Positions 1-64,000 of a stretch of 64,000 nt of DNA are shown here, piece after piece. Under the pieces are notes generated by a model. That model was not told the origin of the DNA. It did no database searches and worked only from the letters and a program-made list of their open reading frames with translations. How positions within the stretch are numbered: position 1 is the stretch's first letter; every line of letters begins with the position of its first letter. Both the position numbers and the translations under genes were made by a program. This DNA is from Salvator merianae (taxonomy: Eukaryota; Chordata; Lepidosauria; Squamata; Teiidae): the NCBI GenBank assembly GCA_003586115.2, contig QVOM02000116.1, positions 36,976,372 to 37,040,371 on the forward strand, in the 5' to 3' direction.

Positions 1-1157
1 AAAAAAAAAAAATCAAATATGTGATTGAGACACTTTTGTGTCACTTTGACCAGCCTTTAACCCCAGCAGGCTTTTTCATCTGCTGTCCCCCTTGGTGCAT
101 GATCTTCACTGTCGGAACATCTCCCATGATTCCTGCTGCCATCCACGCTGCCTAATTGCGGCCGGATTTTGAATCTCCCACTCGCTCCTGATCCAACATT
201 TGCTGCTGCTGAGAAAGAGAGCTTGCTCGCTTCCCAGAGCTGCCATTTTACCTGGGTCGTGGAAACTTTGAATAACTCTTCCATTTTGGCTACAGTGAGC
301 CCTTGCTGAGCTCTGCATCTTCCTACTTCCACTTCAGCACGATTTGGATACTTTACAAGAACTGCTTGCTTATTGGGGCAGAGACTGAACACATCACCAC
401 CATGCCATGCTGGAGGGTAAGATACCCATGTGATCCCTGGGTAGTTTTAGGGTTCCCTCTTAGCTGTTGGGTCTAGTTTTTACCCTCTAATTTCCCTGCA
501 CCATCCCCCTGTCTCCTCCTCCTGTCAAACGTTACCTTTTTTGACTCTTTCGTCTTCCATGCAGCCCCGCTTTAGCCTTGTGGCATGTCAGAGCCTTTTA
601 CACATGCAGTTAGTGCCAGTGGTGAGCCTTCTATTGGGGAAAGCCCCTATACTGCACTGTGTCTGTTAACGTGATTGTGCATTCTGACAGCAGTCAAGAG
701 TCCACTGTTTTTGACCTGGTCCTGGTGTTTGAGTCTGTGCCTGGGAGAGCTTTTTCCCCAACCCAGCATATCCCAATGGACTGCTCCTTAATAGGATTCG
801 ACCAGTTCATGGTGGACTGCCTGCCTCTGATGATCATGTGACCTCCTCTGACTGAGAAGGTAAACATCAGTGCAGGGAGACTGCAAGCAGGGCAAATTTT
901 GTACATATGGTCTGCTTGTGGGCTTCCATATGCAACTGGTTGGCCACTGTAAGAACATCTGCTGGAGGAGACAGAAACTGGTCTGATCCAGGAGGGCAGT
1001 TTGACATTGGATGTCTGCCTGAGGAACCACCAGTGGATGTATAAAAAAGATGTTGCTGAATTGTGCATAGCAGCTTGCAAAAATTGCCGATTCTCTATTA
1101 GCAAATCATTGTTTCTGTCTCTTTAGGAGCTTTATTGATATTTCGACACCTTTGGTG
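1..1157. other. Unassigned left-edge sequence
   Basis: Starts with a poly(A) run (1-12). Positions 13-55 are nearly the reverse complement of 41243-41283, so this edge is probably part of an interspersed repeat in minus orientation, whose tail would be the A-run. An open minus-strand frame at 57-392 (111 codons) may belong to that repeat, but I do not recognise the protein. No gene is supported. Confidence 0.4.
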
Positions 1158-1165
1158 CTGTAACG

Positions 1166-1642
1166 CAGTGGTCCCCAACCTTTTTTGCACCAGGGACCGG
1201 CTTCAAGCAAGACCATTTTTTCATGGCCCGGCAGGGCGGGATGAGGGTGGGCAGGGGCGGGGCTTTGGTCATATGGGGGCGGGGTTATGGAGGGGGTTGG
1301 AGTTTAGTGCATACTTATCATTTAATTATGACATTTATAATGTGAATGTGACTACAGCGCAGTAGACCAGTTCCCCGCCAGGACCTATGCCAGGAGCCAC
1401 GACACTGTGGCCAGATCGCCGACCCGCCCCACCGTGCCCCACATAATGTGCTGAGCCGGGAGCCGCGTCACTGAGGCCAGCCTGCTTCCCTGCCCCGTCA
1501 TACCCTGCATAATGTTCTCTGAGCCACTGCAGAGCAGAGCACACTGTCAGTGTTTAGTGCTGGTCTGCGGCAGCGGCGCGGATCGGCAAAAAAAACCCAA
1601 CGGCTCAGTCCTGGTCCGCGGACCGGTGGTTGGGGACCCCTG
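1166..1642. mobile_element. Non-autonomous hAT element with 8-bp target-site duplication
   Basis: The ends are inverted repeats: CAGTGGTCCCCAACC at the left, and the reverse complement of CAGGGGTCCCCAACC at the right. Flanking 8-mers are CTGTAACG (1158-1165) and TTGTAACG (1643-1650), 7 of 8 identical, as expected for hAT. The interior is GC-rich with GGACCGG words near both ends and no transposase. Confidence 0.88.
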
Positions 1643-1983
1643 TTGTAACGCAGTTGTTTTGGAAGCTGTTCAGACCCTGTAACAAAGTACGTACAAATGT
1701 AAGGTTAATCCTGAGCTACTTTTCTTTCAGTATGTAAGGGTTATTCACAAGTTGGAGGTGGTTAAGCTAATGCAAAGCTTCATGATCTAGAGGCCCCGAA
1801 ATGGCAGCCACTCCGGCTGTGGATCTCGCACAGATCCAGCACCTTACAGCTCCAGTAGCAACTGACATTCCAAACATGGGAAGGAGGCAGACCAAGGCGA
1901 TTGCCCCATCCAAATCCATTTAGACTTGGCCTGCCCAGTGGTGCAACAGTCAATCATTTGCTAGATAAGCAGCTGATGTAAGG

Positions 1984-2730
1984 GTCACTCCAGATGTGGG
2001 TTACAACCCACAATTCTTCCAGGACTATATTGGGTATGCCATACATATCCATGGCATTCCCAGTATAATCTCTGGATATCGAGGTGATATCTTAAAACAT
2101 CTTCATTATGGGAAATCCGGCAACAATGCTGGGTTTCCTGTAATAGCAAATGTGTTCCTCTTGAAAATACCCAGATGCTAGAGGTCAAAATCACCACCCC
2201 GGGCCCCATTCAGTTACACAGGCAGAGAATAGTCTTAGCACGTTCTTCAGTGTCATTTAATAACAGATTGCAAATAAGTGAAAGTTGCAAACAGATATGA
2301 TGAAGCGTTCTATTCCGGGGGGGGGCCCACCCGCCCCGATATGCTCAGCCTAGCCCTGAGTTCCCAAAACAGGGGGGGGTTCCCAGCAGCCCCAGCAGCC
2401 CTTTGCAGGGAGTAGTCACCACACCAGGGGGGGGGCAGCATCGGTAATGAAAGCTAACAGAGGGGGCTGGGGCTGGGGAAGGGACAAGGATGTGGTGCAG
2501 TGGCCAGCTGGACAGCACTGACACTAGTCAAGCGCCTGAGAAAAAACAAAGGAACGTGGCTGGGCACTTGACTGGCATACAGGTATTTTCAAGAGGAACG
2601 ATCACGGAAGCGGCAGGCAGGCATAAGCAAGAACCTGTGATGGCCTCCTGCACCTGATGAGAGCAGCGAGAGGCAATTGCAGGATCTTCTTTAGATCTCA
2701 CCGTTGCCTTTTGCCATCTGGAGGCAGCCT
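1984..2730. mobile_element. Hairpin MITE split by internal GC-rich sequence
   Basis: The left end contains CCAGATGTGGG and the right end CCATCTGGAGGCAGC, as in other family copies. Internal arms GTTCCTCTTGAAAATACC (about 2152-2169) and GGTATTTTCAAGAGGAAC (about 2582-2599) are reverse complements. In relatives the loop between arms is about 30 nt; here it is about 410 nt and G-run rich, suggesting a secondary insertion. Confidence 0.6.
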
Positions 2731-2859
2731 AAGTCACTGATACCCATTATTTGGCAGCATGGCCACCCAGATAGAGTTTGGATTTGGGGGACAAGCTGAC
2801 ACACAAAGAGGCCAACCACACCATGGATGCCAGCTGTGTTAATACAGTATCATTATAAT

Positions 2860-3570
2860 GCTGCATGTTATTAAAACAAAGAAAGATCACTTGGAATACA
2901 ATTCTGAAATTTATTCTACATAATTACTCCATGAACTCTGGAGGGTACACATTTTACAGACCGCTTCCATTTCCCTTAAACACCAAGACATGTGAATGAA
3001 CCCAGATCTGGAAGCGTGGAAACTCAGCCTCTTTAGATGTTTTTCCTAGGGGCAGGAAAGTATAAGCAGAATATTATGAAACATGAAATCATTTATTTGC
3101 AAACTAGTGACCACCATGGTCATGGTAATAAGACTGTCTGGAAACCTTGATTTTACATGATTTCCCAAAGGACACAAGGACAGTATACAATTTAATATCA
3201 AAGTTATTTTTTTAACATTCATTTCACAATACTACACTTGATATTTAGGATATTTAACAGTTAATAGATTTAAGCCTAACTCTAAACCACTGTGTCTGTT
3301 GCAGCAAGTTAAAATATACTTATTCAAATATGGCAAAACATAAAACAAGAGACTGATATGAAAAGCTGAAGCAAAGAGGCAAACATCTTCTCAGGTTAAG
3401 CTTAATACCTATTGATTACATTAATATATTGACATAATTTTCTTAAAAACAATATATGAATGATTTGCTATTTCCTTCTTTCCAAGATTTGGACTTCAAA
3501 AAATGGGACACATTGTCAAAATTAGACCCAGGAAAATAAATTTCAGGTTTCTTTTCCAAAAATGCTTCCC
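2860..3570 (-). other. Probable 3' UTR and polyadenylation region of left PKS gene
   Basis: AT-rich sequence immediately after the stop codon with no repeat family that I recognise. On the minus strand, AATAAA-type hexamers lie at 3097-3092 and 2915-2910. Either could be the poly(A) signal; I cannot tell which is used. Confidence 0.35.
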
Positions 3571-6500
3571 TCAGGATTTCATTTCAGATTCTTTAACCAC
3601 TTTGGAGCCCTCTTCTAAAAGCCCTGTTACAGTAAGCACCGTGGTGTGAGGGTCAAGAACTTTTACAAGTGGTATATCAACATTTCGTTCATGGAGAATT
3701 TGATCATGTAGGGTCATAGCTAACATAGAGTCTATACCAATAGATGAAAGGAGTGTATTCATTGTAATATCATTTGGGTCTGCACCAATGAGTTGGCTCA
3801 CTAATGATAAGATATAGTCTTCTGATTTTATTGGAGCCAAATCCTGGAATACAGTTTCTTCTGAAAATTCAATCTGACTGCCTAATAACTCTATCATGAT
3901 ACTAAGCATGCGAATTCTGACTGCAGGAATTCGAGAACTATAATGGTTGAACAAAGACTTGAAATTCAGCTTTGCTACAACTTGCTGAGGGTTCTTTAGA
4001 ATTAAGTTTGTCCTAAGATGCTCATGGATATCATTCACTTGCAGTGTTGATACACCCTTCATTTTCAAAAGATGTTGAAGCTGATCTTGATTTGCCAGAA
4101 CTCCAAGATTCATGGCACCCCAGTTGATGGATTGTCCTGACAATCCACAGTTTCTCCTATAGTGGCAGAAAAAGTCCAGGAAAGAATTGGCAGCAGCATA
4201 GTTCGCTTGTGCTGAGTTTCCCAAAAAGGAAGAAATCGATGAATAACACACAAAATAATCAAGATCTTGCCCCTTAGTAGCCTGGTGAAGATTGATAACT
4301 CCAGCAACCTTTGGGCTCAAAACTTCCTCAAGTGTAGAGAGAGTCAAGGCTTCAATGGCTGCGTCATGAAAAACTGCAGCACTGTGGAAAACACCTTTGA
4401 TTGGGCACTTTGGGAAGATTTTGCCAATTGAATGAATGGCTGTCTCAACATTAAGCCTAGAAGTCACATCGCACTGCAAACTAACTACCTTGCTCCATTT
4501 ATTCTGATTTTGCAGATTATTTATTTCCTTCTGCTTCTCAGCAGTGACTTTTCTCCGTGACAGGATCACAATGCATCCGCCACCATTTTCAGCAACGAAC
4601 CTCACAGTTTCAAAGCCAAGCCCTGTGAGTCCTCCTGTGACTATGTAGACAGCATTCTGCTTAAACAGTTTCTTCTTGGTTTCGTGCACCAGTATGTCAG
4701 AAATGCCGCTGCTGTGCTCATTCTTTTTCAGCACAGCAAAGGGCATGGATTTGCAAGTCAATTTTGAGAAACCTGGAATGTTTGTGCTGTCACTGTTCAT
4801 TGCCTGCTGAAAAACAGAACAGGGCAAGTTCTTAAATTTCTTCTGTTGCCTTGATTTCATCCAGCTGCAGAACGCCTTATGAGATCTTTCCAGATATGCT
4901 TTCTGGAAAATGGTGGCAAGGTTGAGGACATGAACTTCAATGTTTTCAAGGCCACATCCACTAAGAGCTCTGAACTGCTTAGAATGGTGGGTGTCGCACA
5001 TCACCACTACGTCCCGGAGACTTGAAAGATGAACACAAGTGTCCTTGGGTAATCTTTCTAGGGGAGGAATGAAAACAAGGGCATTGCATTTAGCTATACC
5101 TGGCTCCAGGCTGCTCTCAAGGGTTGTGCATAAGGTTTTCCAACCTAGTTCCTCAGCTGAAAGTGCAAGCACCTTGCACAAAACGGACCCTGGTTCAGTA
5201 GAAATAATGCCTAAAGTTCCGTTGCGTTTGCTTTTTGGTAACATCTGATGAAAGATTTCCCATGCTATTCTGAAGAAGGACATGCAGGGTGCAGTTTCAA
5301 AACACAGAAATTTCTTGGTTTTGAAACACATTGCTTCTGGAATCCTGATTCTTGAAGATGCAGCAACTGGATAACATAGAGCAATGTGGTCTCCCACTTT
5401 GATGTTTTTCACCTGACAACCTGTTGCAACTACTGTCCCACTGCAGTCCAAAGCCAAGAGCTTATGTTTATCAACTGTCTGTGACTGCCAGTATAATGTG
5501 TCCCCAAAATCATAGCTGGAAACAGTAAGGGGGTAATAATCTTCAGAATGGATAGCTATTTTTTCAACATGTACTTCCACACTGTCCTTATCAAGAGGAG
5601 TATCAATGCAATCTGCCACCTCAGCAAACACTTCTCTCATTTCATGGGAATCAGAGGTGTACAGAGTGCACATAGTTTCAGGATCTTGAAGGAAACTGGA
5701 AAGATGTTTCTGGGACATATCAGTAGTCTGGGTACGTCTGATCTCAGAAGTATAAATTCTGCCCTGAGCGATTGAGATTTCAGGATATTTCTCTGCTTTG
5801 CACCCTAGTAAAACACTCACTAAGGCTGAAACGTCCATTGCCCTTGTTGAATTGACATCGATCAGCTGGAATGTGATCTCGGTAGCTTCGACAATACAAC
5901 TTCTAGCCATGCCATACAAAGCAAAGCCAGGGTTAATGTGGTCCACGTTGCTGTCTGTGGTCCTGTAAGTAATGATCTTGATTGAACCATGGCTCGTCTT
6001 TGCTCTCAGGGCAACAATAAGTTGTCGGAACGCTTCACAGCACTTTGACAAACTTGCAACAACACTGCCAGAATCTTCTTCATTTAATCTTTGAATGCCC
6101 CACATGAACAAGACATCATTATATCCCTCTACCGCTTGCATAATGCTGTCCTGAGCAGCTGATTCTGGGCTCCCGGATCCCAATAATTTCTCCCAGTCTT
6201 TGTACATCAGAAACTTGGAATCTTTGTGCAAGTATTTTTTCAGTTGCTGAGATATGCCACTTTCATCAGCAAACACGGCAACCCTGCGCATTTCTGCTGA
6301 CTTTTCCATTGTCTGGGGAACAATAACTTCCTTCCATTTATTTTCAAGCAGGAAAAGCCCTTCACTATTGGGAGTTATCATAAAAGTGATTCCAACACCT
6401 TTCATCTCAACCAAAACAGAGCCATTTTTATCTGTGAAGCATCCGCAGTATTCCACATAGTTTTCAGTCATTTTACTGGTTTTTATATAGATCATCATTT

Positions 6501-9111
6501 CCTCTTCCAGAGGTCTCACCATCACAAAGCTGTCTATGTTAGAAGGAAATCCTGCATACTTTTCCATGGTTTTTGTGCTCATCACACCGGTCATTTGCAA
6601 AAAACAATCTAAGAGAGCAGGGTGAATAAAATAATCATGCATATCTTCTCCAATGTCTTTGTTCACCTTAATAGTGGTTATTGCTTCTTTCAGTTCTTCG
6701 CAGTAAAAAACATCAGTGAGTTGCCTGAGTGCGGAACCAAACTGAAATCCATACTGAGCTAATGTTTCATATACTTCATTCTTACTGACAGAAGTTTTAC
6801 ACCGCTCCAAGACATCTCTATAAGAAATGTTCTTTTCTTCAGGACAGATTCCTGGGTCCTGTATTATTTGCCCCATTGCATAAACAGCACCTGTTGGAGA
6901 CAGTATTTGGAAATCTCTGGCTGGCTTAGGGGATTCAAATTTGACGTTCAAATCCTGAGTACTTTCACCTAAAACACACGGTGACTTAAATGTAATGCTC
7001 ATCTGATAGGAACTTAAAGGCTCTTTTGGACCAGCGGTAGTCATTGCAGCTGCCAAAGCAAGTTCAACAAAAAAGGCACCAGGAAGCAGAGCAATGCTGT
7101 TATGTTTGTGCTCAAACAAATAAGGTGTTACCGACTGAGATATGCAGTACTTGAATTCCGTACCGTCACTGCTGAAGCTGGGGATTAGCAGATGCTTTAC
7201 GTTTGCAACTTTTTGACTTGGCGATTGCAGCGTGTTTCCAAAGAGTGTGGGTTGCTTACGATCAAACTGATACCTGGGATACGCTGCAGGCGGGCTGCGA
7301 TAATCCTCGTAGAGGTGCTCCCAATCTGGGTTGAATCCCAATTCAAAAAGGCCCTTAACAAGTGCAAAGAGTGTCCCATACTCTTGGTCAAAGTGCAGGG
7401 AAGGAAACACTTTAGTGTCCGTTCCTAAAATTTCTACTATGTATCGCTTCAGTGCTCTCTGGGGACCAATCTCTATAAACACGGGATTCTCTGTGCCTTT
7501 TGCTGAAGCCATAACAGCGTCTTCGAAAGAAACAGGATCTCGCGCCTGCCTGGCCCAATAGGTACCAGTAACGAAATCGCCACATGAAACCGCCTTCCCT
7601 GTTGCTGTGGAAATTAGATCCACTTCTGCCTTTCCTTTCTTTAACTCCGATAGGCTTGCTGCCATCTCTGTTAGCACTGGATCCATCATGTGGCTGTGAT
7701 ATGCTGCTGGCACATCTAATGGTTGGAGAAATATGTTTCTCTTGGCAAAGTGTTCCGCCAAATGCTTCTGAAGGGCCTCAATGGAACCTGCCTCTCCCGA
7801 CAGTGTGCAAGACAAAGGACTGTTAAATGCTGCGATACACACCTTCCCGGAATATGCTGCAAGGGCAGCTGACACCTCTGGAACGGGGATGTTTCCAACC
7901 ACCAGCATCTTACCTCCCGAGACCTTAGCCTGGAGCCTGCTCCTGTGATAGATGACTTTGACAGCATCCTCCAGGGAAAGCAAGCCCGCACAGTGGGCGG
8001 CAGCCACTTCGCCAACAGAATGGCCAACAGCAGCAACGGGCTCGATCCCCCAGTGCCGCAGCAGTGCGACCAAGGCCACTTGCAGCGTGAAGAGCAAAGG
8101 TTGCGCAACGTCCGGACGGGACAAATCTTTGCAGCCATTTTCTGGTAGGTTTAGGAAGCTATTAGGCAAAAATTGCTGAAACAGCCCTTCGATTTCTTTC
8201 CATTTGGCTCTGAAAACCGGCTCAGATCTTAGCAAGGCACCAAATATCCCTTTCAGATTCAGACCATTGCCAGAGAATACAAAAACCAATTGTGGAGCCT
8301 TTTTTGATGGAGCTGTTTCCTTTTCAGCTGCAGAAAGAAGCTGCTGCTGTAACTGCTGGAGCGAAGATGCCACAAAAGCTTTTCTGTGCTTGTAGTTCAC
8401 GTGGCTTCTTCTGCATGCAGATGTATAGGCCAGATTTGGGAGTGTTGCTGCGTCCCCTGTGCTGAGGTATTTCCTCGTGTCCTCCATTGCCAGGAGAAGG
8501 GACTTGCTTGAAGCTGCCGAAATGACAAATATTTCAGCAGGCCTTTTGACTGGAGGAAGGACATGGTTTGACTTAAACTGCCTCACAACCACATGGGCAT
8601 TGGTCCCACCGAACCCAAAGGAGTTGATCCCAGCCACTCTGCCAAATTCGCTAGAATCCTCCCAATTCTCCACTGTCGTTGGAACGGAGAGATTTAATTC
8701 TTTTGCATTGATGCTGCTGCTGTCCTCTGAGAAGTGCAGAGAGGGAACGATCTTCCCATGGTGCATCATGAGAAGGACTTTGATTAAACTTGCTGCCCCA
8801 GCAGCTGACTCTGTGTGCCCGATGTTCCCTTTAACGGAGCCAATCTTCAGGGGGGGCACACGGGGAGACCTCCTTTTGCCAATGGCATTGCCTAGACTCT
8901 CTGCCTCAATGGGATCTCCTGCAGGGGTCCCTGTACCGTGTGCTTCAACGTAATGCACAACGGATGGGTCTACATGAGTTGAATAGATGCTGAGTAACAA
9001 CTTCTCCTGGTCCTGTTGAGATGGTCTGGTGATTGGAGTGACAGATCTTCCATTCTGGTTGATGGTGCTGATGCTGATGACTCCCCATATTTTGCTGAAG
9101 TCTTCTTGTGC
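3571..9111 (-). CDS. PKS (left gene) last coding exon: rest of KS, AT, DH, degenerate ER, KR, ACP
   Basis: One intronless exon of 1,846 codons plus TGA. The acceptor ataaaacag/GCA joins ...LKK to AQEDFSKIWG. KS: His310 in VEAHGTGTP, Lys346 and His351 in VKGNIGH. AT: Ser617 in GHSVG, His724 in AAYHSHMM, Arg642 in YHRSR as the likely malonyl-carboxylate contact. DH: His920 in an HxxxSxxxxP motif (usually HxxxGxxxxP) and Asp1087/Gln1091 in HPALLDCFLQ. No SAM-binding methyltransferase motif is visible in 1170-1430. At 1474 a GroES-like DCSGTVVATG...VGDHI segment marks an ER/MDR fold, but the GGVG-type NADPH loop is absent. KR: TGGLTGLG at 1744-1751, Lys1853, YSS around 1876, Tyr1890 and Asn1894. 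ACP: Ser2047 in GIDSM, the phosphopantetheine site. No thioesterase follows, so release must be spontaneous or in trans. Predicted cycle: condensation, ketoreduction and dehydration without enoyl reduction, i.e. a polyene. Confidence 0.95.
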   Translation of the reverse strand, partial: AQEDFSKIWGVISISTINQNGRSVTPITRPSQQDQEKLLLSIYSTHVDPSVVHYVEAHGTGTPAGDPIEAESLGNAIGKRRSPRVPPLKIGSVKGNIGHTESAAGAASLIKVLLMMHHGKIVPSLHFSEDSSSINAKELNLSVPTTVENWEDSSEFGRVAGINSFGFGGTNAHVVVRQFKSNHVLPPVKRPAEIFVISAASSKSLLLAMEDTRKYLSTGDAATLPNLAYTSACRRSHVNYKHRKAFVASSLQQLQQQLLSAAEKETAPSKKAPQLVFVFSGNGLNLKGIFGALLRSEPVFRAKWKEIEGLFQQFLPNSFLNLPENGCKDLSRPDVAQPLLFTLQVALVALLRHWGIEPVAAVGHSVGEVAAAHCAGLLSLEDAVKVIYHRSRLQAKVSGGKMLVVGNIPVPEVSAALAAYSGKVCIAAFNSPLSCTLSGEAGSIEALQKHLAEHFAKRNIFLQPLDVPAAYHSHMMDPVLTEMAASLSELKKGKAEVDLISTATGKAVSCGDFVTGTYWARQARDPVSFEDAVMASAKGTENPVFIEIGPQRALKRYIVEILGTDTKVFPSLHFDQEYGTLFALVKGLFELGFNPDWEHLYEDYRSPPAAYPRYQFDRKQPTLFGNTLQSPSQKVANVKHLLIPSFSSDGTEFKYCISQSVTPYLFEHKHNSIALLPGAFFVELALAAAMTTAGPKEPLSSYQMSITFKSPCVLGESTQDLNVKFESPKPARDFQILSPTGAVYAMGQIIQDPGICPEEKNISYRDVLERCKTSVSKNEVYETLAQYGFQFGSALRQLTDVFYCEELKEAITTIKVNKDIGEDMHDYFIHPALLDCFLQMTGVMSTKTMEKYAGFPSNIDSFVMVRPLEEEMMIYIKTSKMTENYVEYCGCFTDKNGSVLVEMKGVGITFMITPNSEGLFLLENKWKEVIVPQTMEKSAEMRRVAVFADESGISQQLKKYLHKDSKFLMYKDWEKLLGSGSPESAAQDSIMQAVEGYNDVLFMWGIQRLNEEDSGSVVASLSKCCEAFRQLIVALRAKTSHGSIKIITYRTTDSNVDHINPGFALYGMARSCIVEATEITFQLIDVNSTRAMDVSALVSVLLGCKAEKYPEISIAQGRIYTSEIRRTQTTDMSQKHLSSFLQDPETMCTLYTSDSHEMREVFAEVADCIDTPLDKDSVEVHVEKIAIHSEDYYPLTVSSYDFGDTLYWQSQTVDKHKLLALDCSGTVVATGCQVKNIKVGDHIALCYPVAASSRIRIPEAMCFKTKKFLCFETAPCMSFFRIAWEIFHQMLPKSKRNGTLGIISTEPGSVLCKVLALSAEELGWKTLCTTLESSLEPGIAKCNALVFIPPLERLPKDTCVHLSSLRDVVVMCDTHHSKQFRALSGCGLENIEVHVLNLATIFQKAYLERSHKAFCSWMKSRQQKKFKNLPCSVFQQAMNSDSTNIPGFSKLTCKSMPFAVLKKNEHSSGISDILVHETKKKLFKQNAVYIVTGGLTGLGFETVRFVAENGGGCIVILSRRKVTAEKQKEINNLQNQNKWSKVVSLQCDVTSRLNVETAIHSIGKIFPKCPIKGVFHSAAVFHDAAIEALTLSTLEEVLSPKVAGVINLHQATKGQDLDYFVCYSSISSFLGNSAQANYAAANSFLDFFCHYRRNCGLSGQSINWGAMNLGVLANQDQLQHLLKMKGVSTLQVNDIHEHLRTNLILKNPQQVVAKLNFKSLFNHYSSRIPAVRIRMLSIMIELLGSQIEFSEETVFQDLAPIKSEDYILSLVSQLIGADPNDITMNTLLSSIGIDSMLAMTLHDQILHERNVDIPLVKVLDPHTTVLTVTGLLEEGSKVVKESEMKS

Positions 9112-11049
9112 CTGTTTTATAAGGCAAAAGAAAAAAGGAAATTGGCCTAATATAATATCAAGAAAATAAATTTTATGATTTATTTCACCTTCTCTTATAG
9201 TTCCTCTTATCCATCTTAGAAAAGATCCCCACTGTGTCGCCTTGCTACATAGCACTTTCTTTCTGCATTATACATTTGCCATCCTGTCAACTTCACCCCT
9301 GCCAAAAATAAAAGTAATTGGGGGATACTTTCTGATAAGAAAAGAATGCATATGGTTTGGTTTTTGGAACCTATCCTGTATACAGTGGTCCCTCCTGTAA
9401 AGGCTGTGTTTTCAAATCTCTGGGTAATTGTAGGGTTAGCATATTTGAATATCAAGAAAAAAAGATACCTTGGGGCAATTTCCAATTACCTTAACCTTTC
9501 CAACCGTTCTTCCTACCTGCTTTGCTGTGGGAAATATCAGCTATGGGGCCAGGCAGCAGTGAGGGCCCTGTGGGAGTGTATGTTTGTGTGCTGTGGCAGA
9601 GCATGATGATCCTTCTCTGGTTGCTCCCACCTAGGAAGGCAAGTCTCAAGTTCGTGCATGGAAGAGGCCCCTGCTTCTGCTCATGAGCCCTCTCTTGCTT
9701 CTCTGACCATGTGAGGCCAGCTCAGCCCTGGCATTCCGTCTTCCAGCCTTGACACTGGCAATTGGGAGCTGGCACTCTTATCAGGGACATACAGTGGGGT
9801 TCGGCACGTCTGTGGGTATGTGGAGTGGAATGGGCAAATCGTGGACATTTTTGATCTTTGGAAAACTCCCCTCCTGAATGGAGATTTAGGATCAAGATAC
9901 AGGACAGGTCTACAGGAATGGCTCAGGCCATTTGCACATGGAGCCCTGGAACTAGCTGACATTTGTGGAAAAGCAGAGTAAGAGGACCTGTAGAGATGCA
10001 TTCTGTCAAGGGAAGTTGATGATAGCAAGGAGGCAAGATGTGCCCTGGGAATACAAGTCAGCAGGCATGGAATGAAAAAGTCGCATTTTACTTGCCAAGT
10101 ATGGCCAAAACTGTGCTGAATAAAACTGAGCTATATGCGGGCAGTTACTGTGACAGGATACGGTCACCTTTACGACACTGGAAGAGAAAAAGGCCAGGTG
10201 ACGCAGAACGTTGAGTGTAATGTGGGGGAGGGGAGAAGAGAGCGGTTGACAGTTCAGCAGGGAGGGAAGCAGAAGGAAGCAAGGAAGGAGGCTGAGGAAA
10301 TGAAAATGGAGACCCAGGAGTAAAGGTTGAGCTGAGGGAAATTTCAGAAGGTCCGTGGCAGTTACAGCAACGGACTGGTAATGCGGGAAAAAGAGCAGGA
10401 AACTGACTGAGGAAGACAGCAGAGTTCTGAATGGGGCTGTGAAGAAAACTTCTGAGAGGAAAGTGCAGAGATCTGTTTCTGTCTGACAGAAACTGCCTGA
10501 GAACAGTGGGTTTGAAGAGTTCAAGGCTTTCAATTCTCTACAGAAGTCCTGAGGAGAGAAAACTGTGATCTGAGAGATTCTGTTTTACAGAAGAAGCTGC
10601 ACGCAGGAAGAGAACAAGCTGTCCGACACTCAAGAAGAAGAGGAAATGTTTCTTGTAGAATTGTTATATGTATAGCCATTGTTATCGTGTTAAAACTGAA
10701 TCACTTTAAGAAGTATAGATAGGGAAATATGGACAAGAGCGTGGTTGAGTAGGAATATTAGAGAATAGATAGGAAGGATAATATTGCGAAGCTTAGTGCT
10801 TGTGTCATCTATTGGGGAAAGTCTGACCACATATAAATGATCCCTTGACAGTTACATTTTACTGAGTATGTAAAAGCAAAACCATGTTCTTACTGTACTG
10901 TTCTATAAAGAACAGAAGCGTACGGAAGAGACTTCTATACTATTCTCTAAAAGAACGACAAGTAAGCACCCTCTCTAATTCCTAGATCTGGGGCACTGAA
11001 CCAAAACTTCTGGAACCCCAATATGTCAAATCCTGTTCTTCTGGTGTAC
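9112..11049 (-). other. Intron 5 of left PKS gene
   Basis: 1,938 bp. Contains a purine-rich plus-strand stretch at 10190-10650, which accounts for a long open frame on the minus strand at 10006-10533; that frame is proline/serine/leucine-rich and resembles no protein I know. No further coding sequence is recognised. Confidence 0.7.
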
Positions 11050-11231
11050 CTTCTTTAATGATTTCAGCAAAAGAACACCACAGCCTTCTCCTCTTCCATA
11101 TCCATCAGCCTTTATAGAAAAGGGTTTGCTGGTTCCGTCTGGAGAGATCATTCGTGACTTTCTAAGAGAGACAAAAATCTCTGGATCTAGGATACAGCTC
11201 ACTCCTCCACAAAGAGCAGATTCGCAGTCTC
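11050..11231 (-). CDS. PKS (left gene) coding exon 5: KS after the active site
   Basis: 182 nt encoding DCESALCGGVSCILDP, then SPDGTSKPFSIKADGYGRGEG and CGVLLLKSLKK. The F-S-x-K-A-D-G-Y-G-R-G-E-G motif is a canonical ketosynthase signature. The acceptor is tcctgcag/GA and the donor AAGAAG/gtacac, leaving phase 0 so that exon 6 begins with a whole codon. The paralogous exon is 62231-62412, same length. Confidence 0.93.
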
Positions 11232-13534
11232 CTGCAGGATAAAATAAAGAATTCATTCTCTTTTCAAAAGAAAACTCAGGATTTTGCAGTCCAGATAAAA
11301 TGTACCAGACTTTTTTATTTTTAAACAACAGCAGTAAGAGGCAAGTGCACTATTTTTACTAGCTGGCAGGTAAAAAAACTTAACTGGTTGACTGTCGAAA
11401 TCATTCAAGATAGGATCAGAAAGGAGTTTCGAGAGTTCCCATGTGAAAAAAACAAAAGGGATGAACACGTGCTGAGCTCCAAGAAGTTCCTTCCAATGCT
11501 ACAGCAGATGATTTTGTCAGACAGCTGAAAAGTCGTTTACACACTGGGGGAGAAAACTGTGTATATTTTGCAGAGTACACAGCACGATCTGGAGGGTATC
11601 TTAAATAAATGAAAGAGTTTCTTTTCCTCTATGTTTGAGTATTTAATATTAGAACTATAAAAACACACTTAGAATTATTTCAAATGCCACTACAGCACCA
11701 AAACATGGATCTATAGCATGGATAATCTTTTTTATATATATTAGATGTATATATGGACCAACACATAAAAATCATGGATCTCAGATATCACGATATGGGT
11801 CAGATCAAAGGCAGGTTTGTCAACAACATGCAGACTTCTAACAAAGTTGCCAAAGCATTTCTCAGTGGAAGTAAGAGCACTTAGCTGTGCTCCTCCACAG
11901 TGGTAGTGACCAGTGGTACCACCAAAAAGCACTGGATCCTTTTTTTTCTAGTTCAGTCCATGGAGATTGATGAGAATGATTAAGAATCATGAAAAGCAAG
12001 GCTTCAAAGGTGCCTTGCTCTTCCCTGATGTTACTGTTGGCTCTGCCGTGCACGCTGCCAGTGGCTGTGAACTGCCATTTTATGGCACTTGGGGCTACAT
12101 CCAGATGTCATGATAGGAGCGCTCTATGGGAGAGCCTGGGGCTCAGCGTCCACACAGTCCTTTCCCTACTGAGTCTGCAACTTGTCACTGAGGCACAAAA
12201 TCTACTCTGGGGGGCAACCTAAGTCCAGGCCACATGAACAGCTCCAAGGATAACTTTCCCCCTCTTCATTCCCTATTGCCACAGTGTAGGGAGATGGTGG
12301 CAGAGAGGGCAACTTACCAGGGGTGTTTTCTGCCCTATATGATTTAATGCTGGACAGAAAATGTATGGCTTCTTGTCTGGTGCTAAACTGCATGGATGCA
12401 GAGATACCAGCTATATACACAGCATGCCACTCACCCTAGCAGGAAAACCGTAGATTCCTACTACAGAGATGACCCTTTTGGGGACTGTCTGAATGTTACC
12501 TTAAAATCAAACTATCCACGGAACTAAACACTATCAGACTATGCCACTGCTATTCTGCTTCTACTTTCCATTCATCACTCCATATTTATTTATTTAAAAC
12601 ATCCCTATATATCCAAATCCCAAAAGCTTCGTCCATCACACATAGCAAAAAAAGAAGCCAGTTCAGCTTCCATTTAATGTAACGTGAGTGCATTTTTCTG
12701 AATTCAAGATGTTTAACGAACATTGATCAGAACAGATGACTTGAACACTTGGACTTCCTTAGTCTTTTGCTCTGCTGCGTTGGTTCTAACCACCATCTAC
12801 GGTAATGAATCTTACTCATTCAGACCTGTCTTTAGAGTGTCCAGATGGAAAGAAGAACAGATTCCTGCTCTTTTAAGAGTTGCATAGTAACCTGCATGAC
12901 AAGGTCTATCTGCTGAAATGGTTAAGTTTAGCCATTGAAGGGGCAAGAAGCCTATCTTTCTTTCTAATGGGCCACCCTCCTGTCTTATATGCTTCCACCC
13001 ACAATTAGGCTGCATTCAGATGCATGATTATGTCATGGCTATGTCGGGATTGCCACATGTATCTGTGGCAACCCAAACATAGCCCCGAGATATAGGGGTG
13101 ATGTGGGCACTTGTCTAAGTAGCAGATGAGGTGCTTCTCTGGAGAGCGTGATTTCACAGCCTCACCCCAGGTGACAAGGGCAGATGCTGCTTTCTTAAGC
13201 AGATGCGTCATGCTGCCAAAAATGGAGATGTGACACCCGAGACCCTTCTTCCAGGCACCCAGAGAGGTGTGTGGAAACACAGCCTCAGTTTAATCTTGTT
13301 CACAGGAATATTTAATTTCTTTGCCTAAGAAGTCCCAAGGCAATATAAAAAGACCAACTAATTTAAAAGTTGTTTGGTTGAAAGTTCAAATGAAAAGTCT
13401 GAAAAATCTGAACAAGGAGACAAAAGTATACACAGTGGGACCCATGACGATCTTGAAAGAGAGGCTACAACAGTGTTTTTATGCATGCATATGTAGAAAG
13501 GTCTAACAAACCAACCCGTATTTCATTAGTTTAC
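11232..13534 (-). other. Intron 4 of left PKS gene
   Basis: 2,303 bp. Holds a copy of the hairpin-MITE family near 13008-13280 (internal palindrome around a TATCTGTGGCAACCC-type sequence) and a related fragment near 12080-12230. Nothing coding is visible. Confidence 0.6.
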
Positions 13535-13738
13535 CTTGTCTGATTGCATGCAAGGCAAAGTGTAAAGCATAATTAAATGACGAGCAAGCTGTGTCGATAG
13601 CAACTGACGGTCCAGTCAGATTAAATGTATATGAAATCCGATTTGCAGCTATGCTCATGGCTGTCCCAGTGCCAGTGTAATGGTTTATGTCAGCGATGTT
13701 CTTGTTAGACATCAACCTGAAGTCTTGATTCATCAGAC
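13535..13738 (-). CDS. PKS (left gene) coding exon 4: KS active site, cysteine present
   Basis: 204 nt encoding LMNQDFRLMSN, then ADINHYTGTGTAMSIAANRI, FNLTGPSVAIDTACSSF and HAIRQG. The D-T-A-C-S-S motif carries the nucleophilic cysteine that accepts the growing chain in KS domains; by exon counting it is residue 175. The acceptor is cttcacag/GT and the donor ACAAG/gtaaac. The paralogous exon at 59834-60037 has the same length but glycine in place of this cysteine, which makes this copy the condensing-competent member of the pair. Confidence 0.94.
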
Positions 13739-13940
13739 CTGTGAAGACAGACAGGTTAATAAATAAGATGGGGATTATGAAATAATGTTTGCATATTGCG
13801 TTTGCTCTCCTTCACATAGCAAGGGACAGGATTTTGTAACCTAAATGGCCCCCTTCTAACTCTGTGACTCTATGAAAAAGAAAAGAAAGAAATGCAATAT
13901 GGGAAAGGAAAAAATAGTTACCAAGTAGTTTCTAAAACAA

Positions 13941-15596
13941 GGGTCTATTCGCATTTTAGGCTAGCAAGCATTGAGAATGCTTGCTAGTAAAGTGCATTCG
14001 CCCTGGAAGATGGCCGAAGGAACCGGGAGCGGGCTTCATCCACTCCTGATCACTACCACTGTGGGTGCAGTAATTAGGGGCCTATTCGCACTTTCCACTT
14101 TAGAATGGACTAATTAACCCATTCTAAGGTGGAATAGACACCGTCTGCACAATGAGGCCTAAATACTAATCCGAAGTCGGCTACCAGCGTTCGTGTGTGC
14201 GAACACCAGAAGCTGTGCACGATATTTGCCATGACCGCTGCCATGGTGACCGGCAGAAGCACCGCCTGCATGCACAATGGAGCCTGCCCTTTTGGGCAGG
14301 CACGAATGGGCCTGCACGACACCTCAATCAGGCCCACAATGCCGTGATCAGGCCTGCAATGCCGGATGGGGCTGTGCTGCTCCTCATCCGGCATTCTGGT
14401 GCCCGATCGGTCGCTCACCAGATTGTCACCACAGGAGCGATCTCCAAGCATCAGGCCATTGCCATGACAACCAGGAAGCATGCACAGTGATGCAGATCAT
14501 GCCTGCATGCTGGGCCCCTCGCCATAGTGCCATTGGGCCTACCCGATCGGGCTCGCAATGGCCAGCGCGGGCCCGAGCTAGGGGTCCACCACACAGGCAC
14601 AGTGCAGATCACAGCTGCGTGCTGCATTGGCTTACCAGTCACCAATTCAATGGCCTGATGCTTGCAGGTAATTGCCTCCGCGGCCGTCCAGCATGTGCCC
14701 GATTGGGCACCAGAACGCTGGATGGGGTGCAGCGCGATTGGGGCATTGTGGGCCCGACTGGGGTGTTGCGTGGGCCCACTTGTGCCGTTTGAGGGGGAAG
14801 ACCCATTGCCCATTGTGCATGCGTGATAGCAGGATCACGCATGCATGATGGGTGGGCCCATCGGCCACAAGATGGCCACCGCTGTGTTGAAGGTAAGTAC
14901 AAATGGATCCTTACCTGAAGCTCACCAGCAGTGGGAGTGGTCAGAAGCAGATGAAGTTCGCTCCCAGCTGCACGGGCCTCCACCAAGTGCAGACGCACTG
15001 GACTAGCAAGAGTTCTCAATGCTTGCTAGGCCAAAGTGTGAATAGGCCTTAGCAGTCTGCAACCTTACCTGAACCTTAGCATTCGCACTTACCTGCACCA
15101 TGGCAGTGGCTGTCTTCCAGGTGATGTGCCCATTGCGCATGCATGATCCTGCGATCATGCATGCACGATGGGGCAATTGGGCCTGATTGGGCCCCTGCGC
15201 TACACCCCATCCGGCTTTCTGGTGCCTGATTGGGTGCACACCAGACAGTTGCCATTGCAGCGGCTGGCAAATGTTGGGCTGCTGTCATGATGAACGGGAG
15301 GCCGGTGCAGGGTGCAGGCGTGATGGTGGATCACGCCTATATGCTAGGCCCCTCGCCGTAGCGCCATCGGACCTACTCGATCGAGCTGCACGGTGCCCCG
15401 ATCAGGCCCGCATAGCCTGATTGGGGCGACCTGATCACCCCAATCAGGCCACGCGGGCCTGATGGTGCTATGGTGGTAGCTGGCTTCAGGTAGGTTTTTA
15501 GGCCCCATCATGCAGACAGTGTCTGCACGTTGGGGACTATTCCACCTTAGGATGGACTAATTAGCCCATTCTAAGGTGGAAAGTGCGAACAGGCCC
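13941..15596. mobile_element. Complex inverted-repeat DNA element(s) in intron 3 of left PKS gene
   Basis: Two interleaved pairs of terminal inverted repeats are visible. Pair A: 13941-13988 (GGGTCTATTCGCATTTTAGG, then a palindrome CTAGCAAGCATTGAGAATGC...) against 15002-15048. Pair B: 14078-14140 (GGGCCTATTCGCACTTTCCA, then a palindrome centred on ACTAATTA) against 15540-15596. Each terminus is itself palindromic, as in foldback elements. The interior is unusually GC- and CpG-rich, with many repeated GATCGGGC/GCATGATC-type words. There is no transposase frame, so it is non-autonomous. Superfamily not determined. Confidence 0.7.
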
Positions 15597-15831
15597 AAGC
15601 TCTCTTGATATCTCAACAGTAAGCCCTCTTGAAACCAAAGTTCGGATAATTCCATTTGAATCCAACCATAGCTATTCCAGTAAATAAGGCTCATAATATG
15701 ACTTTCCTAATATACTTTTTTATATATATATAAAATAAATAAAATTAGGTCTGCAATCGAGTCACCTGGATCAGATTTATCCTTCCTTCCGGAATATCAA
15801 AATTTCTATAAGAATCAAGTAATTGTCTTAC

Positions 15832-15992
15832 CAATAAAAACTCCTGTTTTTGAACCACTAATATTTTCTCTGCTAACTCCTGCATCTTCCAGTGCTCTGT
15901 AGGTGCATTCCAAAAGTAATTTATGCTGGGGATCCATATATTTGGCTTCTATATCATTAATTCCAAAAAGCCTGTTGTCAAAGGCATTTAGT
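15832..15992 (-). CDS. PKS (left gene) coding exon 3: KS, FDN/MDPQ region
   Basis: 161 nt. It encodes LNAFDNRLFGINDIEAKYM, then DPQHKLLLECTYRALEDAG and ISGSKTGVFIG. The F-D-N-x-x-F-G-I and M-D-P-Q-x-x-x-L-L-E-C motifs are diagnostic for ketosynthases. The acceptor is tttgtag/A and the donor ATTG/gtaagac; phases join exons 2 and 4 as ...ALIEG-LNAFDN... and ...VFIG-LMNQD.... The paralogous exon at 58996-59156 has the same length. Confidence 0.92.
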
Positions 15993-17229
15993 CTACAAAA
16001 CATAAGTCAGATGACACTTTGGGTGTTTATATACACTCAGATAGAAATGAACAAAACTAAATCATGGTGTATTTATTAAGTCAATAATCAATAATGAATA
16101 ATCTTGACTGTTATAATATTTCCTATGAAAGTACACTTACTGAGATCTCTAGCATAGATCCTTTCTGCACTAGGCCTTATTCTGGATTAAATCCTGGAAT
16201 AGGGATCTGCCAGAGGAAGACAGAGGGGACGCAAGGCCACTCCATCTGCCCTGTAAGGGATGATTCCATCAAATCCTTCAGATGCAAGGATATGGGCAAC
16301 ACTTATGCAGGACTCTGCCTAATCTTAGAATATTTAAATAATGGATTTGCAATATTTTTTTTCTGGAACCTATGGTGAAGAGTGGTATATAAATGTAAAT
16401 AAATAAATAAAATAAATAAATAAATCTGTGTGCTGATGCAGACTACAGCAGAGCCCGACCACGCATTCAGAAGAATTGTGGACTTAGTTCCACTTACCTG
16501 GACATCTGCCAGGAGCTACCGAAATGAAGTCCAATCACATAACTGGAAAGCTGGCCAAGTGCCCACGGTGCTTCCTTTGTTATTTTTCATGAGCTTGGCT
16601 GGCTTCTGGTTATACAATTAGACTTTATTTTGAAGCTCCCAGCAGATGTCCAGGTAAAGGGAATGATTATGGGAAACCCGGCATTGTTTCCAGATTTCCA
16701 GTAATAAGGATATATCGGGTTATCCATCAACTAACCTGGAACTATACTGGGAATGCCACGATTGTACCTGGCGTTCACAGTGTGGTCCCAGGAGAATTGT
16801 GGATTTTAGCCTATGCCTGGAGGCATTCACATATCACACACCCTAATTACACTGGCATCCTGCCAGCATCTTACCTGGGCCAGCAGACATGCCCAATGCC
16901 AGTAACTTCCAATGAATCTCAGTGAAAACACAGTGTAAAGAAGGTGCAGGAGTTCCCGCACCATCTTTAAAGTGTTGGCATAGTGCTGCTACTACTTACA
17001 TCTGGCACAATCTGCTGTGACAATGTGCCAGGTCACCACTGTGGTCCAAAAATAGCAAGAGAGAATAGGGCCAGAGCAGTGAGTGCCTGGATGGGTGACC
17101 TGACACCGAAGAATTTTAGTGGCCTCTATTGCACTAATATGGGGAAACGTCAACTTTTAAAAAAAGATGTTTCCCTGAAGCATGTTTGGAGGCACCCTTA
17201 GATTTTCACTGCTAGTTGCACACATGCAT

Positions 17230-20210
17230 GCAAACAAATAATAATAATAATAACATTTATTTATAATGCCCCTTTTGCCAAAGGGTGGAACAAGAAACAT
17301 ATAGAATTGAAAGGCAAACAAAACAAACAAAATAGATATATAAAATGCTATATGTAAAATCAACATCCCATTCCTCACCAGATGCTTCACAACTCCACAG
17401 CTAAATATCTAAATGATTCACTCTGGTGAATCAAAAAGGAAAGTTTTCAACCCCTTCCAAAAGCAGAGGAGATCCTCCTCCAGCCGAAGGTCCAGAGGAA
17501 GAAAGTTCCACAAATGTAGGGCCAGTCTAGAAAGGCTCGCAGCCTTGAGGTGGCTGTATGTGTTGGTGGGACAGCCAGTAATCTCTTGGCTGTAGAGTGC
17601 AGATTTCTGGAACCATGTAAGCCGAGCTGCCAAATAACTAGGAAGATTAGAGAGCAGGGCTTTAAACACCAAAACCAACAATTTAAAATGGGCCCTGGCT
17701 CTAATTGGCAGCTTCTATGCGGGGCTGAAACACGGGAGTACTTCAGAAGATTTAAGACAACCCTGACAGCTCTATTCTGAACTAAAGTCAGAGGAAGAAG
17801 AGAACAATAAGGCAAGCCTGTCAATAAACTATTATAGTAATCCAGACGTGGCATCACGAGAGCTTGGACAAGCAGGTGGGTGGTCTCAACTGTTAGGAAC
17901 CTCCAGATTCTACAGATATTTAAAAGATGGAAATTGCATGCCTTTGCTGTTGCTGCAATAAAAGGGTGTAAGGACAAACTTTCATCTAGCAGGACTCCAA
18001 GGTTCCGAGCAACTGAGACCGGAACCACTGAATGATCCTCGAAGCAAACTGAAAAACATGCAAGAGGAGCTGCTGGACGATCAGGCTGAAACATCAAGAT
18101 CTCTGTTTTATCCGTATTCAGCTTCAGACGATGGTCAGTCATCCACCAGGACAACTCAACAGGCAATCCATTACAGAATTCAATGCAGAGGAGTCCAATG
18201 ACTTAAAGCTCTGAAAAATTTGAATGTCATCAGCATAGATATGATACTGAAAACCCAGCTCTGAGACAAACAAAGCAAGAGGAAGAATATATAAAGAAAA
18301 AAGGAGAGGACCCAAAACTGACCCTTGTGGGACCCTAGTCATTATGGGGAACACGTTGGACGTAGATCCCCAGAATGCAGCTGAAAAAGAATGATCAGAC
18401 AGAAATGATTTAAACCAAGAGAGAGCAGTTTCCATTATTCCCAATTATTCCAGCCATGATAACATCTGATAATCCAAAGTGTCAAAGGCAGCAGAAAGAT
18501 CGAGAAGAATCAAAACCGATGTTTGACGCTTTGCCTTTGCCACTAGGAGTTCATTTATTACATGAGTTAAGGCCATTTCAGTAGAATAGTCTGCCTGGAA
18601 CCCAGATTGAAACGGGTCGAGAAGATCATGTGTAATCGGTTGAGAAAGAGCCATTTCCTCTAAGACCTTTGAGAGAAATGGAAGAAGTGAGACAGGATGA
18701 TAATTGACACTAAGTAAGGGATGCAAAACAGCATGCTTAAAGCAACCTGGGAAAATGCCCCTTGAAAAATAACAGTTCACTACGTGAGTTATAAAAGGCA
18801 GAAATAAAGGCAAAAGGGTCGTGACAAGAAAAGAAGGAAAAGGATCAATAGGACAAGAAGTAGGAGGCAATGACAATATAATTCGATCCATGACTGTCTC
18901 AGTAACTGGGGAAAAATTAAACTTTGGCTCTGTTGATGAAGACATACTCTGGGCCAAAGGCCGTGTTAACTCGGCTTGTGGCAATGGAGGTAAAACTCCA
19001 TCTACTTGAAATGAGTCAACAATGGCAGTCACTTCTTCATCAAAAAAAGAAGCCAAGTTATTTGCTGAGAGGTCCTGGGCTAAGAGGATTTCACCACAGT
19101 CAATGCCAGAACCTAGTAAAATGTCAAAAGCGGCAAATAATTGATGAGCCATCCGAGCTTGCATGGAAATCTGCTCCTGGAAATAAGCTGGTCAAGATGC
19201 ATCTACATGAGAATAGTACATCCTGCAGGCTTCCTTCAAGCGTTGAAGCCATTCCTCTGATGGATTCTGCTTCCATTTTCTTTCCAAACGACGAACCATG
19301 GATTGTTCCACACACAGCTCTGCATGAAGCCAAGGTCTTGGTTGACACTGTGTCACTAGATGGATTTTTGATGGAGTCACAGTTTCTAAAGCAGTTTTAG
19401 TTACAATGTTAAATCGATCAGCCAAAACATCTGGGTTTACTGCATTATCTTCCATAGTTAAACCTAGGCCGTCACCATAAGATTGACTAAGGGCTTGCAA
19501 AAAAGAGTCCACAGAAACCTTTGAAAGGTCCCGACATTTTCCTAACAGGAGAAGGTGCCAATCGTACAGGACACCATAAAACGATCCAATATCCTTGCAT
19601 CTATGACTTTCTCTAACTCAATATTTATATTCCTAAACAGGATAAGATCCAAGGTTTCCCCAGCTGCATGAGTCAGAGGGGTTTCCACAGTTTCCAAATT
19701 AAAAATTTCCAACAGAGAGAAAATGTTCTGAGAGAATGAAGAAGCATCTCTGTGAGTATTAAAATCCCCCAGATAATATAAGCTGAACTTGAAGGTAGAA
19801 TTATAGATAATCACTCTTCTAAAAAGGTTCCATTTATTCCAAGAGGTCTATAGGTCCCAGACGCCACCACTGAGGGTTGCCCTATTTGCAGGGACGTCAC
19901 TTCAAAAGATATTAGAGTCATATCACCATCTATGACAAGAGGGTTTGCAGGGAGTGAAGACTCAAAAATGACTGCCATCCCCCCCCCCCACAGCTTGCCA
20001 ATCGTGGCGAATGTACACAGGAAAACCCATGAGCTTTGAAAGCAGCCAGGGGAACAGAATCATTCAATGACAACCAAGTCTCTGTGACCACTGCTATGGA
20101 TATTCTGTGGTCCAGCAGAGTGAGACAGGAATCCTGCTTTTGAGACTAGGGAATGAGCATTCCAGAGCAACAGCAAAGAAGGTACGCATTCCAGAGGCAT
20201 AGATAATGTA
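17230..20210 (-). mobile_element. Degraded non-LTR retrotransposon (L2/CR1-like) in intron 2 of left PKS gene
   Basis: On the minus strand, endonuclease remnants (TETWL near 20080; YLGDFNTH near 19775) are followed by reverse transcriptase pieces: ILLDLSAAFDT near 18500, VPQGSVLGPLLFSLY near 18320 and the catalytic YADD at about 18235. A C-terminal part follows (LNTDKTEILMF near 18110; RNLGVLLDESLS near 18000). The pieces lie in successive frames and are interrupted, so the element is dead. It ends towards 17238 in an (ATT)n-type tail, typical of this LINE group. It is in the same orientation as the PKS gene. Confidence 0.85.
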
Positions 20211-20799
20211 ATAGAAGTCAAACAACGCGGGCAGAATTGATTGCAAGTATGCTATGAATAAGCTAGGTGTACTTGTTGTAAGACTGTAACAGCTGACATT
20301 TCTGACTTAACAAATAATTGTCCACTGTCACCTTCTTAACTTCTTTTAGCTTCTTCCCCTGTCCAACAACTTTCTTGGCAATTGTTCAGCAATTTGTTCT
20401 TATAAGCAATTAGCCTTCTTATCAGTTACACTTCCAACTCCTGCCTTCTAATCCCAACTGACTAGATGCAAGGCAAAAAAGACGCCAAGTATCAGGAAGA
20501 TAAGAATAATTAAGATAGGTCCAAGGTCACAGTTAGGAACCAGCTGCCTCTAGGCAGAGCAAAATTAAAAATTATCACTAAACTGATAAAAGAGAAATAA
20601 AAGCATAATAATGGTGAAATTCTCAGCCAAAAACATTAAATGGCAAGAGAAGCGAGAGATCACACAATCACAGCTTGACGGTCGGCCATCTTTATATAAT
20701 AGCAGTTTTAAAGGCAATCAGGGTAATGGACAAGACAATTAATACCAAAAATAGCAGAAATATTAAAAATTATCCCCCAAATGCTGGAAGAAAACAAGC

Positions 20800-21235
20800 A
20801 TTTTTGCCTAACGTTGGGTGCCTCCCAATGACTGTCTCGGCATTATATTGGGAGTACCATATATTTATGTGGCAATCCCAATATAATGATGGGATATGGG
20901 GACACTATCCGAAAACAGGGATATGACGGGAAATCCAGCAACGATGCAAAATTTCTCATCATATTGCTTCTCTTACCTCATTTGCAGTCAGTTTGTGTAA
21001 TCGCCCCTCTTGCAAAATACCCATAGGTTAGCAAGTGTGGGGAAAAACGATAGAAAGAGGGCAGGTGCTTGCTAACCTATGGGTATTTTGCAAGAGGAGC
21101 AACCACGTAAACAGCTGGCAGAAGAGGTAAGAACCCAGATTTCCCCAGGATTGCCTCCTGCCAAATGCCAAGAGATGTTTGCAGGATCTAAAGAAGGCTC
21201 CAGAATTTCTTCTTGTCATCTGGAAGCACCTATTG
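20800..21235. mobile_element. Hairpin MITE with perfect 30-bp central stem, next to PKS exon 2
   Basis: The central stem is formed by 21005-21034 and 21068-21097, which are exact reverse complements over 30 bp around a 33-nt loop. The flanks contain short palindromes shared with other copies in the window, such as ATATTGGGAGTACC/GGCAATCCCAATAT. The right border resembles the TCTGGAAGCACC/TCTGGAGGCACC end of its relatives. It lies about 120 bp from exon 2 of the left PKS gene. No protein is encoded. Confidence 0.65.
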
Positions 21236-21354
21236 ACAATGTTACTCCAGGCAGAACTGTATGCTCTGAATCAAACTATTACAATAATAAGAGCAGGAAA
21301 CAGTTTTGCTTTTGCATGTGTGCACATTTATTGATTTCAATAATTAAGACTTAC

Positions 21355-21508
21355 CCTTCAATTAGGGCAGCATGTTTTGTATCTGTTTTTCCTGGCTTCC
21401 GACTATCTGGATCATACCATTCCTTAATGTCAAATCTTTCTGGTGGTATTTCTACAGTACAGTTTCTGCCTTCAACTAGAACGCGCCAGAAATTATCAAT
21501 TCCTTCAC
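21355..21508 (-). CDS. PKS (left gene) coding exon 2: KS N-terminal region
   Basis: 154 nt, entering with two bases of a split glycine codon and leaving with GG of another (donor GAAGG/gtaagt). It encodes GEGIDNFWRVLVEGRNC followed by an IPPERF segment, EWYDPDS and HAALIEG. This is the standard stretch after the first KS strand (the FW..L and PPERW-like motifs of type I PKS). It aligns without gaps to the paralogous exon at 56756-56909, at about 31 identities in 52 residues by eye. It has no ATG near its start and is easily missed in open-reading-frame lists. Confidence 0.9.
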
Positions 21509-22229
21509 CTATTGCAAATTGGTATTAAAAAAAACAGAAACAACTTCTTAAAATTCAACTTAACAAAACAAAAAAATAAATTCTGATACAATTAGACTAG
21601 CAAAAGTCATGGTGGAGAAAAAAAGTACAACCAGCAGAGGTGCCCAGTAAGCAAGATTGTGCCTTACGATCTCAACTGTTATCATATCATCTATTGGTAC
21701 TTTAGTTACTTTCAATTTCTGCAACAAGAAGATTAATTCTGATATTGGTACAGGTGACCATTTGTTAAAAGCTCCTCATTTTAGACATTTGTTTACATTT
21801 ATATACCACTCTATACTAGATGTGCAAAATTCATTTTGCACTCAAACTTTCGATCAACTATTTCATATTCACAGATATTCGAACTGAATCAAAAATGCAT
21901 TTTTTCGCATTTTCAGAGTTCAATTGAAATGAACCAGCCTCTTCCTTCACAATATTTATTTTATTGGCATTTTTGCTGTGTTTTAACCAGCCTTTTTTCA
22001 ACATTGCAATTTGCTGACAAAGCGAAAATACAGATTTTCACTTTGACAGTGAATTAAAAATGTGAATTTCATTGTGCACATCCCAACTCTATACCTTAAG
22101 GCTTTAAGACAGTAATTAAAACATATAAAAACAGAATAAGAAGGGTTTAAAATGACCAATGTTGCACTGTAGTGCCCAGAAGAGAACAATGTACTCCCTC
22201 TTTAACAGAAGGCTCAGCTAAACAGGTGA

Positions 22230-22560
22230 ATATATGCAGTGATAGTGCCTGATGCACTGCAGAACAAAAGCTGTTCCGCAGCCTGGCTCCCCTCCCAGGT
22301 TCCCAGACTTTTAGTTTCTGATGTTGATGGCACTACCAAGAAGGCATCTCTTCTGGCTCTCAGTGCACCTTCATCATTTGTCTCCTTTAGATATTTGGGT
22401 CTCAAGTTGTTTAGGGTTTTAATACCCTGTACGGGGCTTGGTAACAAACTGGCAACCAGTGGCAGTTCTTCAGGACCAGCACGATTTTGATTGGCCAGCA
22501 CTGCCCACCTTGCTATTTCCAAACCAACTTCTTCAAGGGCAGCCTAATAGAGCATATTAC
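22230..22560 (-). repeat. LINE-like fragment in intron 1 of left PKS gene
   Basis: The text resembles, in order and wording, a non-coding stretch of the LINE at 17.2-20.2 kb (a 'fixed-phrase' segment around 17640-17780: TTTAAAC..., GGCAGC...). Similarity is by eye and low. Confidence 0.35.
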
Positions 22561-23093
22561 AATAAACTAGGCTTGAAAATTTGAGAGATTACTGTGACTA
22601 GGCTGCCTCTGTTCAGAAAGAAGGAATTATATTATGCACCATTATAAGGATTGTATTATAGGAGGTATTGAAAACCTCTCTTATTACAGGAAATAAATAA
22701 TTGTTTGTGCATATGTTTGTGTGCATGTGCATATGTGCATTCATGTATGGCTAGCTAGATCCCTGGCACCAGTGTCACATCCATCCTTTGGGTTGCAGCC
22801 ATAAGCAACTACTTATTTTCTTGAGCTTAGCTCTTTGGAGAGAAACAGAGAAAGAATAATTATGATATCTAGTAAGGGTTTCTGAGATGACTAATTGTAA
22901 AGTACTTGGAATGCTGTAATCCCAATTGGGAAGATGACAGCAAGCGTCTGTGTGTCAATTTTTGCTGACTTGCTCATGGAATCTCATGGAATGCCACTGC
23001 AAATGTAAACATCCATGGCATTCATCTAAACTTTCTCTTTCCATCACTTTTCTCTATTAAACCAAATAAGAAAATTATTACACAGTACAGTAA

Positions 23094-23094
<1 letters not shown>

Positions 23095-23135
<41 letters not shown>
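23095..23135. repeat. (TATC)n microsatellite
   Basis: About ten tandem TATC units in intron 1 of the left PKS gene, about 50 bp from exon 1. Confidence 0.97.
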
Positions 23136-23187
23136 GAATATTATGAAACATATATTTTATAGCTTAAACTTAACAACTTGTTTTCAC

Positions 23188-23242
23188 CTCCAGGAAAATT
23201 GCATCCAATCCCCACAATGGCAATCTCCTCCTTGATGTCCAT
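23188..23242 (-). CDS. PKS (left gene) coding exon 1: start and first KS strand
   Basis: This exon encodes 18 residues, MDIKEEIAIVGIGCNFPG, plus one base of the next codon. The IAIVGIGCNFPGG motif is the classic N-terminus of a type I ketosynthase. The donor reads GGAG/gtgaaa. Upstream, about 16 nt before the ATG, is a pyrimidine-rich stretch ending in AG, which looks like a 3' splice site and would leave a short 5' UTR in this exon. The right-hand paralogue has the same arrangement with an identical coding length of 55 nt. The open frame continues further upstream to an ATG at 23341, but that part reads through the splice site and has no family similarity, so the internal ATG was chosen. Confidence 0.9.
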
Positions 23243-23999
23243 CAATTCTTCTTTTATTCTGAAATTAAAAATAGCAATGATCAATACATCTACATCTGCT
23301 ACTAAGACAGCATATGCCAAAAGAGAACAATGCATTTGCATAGGAAATGATGTTGCAAAAAGGGCAAAAACATAGAGTATACCTCTTGGGAACTATTTTA
23401 ATGTGTTCACTCGGGTATATTATTTCAGAAACCAAACTCAAGAACCTTTTCTCCAAACATGTTAAGTCAGTGTATATCATTCTCCTGCATTTTAACCTCA
23501 TTTCAGCCCTGTGCGATAGGTAAGACCAATACCAATAGCAGGACCATCTTGAAAGGACAATAATATGTAGACATAACCTAAATCATTGCCAATTATTGCA
23601 ATGCCTGGTAAGATGAGACAAGGCACTTATGTATGGCAAATGTCTGAAGAAAACAGCACTTTGGCAAATGTCTGAAGACTTCCTTGTCCACCACACAGTC
23701 TGAATCCAAATGACAAGTATGGCTGAGAATGTAAAATGGGTGAAGAGATGATGATAGAAACATACTTAATCCCAGGATTCAATGTTGTGAGCTGAAACTG
23801 TTAAACAAATACTCTTCACTAAAATTCAGAAGCTTTCAGTCAAAGCACATTTGTATATGAGAGTAAAAATAATATAACAAATGAATTTGTTTTAAAAACA
23901 AGAGATCAAATCAGGAGGGTTTGGAGGTACAACGGTTTATGTATGCACAGTGTTTAGAGAAGATAAAGGATGAATTTTGAATTAGAAAGGCAGAAATGG

Positions 24000-24522
24000 G
24001 AAGAAGATCTTGAGAAAAAAGGAGATAGGCATTATAGGTGTGATGCATAAACTAAACAGGGGTCAGAAATTTTAATTATAATATACAGATGGAACAATGA
24101 GACAAACTTTGGATTAAAGATTTGAAATTTTGTATATATAATGCTTTAAAATAAAAAATATATAAGATGATGTATAGTGTTGCTATGGGGGTAAATGGGA
24201 ATACTGGGAATTAGTCCCTCCCCAGGCACTAGACACTCGGGAATCATATTGGATAGGTTTTAAAAACATTAAACTGACTAGGAAACTCTAAACAAAGAGG
24301 GAGTAAAGGAAAACACTCTTAGGCTCAGGGTTGCTCCAAAACAATGGTGCATCTTTATTAAAATCCAGCAAAAAAGACTTTAAAGTTAAAGAAATAGCAA
24401 TAATCAGTGCAATTTGCCAGAATTAGCTACTATCACAGTTAGTTAGGCAATTGCTAGGAGTAGGAGCAAAGAAGGAAAAAGGAAAAGAAAAGGTTTAACT
24501 TCAAACTAAGTAAGGAGACCTA

Positions 24523-24582
<60 letters not shown>

Positions 24583-27250
24583 CTGCAAAGAGGCTAGCAA
24601 TGTTCCTAATAGTCTAGCACTAACGGAGAAACCATCTCACCCATCTGTAGCTTCCTCCAGCCAGATCTTCACCATGCCAAAAAGGAAAAGTGGAGGAAAA
24701 GATGCATAGGTCTTTTGCAGGCATAGGAGTCAAAAAGCCAGAGATGGGGAGATGGAAATGCTCCATAGTCCTCGCTTCCTTAGTAAAAACAGCTCTTTCT
24801 CCAGGTGGCATGAAGAGAAAGGTGAAAAGCCCTCTTCCAAGTGAAATCAGCTCAACAAGAAAACTGAAAAGCAACATATAAGCAGTCTTCTTGGAAAAAT
24901 CAGTTTTTCCCTTTCCATTTCAGCGGGAGGTAGGTAGAAGCAACTACCAGCCAGGAAAAATGGGGTGGGATGAGTGATCTCAGAATTAAATCTTCTTTCT
25001 TCACTGATGTTGTGAAAGCCTCGATACCTGCATCATACCTCCATCACCATTCATACCTAATGGAAAAAAATCTGAACTTTTTATCCTCTTCTTCCCAACT
25101 GGAAAAGGGGCAAGCTTAGCTCACTGGATGAAATATGGATTGAAATCCTGACTTTTTGATAGATCTGTTTGCAACAAGGTATTTAAAATTATTGGCCCTT
25201 TTAGGAAAGAGGTGCGGTGAGCAAAAATGGGTGTGGGACAGGTCACGTCCAGCCTGCTGATGAGTAAAATGCAGATGAAGAGACAAAACAAACAACTACA
25301 CTGCTTGTGAGCTTAAATGCTGCTGTTTATGTTCTTAATGAGAGTTCTTGAGATGTAGACTGGAACAATAGGCTAGTCTAGATTGCCAAATACTTGCCTC
25401 CACTCCTTTGTAATCATTAATGTCTTTAATTTCCTGTGTTGGAGCTTGTGCAGGCAACCAGGTTTTAGCTTCTTTAAGGAAAAAGGGAAAATGTTGGCTT
25501 TTTTGCAGACAGGCTTGTCCTTTTAAAAATGGATACAAGCAGGGGGGAAAACATGGCTAAATTCTGGCCGTAATACAGGGTCCATGCTGCTGGTCAGTTT
25601 CCCTGTATCTGCAACCTTGATGCCAGTTATATTTCATGTAATCCATATCCATTTTAATATAATAAGGGTGTCTGTGATCTCAGAACAACTTTACTCTCTG
25701 CAGCGTCCTGGCTACTTCCAGATACCACAACTTTTTCAGACACCACATAATTATTGAACTCACTATCTGCATTGTCATCAATTTCAGTTTCAACATAAGA
25801 TCCATTTTTCTGCACACTTCTCTAATGTGAGTCATATATTATGATTATGAGGCACACCTAACACAATTTACACATTTTTGCTTTTTTGTAACCTTCTGAT
25901 CACCTTCTGGCACCACAGCTTTACCAGATAGCATTCTTAAGACATCCAAAACTCCTTTTCTTTCCTCCAAGCACAATTCCTTAGTAGGAGGGCAAATAAC
26001 GGTTGGTTAAAATGATAGACTCTGCTGAGATGGACAAATTGACCAATTTATTGAGAAATAAGACAGTTGACAGGTTTTTTTAAAAAAACCTTTACTGACT
26101 TTCTACAAGAGCTAGAAAAATAACTTGTTATTGGTGGATTTAAAGAGTGAAGAGGAAAGATGACTGATTGGTAGAAGAAAAGAAATGAGAAAACAGGAGG
26201 GTCAAAAACCATCAAAATATGACTCTCAGTCCTCTTATTCCTATGACAGTAGCCTAACAAATATCCACACAACACACCAATACAGATATAGAGAAAACAG
26301 ACAATTAAGCTTCACTTCTCATCCTTTTATAGGCAATATCAGTCTCCCTGCCCCATCATGTAGGGCCAAGCATTTACTAATTCCTCATGTCCTTACATAG
26401 GTACTCTGGGGACCCTAACCCCTTTCTGGAGGGAACTCCAACCTCCCCTCAAGTCTTTACCCAGGGGACTCTAACACCTTTTTGTGGGGACTTTAACCAT
26501 GCCTTGCACAGAAACCCAGGGGGAACTCTAACCAGCCCTCAGATACTCACCTGTATCCTACAGACTTCATTTGCAGCCCATAGTTTTCTTCCCAGTATCT
26601 TCTTAACAAAAGAGCCTTCTGCAACTCAAGAGAACGTAAAGAATGGTGGAAAACAGCTCTGGGACAGGGTGTGACTGGCCCTATACCTGACCCCAGCAAC
26701 GCCTCTCCTCTTTTGGGAAAATCTTCCCAGTGGTGACTAGAGAGAAAGGTTCCTTTGCCTGAGTCAGGAGATTTACCAGCACAGCCAATCGTGGATGAAC
26801 CTCCAAAACTCTTAAAGAAATATTCTTCACTAAAATTGAGATGTTTTCAGTCAAAGTATATTTGCATATGAGAGTACACATGCAAGTAGAAGCCAGCAAG
26901 CTGTGGGCAAGCTGCTTCCTCAAATCACTGTTATGTCAAAGCTTATATACCTTAGGTTGTTTTCAGGAACTAAAAATGAATAACCAAGCCAACCACTAGT
27001 TCTCTTTTCTTCAGAATTCTTATTGTTCCTATTTGCAAAAGTAATTTGCTTAAATTTACAACTGATTACAAATTTTCCTACACCAAGCTGCTTTTACTTT
27101 TAATATATCTCAGATAAATCTTCCTAGTTTATCAAATATCATTATAGGAAAACCCCTAACCTTTCAGACTTATTTTCTTCCACACTACCCAGCCAGCATG
27201 GATAACTCAGAACCATACTGAGTTGTTCTGTGGTGGCTCAGGGTATGGCA
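24000..27250. other. Upstream flank of left PKS gene, no gene recognised
   Basis: AT-rich sequence with a (TG)n(GA)n microsatellite at 24528-24582. Some stretches at 23820-23870 and 26815-26880 share wording (TTCACTAAAATT...AG..TTTCAGTCAAAG), so an interspersed repeat occurs in both. The non-coding first exon and promoter of the left PKS gene probably lie in this region or further right, but I cannot place them. Confidence 0.4.
24528..24582. repeat. (TG)n(GA)n microsatellite
   Basis: About 16 TG units run directly into about 12 GA units. Confidence 0.97.
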
Positions 27251-27329
27251 TTTTGTGAGGGTAGGAACAGGCCTGTTCTCCAAAACCAAAAGCACACTCC
27301 TGCTCCACCAATTGACAGTGAAAACATAC

Positions 27330-27482
27330 CTCGGCATCATGGGAATAATGGGGACTGCTCTCTCTTGGTTTAAATCATTTTTGTCTGATCGCTGTTTTTC
27401 TGTTGCATTTCGGGCATTTACATCAACAATGTTCCCTGTAATGACTGGGGTTCCACAAGGATTAGTTTGGGATCCTTTACAT
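27330..27482 (+). mobile_element. LINE reverse-transcriptase fragment, interrupted by a hAT insertion
   Basis: The plus strand encodes MGIMGTALSWFKSFLSDR and then VMTGVPQG, the same segment as MGIMETALSWFKSFLSDH / VPQGSVLGPLL in the LINE at 18.1-18.45 kb. Reading is broken at 27483 by the hAT element below; possible continuation after 27884 is short and degraded. Confidence 0.8.
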
Positions 27483-27876
27483 CAGGGGTGTCAAACTCAT
27501 TTTAGTTCAGGGGCCTAACCCTTGCCTGGGGCGGTGGGCGGTGGCGATGCCAGCGCGGTGGGCGGGGCGACACCAGCACACAGGGCGGGGCGATGCCAGC
27601 GCGTGGGCGGGTCGACGCCAGCGTGTGGGGCGGGGCGACGCTAGTGTGCCGGCGCCCTGGGAGTGACGCCAGCGCGACGACGCGAGGGGCGACCACCGCG
27701 CCGCTGACAGAAGGGTGGGGCGACGAGCGAGGCTCCGTTTGCCGCCCCCAACACCGCGCTGCCTGGGGCGCCCCGCCCCCTCCGCACCACCCTTGCTACG
27801 CCCCTGATCCTGCAGGCCGGATTGAACCCCTTGGCGGGCCGGTTCAGGCCCGCGGGCCGTACATTTGACCCCCTTG
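27483..27876. mobile_element. GC-rich non-autonomous hAT element with perfect 8-bp duplication
   Basis: The left end is CAGGGGTGTCAAACTCATTT and the right end the reverse complement of CAAGGGGGTCAAATGT. The flanking octamer CTTTACAT occurs exactly at 27475-27482 and 27877-27884. The interior carries CpG-rich subrepeats (GGGCGGGGCGA..CCAGCGCG types). It inserted into a LINE fragment, so it is the younger of the two. Confidence 0.93.
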
Positions 27877-27899
27877 CTTTACATGCTTATCCTTTACAT

Positions 27900-30800
27900 C
27901 CTTATATGTGCATGCTTTATATGCATGGTTAATGTGGGATGCCACTTAGGATAGCTGCCTTGGTGCATCCTGGGAGTTTCTGTCAGTCCCAGGGATAATG
28001 ATGAGATAATCTAAAGCATCTGGAAAATACCATATTGACTATGTCATCAGAGGGACACAGAATTCAGAGAGAAATGAAATGTGAGAATCAAAATATCCAA
28101 TTTCCTGAAAACAAAAAATGTAATGATCAATCAATAGTAAAAACACATTACTCCTGTTAATGTGCGTGTATTTTAGTTAACCGTTACTGCTGTGTGGACG
28201 CACACAAACCTGGACAAACCAAATTACACCCCCCCCAAAGCAGTAGGCTTACTTTGGGAGAGCCTCCTAGAAGAATTTAGTTTGGAAAACGCAGCAATTT
28301 GGTGGGGTGCTCCTGAGCTTCTCCTTTTATACAGTCTCTTTGCTTCCTTCCCATCCATATTCCCCAAAGAGCAAACAGAATACCTGTTTCCCTGGCACCA
28401 AAAAACAATAGTAAACACAGCAAACAAGCGAGTGAAGCAGTCGTTCAAACTCAATGGCCAGTCACTGATGGCAAGGCAGCAACCAACAGGAAATTGGAAT
28501 ACATTTGGAAAGTAAAAATACTACAGCTGAGCACAATAAAGAATTCAGATCAAGCAAAAATGGTGAAGTTTGACAAATATACCGCTTTCTTTTGCTTTCA
28601 CATTTGACTGAATGCGAAATACAGGTCCTTCACACTCATCGGAAAATTAACAAAACCCCCAGTTTCGCAAGAACTGAGAAAAAAACAAAGCCATTCAGCA
28701 CATCTCTAATCTACAGTTTTGCTTACGATTGTTTCAAATGCTGTTACATTATGTATTTATTCAAGCACTGGTCTTGCTCAAGAACAGCCAACATGGCTAC
28801 TGGAAGGTAATACTCTGTTTAGCTTATCCTTTAAAGTTTACTAAAAAAAAGATTATTGGAATTTGACAAACCATAGAACAGACTGTAACCATGGAACCAA
28901 TTCCATGGCAGCAGCCATAGAACTGATGTACAGAACAGACAAACCTGTTATATACATCAATTCTATGGCTGTTATGCTTATAGTTCATTTCTCTACAGTT
29001 TCATACTCATTCATGAGCTAGCAAGCTTGCACTTTATTCATTCTTCTTATAGGTCGCATTGCCCTGCTGTGTGACCTGGCTAGATTTGCAGATGAAGCCC
29101 TGGGAAGAAAAGTTGTTGTTTTTGCCATTAATAAGAGGGACTCACTGTGTTGTTCTGAACTCAGATCACTTTTCTGCAAAACAGATCTTCTTTTCTGCCA
29201 GATTCCTGACAGCAGCCACAAGCTCAAAGTCTTTTTTTTATGCTTTCTCCATTCTTCCCTCACCATCCCCCCAGCCACTCCTTTCCTTTGAGTATCGTCA
29301 CCATTCTTCTCCGTCCTCCCATAACCAGTTCCCAGCCCCTAGGAGCAAGTTGTAACTTTCCCAAAGTTGTGTTATTAATTGCCAGACAACTGTTAATAAA
29401 AAATTGATACCAATGTTGTGCTTCAGTTGTAAGTTATTATTGTTGCAAAGACTCTACTGTATGTTCATTGGTTATAGCGATTATCTCTTAGACTGTGCAG
29501 TCACACAACAAAAAATGAGGTCCCAGGCCGTTTCCAGTTTTGACAGTGCAGGTAGACGGATGCATTTCAATTTTTTTTTTCTGGACTACAAGGCAGTGGT
29601 AACTGGTGGGCTCCGACAGTAGGTGTTCACCGGGCTCCAACATGGCAACTAAGATTGCAGTATAAAGACCTCAAAATTCAATTTCCAATTCCAGCTGTTA
29701 AATATTCTCTTTTATCTTTTTCCCGCAGTAGCAATTATAACTCACTGAGCTTCCACTTCTGAAGAACCCAAGTCAGCTAAAGTTGGGTGCAATGACTGTA
29801 AGAGCAGTCTTCCCATTTTTCTTTTCTGCAGCAGCAGCAACAATCCCTTTACTAGTCATGAAAGGAACTGGCGGCAGTTAAGCACATTGCAGATGTACTT
29901 CTGCTCCCTCCAGCTGGGTTTAGGATTTCACTATAAGAGTCTTGCCATTAAATCATTACATAATTTTTAAAAACATTAGGAAAGTCCCTGATGTCTGCAT
30001 TTTGGATGATCTTGGATTCTGAAACCTCAGCACCTTTCCCTATAAAATACTGTGTGGTAGATCTGTGTTAGATAATTCTTCCTGAGATTTACAGATAAAG
30101 CTTCTATCAACTAGAAAGGACATTTTTATTCTAGTGCCTAGTTCATGGCAAGGTCCCTCCCTTAAAATTGAGAGGTGATGGCTGATATGCTTTTAATGTC
30201 TTCTTAGAACTTATGTACTCTGACATTTGCTGGTTGCTGATGGCATCACTTGGACTGGCTGAGCATGGATTTCTGGTATTACGGTGATATTAACCTGCTT
30301 TCATTATGCTGGTGCCATGCTTTTATTGTAATAACTTTAGTTTTTATTCCCTGTGAAACATGCCTGGGACTTCTTCAATGGGAGTGTTGTTTTAAATGCC
30401 TAAGTATCTATATCTGGAAAGTTGTGCATAAGAGCAGAGTATTAGCTATTTGGAACACATTTATGACTGAATCACTGAAACCTTAAAAACAAAAGGGATG
30501 AAAAGAAAGAGATGAGCTTCTCCTTTCCTTCTCTAGGTTCCTGTAAGCAATATGCTATGATACAATACAATACAATACAATACAATACAATACAATACAT
30601 TGTGTTATACATAGTCCCTAATATATTTCTAAGGGTGCGGTCCTACATTGTAAATTTAATTCATATTGGAGAACGAGGACTGAGTTTATGTTCTGGTCAT
30701 TCCCACATTTGCATTAGAACAAACATGGACTCAGTTCGTCTGACCTTCCATAATCCCTCCCCAATTTGGCCTACCCCCTCCCTCCTGGAGGGTGGGATGG

Positions 30801-33500
30801 CTGTAATTATAGCCATCTACCTCAAAGAGAAAAGCTGGGATTGCATTATCCCTGTCAACACGGACTCAATTTGGACTTGCTCGTTCTCACACCTGATGTT
30901 TCTGGGCTTGGCATGGAGAAACTGTACCTTTCTGTCTCCACTTTGCCAAATTCCCCTCTCTGTGCAGTCAATGATTGGCTGCAGTCCCCACGTTCAAATC
31001 TTGACTTCAGAGGGGTGGGAAAGACAAACTCCACCCTCCATATTTCCCTGCTGCTGTCTCAGAACATGGATTCTCTTGGCAGCGTTCCTGGTCATTCACT
31101 GTTTGCTCCTTCTCCCCCTCCAGTCTATATCCATCCAAGCAGAACTTCGATACCACACCTGCCACACAACAAAGCTTCTTAAAGGGCAGATCACAATTTA
31201 TGCTCCTTTGCAATTGCACTTTTACACAACTGTGCAATTTCAGAGTAGCATAAAAGCAGGGAGAGGTCCATGAAAGGGGGGCAACCTGTGCGGGGATCCA
31301 TTATTTTGAAGTTAGTGGTTAGCAAATAGACACTGCTTCACCTCCCCGCAAGACTTCAACAGAGGCATGTGTCCCCCTATGTAGCTGTGAGGTGCTGATG
31401 GCAAAATTGATAGTGAGAGCATTTTTTGTTGGGACAAGAGGACTGCACCCCCAAACAGGCACAGTGTTTTGAATTAAAACACTCTCATGGAGGCACGGTG
31501 GAGGCATCCAACATGTCTGCCCCCGGAAAGTGCTTGAGATCAGGAGCTGCCTTTAACTTTGCCTTGCCTTAATATTGTGTTGCGCTGTCACGTTTTTGTG
31601 CAAAAGTGAGCAAAAAGGTCCCCAGACTGTGGGAGAAGGGGGAGCAACTGGGAGCAAGGAACGCATTTTGGAACTGCCTTGTCCACCCCAGCCCACTGTC
31701 TTCTCCAGCTGGCCAGTTGGCCATGGTACCCTCCCCAGTGTGCAGCCCACAGTGCACCAGGTCACTGCCTGAAGTCAGTTGTCGCGCTGTGGGCACCTGT
31801 ATGAGGGAGCAGAAGTTATCTACGGTGGGACATTTCCACCACATGTTGAATATAAGTGCCCAGTTGTTTGCAACTATGCCAACCTTTGGAAATATGACTT
31901 CTCATTATTGTGGACAGAAGGACTGGCATACAGTACCATCTGAAGAATGTTTTCAGCTGAAGCTCCACAGCCCTGGCGGATTTAGCCCAATGGGCCTGTT
32001 TAGTGCTAAGGACTCCCGCACTTGGTCTGTAAACTGCCAGTCTAAATCTGACTGCCGTAATCCTTTCAATCCAGGAAGGGTTTCTACCTATTCCTATATT
32101 AAAAGTTTATAGAAAAATGAAGCTAGTCCTTTATTCCAATGCAGGAGAGTTGCAAGAAGTTTTTCAGAAGTGGTTTGGTCCCTGGAATGCCAAGAAAGCA
32201 GTGAAAAAGAGTGGAGCAGGAAAAAGACTTCTCACACCTAAGCTACCCACAAGAAGCAGAAGCAAGCACCCATGGATCTTGTATTTGAGGACCGTTCCCT
32301 GCCTGTCAGCATAAAAGTCGAGGGCAGGCAGGACAGGCAGCGGTGCTGGGGAACAATTCCGTGAGGTTCAGCAACTGACCGCCCCACAGTCCGTCAGAAC
32401 AAAGAGCAGCAGAGCAAGGAGAGCTGCAGCTTTCTCCGCTCCTCAGCTGCATGGCGTATTCTGAGCGAAGGCATGGCTAGGAGGCACTTGCACCATCTCC
32501 CCACCGCCACCCCCATTTGGGCAAGATGGTCATTCAGGGAGAGGGATCCCTAGGGGCGGAGGGAGGCTGAGGGAAGGCCGGGCGACTGGCGATCGCTGCG
32601 AATGAAGCGTAGCACCACCCCTGCTAAAACGGCTATTTCTCGACTATTCTGTTTGTGGATTATGTGAGTTCTGAGCCTGCTTGACCTCACTAGTTCATTT
32701 TAATTTTCTGGTATCTGAACGGAAAGAAAGTATTTTGGGTGGGCAGTACAAACTTCCTTGCAGTTGGCATAGTACACATGATGTCAAGTAAAGGGAATGT
32801 TGAATGTGTACTAACTGACCTATGAAGCTGGAGTAATTAAGAGTGATTCCACACTGGCAGGTATATTGGACCACTAGGTGTCCTAGGAGCATCCCGGCTT
32901 GCGAAAAATCAGGGAAGTTCCCAGCCTCTGAAGTTCCCGGCCCACTGATCCTGGCCATGGGAAGGCTCGGGTCGGATCAGCACCATCCGCACTGACAGTG
33001 CTGATCCAGATCGCCTATGCCGTAGCCTTGGAAGCTCGCGAGAGCTTTGTGGCCACACCCCCATGCTTCCAATGGTTAGCCTGGGGGCCTCTGGGGGTGC
33101 CTTCCAGAGGTGCGCTATGGCATGCTGCTGAAATGTACCCCCCAGTAGTCCCACACATGGGAGGCATGCCTTCTGCACGCTTCCTGTGTTCTGGATCAGG
33201 GCTGCTGCTGCAATAGGAGACCCGATTAAATGGGTCTACCAGTGATCCAGATTAAGGCCTCCTGAATCTGGATTACACTCTAAAGCAAACAGAGTGGACC
33301 ATGCAGATCTATGAGTCCTAGATGTGTACCACAAGGACCCTTAATCCACATTAAGGGACCAAGCAGAAAGGACCTCTGTTCAAAATAAGCAGACCAAAAC
33401 AGACAGTACAAGAGAGAAAGCAATCGTCCAGCCAAGTGAAGGGGAAAAAAATGTCCCCCATACCTGGGTGGGGGCGTTGGACCAATTAATGGAGGTCAGA
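27900..33500. other. Intergenic region between the PKS genes, left part
   Basis: No coding region is supported. It contains a (TACAA)n microsatellite at 30561-30599 and, at 32846-33380, segments of the 'gattcCACACTGGCAGGTATA' MITE family with right-end wording TTAATCCACATTAAGG. Open frames at 30512-31273 and 31606-32112 do not resemble known proteins and show no splice or family support. Confidence 0.5.
30561..30599. repeat. (TACAA)n microsatellite
   Basis: About eight tandem pentamers. Confidence 0.97.
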
Positions 33501-33579
33501 GCTATTGGCCCTAGTGGCAGCAGGCGCAGGTATGCCTCTGAAGGCCAGACTGCTCGTTCCTGCCGGTGAGCTTCTCTGC

Positions 33580-34900
33580 ACAACTTGTTCGCCCACTGTG
33601 AAAGAAGAATGATTCACAAGACGGGCAAAGATCCAGGCAAAACCTTTCGCGTCCCCGTCGAGTGGGAATTCCTCCGTTCTCTTCCCCCTCCGCACAACAG
33701 AATCCCCGCCTTTTCTCTCACGACAAGGGCAACAGCGAGCCGGCCAGCCGGGCGTTTCCCCATAGCTGCGCCCCTCTCCCCTCCGCTATTTCTCTTTCCC
33801 CTTCAGATTCGGTTTCACAGTTTTAGACTCTGCCAACGTTCTCGGGGCCAGCACCAGGTGTACTTAGACGTTATAGGGAAGAGTTATAGGCGGTTACGCA
33901 GCGCACCGTCGGCAAGCCGCGATCTATTCTACCTCTCAACATTCCCACTCGAAGTAACGGCCGCTAACTTCCCTGCGGTTATTATTGCGGCTACCACTGA
34001 GAGCGCCGCCGCCTGCTCTTTCTCGCGGCAACTTTTAAGGCGCAAAGGCGATGGGTGTGAGAAACTGCCACACCGACTGCGTGGTGCAGCCCCTGTCGCG
34101 CGCGCTCCGCGTCCTGGGCGACTCCGTGGGCGCCCACCCGTGGCCCTTTCTGCTGCTGCCTTTGGTGCTCACGGGCGCCTTAAGCTCCGGCTTCCTTTTC
34201 GTGAGCAGCCGCGAAGACAACGACATCGAACGCCAGTTCACGCCTGCCGGCGGGCCTGCCAAAAACGAGCGCCGCTTCGCGCGCACGCATTTCCCGACCG
34301 ACGACGCCCAGCGCTTCTCTGCTGTGCGGCTCAGCACCGAAGGGACCTTCGTCTCCTTCATAGCTGTGGCCGCCGCCGACGGGGCGTCGCTCCTCACGCG
34401 CGCGGCTTTCGCTGAGCTGCTGGCGCTCGACGCGGCCGTACGGGGATTCAGGGCCGACGATGGACCCACCTTCGAGGGCGTCTGCGCCCGCACCAGCTCC
34501 AGTAACCAATGCAGCAGCCCCAACCCGCTGTTCAGCGCTGTGCAAGGCGACCCGGCGCGGATCGAGGTGCTGCTGCCCAACCTCACTTTCCCGCTCTTCC
34601 AAGGCCGCTTTTTCCTTGGATTTCACCTGGGTGGGGTCACCGTGGACCCCGGAGCTGCTGAACAGGCGCGTCCCGTACGGGCAGCGAAAGCGCTGCGCCT
34701 TGTCTATTATTTGCGGGAAGACGAAGCTTCGCAACGAAAAGACAGCAACCTCTGGCTCAGGGCGTTTCTGGAGCGCATCCCAGGGATGCTCAGCCAGTTG
34801 ACCTTCTCCTCTGTTCGGGTAGGTTGTTGGTTGCATCTGACTCGGAAGTTGGCGCTTCGTACTTTCCTGGCGGAAAATGGTTTGTAGGTAGCGACCTTAC
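33580..34900 (+). promoter_or_regulatory. CpG-rich promoter-like region of the PTCHD3-like gene
   Basis: The sequence becomes strongly GC- and CpG-rich from about 33600 through the first coding exon, in sharp contrast to the AT-rich surroundings, as in vertebrate CpG-island promoters. No obvious TATA box precedes the start codon. Transcription start is not determined. Confidence 0.55.
34051..34818 (+). CDS. PTCHD3: PTCHD3-like patched-domain protein, coding exon 1
   Basis: 256 codons, ending VRF-type ...LTFSSVR at a GG/gtaggt donor in phase 0. ATG 34051 is the first in frame after a TAA at 34036. The protein begins with a cysteine-rich N-terminus and a transmembrane helix around residues 31-50 (WPFLLLPLVLTGALSSGFLF). 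A large extracellular loop follows, including EDNDIERQFTPAGGPAKNER and an asparagine-rich cysteine pair region (CARTSSSNQC). These features match the start of Patched-domain containing proteins of the RND/sterol-sensing superfamily; in mammals PTCHD3 is mainly known from male germ cells. It is the only gene between the two PKS genes. Confidence 0.88.
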
Positions 34901-35639
34901 TTGTCAAGAGGGGGCGTCATGCTCCACTTTTTCTGCCCGGAGGGGCACTTTGCCCTTATGAACAGGGTCCCCCTTCTTCACTTCATTGTGTCTAGGCACA
35001 TGCCACAAAGAGGCCAAAGGCACGGGAGTGAGCAGGAAAATCTGGCAAAGCTTTTAAAGTGTTCTGAAGCCGCCATGTGGGCAGGAAATCCCAGTGGTGG
35101 GATGAATTTACCTCCTCGGGAAGTGGCCTCTTCTTCCATACACACAGGTGTCTGCAAGGGACTTTTGCCCCTGCTGCCTACCAAGCACGGTCCAGATCAA
35201 AAAGACAGAAGAGATAGTGGACAGAAGAAGTCGCACAAGGCAGTCTCCTTCTACTCCAGCCAGGCAAATGTATCTGTTTTGAAATGTTGCAGTTTCAGGA
35301 AAGCCATCCACTGCAGGTCCCTCTTCCGCACTGCTCTGTAGATGCATCCCAGGTCACACAGCTGTATGTTTCATCCCTTATGGGGGCACAAGGATATAAG
35401 GCCTCTGGAATCATTTTCACCAAACGAAGGAGTTTCTGTGAGGAGGGACATATTGGCCTCTGCTTCTTCGTTTAGAAGGAAAATGGATAGATGTCCACAC
35501 TGCTAGCATGTCCTGCAGCACTTACCGCCATGGCCCACTATGAAAAGGGCAGCTCGTTCACGAAATAGAAATTGAACGGGGTGTTGACTAGACCACTCCT
35601 GCACCTTTTTTCTCTGGCCTTCGGCTGAGGGAACAGCAT

Positions 35640-35765
35640 ACCTTCCCCAAGCCGGCCCTGGGACTGCTTTAGCTAATCTGTTTTATCTGTTCTTATAATG
35701 ATTTTATTGTGACCCGCCCTGAGAACTTTGAGTGCAGGGTGGGACAGATATATGCATGAATGATG
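35640..35765 (+). repeat. LINE/SINE 3' tail
   Basis: Contains the squamate-type tail phrase TTTTATTGTGACCCGCCCTG followed by GGGTGGGACAGATATATG and an A/T-rich end, as in retroposed elements that use an L2/CR1-like 3' end. It lies in intron 1 of the PTCHD3-like gene (34819-36124), which otherwise holds nothing recognised. Confidence 0.5.
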
Positions 35766-36124
35766 AAGTCACTACTCTGGACGATCTGGAAACCAGGGGA
35801 GGGCAAGGGCTGCATCCGCCCTGAGCGAGAAGGGCCCCTGGTGAAGGCCTGACAGGCACAGCGGATATGCACCCCCCTCCTTCACCCCCCTCCAAGCAGG
35901 AGCAAGCACCCCCGAAGGCATCCCTTGCACAGTGAAGGAAGTACAGCTCCGGGGCACTTGCCACCCTCTCAGCTGTTCACGCCACCATTGTGTGGACGGG
36001 CAGCGGCAGCACAGGCAGCTTCCCTCACTCAGGCTTTGTAGGATTCCGATAAGCAGCACCCTGAAAACGGGCGACTTTCTCACCCCTTTCCTGTGCATCT
36101 TGTAGCAGTTTTTTTATCCGACAG

Positions 36125-36246
36125 GTGGCCTATTTTACCTCACTATCCAGACAGGAAGAGTTTGAAAAGAATGCCAGGCAAGTGGTCCCTTTGTTCTCTG
36201 TGGCGTATACCTTAACAATAACTTTTTCAATTACGTCGTGTGCAAG
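36125..36246 (+). CDS. PTCHD3: PTCHD3-like, coding exon 2
   Basis: 122 nt. Encodes VAYFTSLSRQEEFEKNARQV, then PLFSVAYTLTITFSITSCA. The acceptor is cgacag/GTG and the donor TGCAAG/gtaagt, leaving phase 2. The segment runs from the end of the first extracellular loop into transmembrane helix 2, the start of the sterol-sensing domain. It lacks an ATG, so it is not a standalone frame. The exon 1-2 join reads ...SSVR-VAYFTS..., as expected for the family. Confidence 0.88.
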
Positions 36247-36659
36247 GTAAGTGCTGGAAAAAATTGATTTTTGTAATTTGCGACTACTTTCCCTCATGAC
36301 CGTAATTACCGTAATATCACCTACAGTACTGTAAGGGTCAGAGCCGTATGCTTGTGCACGTCTGCTGCTGGCACTGCTGACCCTCATAGTACTGTACTTC
36401 AGCTGGAAGTCCTTTGCTCGCTGCAAACGATGGTTTGATCTATAACAATAGGATGAGCCAAGGACAGCGTCCATTCATGACTGCCTTCTTCTTCCGTTCT
36501 AAATCTGCAGGTTGTTGCTGGATTAAATAGTAAATCAATAACTGCTTACTCAGAGAATTGTTGGTCCTGATCCTGCAAAAATTAAGTTTTCTGAATTTGT
36601 GGCTCATCAGGACAGCTGTCCTCTCACAACCTTGAACCGAGGGGAATGTGGAGCTGTTC

Positions 36660-37015
36660 CAGGATAAAGAAGAAGAAGAAGAAGAAGAAGAAGAAGAAGA
36701 AGAAGAAGAAGAAGAACAACAACAACAACAACAACTTGGTTTTTATACCCCGCTTTTCTCGGCCGAAGCTGACTCAAAGCGGCTTACAAGGTTATTTTTT
36801 GCCTGAAGGCTTAACATCTATCTATCTTCCGCATCACACAATGTGATGCTCCCTATTCATCTACTTGCAATTACTTGCTTTCGAACAGCTAGGTTGGCTG
36901 GAGCTAGAGGCCAGTAGAGGGCGCTCATCCCCTCTACACGGCAGACAGGGGCCTTGAACTCCGATCCTTCTATAGAAAGATCAGTGCCTTAGCCTTCTGC
37001 GCCACCGTGCCATAA
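36660..37015 (-). mobile_element. tRNA-derived SINE with (TTG)n(TTC)n tail
   Basis: Read on the minus strand, it begins near 37015 with GGCACGGTGGCGCAGAAGG (A-box-like), followed by GGATCGGAGTTCAAGGCCCC (B-box-like). It ends with a 'GCCGCTTTGAGTCAGC...GGGTATAAAAACC' body typical of squamate SINE/LINE tails, then (TTG)n(TTC)n at 36735-36668. It is a SINE rather than a functional tRNA gene because it is about 350 bp and carries a LINE-like tail. Confidence 0.7.
36668..36735. repeat. (GAA)n(CAA)n microsatellite
   Basis: About 16 GAA units followed by about 7 CAA units, forming the tail of the adjacent SINE. Confidence 0.97.
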
Positions 37016-37479
37016 AGACTATGGCCCCATCCAGACAGGGGAAATCTAGCACCATTATGGCACCACTATTGTGGCAGATCCACCACAACTGTATCCCCCC
37101 TAAGTACATGATATCCTATTTGGGGAAAACCCAACTCTGATGGCAGGTTTTCCTGAAATAGTGCTATCGATTCCCTTCTAGACACAGCCACCATCGTTGT
37201 TCTGGGCACCACACACGCACTTGGGCCAAAAAAGACACCCGCGCATGCGTGGTGGTCATGATTGTGCACTTGCAGGTATTTCGACAATGCTGGGTATTTC
37301 TGGGACTGTATTGGGGCCACCACACATGCCCAGGGTGATGCCAATATACCCCAGGGATAGTCTACCAAAAATGCGCTATAGAGGTGAAGGGATTAAATTA
37401 TGACCAGGACATAAAATGAAGGAAATATATCAATATTAATTTGATTAATTACACAAATTACACAATTACACAAATATTG

Positions 37480-37920
37480 GGCCTGCTTTAGTAAAAGCAA
37501 ATGCTGTGTGAAGTTTTACTGTGTTTAAAAGATAAAAAGCAGTAGCAGATAAAACAACCTTCTCAGGGATTAAAGAATGTAAACTATCTGTTACTACAAA
37601 ATGTACCGGAATATGCTAATTTTCATGCTGCGTTGTTTTTAGTTTGACACTTAACCTAATAAAAAATGGAGGCTCAGTGTCTAGGTCACTCATGAATCTT
37701 AGATAAGACAGGAACTTATATCTTTTTTTCTGGATGTTTGGAAGGTTACTTTTGATTGGATGGAGAACAAAGAGTGTATAAAAGCAACCACAATTTATCA
37801 GTAAACCACCACACTTATCTCTGTGAGAGGAGTGTTGGTCCTTTTTGGCCAAAAAGTACTTTGTCTGTGTCTTTATTTCTGAAGTTTCTTTTCTGTGAGA
37901 TTTAGAGTTTCTTTCTACAG
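37480..37920 (+). mobile_element. Possible solo LTR of an endogenous retroelement
   Basis: A TATA-type GTATAAAAG at about 37775 is followed by a TATTTCTGAAG-containing stretch, and the segment could start TG and end CA. Target duplication and internal coding sequence were not found. This is a weak call from layout only. Confidence 0.25.
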
Positions 37921-37934
37921 CTCCGTGTTTACCT

Positions 37935-38250
37935 GGGCTTTGGGAATTGGCAACAGAGGCATTTCAGAAAATCCAGCTCTGATGCCAAGTTTTCCGGCAT
38001 GCAGGATTGCTTACCTTCTCTGTTGTTTCTTTTCGGCATCACTGCTCTTGCAAAGGACCCGTAGGCAGGAAGTGTTTGAAAAAAACAAAGCGAAGTGGGC
38101 AGGTACTTCCTATCATAGGGGTACTTTTGCAAGAGCACAATTCCACGAAGGATGGACAGATGAAGTAAGAGCCAGGTTTGCCCAGGGATTGCCTCCTGCC
38201 TCTGGGATCTAAACAAAACCCCGCAATTTCCTCTCACTGTCTGGAGGCAC
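37935..38250. mobile_element. Hairpin MITE copy in PTCHD3-like intron 2
   Basis: An imperfect stem is formed by GCTCTTGCAAAGGACCCGTA (about 38044) and TAGGGGTACTTTTGCAAGAGC (about 38116-38136) around a short A-rich loop. Layout matches the copies at 20.8-21.2 kb and 48.45-48.89 kb. Confidence 0.6.
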
Positions 38251-38374
38251 TTTAGTCTTCAGTAATATCTTTTGTATTACTTCTAATAGTTCTGTGTGCA
38301 GCTTATAACCCAGCATTCTTGTACTGTACTATAATAGTGTAATGTCGATCAAGTGGTAACTACATATACCATGA

Positions 38375-38599
<225 letters not shown>

Positions 38600-38762
38600 T
38601 AGGGTGATTCTGCACTGGCCAGTATACCAGCCCAGCAAGTGTCCTAGGAGCCTCCCTTTTGCACACTGGTATGATCTAAGGAGGCCTCACCCCCAGGGAG
38701 AAGCCGAAGAGGGCGGGGCCTCCCTCAGACACACACACCCCCAGCATGCAGAAGGAGAGCTC

Positions 38763-39520
38763 CTACAGTCGTGGCCAAAAGTTTTGAGACTGACACCAGT
38801 TTTGGTTTTCACGAAGTTTGCTGCTTCAGTGGTTGGAGATCTTTGTCAGACGTTTCTATGGTATACTGAAGTGCAATTATAAGCATTTCATAAGCACTGT
38901 AACATTTATTGACAAATACACAAACTTTATGCAAAGACTCAGTATTTACAGTGTTGACCCTTCTATTTCAAGGCTTCTGGAATTTGCCCTGGCATGCTCG
39001 ATATCAGCTTCTGGGCCAAATCCTTACTGATGGCAATCCATTCTTGCGTAATCAGTGCTCAGAGTTTAGTACAAGTTCTGCGTTTGTGTGTGTCCACCTG
39101 CTTTTTGAGGATTGACCACAGATCCTCAATGGGATTGAGATTGGGGAGTTCCCTGGCCATGGACTCAAAATTTCACTGTTGTGTTCACTGAGCCACTTAG
39201 TTATTACTTTTGCCTTGTGGCATGGTGCTTCATCATGCTGGAACAAGCATTGTCCATCACTAAGTTGCTCCTGGATCGTTGGGTGAAGTTGCTCTTGGAG
39301 AGTGTTTTGATACTATTCTTTATTCATGGCAGTGTTTGTACGCAAAATAGTGAGTGAGCCCACTCCATTGGATGAGAAGCAAGCCCACAGATGAGTGGTC
39401 TCAGGATGCTTTACTGTTGGCATGACATATGACTCATGTTAGTGCTCACCTTTTCTTCTCCGGACAATCATTTTTCCAGATGACTCAAACAGTCTGAAGA
39501 GGGCAAACAACTTTACCCCA
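38763..39520 (-). mobile_element. Tc1-like DNA transposon remnant
   Basis: The plus-strand left end reads CAGTCGTGGCCAAAAGTTTT, a familiar vertebrate Tc1-like terminus. The minus strand encodes FQHDEAPCHKAKVITKWLSE followed by ILSPWPGNSPI, the DDE-region signature of Tc1 transposases. The frame is interrupted and the other terminus is missing, so it is inactive and truncated. Confidence 0.88.
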
Positions 39521-39924
39521 GTGCTCTGCATTTCATTAACTCTGCCTCTTTCTACACTGCACATTAATCCAGATTATATCCTGGAATAGCGACAAGCCCA
39601 CTGTCTTTCATGAGCTGAACGGTCCACCACAGCTGCCAGCATGGTTTCCCTGGATATTTTCCTCTTTATTTATTTATAAACCACACACAATTTCTAAGTG
39701 CTGTGCCGAACTTTGAAAAGCCACACATTCCCTGTCTAAGACATACGCTATAAGGAGAGAAGATGCCTTAGGAGGGAAGGTTCGCTGAGATGCCGCATTC
39801 CTTGTGCTAGCAGCATTCCTGTCGGGTTTGCTCCTGTTTGGACTTGTCTTTAATAAGGGTTAGAGCTCTCCCAAGGGCATTCCGATAGTGCTTTTGATCT
39901 CCTCTGGCCATGTATTTTGTTCAG

Positions 39925-40315
39925 AAGGAGGAGCCCTGCTGGATCAGTCTACAGCGCTTCTAGTCCAGTGTGCTGTCTCACATAGTGGTTCACCAATTGC
40001 TTCATGGCATTCTCAAGCAGCAGACAGAGGCGAAACCTTTGCCTGCTCTTCACTCCCTGCCAACGGCCTGTAGAGACATCCTTCCTGTCTCCCCAACTTG
40101 GAAGCAGTATTTAGGCATCAATTCTAGTATCATTGCTACACCTGTCCTGCATGAATTTGTCTAAACATTCCTTAAAGCTATCCAGAGGTGTTCGCTGTCA
40201 CCACCTCTTCTGATAGTAAATTCCATACACCTTGTCTGTCCTAACTCTCCTGCCCATCAGCTGCATAGAGTGCCCCCTTGGTTCTAGTGCAGTGTGATAG
40301 AGAAAAGAATGTTCT
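39925..40315 (-). mobile_element. CR1-like LINE 3' region
   Basis: Contains the recurrent GAGCCCTGCTGGATCAG...TAGTCCAG...CTGTCTCACA phrase that also forms the 3' end of the CR1 copy at 62567-63765. It continues with a TCTGATAGTAAATTCCATA/TTGTCTGTCC segment. No coding. Confidence 0.65.
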
Positions 40316-40384
40316 ATTGTTCTTCTTCTGCTTCCTGCGATAGCCCCACCTGCCACCCCAAATCCCGCTTTCTTCCATATTGAC

Positions 40385-40545
40385 CTGCCTGTGCCTTAGG
40401 ATCTGTAGGGGAGGGGCTTCCTGGTTGTATCACCATCCTTAGTAGCAAAAGGAGTGGGCACCCGGGATAGGGCCTTCTCAGTGATGGCTCCCAGACTATG
40501 GAATAGTCTCCCCCCTGAGCTGTGTCATGCACCTTCACTTAAATT
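40385..40545 (+). mobile_element. LINE ORF2 C-terminal fragment
   Basis: The plus strand near 40465-40520 translates as RAFSVMAPRLWNSLPPEL with one interruption, the C-terminal motif of L2-like ORF2 proteins. Short and degraded. Confidence 0.6.
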
Positions 40546-43500
40546 GGTTTAATCAGCAGACAAAAATGGAGGAAGCCTTTGATTTCTTTTTGGCAGTGCC
40601 TAATGGGGGATAAAGGAGGAGAAAGGACCGCAGATTGGCAATATAAAATGGAGGACGGCTTTCTTTTCTCTTGGCAGTGGTGTAATGGGGGATAACAGAG
40701 GTGGAACGAAGTACTGTGCTTCTTGCCTACCCACAAAGACTATCATTGGATGGCAGGAAATGGGGAGCCCTTCCTCTGCACGCCTCTGCCAAAAGTACAG
40801 TCCCTTCTAAATAGTCTACTTCCGCGTTCTCACACTGCAAATTAAAGCGGCCTAATGATTTGGAACAGCTTGAGAACTTATTAAATCTGAATGCAAAGTA
40901 GTCTGGATTTTGTCAACAAAAATTATTGAAAGGCAAGATCATGTCAGGCCTGCAGGAACTGAAGATGGCCTGTAAACTGATTAAATGCCGTGTCGGAATG
41001 TGCCCTTAGTGTGGTGTGCAGAGCTCCACCTGTGTATAAGCTGAGTGGCTATTGCACCTTTGGGCAATGCAGATTCCCTCTAGGTTGCTTGCTGGAACCA
41101 AGGTAGTAGAGTAGTAAACAGAGCCGAAAGCTGATCATCTGGGCAAAATTGCCTGTCATTCTGATTACACTGGAGTTGACCACCATCCCAACAATGGCAT
41201 TTCTGCATCTTTCACACCTGGACTGGGTTAGCAATACGGCCAGTCAAAGTGACATAAAAGTGTCTCAATCACATATTTTATATATATTTGATATCTTTTA
41301 GTTTTTAAAAGAGTGCACCAGATCCAGCCAGCCTGCAGTGAAAGCAAGGCTCTTCAGCTCTGATTACCTTGCTTGATTAATTTATGCAAATGTGTTATGT
41401 CTCTGCTTGCAGGTAGATGGGAGGAGAGAAATGGAGCAGCAGGATAAGTTTCACAGTTTGCCTTTTACACAGAGGCTTGAGTTATAGTCTGTCAGGCCAC
41501 AAGGTTCCAGTACATTCTGGTCCAATCATTGTGTTTGCCACTTAGAAAGCCAATTCATACCTTTGCCAAATGCATATGCTTATCTCCTTGCACAAGGCCG
41601 TCATGCCCCATGCACTCAGATACACTCAAATCCATGCTATAATGAGCAGAAAGAGTAACAAACCCCTTTTGTGGAAGTGAATTCCTAAGTTTCACGATGT
41701 GCTGTGCGGGGAAAGAAGTTTCCTTTTGTCTGTCCTGACACTTCCAAGAAAAGATTCCCAAGTAGATCCTCATACAAGTGCGTCTACAGAGCAAGAGTAA
41801 AGAACTGTGATGCTCGATACGTTATTGGGTTTCACACGGCACAGTGTGAGGAAATGAAACAAACCCCTTCCTCCTCACCAGAGGTAGCCAGCCCATACGA
41901 TGGAGGTGGATAATGCCCCCCACACCTGGCATCTCATGAAGTTTCTTTATTTAAAAAGCCAAGAATGGCACAGCAATAAAACATTATCAGGCGTATTAAA
42001 ACAAAATAATAAATACATTAAAATATTGTTAAAACACCTTTCCTGGCCTTGTCAGCAGGGCTGCTGAAATGGGTCTCCCTATTAAACTGGCCTAGAGAGG
42101 CATGTGCCCTTTTGTACATCTCCTGGGCCAGTCTACTTGTGAGTGGGACAGCAGAAGATATTTTTGGACAGGCTGGTCTTCAGATGGAACTTGCTAGTAG
42201 GGGAGCAGAATAGAATGCAGAATAGAGATACCCAGAAGTGAGCTGAGATGCCTGTAAGTGTGGAAAGGTCCCCAAACCTGATCAGTGCACCGCAGTGTAA
42301 AAATAGAGACAGGTACCCTAGGGTATGATTTTATAGTCAGGGAACCACTTTTGAAAATATTCTATCCTTAGCTGCCACTCACCTGGCAGCACATGGGGGT
42401 GCACAGAGAACGGCCTCAGAATCTCATCTCCGATCCTGGACTGAATTGTATGTGAAGATGTGTTCCGACAGGTAGTATAGTCCCAAACTATGACTGTGAT
42501 CAGACACACGGAAAGGGACGCCTTCTGGTCGAATTTGGGGCAGGGATGGCAAACATTTTACCTCAGCATGCGCCTTACCTCACCTCAAAGTCTTGGAAGG
42601 GCCATCTCTTCTTCAGATGGAAAATTTTAAGGCTGACAGTGACTCATTCTTCAAGTTGCATTAGGAGGGGACAGAGAAGGAAATCTAGACACTTGCAGTA
42701 TGGGGTCAAATGCTGTCTGCCAGCAACCAGACACGGCCCCTATCAGTGGGGAGAATGTATTGCTAGGGTGGTGTTGCCAGGCTTGGATGCAAAGGAACGA
42801 AGTAGGAGTTTGAATGCCTGTTTTTTGTTTTCATCTTCAGAAGGGGTGCACTTTTAAAAGGAGCGTTTGAAAAAAATTCCCATTTGTTCACACCCTGTGT
42901 ATGTCGTGGGCAGCTCTGAGGATGGCGATGGGGAAGAGACCTTGCCCATGACCCCTTCAGTCAAACTACCCAGGCAGCTGGTACTCAGACCTAGTCAGAC
43001 AGCTGAAGAAGAAACCGATCCCAGTCAATACCCCAGCCAATACTTCTGCTTACACCTCAGCAGGTAGAGGAGGATGAGGAAGTGGAAAGTACTGCAGTTG
43101 CTGAAAGATGAATGCTGCACATTTTAGAACAGAGGGTTGCAAACAAAAGAAAGTAGAGGCATAGCTGTATAGGGAAACTTGTATTTTACTGGGCCTTAAT
43201 CTACTGCGGCTAGCAATTTTTGAAAGCAGTTTAAGCCTCTGCATTTTTTGCTTCCTGAATCCTGAACCTTCGTGCTGCATTCCTGGCCTGACTTGGAACG
43301 GACTTGGATAAAAAATTTGGATCATGATACTTGCTATCTCCAACCCTGCTGTATTTTTGAAAAGCTGACCTTCGCTGTAGCCTGCCAAGCTGCTGCCTCT
43401 GGGAGGGCTCATTTCAGTGGTACACCACTTCTGCCTGTGCTTCCTGGAGCACCACTGAAAATAGTGCCCCACGGTCTGCACATCTTTCGTGATCAGGTAT

Positions 43501-45440
43501 ACCAAGAAAGGTCCATTTGTATGTTTTTGAAAATGTCTACAGGTGGACCAGGACAGCGTGCCATTTTGACACCATATCACAGTCCACAGTCTAATCCAAA
43601 GCAGACAGGCCATACCAAACGGAGGCAGGGGGTGTGCTGGTCTGCACTAGCTTGTGGACAGCAGACCCCTAGACTGTTCCAGCTACCCCTTGGTCTGGTA
43701 CACCAAGGAGTGCAGAAAAGGCCATGGTGACTCACCTGCTATTGGGCCTACTTATTCTGACCCCTGGTCCAATTTTCTCTGAGTTGTCTTGCCCTATGCC
43801 ACTCAATCCCATTGGGCACCAGGTACCCATTAAAGTCATTCCATTGCAAAGAGGAACAGGGTTTGTTCTATAAGGGACAAATAGGGCCAGCATCTTACCA
43901 CACCAGCAGCTCAGAGCTTGAATCCTCTTTCCCTTTCTTTTTCATGTGTTTCACTGCAAGTTTGGCTAATGTGTGTATAAATACATCTTGCTCAGTGGGA
44001 TTAGTTTTCACGTGGAATTTGTTATGTAGGATCTTACCTATCCTTAGCTGATCCTATTCTGACTATTGATAACACTTCTTTTCTGACCAATTTCAAGGAG
44101 CATCAACCACCAACACTTTCATGGTCCTAATGATGTGATTCTCAAGGTGCTATGAGCCCTTGAGCCAAAGCCAGTCTTTTGGTTTGGACTCTGGTTAATA
44201 GGAGCTTGAGGATGAGGACAACTTCAGTCATAACTCTAATAGGGAAGAAATTATTAGCCTTTCTCTTTCTCATATCATTGAGCACCTGTAAAACCAACAT
44301 GTAGACACACACATATGGTTTAGGTATTAGTTAAAAGTGTGAAAGAGAGTGGAAGGAAATAAAAACGAAAGAGAAAGAGTTTGAGAGGGGATGGAACAAA
44401 TGGGTCCAGAGAAATTAGCTGGATTTGCTGGGGGGTGATGAATGAATGGTGACAAATGGAATCAGAGGCTGCAGTCACATCTTAGTTTTAATCCTTCTTC
44501 AGGGCATCCTCTGTTCTGAGAGATCACACACAAAAATGCATTTCCATTTCTTCTCTGGATTATACCCCCCACGATTGGGACCATCCTGTATATGGATAAT
44601 CCCAGCACTGAGACTGTTTCAGTTAATTAGTTCATTTAAATTTGACAGGTGTGATCATGTAAAGGGACTATTTGGGATGGCATCCAGATTATCATGGGTG
44701 GGCAATGGGAGGATTTCCCTCTCGGCCAATGCCTGATTTCATGGGGGTCCTTGACAGGTGCTGACAATATGATTTTGGGGGTGGGGTAGAATAAGACTTC
44801 ACTCGCAGCATAGACAGGCATCAAGCAGGCTTCTTTTCACTTGAAAAGCAGTGAAAAAAGCAGAAGTGTATAATTTTGCACCACTGTTCTTCCTCACCTA
44901 AGATGGACTATTTTGTATTGCTGTGAGTGTGCCTGAGAAAGAATAGGAGCCAGTGAGGGCAGAATAAAGAGGGGAAAGGGCAGTAAAAAGAGAGAAAAGA
45001 GGTGTTTCTGGACAATTTTTGAGCTGTTCCTGTTGAAAGCTAGAATAAAGCCACTGGTCACTTTCCCATCATGCAGAAGGGAGGTTCCTAGTATACTTGC
45101 TGCTCCTATATACCGGGCATTGCAGAATCACCCTTATTCAACTTTCATTAGGCCTCCTTGATCTGTGAATGTTGACTACAGTTCTAACATCATCAACAAA
45201 CCACATGCTGTCTGTTTGCCAATTAGGCACTATAGCTGGTATAACCAGACAATCTAGTCTGAGTCTTTCCTGACAGCTAAGGAAATCATAGGTAAACACA
45301 GTTTGGCATAGCGATTCCCTGCTTATAATGGATTCTAAAAGAGCATATGGGAACTAAGAAATCCATGTTCAGGTATGTCTTACTGAGACAGAAATATTTA
45401 TTATAAGACAAACATTAAAACAAGTGTGATTTTCTGTTCA
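40546..45440. other. Intergenic stretch, no gene recognised
   Basis: No frame with family similarity or paired splice sites. Positions 41243-41283 share a sequence with 13-55 in inverted orientation, which marks a dispersed repeat. A half-copy of the 'gattctgcactgg' MITE family occurs near 45046-45135. Confidence 0.5.
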
Positions 45441-45441
45441 T

Positions 45442-45444
<3 letters not shown>

Positions 45445-45507
<63 letters not shown>

Positions 45508-45508
45508 C
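45445..45508. repeat. (TC)n(TTTC)n microsatellite
   Basis: About 23 TC units followed by TTTC units. Confidence 0.97.
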
Positions 45509-45511
45509 TCT

Positions 45512-45638
45512 GAGTGATTCTGCACTAGCTAGTGTACAAGATCATCAAGCATACTAGGAATCTCCCTTTCAGTGTGTGGAAGGGAGACTTCTAGTACCCT
45601 TGCTGATCTGACATATCAGCCATTGCAGAATCAGCCTC
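45512..45638. mobile_element. Short MITE, 'GATTCTGCACT' family
   Basis: The left end GAGTGATTCTGCACTAGC pairs with the right end CATTGCAGAATCAGCCTC. The interior is itself palindromic (CTAGGAATCTCCCTTTC / GAAGGGAGACTTCTAG). It abuts the microsatellite. Confidence 0.75.
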
Positions 45639-46345
45639 TCCCTCTGTGTGTCTATTATTCTATCCATCCATCTATATCTGTTTGGTATATTTTAATGATA
45701 TAGATATACTATAATTTTATTATGAATTGCCTAAGTAATGCGTTACTTCTCACTTTATGCCCTTTTCTGTTTGTTTGAATGTATTCAAATAGGGATGAGT
45801 GAGTACTTTACTGAAACTAAGAAATGGTTAATTTTCTGTATCAGATGTTTTGCAATAGCGAGAAATCTGCAAATGAACAAGGAAAACATACTGGCTGGTA
45901 ATTACTTGGCAACCTGATGAGAGAGTGACGATTAGGAAAATCTATACATTTATTATTTGTTGGTTTTGTGAGTTCATTTTAAATGTGTTTTTATATTGAT
46001 TTTATTGTATTCCACCCGGAAACCTCTGGGAATAGTTCTAGGTAAAAGTACAAACAAACAAATAAAGGGTGTTGGACTTTTGTGCAGTTAAGCGATGATT
46101 AAACTTAATAAAGTCACAGGCTATATTAAGTTGTATGTAATTTAAGGCAGATTGATTTACATCAGGAACGTGGATACGCTGGTTTTGGAAAGAGACCTAT
46201 GATATACATTCATATAAAATGGTTCAGTCTTAGACTGTACATTAGAAATTCTTAGGTAATAGAAAGTCAATAGACCTTAGTGCCTGGAGGTCCTAGTAGG
46301 ATCTAGGAGTCTCTGGGTGACCCAGAGTCAGTTACTGCCTCTCAG

Positions 46346-46718
46346 GGCCTTTCTGCACTTTCAATCTTGGAATGTTCGCAAGCAAACATTTCTAGCTGGA
46401 AGAGACCTTGCAGTGCAGCAGCCATTCACGCTGTGAGGGCTGGGACATTCCGGCAATGGAAACATCCGGTCACTGCCATGGCAACCAGGGACATGGCACG
46501 ACTGCGCAGCATTCACATCTGGAAGAAGATGCAAACACTGCATACCGGGAGCAGTCCAGTGCTCTCAATACAGCTGTGGAGCATGATTTTGTGCTTCATA
46601 GCTAGTAGCAATCGGGAGTGACTGTAGCCCACTCCCAGTCGCAAGGGCCTCCACAAAGTGCGGACGTACTTCACTAGTCAGTGTCTGCATACTCACTGGT
46701 AAAAAGTGGAAACAGGTC
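46346..46718. mobile_element. MITE of the 'TCTGCACTTTC' type
   Basis: The left end GGGCCTTTCTGCACTTTCAA and the right end AAAAGTGGAAACAGGTCCT resemble the termini of the elements at 13.9-15.6 kb. No coding. Confidence 0.5.
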
Positions 46719-46813
46719 CTCAGACTAACATGCTTCACAGGGCTGTTGCGAGTAAAAAATGGAGGGGAGGAGAACATTACACGCCATTCACCTGTCCAGA
46801 AGGCAGAACATAT

Positions 46814-46970
46814 GGGCGATTCTGCACTGGCTGGTCGACCGGACTAGCAAGTGTACTAGGAGCCTCCCTTCTGTCCCGTGGTGCCTCCCTTAGACCATAC
46901 CAATGTGCGGAACGGGGGGTGTCCCAGTATGCTTGCTGATGCTGTACACCGGCCAATGAAGAATCACCCC
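46814..46970. mobile_element. Short MITE, 'GATTCTGCACT' family
   Basis: The left end GGGCGATTCTGCACTGGC pairs with the right end GGCCAATGAAGAATCACCCC. The interior has the GCAAGTGTACTAGGAGCCTC phrase also seen at 38635, 45080 and 54110, so this is a multi-copy family. Confidence 0.75.
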
Positions 46971-48389
46971 AAATATATAAATTAAAACTGTCCAATTTCG
47001 GTTCTGTTAGTTTTGGTTGATAAGAATTACGTGGACCATTTTTCTGATGGTCAACCAAACAGAGAAATCCCAGCCTGGATTTTGCCTGTGAGCAGGTTAC
47101 CCATTGCAGCTTCAGCTGAAAATAAACGTGAAGCAAAAAACGTGGCTTATCTCCTAATGCCTGAGCTTCCTCTTCGTCTCCTTCCTCCCAGTCCCCTGCC
47201 ACTTGGGATACCATATGCTCCTGTTACCCAGAGTCCAAAAAACAAAGGCTGGCTCTGGCCCCAGAATTCAAAGGAACCTGGATATTGCATCAACACGGCC
47301 ATGGTGGGAGATGTGATGGCTGATGCTCATTAAGAATAGGCACAGATAATGGTAGGTGAGATACTACATTTAAAAAAAATATGCAGGGTGATCCCACTGG
47401 CCATGGTGAGTTATGCATACTGGGTGGGTCAGGGAAAAATGTGCTGTTAATTATTGAGGAGCAGGTGTGTGGTTTTACCCTTGTATTTAACCTCATTGAT
47501 CTGGAGACACAAAGGTGTCCTCATGGCGTACTTGATAGTATTTTAGTGTGCAAACAGGAAGTGCCAGAGTCTGGAGCAATCTCTGATCACCAAGGAACCT
47601 AGTGATCATCTGCTCTGACTGCATTCAGATTGCCTCACTACTCTGCCCTTCCTGGCAGGCAAATGGGAGGAGGGAGTGGAGGGATACAGAAAAATCCTCT
47701 TGGCTGCATTTTATGGCCAAGACTTGGATTTTAATTCAAGATGGAGTTGGCTCAGCTCAGAGTCCCAGGATGCCTTATGGTCTACCTCTGGGAAAGGTTT
47801 GGCATGTCTGGGGGGCCTGTTACAAGGGACACTGCTGGGTTCCTATTCATAACCCACCATCCGGGGACAATCTGTGCTTGGGCAAGAACTGAAGCGCTGT
47901 TTGGAGAGATTGAGCAAGTGTTCCAGCTGTACTTCATCCTGACTGCCTCTGTAGATTCCAGGCCACACCCACGGTTGGTATCTGGGATAATTAACTGGGA
48001 GGGCAAGGCAGAATATAACCCAGAAATAAATAATGCTCAAATGTCTCGATTTAGAGAACAGGTGCTTAGCACTGCAGCAGGTATTAAGGTAAACAGATTG
48101 TTGCCACAACAAGAGTGTGAAAAACTTCATGGAGAAGTAATCCTTTATATGGTAATATGAACAAGAACAATAAATTGGGTAATAGTAATCAGGATTTCAT
48201 CTGAGTGATTGCTCAATATCATTCTGAGAGGGCTAAGTATGACTACTTCTTCTGGTTGTTCTCTGTACTCTCCTATATAAAGAAAACAGTTTATGTTGCA
48301 TAAAAGCTCTCTGTTATGGGGGGAAAAATACTGTAATTGAAGGCTAGCAGAATAGGTTATTAACAGTTGAAATAAGCCAGAAATAATGG

Positions 48390-48410
48390 TGATGATGATG
48401 ATGATGATAA
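48390..48410. repeat. (GAT)n microsatellite
   Basis: Seven tandem GAT units. Confidence 0.9.
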
Positions 48411-48444
48411 TTATCTGAAAAGAAACAGAGGGAAAGCCCATTTA

Positions 48445-48890
48445 GGGTGCTTCTAGACGGCAAGAGGACATGTCAGGATCTAGTTTAGATCATGCAATTG
48501 CTTCTCATCATCGCTGCCAAATGGCAGAAGGAGGAATCCTAGGGCAAATCATGCTCTTACTTTGTCTGTCTTTTCTGCACAGAAGCACTGTCCTTGCAAA
48601 GGCACCCAAAAGCCTGCCCGCTTCCCTTGGGTTTTTTTTTTTGCCCTCTTCCTGCATATGGGTACTTTTGCAAGAGCAGCAATTCCTTGAGGAAACAACA
48701 GACAAAGTTAGCATGACGGAAAACCTGGTGCCAGAACTGCGTTTTCCATCATGCTTGTATTGTGTTTTTTTGGTACTCTATTCCAGGAGTATCTTGGGAT
48801 TGCCACGGGTACATGTGTCAATCCTAATATAACCACGGGGAAATCGTGATTTTTAAACTGCATCCTAAGGCACCCTGGCTGTAGTCACAC
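48445..48890. mobile_element. Hairpin MITE copy
   Basis: A stem formed by CCTTGCAAAGGCACCC (about 48591) and GGGTACTTTTGCAAG (about 48660) with a T-rich loop. The right part has GGGATTGCCACGGGTACATG and palindromic neighbours, as in related copies. Confidence 0.55.
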
Positions 48891-49506
48891 TTGTTAAATA
48901 AGAAGACTTGAGGCCATCTCTGGCCACAAGAAATCACACTTAAAAAGCGCATTCCGTTTTGTATTCATACTATCACCTCCCAACCAATACTTTCCTTGTT
49001 TCAGATTATCTCAGCACTGAATCCATTTCGTTCCTTAACCTGGTTGATTTTTCAGGATGTGATGGCTAGGGAGGATTAGTGAATCCTCGGATGGTTTAGT
49101 GAATTCTGGATGGTTTAACAAGGGATGGTTTAGTGAATCCTGCATTGAGCAGGGGGTTGGACTCGATGACCCTGGAGGTCCCTTCTAAATCCATGATTCT
49201 GTGATTCTATGATTATAGGGGCATTTCCTGTACTTTCCTGGCTGAGCAGGGGAAGAGTTTTCTCTTACCCTATCGAGCCAATTACTGCTTGAGACTGGGA
49301 GGGTAGGAGTCCACCACAAAATCAGGCAGGGATAGAGAAGGAAAACATCTGTTGCCCCGTTTTAAACTGCAATTCTCCTGTCTCTCTTTAATCTGCACTT
49401 AAATTGTAACAATTTCCTTTCCATCCTCCCTTCTCTTGTTCTCAATTTCTTCAACTCTTTGCAGCAGGGAGGGAACAACTGCTACTGCTTTTTCTCTCTC
49501 TTTTTT

Positions 49507-49697
49507 GTGAACATTGGCCCTTTCTGCACTTGGCCCTATTCCATATTATATCCTGGAATAGGGATCTGCCATCTGTATGCTACTATGAACTATGGCAGGT
49601 GCCACCTGAGGCCTGTTATAATCTGCACTAGCGTGTGGATAGCGGGTCCTTATTCTGGGATATAATCCAGAATAAAGCCAAATGCAGAAAGGGCCAC
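49507..49697. mobile_element. Short MITE with long inverted repeats
   Basis: The left half (GGCCCTTTCTGCACTTGGCC, then TATTCCATATTATATCC) is matched by the reverse complement of the right half (GGATATAATCCAGAATA, then GCAGAAAGGGCC). Half-copies of the same family occur at about 16150 and 39546. Confidence 0.75.
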
Positions 49698-50236
49698 TGT
49701 CTCACCCTGTTGTGGGGGGAGGGCTTTCTTCCTTGTCTCTATAAGTGCAGGACTGTTGGAAATAGTTTATATAGTCTAATAGCTTTGATTCACATCCAAA
49801 ACTTCATGCTGTGGTTTTAGGGGGAAAGCAGAGAATCTTCAGTGTTTGTACGGTAGGATTTTTTTTAAAAAAGTCAACCCCATGTTGACTTGAGGGGTGG
49901 AGCAGGGAAAGGTCTAGGAAAGAAATGGGAGGAGATGAAAGAAACCTTGCCACATCCAAACCCAAACTAAGAAATGATAGACTGGGAAGGAGCCAATCAG
50001 CAGGAGGGAATAGGAGGAGCAAAAAAAAGTACGCAAGGAAAGGAAAAAGAAGCTGGCAGAGGACTTAGAACTAAGTGCAAATGGAAAAACAAGCAGTGTT
50101 TTGGGTATGGAGAAGCCAATTGGGGTCTCAAACTTAATATGGGGAAAATTTGGGTTATAGAAGTCTGGTGTGACCACAGCCCTTTTGTGGATCTTTCTCC
50201 AGCTTATAACAGAAGCTTCTAAACTACACTGTACAG

Positions 50237-50656
50237 GGTACCTCCAGAGTGCGAGAGGCAGTCGCAGGAATCTAAATAAGATCCTACAATTGCCTCTTGC
50301 ATCCCCCCAGCTGTGGCAGGCAATTGTGGGCCTTCTGTGTGTCTGCTGGCTGGTCTCATTATAATTCCCCTTCTAGCTACCTGGAAGCCAGCCAAGTATT
50401 CACCAACTTCCCTTTGTTTTTTTGGCATGGTTGGCTGACTTCCAGGTAGGTAGAAGGGGAATTAAAATGCCACGAGCCAGCAGGCACCAAGTAAGCGATC
50501 GCTATTATGGGAAACCTGGCATCGTGTCTGGATGTACTGAAATAGTGATATTATGGCATATTGCCTCCATATCCCGGGACTATATTAGAAATGCCACAAT
50601 TACAATATAGTTCTAGGAAAATCGTGGGTTCTAGCCCACATCTGGAGGCACCTATA
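50237..50656. mobile_element. Hairpin MITE with 31-bp central stem
   Basis: The arms 50364-50394 and 50432-50462 match in 29 of 31 positions as reverse complements. The outer ends are GGTACCTCCAGAGTG (left) and CACATCTGGAGGCACC (right). The right half includes the ATATTAGAAATGCCAC palindrome of the family. Confidence 0.65.
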
Positions 50657-50659
50657 ATA

Positions 50660-53600
50660 GTCATATTGTTACATCCTTTCTTTCTGAATGTACGGCCTAA
50701 ATGGATCTTTTGTCCTTCAGGTTATTTGGCCTTCTTCTTATGCCTCACATCTTCCAAAGCAGGAAGTGACAAAGAGCATTTTCTTAATGTTAGCTTCCAC
50801 TATTGTTTAGGAACAGCTTATTTGCAATTGTTAGATGCGACTGAGTCATGGCTGATTCCTGGTTCACGCCATGGCACCTCCTCTGGCACCTCTATGCAGT
50901 TTTCTTGGCAGAGATGCAGAAGTGGTTTGCCATCGCCTGCTTCTGAGAAGACGCTAGGGATTGAAACAATGTCCTTTTCCTTTCCAAATAGTTTGCTTTA
51001 CCTCTGAGCTACAACCAACACAATAGTATTACTTCGAACAGCTGTGCACACCCCAATGGGGCCAATGTGTAGGTGTACCAGGTACCTTTACTGGCCTCCT
51101 GAGAACAAGGTAAAGCCCTTACCTGGGAACCTGCTCCTCTTAGTATCCTGGGCCTTCTCTAAGGGATGGTCATGCTGCATGAAGTCATTGTGTGTCAACA
51201 TAAAGATTGGGGCTTCTCAGTTCAGTTTAGTGTTATTTGTCCTTTGTGGACCCAAGACTGGCCAGGGGAAACTCTAGCAGAGCCTAAATTCACATTGCCA
51301 TGTGATGATATCATTATATGGCTTGACATGATAATATCTACCCCATATCCTCTTAGGATTGTAGAAGGCACAGGACACTAAGGAGCAGCAGGTGTACCTG
51401 GTAATATACTTCTGTGCATAATTTGAGGAAAGGCTCAGAAGCATTAGGCTTTAGAAGACATGGTTTTATGATTTCTATACAAAGTCCTAATTTTTCATCT
51501 CCATCCTTTCTCTGTGCTGGATGAAAAATCAGAAGCTGGAGCCTGCCATTTCATGGGATTATACACAGGTGTGCAGATATACTAATCTAGATAATAATAG
51601 GGCAACAAACTTAGGTCCTGGCCTAGCATTTAGCCACTATACTATTGAACTATTTTAAACAAGAATGATTCAGATATGATTACTTTTTAATCTTTGGAGG
51701 CATTTTCCTGATGTGTTGCTGCGCTCTCATATCCCACACCTGAAAGAGTCTTGTCTTATAGAGAATATTCCACCAGAATTTACTTCAGGATCTCTCATTC
51801 TGTCAGGAATTCACCAGAGGCCTTGCCTACACTTTCAAATGGATGAGGCTCATTCCTGGGGGGAGTGCTGTGTTTGCTGCTGAAAATGATGCCCCCGCGT
51901 CTCCATTTGTGAACACAGAGGGGTCATTTCTGGCACTGATTGTTGTGCCTCCTTGAGGGCAGCAAAATCAGCCCCTCAGAAATTGATGCCTCAGACGGTG
52001 ATTGCATTCAGTAATGGGGCAGCACAACTGCTCTAAAGCACCTACTGCCACCACAAATGGGGACGGCAGAAGGTGCTTTACTGGTACTCAGTACCTTGTC
52101 ATGGAAATGGAGATGTGGCCACAATCTTGTAACTCAAACTGCATTCACACGCAGTAAAAAAAAGAGGGGCTTGAAAGCATCTCAGGGGTGGTAGCATGTG
52201 GCACAAGTCTTTTCATCCAGTTCTAAACCCATCTCCAATCCAGCTGTACTACGCTTTGGAAGTGCATGTTCTGGCTGTCAATGTGCACTAGAGGCAGGAT
52301 GAGCATGTGACAGCTTTTTTGTTGCAAATGGGTGCAGCCCTGTTTTTCAATGGCTACTTGTATCTCATATCTCCTCTCATTCCTGAAAGGAATCTTTTTT
52401 TTCCTTAAGCAAGAATCCATGCACTGGCTCTCTTCATTTTACCTTAGTTAACATGCATCTTGGGATTTCTTTTCTCTTTCGGGATCATAATATTGACATC
52501 TACTGTCCTAAGTGTAAAATGCTGAATCACAATATTTTTGAATCCGGGTATGTAGTTCAGAAGACAGTACTGTACAACCATATATCAGTACAGTACTACT
52601 GAGTAGGATTATTCAAAATGCTGTCTCAGATGCTCTACAAAACATCTGAGATAGCATGGGGATCAAGTAGTCATCTCAAACCTAGGAGCAAGATGAGCGC
52701 TCGGCTGGTCTCATCTTACTCCTGCACATCCCTCCTGGCCTTCTTAGGGCTTTGGGATGAGTTTGCCAGTCACAGTGTTGCACTGCACGATGATGTCATC
52801 TTGGTTATTTCTTCTCTAGAGCCTTGACAGGTGACTGAGGAAGCTCGAGCAGGTCCAAATGCCATGTGAGAAGGCCAGAAATGTCATGCAGGAGCAAGGC
52901 AGACTCAAGTGAGGAGCAGAGATGTGCATGAACTGAAAAATGGGATTATGCACACTGCTACTTCATGTCGTTATGTCTCCTGCTGCTCTTGTATGCCACT
53001 GCCAGCCTTTTTAGGTTCACACCTACCTGATGGGATGTGCCACTCCCTCATCCCTTTCAGTCAAGCCACTCGGGGGTCATGATTTCCTGTCAGAGCACCA
53101 TTTTGCTTCTCGTGTTTGGACTACACCTTGCAATGGACCATGCTTCTCGTCTGCATGGTGCCACTTCTGGGAAGTGCTCTAACAAAATTGGTCACACCAA
53201 GCACGTGAACAGGAAGTGGTGCTTCTGGGACTTGTATTCCCAGCAGAAGAAGGTACGCCAATCATCCAGCAGTGGAGTTTTAGCATAATGGGGACCTAGG
53301 CAGCAGTTCAGCACAGGCTGGCAGACAGGCACAGACCAAGTTGGGAAGACAATGGCATGGTCTGAAGTGGGGAAGCAGTGTGGCCTGGCAGATAAATGGA
53401 AGTTGACAGGGGGCAGTGGTGCATGGCCACAGGGGAAATTTGGTGAGTTAGGGTGAAAGAGATTCTTGAACTTTCCTGAGGTTCTCTTGCATGTGGGCTG
53501 CACCTCAACACCTAACCCTTGCTCAGCTCACTAATGAGGTAACTAATGGAGGAGGGGATCATGGCAAGCCAACTAATGGCAAGCCAGTCTTCATAGCTCT

Positions 53601-54480
53601 GATGGGAAGTGTTCCACTTAGCAAACTCAGCCCCCATGTAAAGGGGCAATGCTGTCTTTGGTACTAAGACCATTTGTGAAACTAGGCACTGTGGATCTTC
53701 AGGTTCCTCCATGTTCTCCATTTTCTCACCCTCCAGTAATCGATGTGTTTCCTTTCCAGCAGCCTCCATGCTGCAAGTCCGTCTCTCTACTCAGTCTCCA
53801 AACCTCTGCTTCCTCTCAACTCCCTAATCTAGCAGCGTCAAAATATGTATGCAACTGGCAAACATGCTCAGTAGAACACTATATGCAATTGTCCATGTGA
53901 AAGGCAAATGAATTAACTGTAGTTAGCCTACCACCCACCACATATCTATGCATGCTAAGCTTTGCCTCAGCAATTCTTAAAATACCCTTGTTAAATAAGC
54001 TGTTATAAGCTCCAGGTGATGTTGGTGATGGCACTTAAGTTAAAAGATATTTGCTTACCAGTTGTCTTGACCTTTGACCCATGAAGTAAAAGTTAAGTGT
54101 GTATAAGGGAGGCTCCTAGTACACTTGCAGGTCTGGTATACCTGCCAGTGTGGGATCGCCTGAAGATTCTCTGGTCAGTGCACCCCTTCTAGGGCTTGGG
54201 ATGGGAAACAGCTACTCAGGGAGCATGGCAGTTTGCCTGTTCCACCTCCACATGACCAAGTGCCATACTGCATGTAGATGCAGCTTACGTTCAATAGCTT
54301 TCTATTACTTTTGTACCACCTGTAGTATAAAGTTTGCATACTAGAACCGTCTCAGTGCATTTCAAACCATAAATGCTCTTCATTGAGGAGTATAATGTTG
54401 TGCCCTGTGCTGCTAAATGGTTATGAAAGAGAACTGGTAATATTGGAAAAGTAAACAGAGTGGCAAGTTAGCAGTAAGTA
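50660..54480. other. Intergenic stretch, no gene recognised
   Basis: A SINE-like phrase occurs at about 50830-50960 (GGTTTGCCATCGCCTGC, seen in squamate SINEs). A MITE half-copy lies near 54105-54170. No coding region is supported. Confidence 0.5.
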
Positions 54481-54485
54481 TCTTT

Positions 54486-55025
54486 GGGCGTTTTCGCACT
54501 TATGAGAATAGAACGTACTAATTACCAGGGTTCGGGCTGGTCAGGATCAGGTACAGTGATGAGTATTTGCACTTGTCAGCAATGGAACAGTTTGTGAGCT
54601 GACCAGCAGGAGGAGCAGTGTGAATGGGAATGCACTAGTTAGGTAGCTGTGTTCGAATCCAGAGGAGCTGTGTTCAAACCCAGAGAAACTGTGTTCGAAC
54701 GTGTGTCCGAAACGGCAGCCAGGGTCTGGACCCCAAGGTCTAAACCAGGGTGTGAACTGTTGGATGGCGCCTGTGCGGCCCCACTGGCTCCGCCCACCTC
54801 CATTCCAAACCTGGAAGTGGTGCCAACGCACCTTTCCTGATCTGCACCTGATTGCACAGGTCAGTTTGGAGACTACAGTTTAGTTGACCACAACTGGTGG
54901 GCTTCAGGTGATTATCAGGTAGGCTTCAGTAGATTTTGGGTCAGCTGGGGCTGTTTGCAAATGTGAATGCTGCATTCCAGTGAGTGTCCTGGAACATTCC
55001 TCTTGCTAGGTGGGAATGCGACCCC
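54486..55025. mobile_element. MITE-like element directly upstream of right PKS exon 1
   Basis: The left end reads GGGCGTTTTCGCACTTATGA and the right end GGTGGGAATGCGACCCCT. The ends are weak inverted repeats and resemble the 13.9-15.6 kb and 46.3 kb elements. It ends about 25 bp before the splice acceptor of the first coding exon of the right PKS gene. Confidence 0.45.
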
Positions 55026-55094
55026 TAACTCTGTTTTCTCTCCATAGGATAACGGCCTTATTTAGATATTGGCATAAACAAAAATAACTCAAAG

Positions 55095-55149
55095 ATGGCA
55101 TCTGAGGATGAAATAGCTATTGTGGGAATAGGATGCAACTTTCCTGGAG
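55095..55149 (+). CDS. PKS (right gene) coding exon 1
   Basis: Encodes MASEDEIAIVGIGCNFPG plus one base; donor GGAG/gtaagt. A 3' splice site, TTTTCTCTCCATAG, ends at 55048, leaving a 46-nt 5' UTR in this exon and implying an upstream non-coding exon. The frame reading on past the donor is not family-like. Confidence 0.9.
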
Positions 55150-56755
55150 GTAAGTCCTTTGCCTGTATAAGCTGCTCAAGAATAAGGCTAGAATTGCCTA
55201 GTTGGTACAATGGTTCCATACGTTGTAAAGAAGGCGTCATCCCCAGGGTCTCTTTTCAGACACCTCTAGTTGTCTTCAGGGCCCGATGGACAAGCATGTT
55301 CATGACCTTTCAGCCCCAGGATGTGGCTCAGCCCCCAACAAATGTGACCTATCTTTAATCCCCTTCTTAGTATTCTGAGGCCATCTTGCCAAGGGGAGTT
55401 GCTTCCTGGCTTGCTGTGGTGGCCAGGAATTGACTTGGGGGCCAAAAATGCACCTAGAATCACATCCAGTGACCAAAAATCTAGTGGACATCCATCTGCA
55501 CTCCTGCTTCCTGGCAGCAATTCTAGCCATGAGTCGGGACTGTGGCAAATAATGTTCCATGATCAAGCATTCCCTTGGGACTCCAGGGCAGCATGTGATG
55601 TGGACCACATACCCATGCCCCCAGGGCAGCCCTCCACATAGGTAATACATCCCACTGGGGTGTGGATGAAGCCTTAGGATATGGTTGAACTTTTATCAGT
55701 TAATAATAATTGCTGGACTAATCCGGACCCACTGATCTGGGTTTAAGATAGGTAAGTGCAGAAAGGACCTTACATTGTACACCAGTGATTGGCAGTTGTA
55801 GTTTCTATAGAATTCAAAAAATCAACTCTTATTTGAAAAGCTGGTCCACTTTTAAAAGGTTCAGATGAATCTGGATCTATCTACACACAACCCTTATCCT
55901 CCAATTTAAAAGGATATCTGCTTGAATTACACATCAAGAGAGAACAGACCAAAAGCAGATAATGCATGTCCAGTGTGCTTGCTTTCCTAGAACACCAGAG
56001 AAATACTGTGTCTGATGCACAGGGGATAGTTCTGCCCTCTACCACACCCCATCTGAAATTTCTGCTGTCACTATAAATGATTTATCCACCCATCTCTGGC
56101 AGCTGTCCTATTCTGTCATGTTCTTTGCTCCTGTGTAAAAGTAGTCCTGTGCAAATTTATTTCTGAGCAGGAATGTTCCTGTATCTGTTTAGTTTTAGTC
56201 CCGCCCAGTTGCATGCTTCTTCTGCTCCCATCTGTGTAGCTATAGTTAGGTTTGCCACACTGAAATAAATTTTGACAGCAGGGCTATGTAGCTTAGCAAG
56301 GAGGTCTAAGCAAGTGTTCCTGTGCAGAACTGCAAACTAAAACAATAACCTAAAGGCAGAAACCCTTCCCTCCCAGAACCAATTGGTAACATGTCACTGG
56401 GACTCCACAGTGCCATAAATGATTAGTTGCCTCAACCACAAAAATGAGGTATTCCCTCATAGAATACCAACATCCAGTCTCTATAAACATGCAATATGGG
56501 CACACCTAAAAAATGTGTTAGTGTATGCAGTGAACTTTCTATGTGCAAAATGCATGCTGCAGAAGACAGGGATTGGAAGGAAAATACTGCACAATGTACA
56601 TGGGATCTCCCATTTTGGTGTGATTTCCCCAGCAGCCGAAACTGATGCAATCCAGGGTAAAACTTCTGTGTAGCTATCCACTTGGGCAAAACAGGTATAA
56701 CATTTTTGTAAATAAAGACTATATATGTATAATGTATTACATTTCTATTCCACAG

Positions 56756-56909
56756 GTGAAGGACCGGACAATTTCTGGAAAGTACTGGAAAATGCTAGAA
56801 ATTGTACTGTAAAAATACCTCCAGAAAGACTTAAAGTTCAAGAATGGTATGATGTAGATGATAACATACAAGGTAAAATACCTACAATGCACGCTGCTCT
56901 TCTTGATGA
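56756..56909 (+). CDS. PKS (right gene) coding exon 2
   Basis: Encodes GEGPDNFWKVLENARNCT, then IPPERLKVQEWYD and MHAALLDE. The acceptor is ttccacag/GT and the donor GATGA/gtaagt. Gap-free against exon 2 of the left gene. Confidence 0.92.
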
Positions 56910-58995
56910 GTAAGTGTCATATCTTTCTAACAAATTACAAACTTTCTAGACATATAAACTAAATGGACACATTTTCCTATGAACTGACTGAGTAATTGCT
57001 TAAGTTATACAAATTGCTTGTCATTTTAAAATATTTATTTAAGAAAATGATGGATCACATTTTTCTGCTTATGGGAAAGGTAAAGAAAATAACCCCCAAA
57101 ATACAGATACATTATTTTTATCATTATCTTTTACCATGAAGGTATTTAAATACTGTAATCTATATCAGGGCTGGCCAAACAATGGTTCTCGAGATGTTAC
57201 TAAATACAGCTTTCAAGAGCTGTATTCCGACAAAGGGCAATGGAAGATGGAAGTTGTAGTTCAGCAAAGATTGGTCAGATTTAATTAGTACATTTTCCAG
57301 CAAGTGTATATTTTAGATCAGATCAGCAGTTATGCTGCCAATTCAGTTTGATTGTTCCGTATGACTTCATATTAGCAGTCTGGACTGAAGTATTCTCAGT
57401 CCAGAAAATCAGATGAAATCAGGAATTGTTCTTTTAGCAAATTCACATAATTAAGATAAGAACAATCAGCTTTAATTTAACTAGAATAAGTTTAATTCTT
57501 CCATTTATCTAATACAGCAATTTGGGTTGCCTCAAGTTGATTAAGTGTCTGGTTGCATAAGAAAGTTGTCTTATTGTAGAACATATTTTCTTATTCATAT
57601 CTCATATTTTTGTAATTGTTAGTATAGCGATGTTGAAATTGTGGCTCACCAGATGTTTTCAAGCTACAACGCTAATAGCAGGTGCAGGAAAAGCTGTCCA
57701 ACCTCTAAGGCTCCCTGTGCATACCCAGCATGGACAGTGTAGTTTGGGCACTTGAGTTTCCCTGCTTTCCTAGAATCCTTCCATCCCATCCCCTTCCTGC
57801 CACTATCATCAGTTTGGACCCATGCTGAGATTGAAGAAGACCTAGAAATCCACTGCCTGATAGATACAGATGAAGTCTATCCTGCAGTTCCTTCCAGCTG
57901 AAAATGTTTCCAAAACTCCGTGGTGTTAACATTGCATAGATTTTGGGCAGGTCTCTTCGACAGAAGAACTGAGCTGACGAGAACCTCCTGAGATGAGATT
58001 CATTGCTCAGAGGTGGAAAAATTCTAGCTTTAACCTTGGGGTGATCCACGGATCTTGCATTTAAGGATTGCATTGGAGTTGGCAATTGGCATTAATGTTT
58101 CTTTTTGTAAACCATGCTGAGATTTTTAAGGAAAACAGTACAGGATAAACAATAATTTAAATAAATAAGTAAAAAGGTTGAATTCTCTGAACAATCTGCC
58201 TTATCAGACAATTTAGTCTAGGAAATGGTATCAGTGCTACCTTACATTTGGAACTTTGCCTCTGCTAAATAGCAGCGCAAGTAGTTTGCAGGTTATTCTT
58301 TGAAATTCATTTTCCTTTTTGGAAGCAGCAAACATGGTTCTGAAGGAAATGGGTTGGAATCTGGCAGCAGTTTAAAAGCCAAGATGTGCCACCTGTACTT
58401 GCTACTTTTTCCTGATTTCATGTTAGCAAGGAGGGTGGATAGACTTATTGACTACTGAGCAGAAGACCAAAATATGGATCCCATAGAAAAGTAAGTAGTG
58501 TATGGCATATTTCAACATTGTTTGACATTCCTTTTAAGGAATGACATTTGGTGGGAAGGAAGTCTGATCCTGAGCCAACAGTTCATCCATGTGCCTCGTT
58601 GTTTGGATTTTTCCCCTAGTTGCTTCCTCATCTCTCTCTTGCATTGTTTGGTTACCAACTGCCTGTTTGCAGGCTTGCAGCTTTTGACATCAAGATTCTG
58701 AAAAAAACAGTTGTCAGGCAAGCAGTGGCAAGGAAGAAGGAACTGTGCTCACAACTACACTCCATAGAGGGATTGCGTGACAGTGTTGTTTTCTGCTGCT
58801 GAAGCTTCCAAGGTGTGATCCTGCACTGAATTAGGTGCATGCTATGGATATTAAAACAGTAATTACTGTGCCATACCTTGAGCTCATTTGCTGGTGATAT
58901 AGATTGTATCCTTCAGTACCTTTTTAAGTGCAAACAAGTTGAGTAAGCCACATGTGAATCACATAATACATCTTGCCTGCATTTTTATTGTTTAG
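56910..58995 (+). other. Intron 2 of right PKS gene
   Basis: 2,086 bp. Possible hAT-type fragments occur around 57168-57290 (GGGCTGGCCAAACAATGG) and 57632-57740. Nothing else is recognised and no extra exon is needed. Confidence 0.5.
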
Positions 58996-59156
58996 ATTTA
59001 ATGGCTTCGACAACAACTTGTTTGGCATTAACAATGAGGAAGCGAAGCATATGGATCCTCAACAGAAACTACTTCTGGAATGTACTTATAGAGCCCTTGA
59101 AGATGCTGGAGTCACTCCTGAAAACATCAGTGGCACCAAAACAGGAGTTTTTGTTG
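58996..59156 (+). CDS. PKS (right gene) coding exon 3
   Basis: Encodes FNGFDNNLFGINNEEAKHM, then DPQQKLLLECTYRALEDAG and TKTGVFVG. The acceptor is ttgtttag/A and the donor GTTG/gtgaga. Typical KS core; MDPQQ is even closer to consensus than the MDPQH of the left gene. Confidence 0.93.
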
Positions 59157-59833
59157 GTGAGAAAATAGTGCTTAAGGCGTACATGCTATGAATTTGTCAG
59201 TAACTCTATACATTCATTGTAGCACTGCTCACACAGCAATGCCTCATAGCACTATGGATTCCTTGGCCTCCAACAGCTGTTTGAAGACTGTCATTTTTGC
59301 CAGAATTGACCATACTTTTCACTTGTCTATTTTCATTTGACTTCTTTCCATTGTGTCTAGCAAGGACAGGAGAACTCACTTCTGATAAGACGATCTGCTC
59401 TGTCCCCCATGCTGCAGTGGCAGTGGCTGTGGCAGTTGGTGAAGGCCCTCTTGCTGAAAGCTGGTTTGTGAGCGTCCTTTGAAGTCCATTTCAAAGGAAG
59501 CTCACAAACTGGTTTTCAGCGTGGGAAGGAGCTTCCAGCTCTAGTCACCTGCACTGGCTGCCCCTGCACAGTGTGTATCCATTTGCACAGTGTGTATCCG
59601 TCAACGATAAATGCTTCTAAAACATTACAGAGCTAAAGCCATGAATGTGATAATGACTAGTCTGTGAAGATGTTTCTGACATGTAGAAGGAGGATGTGCT
59701 TACTGGCCCCTATAGAGGAAGCCAGGGTTAAAAGTGATATCAACAATTGTAAGATAGGAGGTGAAAAATTAGGAGTACTGCATGATGGAGATAGGAGTGT
59801 TTGCCTTGATTTAACAAAGGATTTTATGTATAG

Positions 59834-60037
59834 GTCTGATGAATCGAGACCATGAATCCATAACAAGTAAAGCAGTTGCTGAAATAAACCACTACAGCAG
59901 CACAGGAACAGCGATGAGCGTGGCTGCTAACCGGATTTCATATGCTTTTAATTTGACTGGACCATCACTTGCCATCGACACAGCTGGCTCATCTTTCCTT
60001 TTCGCGCTGCACCTTGGTTACAAGGCCATTAAACAAG
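59834..60037 (+). CDS. PKS (right gene) coding exon 4: KS active site with Cys-to-Gly change
   Basis: Encodes LMNRDHESITSKAVAEINHY, then STGTAMSVAANRISYAFN, LTGPSLAIDTAGSSF and KAIKQ. The codon at the nucleophile position (residue 175) is GGC, glycine, where the left gene has TGC, cysteine. The flanking D-T-A and S-S are unchanged. The frame and both splice sites (tgtatag/GT, CAAG/gtactc) are intact. Without the cysteine a KS cannot hold the acyl chain for condensation; known KS variants with other residues here act as decarboxylases or as length-controlling partners. Confidence 0.93.
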
Positions 60038-60477
60038 GTACTCAGCTTGTTAATCAATAACTATGGGTTTCCTTTGGGAATTAAATTTAGCTTCTATAGG
60101 ATGTGCACCATTGGGATGTACCTCAGTGGTTTAGCATGCAGAAGGCCCCGGTTCAATCATTGGCCTTTCCGGGTAGGGAAAGTCCCCTGCCTAAAAACTG
60201 TAGAGCTACCGCCTTGTTACACTCAGAACCATTTCACACAGATTTTTTTTGGGGGGGGCGGGGAGCAAGCAGACTGCAGGGAATCTAATTAATATTGAAG
60301 ATTTCCCAAACTGAAGCTCTTGAACCTGTAAGAACTCTAAGAACCTCTGTAATGATTTCTAAACTCCATTATGGTAAGAAGGAAAGTATTGCCATAGTTC
60401 TTTCTGCCTCCCCTAATCTCTTCTTTCAGCATATTTTCATATGTAAGAATGAAGGAAACCGAAGAGGGTGGAACATT

Positions 60478-60735
60478 GGCCAGTTTGGCCTTGTGGTTAG
60501 CATGTCAGACTCTTATCTGGAACTCTCCCAGTTCGAGTCTGCACTCTGCATGAAGCCAGCTGGGTGACCATGGGCTTGTCACAGCTCTGTTCTGAGTTCT
60601 CACAGCCCCGTCTACCTCAAAAGGTGTCTGTTGTGGGGAGAAGAACAGAAGGTTTGTCAGCTTCTTTGAGTCCCCTCAGGGTAAGAAAAGTGGGGTTCAA
60701 AAACCAACTACTCCTCCTCCTCCTCCTTCTTCTTT
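60478..60735 (+). mobile_element. tRNA-derived SINE in intron 4 of right PKS gene
   Basis: The 5' part has an A-box-like GTGGTTAGCATGTCAGACTC and a B-box-like CCAGTTCGAGTCTG. The body follows: GGGTGACCATGGGCTTGTCA, CCCCGTCTACCTCAAAAGGT and GTCTGTTGTGGGGAGAAG. This is a widespread squamate SINE. The tail is (CTC)n-like, at 60710-60730. Confidence 0.8.
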
Positions 60736-62230
60736 CTGCACTTACCTGTAGTAAGTTGGGAACAATGCATCCAGAATAGCCCAGACCACTGATCCTGACC
60801 ACAGAAAGGTATGGTCGGGATCAGGCAAAGTTGTGGCTGGAAAGCTCATGTGAGCTTTGCAGCTGTACCCCCACACCTCTGAGTCTAGGAACAAATTTTC
60901 CTAGCCTCGCGGGCTCTGTGGGGTGCTTTTTAGCAGCGCCCTCCAGTAGTCCCAAACATGGGAGACATGCCTTCTGCATGCCGTCCATGTTCCAGATCAG
61001 GGCCGTGCTGGTCTGCTGGTAGACCCAGTTAAATGGGTCTACCAGTGATCCAGATTAAGGCCTCTCTGATTCTGGATCACACTGTATCTGTGGCCTCATA
61101 GATGTGCACTAATGTGCAGATCTATGAGGTCTAGAAGTGTATTACATGGATCCTTAATCAGTATTAAGGGTTCATGCATAAAGGCCCATTGTTTCCACTT
61201 TCTCTTCCTAAGCTTTCTACATGTGCTCTGTGTGTAGAATCTTTTAAGCTGCATCTCTGAGAAGGCATGGGGTCTGTTTTGCTGGAAGCCATCCTCTTCT
61301 AGAAGCTCCCAAAGCCAGAGCATATATCGAGTCCTAAAGGCTGATTCAAGCAATAATTTCCCCTTGTGGCTATATTATATAGGAAGTCTATGTATATTCT
61401 CCCATCCATGAGTGATTTATTTCAGTAACCCACTAGTCATCATACTGTCCAGGTTCTCCAACATCTGACACAGACCTTGTTAATCCAGGAATTGTCTGAG
61501 CTGGCATGACTATTTATTTTTCTTTCATAGCTGAGGTAGGGTAGGTGGTTGTAGGTGAAGTGTTAGGGGCCTTGCCTAAAGATCCTTACTGGGTGGGTGT
61601 TCCAGCTGGTATCTGAGCCAGCATTCTGCATGGTGGCTGCATGGTAAACTGTGTGGGTAACCACTGTACTGCTCAACCACTATCCAGTCAAGCATCAACA
61701 GACTACACAAGCAGAAAAAAGGTAGAGCAAGGGTTAATAGGTGTCCAGGCCACTGTCCTAAACGAAGAGAGAAACATTCAGGAATACATTGGTAAAATCG
61801 TTCCTACAGATGAACTGCTAAGAGAATGTTGCAGACAACTGGAGGCAAGGAGCATGAATGAAGAGCAAGCCGTGCAGGTACCTTAGCATAACAAGCCCCT
61901 CCATGATTGGAACATCTGCAGATCATAGAAGTGGCTGACACTGGAAAGTCCTATCAGTGGCTGGAAAAAGCAGGACTGAAAGACAGCACTGAGGCACTAA
62001 TCTTAACAGCATAAGAACAGGCACTGGGTACAAGATCAATAGAAGCAGGTGTTTACCATACCAGACAGGATCCCCGCAAATATGCAAAGAGCCCCCTGAG
62101 ACAGTCCAGGACATAGTAGCCAGGTGCAGAATGCAGGCTGGTAAAGCATATACAGAGCAGCACAACTAAATTACAGGAACAATTGCAATGAGTACTGCCT
62201 CAAGAGTTGCCTATCTGTCCTTTAATACAG

Positions 62231-62412
62231 GAGACTGTGAATCTGCTCTTTGTGGGGGAGTGAACTGCATCACAGAACCTTGGAAGTTTGTGTCCCTAAG
62301 TAAAGCAAAACTTGTGTCACCAGGAGGAATCAGCAGGCCTTTCTCTAGAAAGGCAGATGGCTATGGAAGAGGGGAAGGCTGTGGTGTAGTTTTATTAAAA
62401 CCACTGAAAAAG
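62231..62412 (+). CDS. PKS (right gene) coding exon 5
   Basis: Encodes DCESALCGGVNCITEPW, then SPGGISRPFSRKADGYGRGE and CGVVLLKPLKK. The acceptor is ttaatacag/GA and the donor AAAAAG/gtatgg. The KADGYGRGEG signature is intact. It ends in phase 0 like the left gene; the following exon lies outside the window. Confidence 0.93.
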
Positions 62413-62566
62413 GTATGGCATTTATATTGTGCTTTCCAGTTCCTAAAATGGGAAGAAATCTTACTGTCTTATCCAGCAGTATAAGGGTTCAGAGTTTGTG
62501 GAGAAAACAGTGTCATCACATGGTTGAAAATGGTTTCTTTGGAATTGCCACACATATCTGTGGGAA

Positions 62567-63765
62567 CATAAAAACATAAGAGAAGCCCTGTTGGATCAGC
62601 CCATGGCCCATCTAGTCCAACATCCTGTCTCACAAAGTGCTCCACCATTTGTTTCTAGGCATTCTGAAGCAGAATAAAAAAGCAAAACCTTCACCTGGTC
62701 TCGACTCCCTGCAAATGGCCTTTAGAGGTATCCTACCTGTCTCTCCACCCTGGAGGCAGTACCTAGCCATCCATTCTAGTAGCCATCGAAGTTTTGTTTA
62801 TCTGCTTTTTCCATACTGTGCATGATTTTATATAGTTCAGTCAGGTCCCCTCTTAAATGCTGTCTTTCAAGGCTGAAGAAGCCAACACGTTGCAGCCTAA
62901 TTTCATAAGGAAGGTGTTCCAGCCCCTTGATCATTCTGGTTGCCCTTTTCTGCACCTTTTCCAGTTCCACAATATCCTTTCTGAGCTGAGGTGATCAGAA
63001 TTGTACACAATATTCCAAGTATGGTCTCACCATAGATATATAAAGAGGCAGAATGACACTTGCTGTCTTGTTTTCTATTTCCCTTCTAAGTACCCCTAGC
63101 ATTGAATTTGCTTTTTTCACTGCTGCTGGACACTGGGTTGACATCTTCATTGAACTGTCAACCAGAACCCCAAGATCCCTTTCCTGGTCTGTCACAGAAA
63201 ACTTGGCTTCCATCAATTTATAGGTGTAATTGGGGTTCTTTGCCCCATTGTGCATCATTCTGCGCTTGCTAAGATTGAAGTGCATTTGCCACATAGTTGC
63301 CCACTCATACAATGTCAAGTGGTCCCTCTGGAGCTCTTTACAATCACTTTCCATTTTTACTGCCCTGAATAATTTAGTGTCATCAGTGAACTTTGCTAAC
63401 CTACTACTTACCCCTACTTCTAGATCATTTATGAATAAATTAAAAAGCACTAAACCTTGTGGGACACAACTTCTCACCTCTTTCCACTCTGAGAACTTTC
63501 CACTCTTTATTCCTACTCTCTGGTTCCTGTCCTTTAGCCAATTACCAGTCCAGAACAGGATCTGTCATCTCATTCCGTGACTGCTGAGTTAATTCAGGAG
63601 CCTTTGATGAGGGACTTTGTCAAAAGCCTTCTGAAAGTCTAGACAAACAATGACAAGTGTTTATTAACACTCTCAAAGAATTATAATGAGTTAGTAAGGC
63701 ATGATTTACGTCTGCAAAAGCTGTGAGGAATTTCTTTCAGTAACGCTTGCTCCTCTATGAATGTA
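62567..63765 (-). mobile_element. CR1 retrotransposon, 5'-truncated, in intron 5 of right PKS gene
   Basis: The minus strand encodes RT fragments: FQKAFDKVPHQRLL (about 63640), CVPQGLVLFNLFINDLE (about 63460), FTDDTKLFR, RDLGVLVDSSMK and SMLGVLRREIENK. The C-terminal region has KVQKRATRMIKGLEHLPYE near 62940. The 3' UTR ends at about 62567 with the GCCCTGTTGGATCAG phrase. The catalytic YADD-type box reads FTDD. Frames are broken, so it is inactive. Confidence 0.9.
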
Positions 63766-64000
63766 GTACATTGCCCTGCGATATAAGGGTGAAATCCCAC
63801 TATATTCTGTTCTAGGAAAACCCAACTCTAATATGGATTTTCCAGAATAGTGATATAACCTGTCTGGAAGCTTGGTTTGAAGGTTCCTTCCTGGAGAAAA
63901 TGGCCCTGCACGTGACCACCATGCATGTGTGGGGGCTGGCATGCGTACACTTCTGGGTATTTCGCACTATCGAAATACCTGGAAGTAGCTGCCTTGCCAT
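63766..64000. mobile_element. Partial hairpin-MITE family copy at right edge
   Basis: Contains GATATAAGGGTGAAATCCCA, TTCTAGGAAAACCCAACTCT and a TCCAGAATAGTGATATA segment, shared with the family copies at 37.1 kb and 50.5 kb. Cut off by the window. Confidence 0.45.

Follow-up and report, generated by a model that had tools for sequence, protein, structure and literature searches.

A gene for a vertebrate iterative type I polyketide synthase (PKS) with glycine in the place of the catalytic ketosynthase (KS) cysteine has been identified on the forward strand of the window, which is the whole stretch of 64,000 nucleotides analysed here. A Cys-bearing paralogue is situated 46 kb away, and the two are referred to as the right and the left PKS. 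The five readable exons of the right gene are open and correctly spliced and show sequence constraint. It is fairly probable that the right gene is a maintained paralogue that is dead in condensation, whatever its job, an estimate that sums three readings of its function, namely a partner of an active PKS, a decarboxylase and a protein acting independently of KS chemistry. The PKSs of vertebrates are few and their products are mostly unknown. If the reading is true, a paralogue kept in sequence while devoid of the condensing residue points to a two-gene PKS in vertebrates.

The two PKS genes and the active-site codon

The readable part of the right PKS comprises five of the six expected exons, all on the forward strand:

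Positions 55095..55149, + strand: exon 1, which begins at the start codon (MASEDEIAIVGIGCNFPG) and has a blastn match to left exon 1
Positions 56756..56909, + strand: exon 2
Positions 58996..59156, + strand: exon 3
Positions 59834..60037, + strand: exon 4, with the KS active-site motif DTAGSS
Positions 59986..59988, + strand: codon of the KS nucleophile, GGC (Gly) replacing Cys
Positions 62231..62412, + strand: exon 5, with GDCESALCGG...GYGRGEGC

Joined together these exons comprise 756 bases, or 252 codons with zero stops, and all four acceptors are AG and all five donors GT. No additional exon was found within the window between the end of exon 5 and position 64000; the sixth exon, which by the left gene should hold the KS histidines together with AT, DH, KR and ACP, is expected beyond the window end. 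A frame that we take to be retroelement-like (62995-63564, - strand) sits in intron 5.

The left PKS is complete in six exons on the reverse strand:

Positions 23188..23242, - strand: exon 1, which begins at the start codon
Positions 21355..21508, - strand: exon 2
Positions 15832..15992, - strand: exon 3
Positions 13535..13738, - strand: exon 4, with DTACSS, the TGC codon lying at 13586-13584
Positions 11050..11231, - strand: exon 5
Positions 3571..9111, - strand: exon 6, with the remaining KS, AT, DH, KR and ACP, ending at the stop codon

These exons encode a protein of 2098 amino acids with Pfam matches to KS, AT, DH, KR and ACP, and a match to thioesterase was absent from the Pfam search (E 0.001). 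The KS histidine motifs are located in exon 6 (3571-9111, - strand), in which the AT motif GHSVG and the KR and ACP motifs are kept as judged by eye. The DH motif has the form H-x3-S-x4-P, and the interval between DH and KR contains a stretch with no Pfam match at the position where an inactive ER would fall. Intron 2 of the left gene harbours another frame (17447-19191, - strand) that we take to be retroelement-like. A GC-rich open frame of 282 residues (34039-34887, + strand) lies between both PKS genes and presumably resembles the first exon of PTCHD3, a patched-domain protein; a Pfam search at E 0.001 returned no hit for it, its best PDB match has an E-value of 0.22, and neither search supports the likeness.

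The initial annotation had pointed out that exon 4 of the right gene reads DTAGSS where the paralogue reads DTACSS, with a difference of one base between GGC and TGC, and this is confirmed in the sequence. Residue 175 of the right PKS, encoded by GGC at 59986-59988 inside the motif, is G, and the catalytic KS cysteine of the vertebrate iterative type I PKSs is absent from the protein. A second change in exon 4, from a conserved Ala to Gly, is found 10 residues past the lost Cys. The remaining readable exons, which had also been described as open and correctly spliced, are so over all the 252 codons, in which there is no stop, frameshift or broken splice site. A Cys-bearing alternative exon 4 for the right PKS has been ruled out within the window. 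The six-frame search with the regular expression DTAxSS returned the right and left PKS sites plus one more match flanked by stops, and tblastn with the right PKS protein gave a single significant exon-4 match per gene.

It is highly improbable that the usual codon is TGC and that GGC comes from an error of sequencing or assembly, or from a rare allele. The two codons are a single base apart and the codon is known from one assembly, but the rest of the five exons looks error-free, a random error is unlikely to strike the sole catalytic codon, and active-site-deficient KSs have been tabulated for other reptiles (PMC4604110).

The N-terminal part of the right KS is assigned to the Pfam family ketoacyl-synt (PF00109) with 270.3 bits, as against 284.0 bits for the left KS. 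In the comparison with PDB, PKS chains top the list and the best FAS scores 136.0 bits (best 60 of 124 matches). By the Pfam and PDB scores the fold of the right KS is nearer to PKS than to FAS. This fold is common with the vertebrate iterative type I PKSs such as OlPKS of medaka, ApPKS of duck and MuPKS of budgerigar. The KS-AT-DH-KR-ACP order of these proteins is present in the left gene, which has six exons like the gene of OlPKS. The active-site position is 173 in OlPKS and 175 here. The KS cysteine is present in OlPKS, and the published description of ApPKS includes it as well, whereas the right gene has glycine.

Sequence constraint on the right gene

The right and left proteins align over all 252 codons of the five exons in a gap-free manner and differ at 75 residues. 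The Nei-Gojobori estimates are 0.20 for dN and 1.15 for dS, a ratio of 0.175 (95% interval 0.10-0.27, from a bootstrap of 1000 resamples). This is not a neutral ratio for the five exons, although a pairwise dN/dS is blind to recent relaxation on a single branch. The ratios for exons 1 to 5 are 0.11, 0.46, 0.05, 0.18 and 0.16, exon 2 being the highest. The LWL85 (dN 0.19, dS 0.89) and ML (dN 0.19, dS 1.52) estimates point in the same direction as those of Nei-Gojobori. When positions 53501-64000 of the right gene region were compared with 10801-24000 of the left by blastn (E 1e-3), five matches were obtained and all of them are exons.

Five outgroup KSs (two from 7zma, and those of PksJ, CurL and LovB) share 47 invariant sites, of which 2 are altered in the right KS only, 3 in the left KS only and 7 in both. 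The right-only departures are the change of the catalytic Cys to Gly and that of Ala to Gly ten residues later. With the addition of the three bacterial KSs with glycine described below, 34 sites are invariant, and the departures are 1 for the left alone, 1 for the right alone and 4 for both. The left KS agrees with the outgroups at 65 and the right at 63 of the 94 sites that are kept in at least four of the five. At the positions that differ between the two genes, the outgroups side with the left 30 times and with the right 24 times. Relative-rate tests with eight very distant outgroups gave chi-square values of 0 to 1.81, none of them significant, the right-unique changes being more numerous in six comparisons, fewer in one and equal in one.

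At the 95% level the lesion-free state of the five right exons allows at most 0.031-0.075 neutral substitutions per site, with indel ratios of 0-0.1 assumed. The length of the branch is about 0.45-0.76, which is half of the LWL85 and ML dS, and a neutral period could therefore account for no more than roughly 4 to 17% of the branch of the right gene. The low dN/dS, the confinement of the blastn matches to exons and the kept invariant sites argue that the right gene has been constrained for most of its history.

Recent decay of the right gene, in which the loss of Cys would be the first visible lesion after selection ended and the last exon might carry worse damage, is an unlikely account. It would accommodate a PKS that has lost a catalytic residue, as well as the slight excess of right-unique changes in six of the eight relative-rate comparisons. 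Recent relaxation is missed by pairwise tests, and the reading covers five exons while the last exon, judging by the left gene, holds most of the coding sequence. However, no stop, frameshift or splice defect is seen in 252 codons, a neutral period longer than about 0.03-0.075 substitutions per site is disfavoured, the outgroup-invariant sites are kept about as well as those of the left gene, and PKS genes lacking a KS active-site residue are tabulated in three reptiles (PMC4604110). In the five of six expected exons that are readable, stops, frameshifts and broken splice sites, the signs of a pseudogene, are absent. For this readable sequence the suggestion of the initial annotation that the gene is maintained rather than decayed has gained support from the constraint, the open frames and the splice sites.

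Ketosynthases lacking an active-site residue in other genomes

In Table 2 of Hojo et al. 2015 (PMC4604110) a KS that lacks an active-site residue found in OlPKS is denoted KS*, and the right KS corresponds to this definition with Gly where OlPKS has Cys173. Counted by eye, the star is given to one of three genes in Anolis (XP_003222100), one of two in Chelonia (EMP24664), none of two in Chrysemys and the only gene in Pelodiscus (ENSPSIG00000004874), which makes 3 of the 8 genes of non-avian reptiles. It is absent in the table from the genes of birds (0/4), from the rated marsupial genes (0/2) and from those of fish (0/7). A star is also given to one of 13 lancelet genes and to the acorn-worm gene (PMC4604110), which indicates that losses of a KS active-site residue recur. 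The RNA column of the same table lists none for the three Anolis genes or for Pelodiscus and gives N.A. for Chelonia.

The starred reptile genes resemble the right gene as vertebrate type I PKSs in which a KS active-site residue is gone, and in Anolis and Chelonia they are accompanied by paralogues with an unmarked KS, as the right gene is by the left one here. The lost residue is unstated in the table, and the right gene is a candidate orthologue of the starred genes. The accession numbers of the Anolis genes seem to run in sequence, although two of the three appear in print with an extra digit, and this hints at a cluster resembling the left/right pair. The starred reptile entries may also be gene-model errors.

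A non-condensing KS of this kind in a vertebrate had been considered as new in the initial annotation. The novelty is weakened by the 2015 table with its entries for anole, two turtles, lancelet and acorn worm, although these entries go without discussion in sections 17 and 19 of PMC4604110 and in the other passages of that paper considered here. Within the passages retrieved in our literature search, Cys-less KSs of vertebrates bear mention only in PMC4604110. The right gene is probably a maintained condensation-dead paralogue of a kind that was listed in 2015 but seemingly left undiscussed. The finding makes the starred anole and turtle genes a ready test set for Gly at the KS site, and the left/right pair one for co-purification.

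The vertebrate PKSs are described as relatively widespread, with roles mostly unknown (PMC10764717). Birds are reported to have mainly one PKS gene, with two species carrying a pair that is 98% identical (PMC6334511), whereas two PKS genes are entered for zebra finch in the 2015 table (PMC4604110).

The right protein could also work by neither KS chemistry nor dimerization with an active PKS. It might, for instance, be an acyl-carrier reductase/dehydratase that receives its intermediates from a different PKS, or a protein with a binding function. In favour of such a role, the AT, DH, KR and ACP of the three starred reptile genes are unmarked (PMC4604110); a KS serving as scaffold only should, however, drift at conserved sites, and no drift is visible. 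This possibility is considered decidedly improbable.

The pattern Y-x3-L-x-G-P-x4-D-T-A-G-S-S was searched in a collection of bacterial and archaeal genomes. Four stretches were matched, three of which are KS-like:

L001, Mycolicibacterium tusciae: KS-like, with DTAGSS in the first KS
L002, Flavobacteriales MAG: KS-like, with DTAGSS in the first KS
L004, Nocardia MAG: KS-like, with DTAGSS in the first KS

The fourth (L003) is a chance match of the pattern in a frame of only 23 residues. The frames of the three KS-like proteins run off the ends of their stretches, and the KS with glycine is N-terminal in each. They have in common with the right gene the DTAGSS motif in a KS-like protein, but they are bacterial PKSs and the KS is in N-terminal position.

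Possible roles of the right gene product

The KS cysteine carries the acyl chain. In the right KS, which has lost the residue that holds the growing chain, condensation by the normal route should fail. FAS dimers with one dead KS remain active, and each KS can serve the carrier domains of both subunits; it is on this account that a partner role is put forward for the right PKS. We tentatively propose, with rather less than even confidence, that this maintained condensation-dead paralogue works together with an active PKS, to which it would contribute a subunit that does not condense. The right gene would be an old paralogue of the left that has been retained under selection despite the loss of Cys. 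In a mixed dimer elongation would be carried out by the KS of the active partner, and the right subunit would contribute its AT, reductive domains and carrier protein, the retention of which we infer, or would shape the chain length. In medaka the replacement of KS Cys173 by Asn abolished the rescue of otoliths (0 of 15 embryos; PMC4604110), so that the change disables a PKS working alone, which counts against the proposal.

The chain-length factor of type II systems (KS-beta) resembles the right gene product as a Cys-less KS homologue whose gene adjoins that of an active KS. It is a small discrete bacterial protein, whereas the right gene has a type I layout with Gly. The chain-length factor carries Gln at the KS active site, and the right PKS has neither this residue nor the small discrete form. 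The extended proposal is that the non-avian reptiles have an ancient, conserved, condensation-dead PKS paralogue with a Gly-KS, which the birds have lost. Its product would dimerize with that of the active gene next to it, and the two would be the equivalent, among animal type I PKSs, of the bacterial pair of KS and chain-length factor. In this full form the proposal is doubtful.

The non-elongating KS0 domains of trans-AT PKSs have lost a histidine. KS0 of the trans-AT PKS protein MmpE is a KS that does not condense but keeps its Cys, which the right KS has lost (PMC7619045). The C215A change in MmpE KS0 stopped the production of pseudomonic acid A (PMC7619045). A case of glycine described in PMC11672594 has been set aside as a precedent for KSs, the enzyme in the part of the paper concerned being an AT.

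The right KS may alternatively serve as a starter-unit decarboxylase. The Gly-KS would decarboxylate malonyl-ACP through its histidines and threonines and so provide acetyl-ACP for the left PKS, in the manner of KSQ domains. A model of KS decarboxylation involves two histidines and two threonines (PMC12267109), and on this model the loss of Cys should halt condensation but need not halt decarboxylation. The bacterial KSS (Cys to Ser) and KSQ loading domains are reported to decarboxylate, with condensation reduced or none (PMC12843615). The nucleophile is replaced in them as in the right KS, but by Gln or Ser and in the loading module of an assembly line, whereas the right PKS has Gly and is a separate animal gene. 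The three bacterial KSs with glycine are all first in frame, and those of the Flavobacteriales and Nocardia genomes (L002 and L004) keep the histidine in both KS motifs and are followed by an AT-like stretch, as judged by eye.

The Gln that marks the Cys position of KSQ loading decarboxylases is absent from the right KS, the residue being Gly, and this counts against decarboxylation. In animal (rat) FAS, Gln reportedly raised malonyl decarboxylation strongly, while Gly, Ser, Ala, Asn and Thr did not (Witkowski et al. 1999), which is a further argument against the decarboxylase. The AT of the duck PKS loads acetyl as well as malonyl groups (PMC6334511), and a decarboxylase would therefore be unnecessary for the supply of starters. 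On balance a decarboxylase is distinctly unlikely.

The comparison with PDB chains bears on the same question. Among the matches listed, the left KS outscores the right against 53 of 58 chains, and the exceptions are four GfsA or GfsA-like (KSQ) chains and Pks16; four of the five chains that favour the right KS are thus of KSQ type or alike. The chain 4oqj, which is not among the best 60 listed for the left KS, may be an additional one favouring the right. When exon 4 is searched by itself, the GfsA-like chains occupy only ranks 18 to 21 among 53 matches, and no special likeness is seen near the active site. The apparent preference of the right KS for GfsA-like chains is given little weight. 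The five chains among the 58 listed are 9iyw and 9jj9 (both named GfsA), 7vee, 8in9 and 9nju, of which 8in9 is labelled as polyketide synthase only, and 7vef, identical in sequence to 7vee, is termed a KSQ decarboxylase (PMC12267109).
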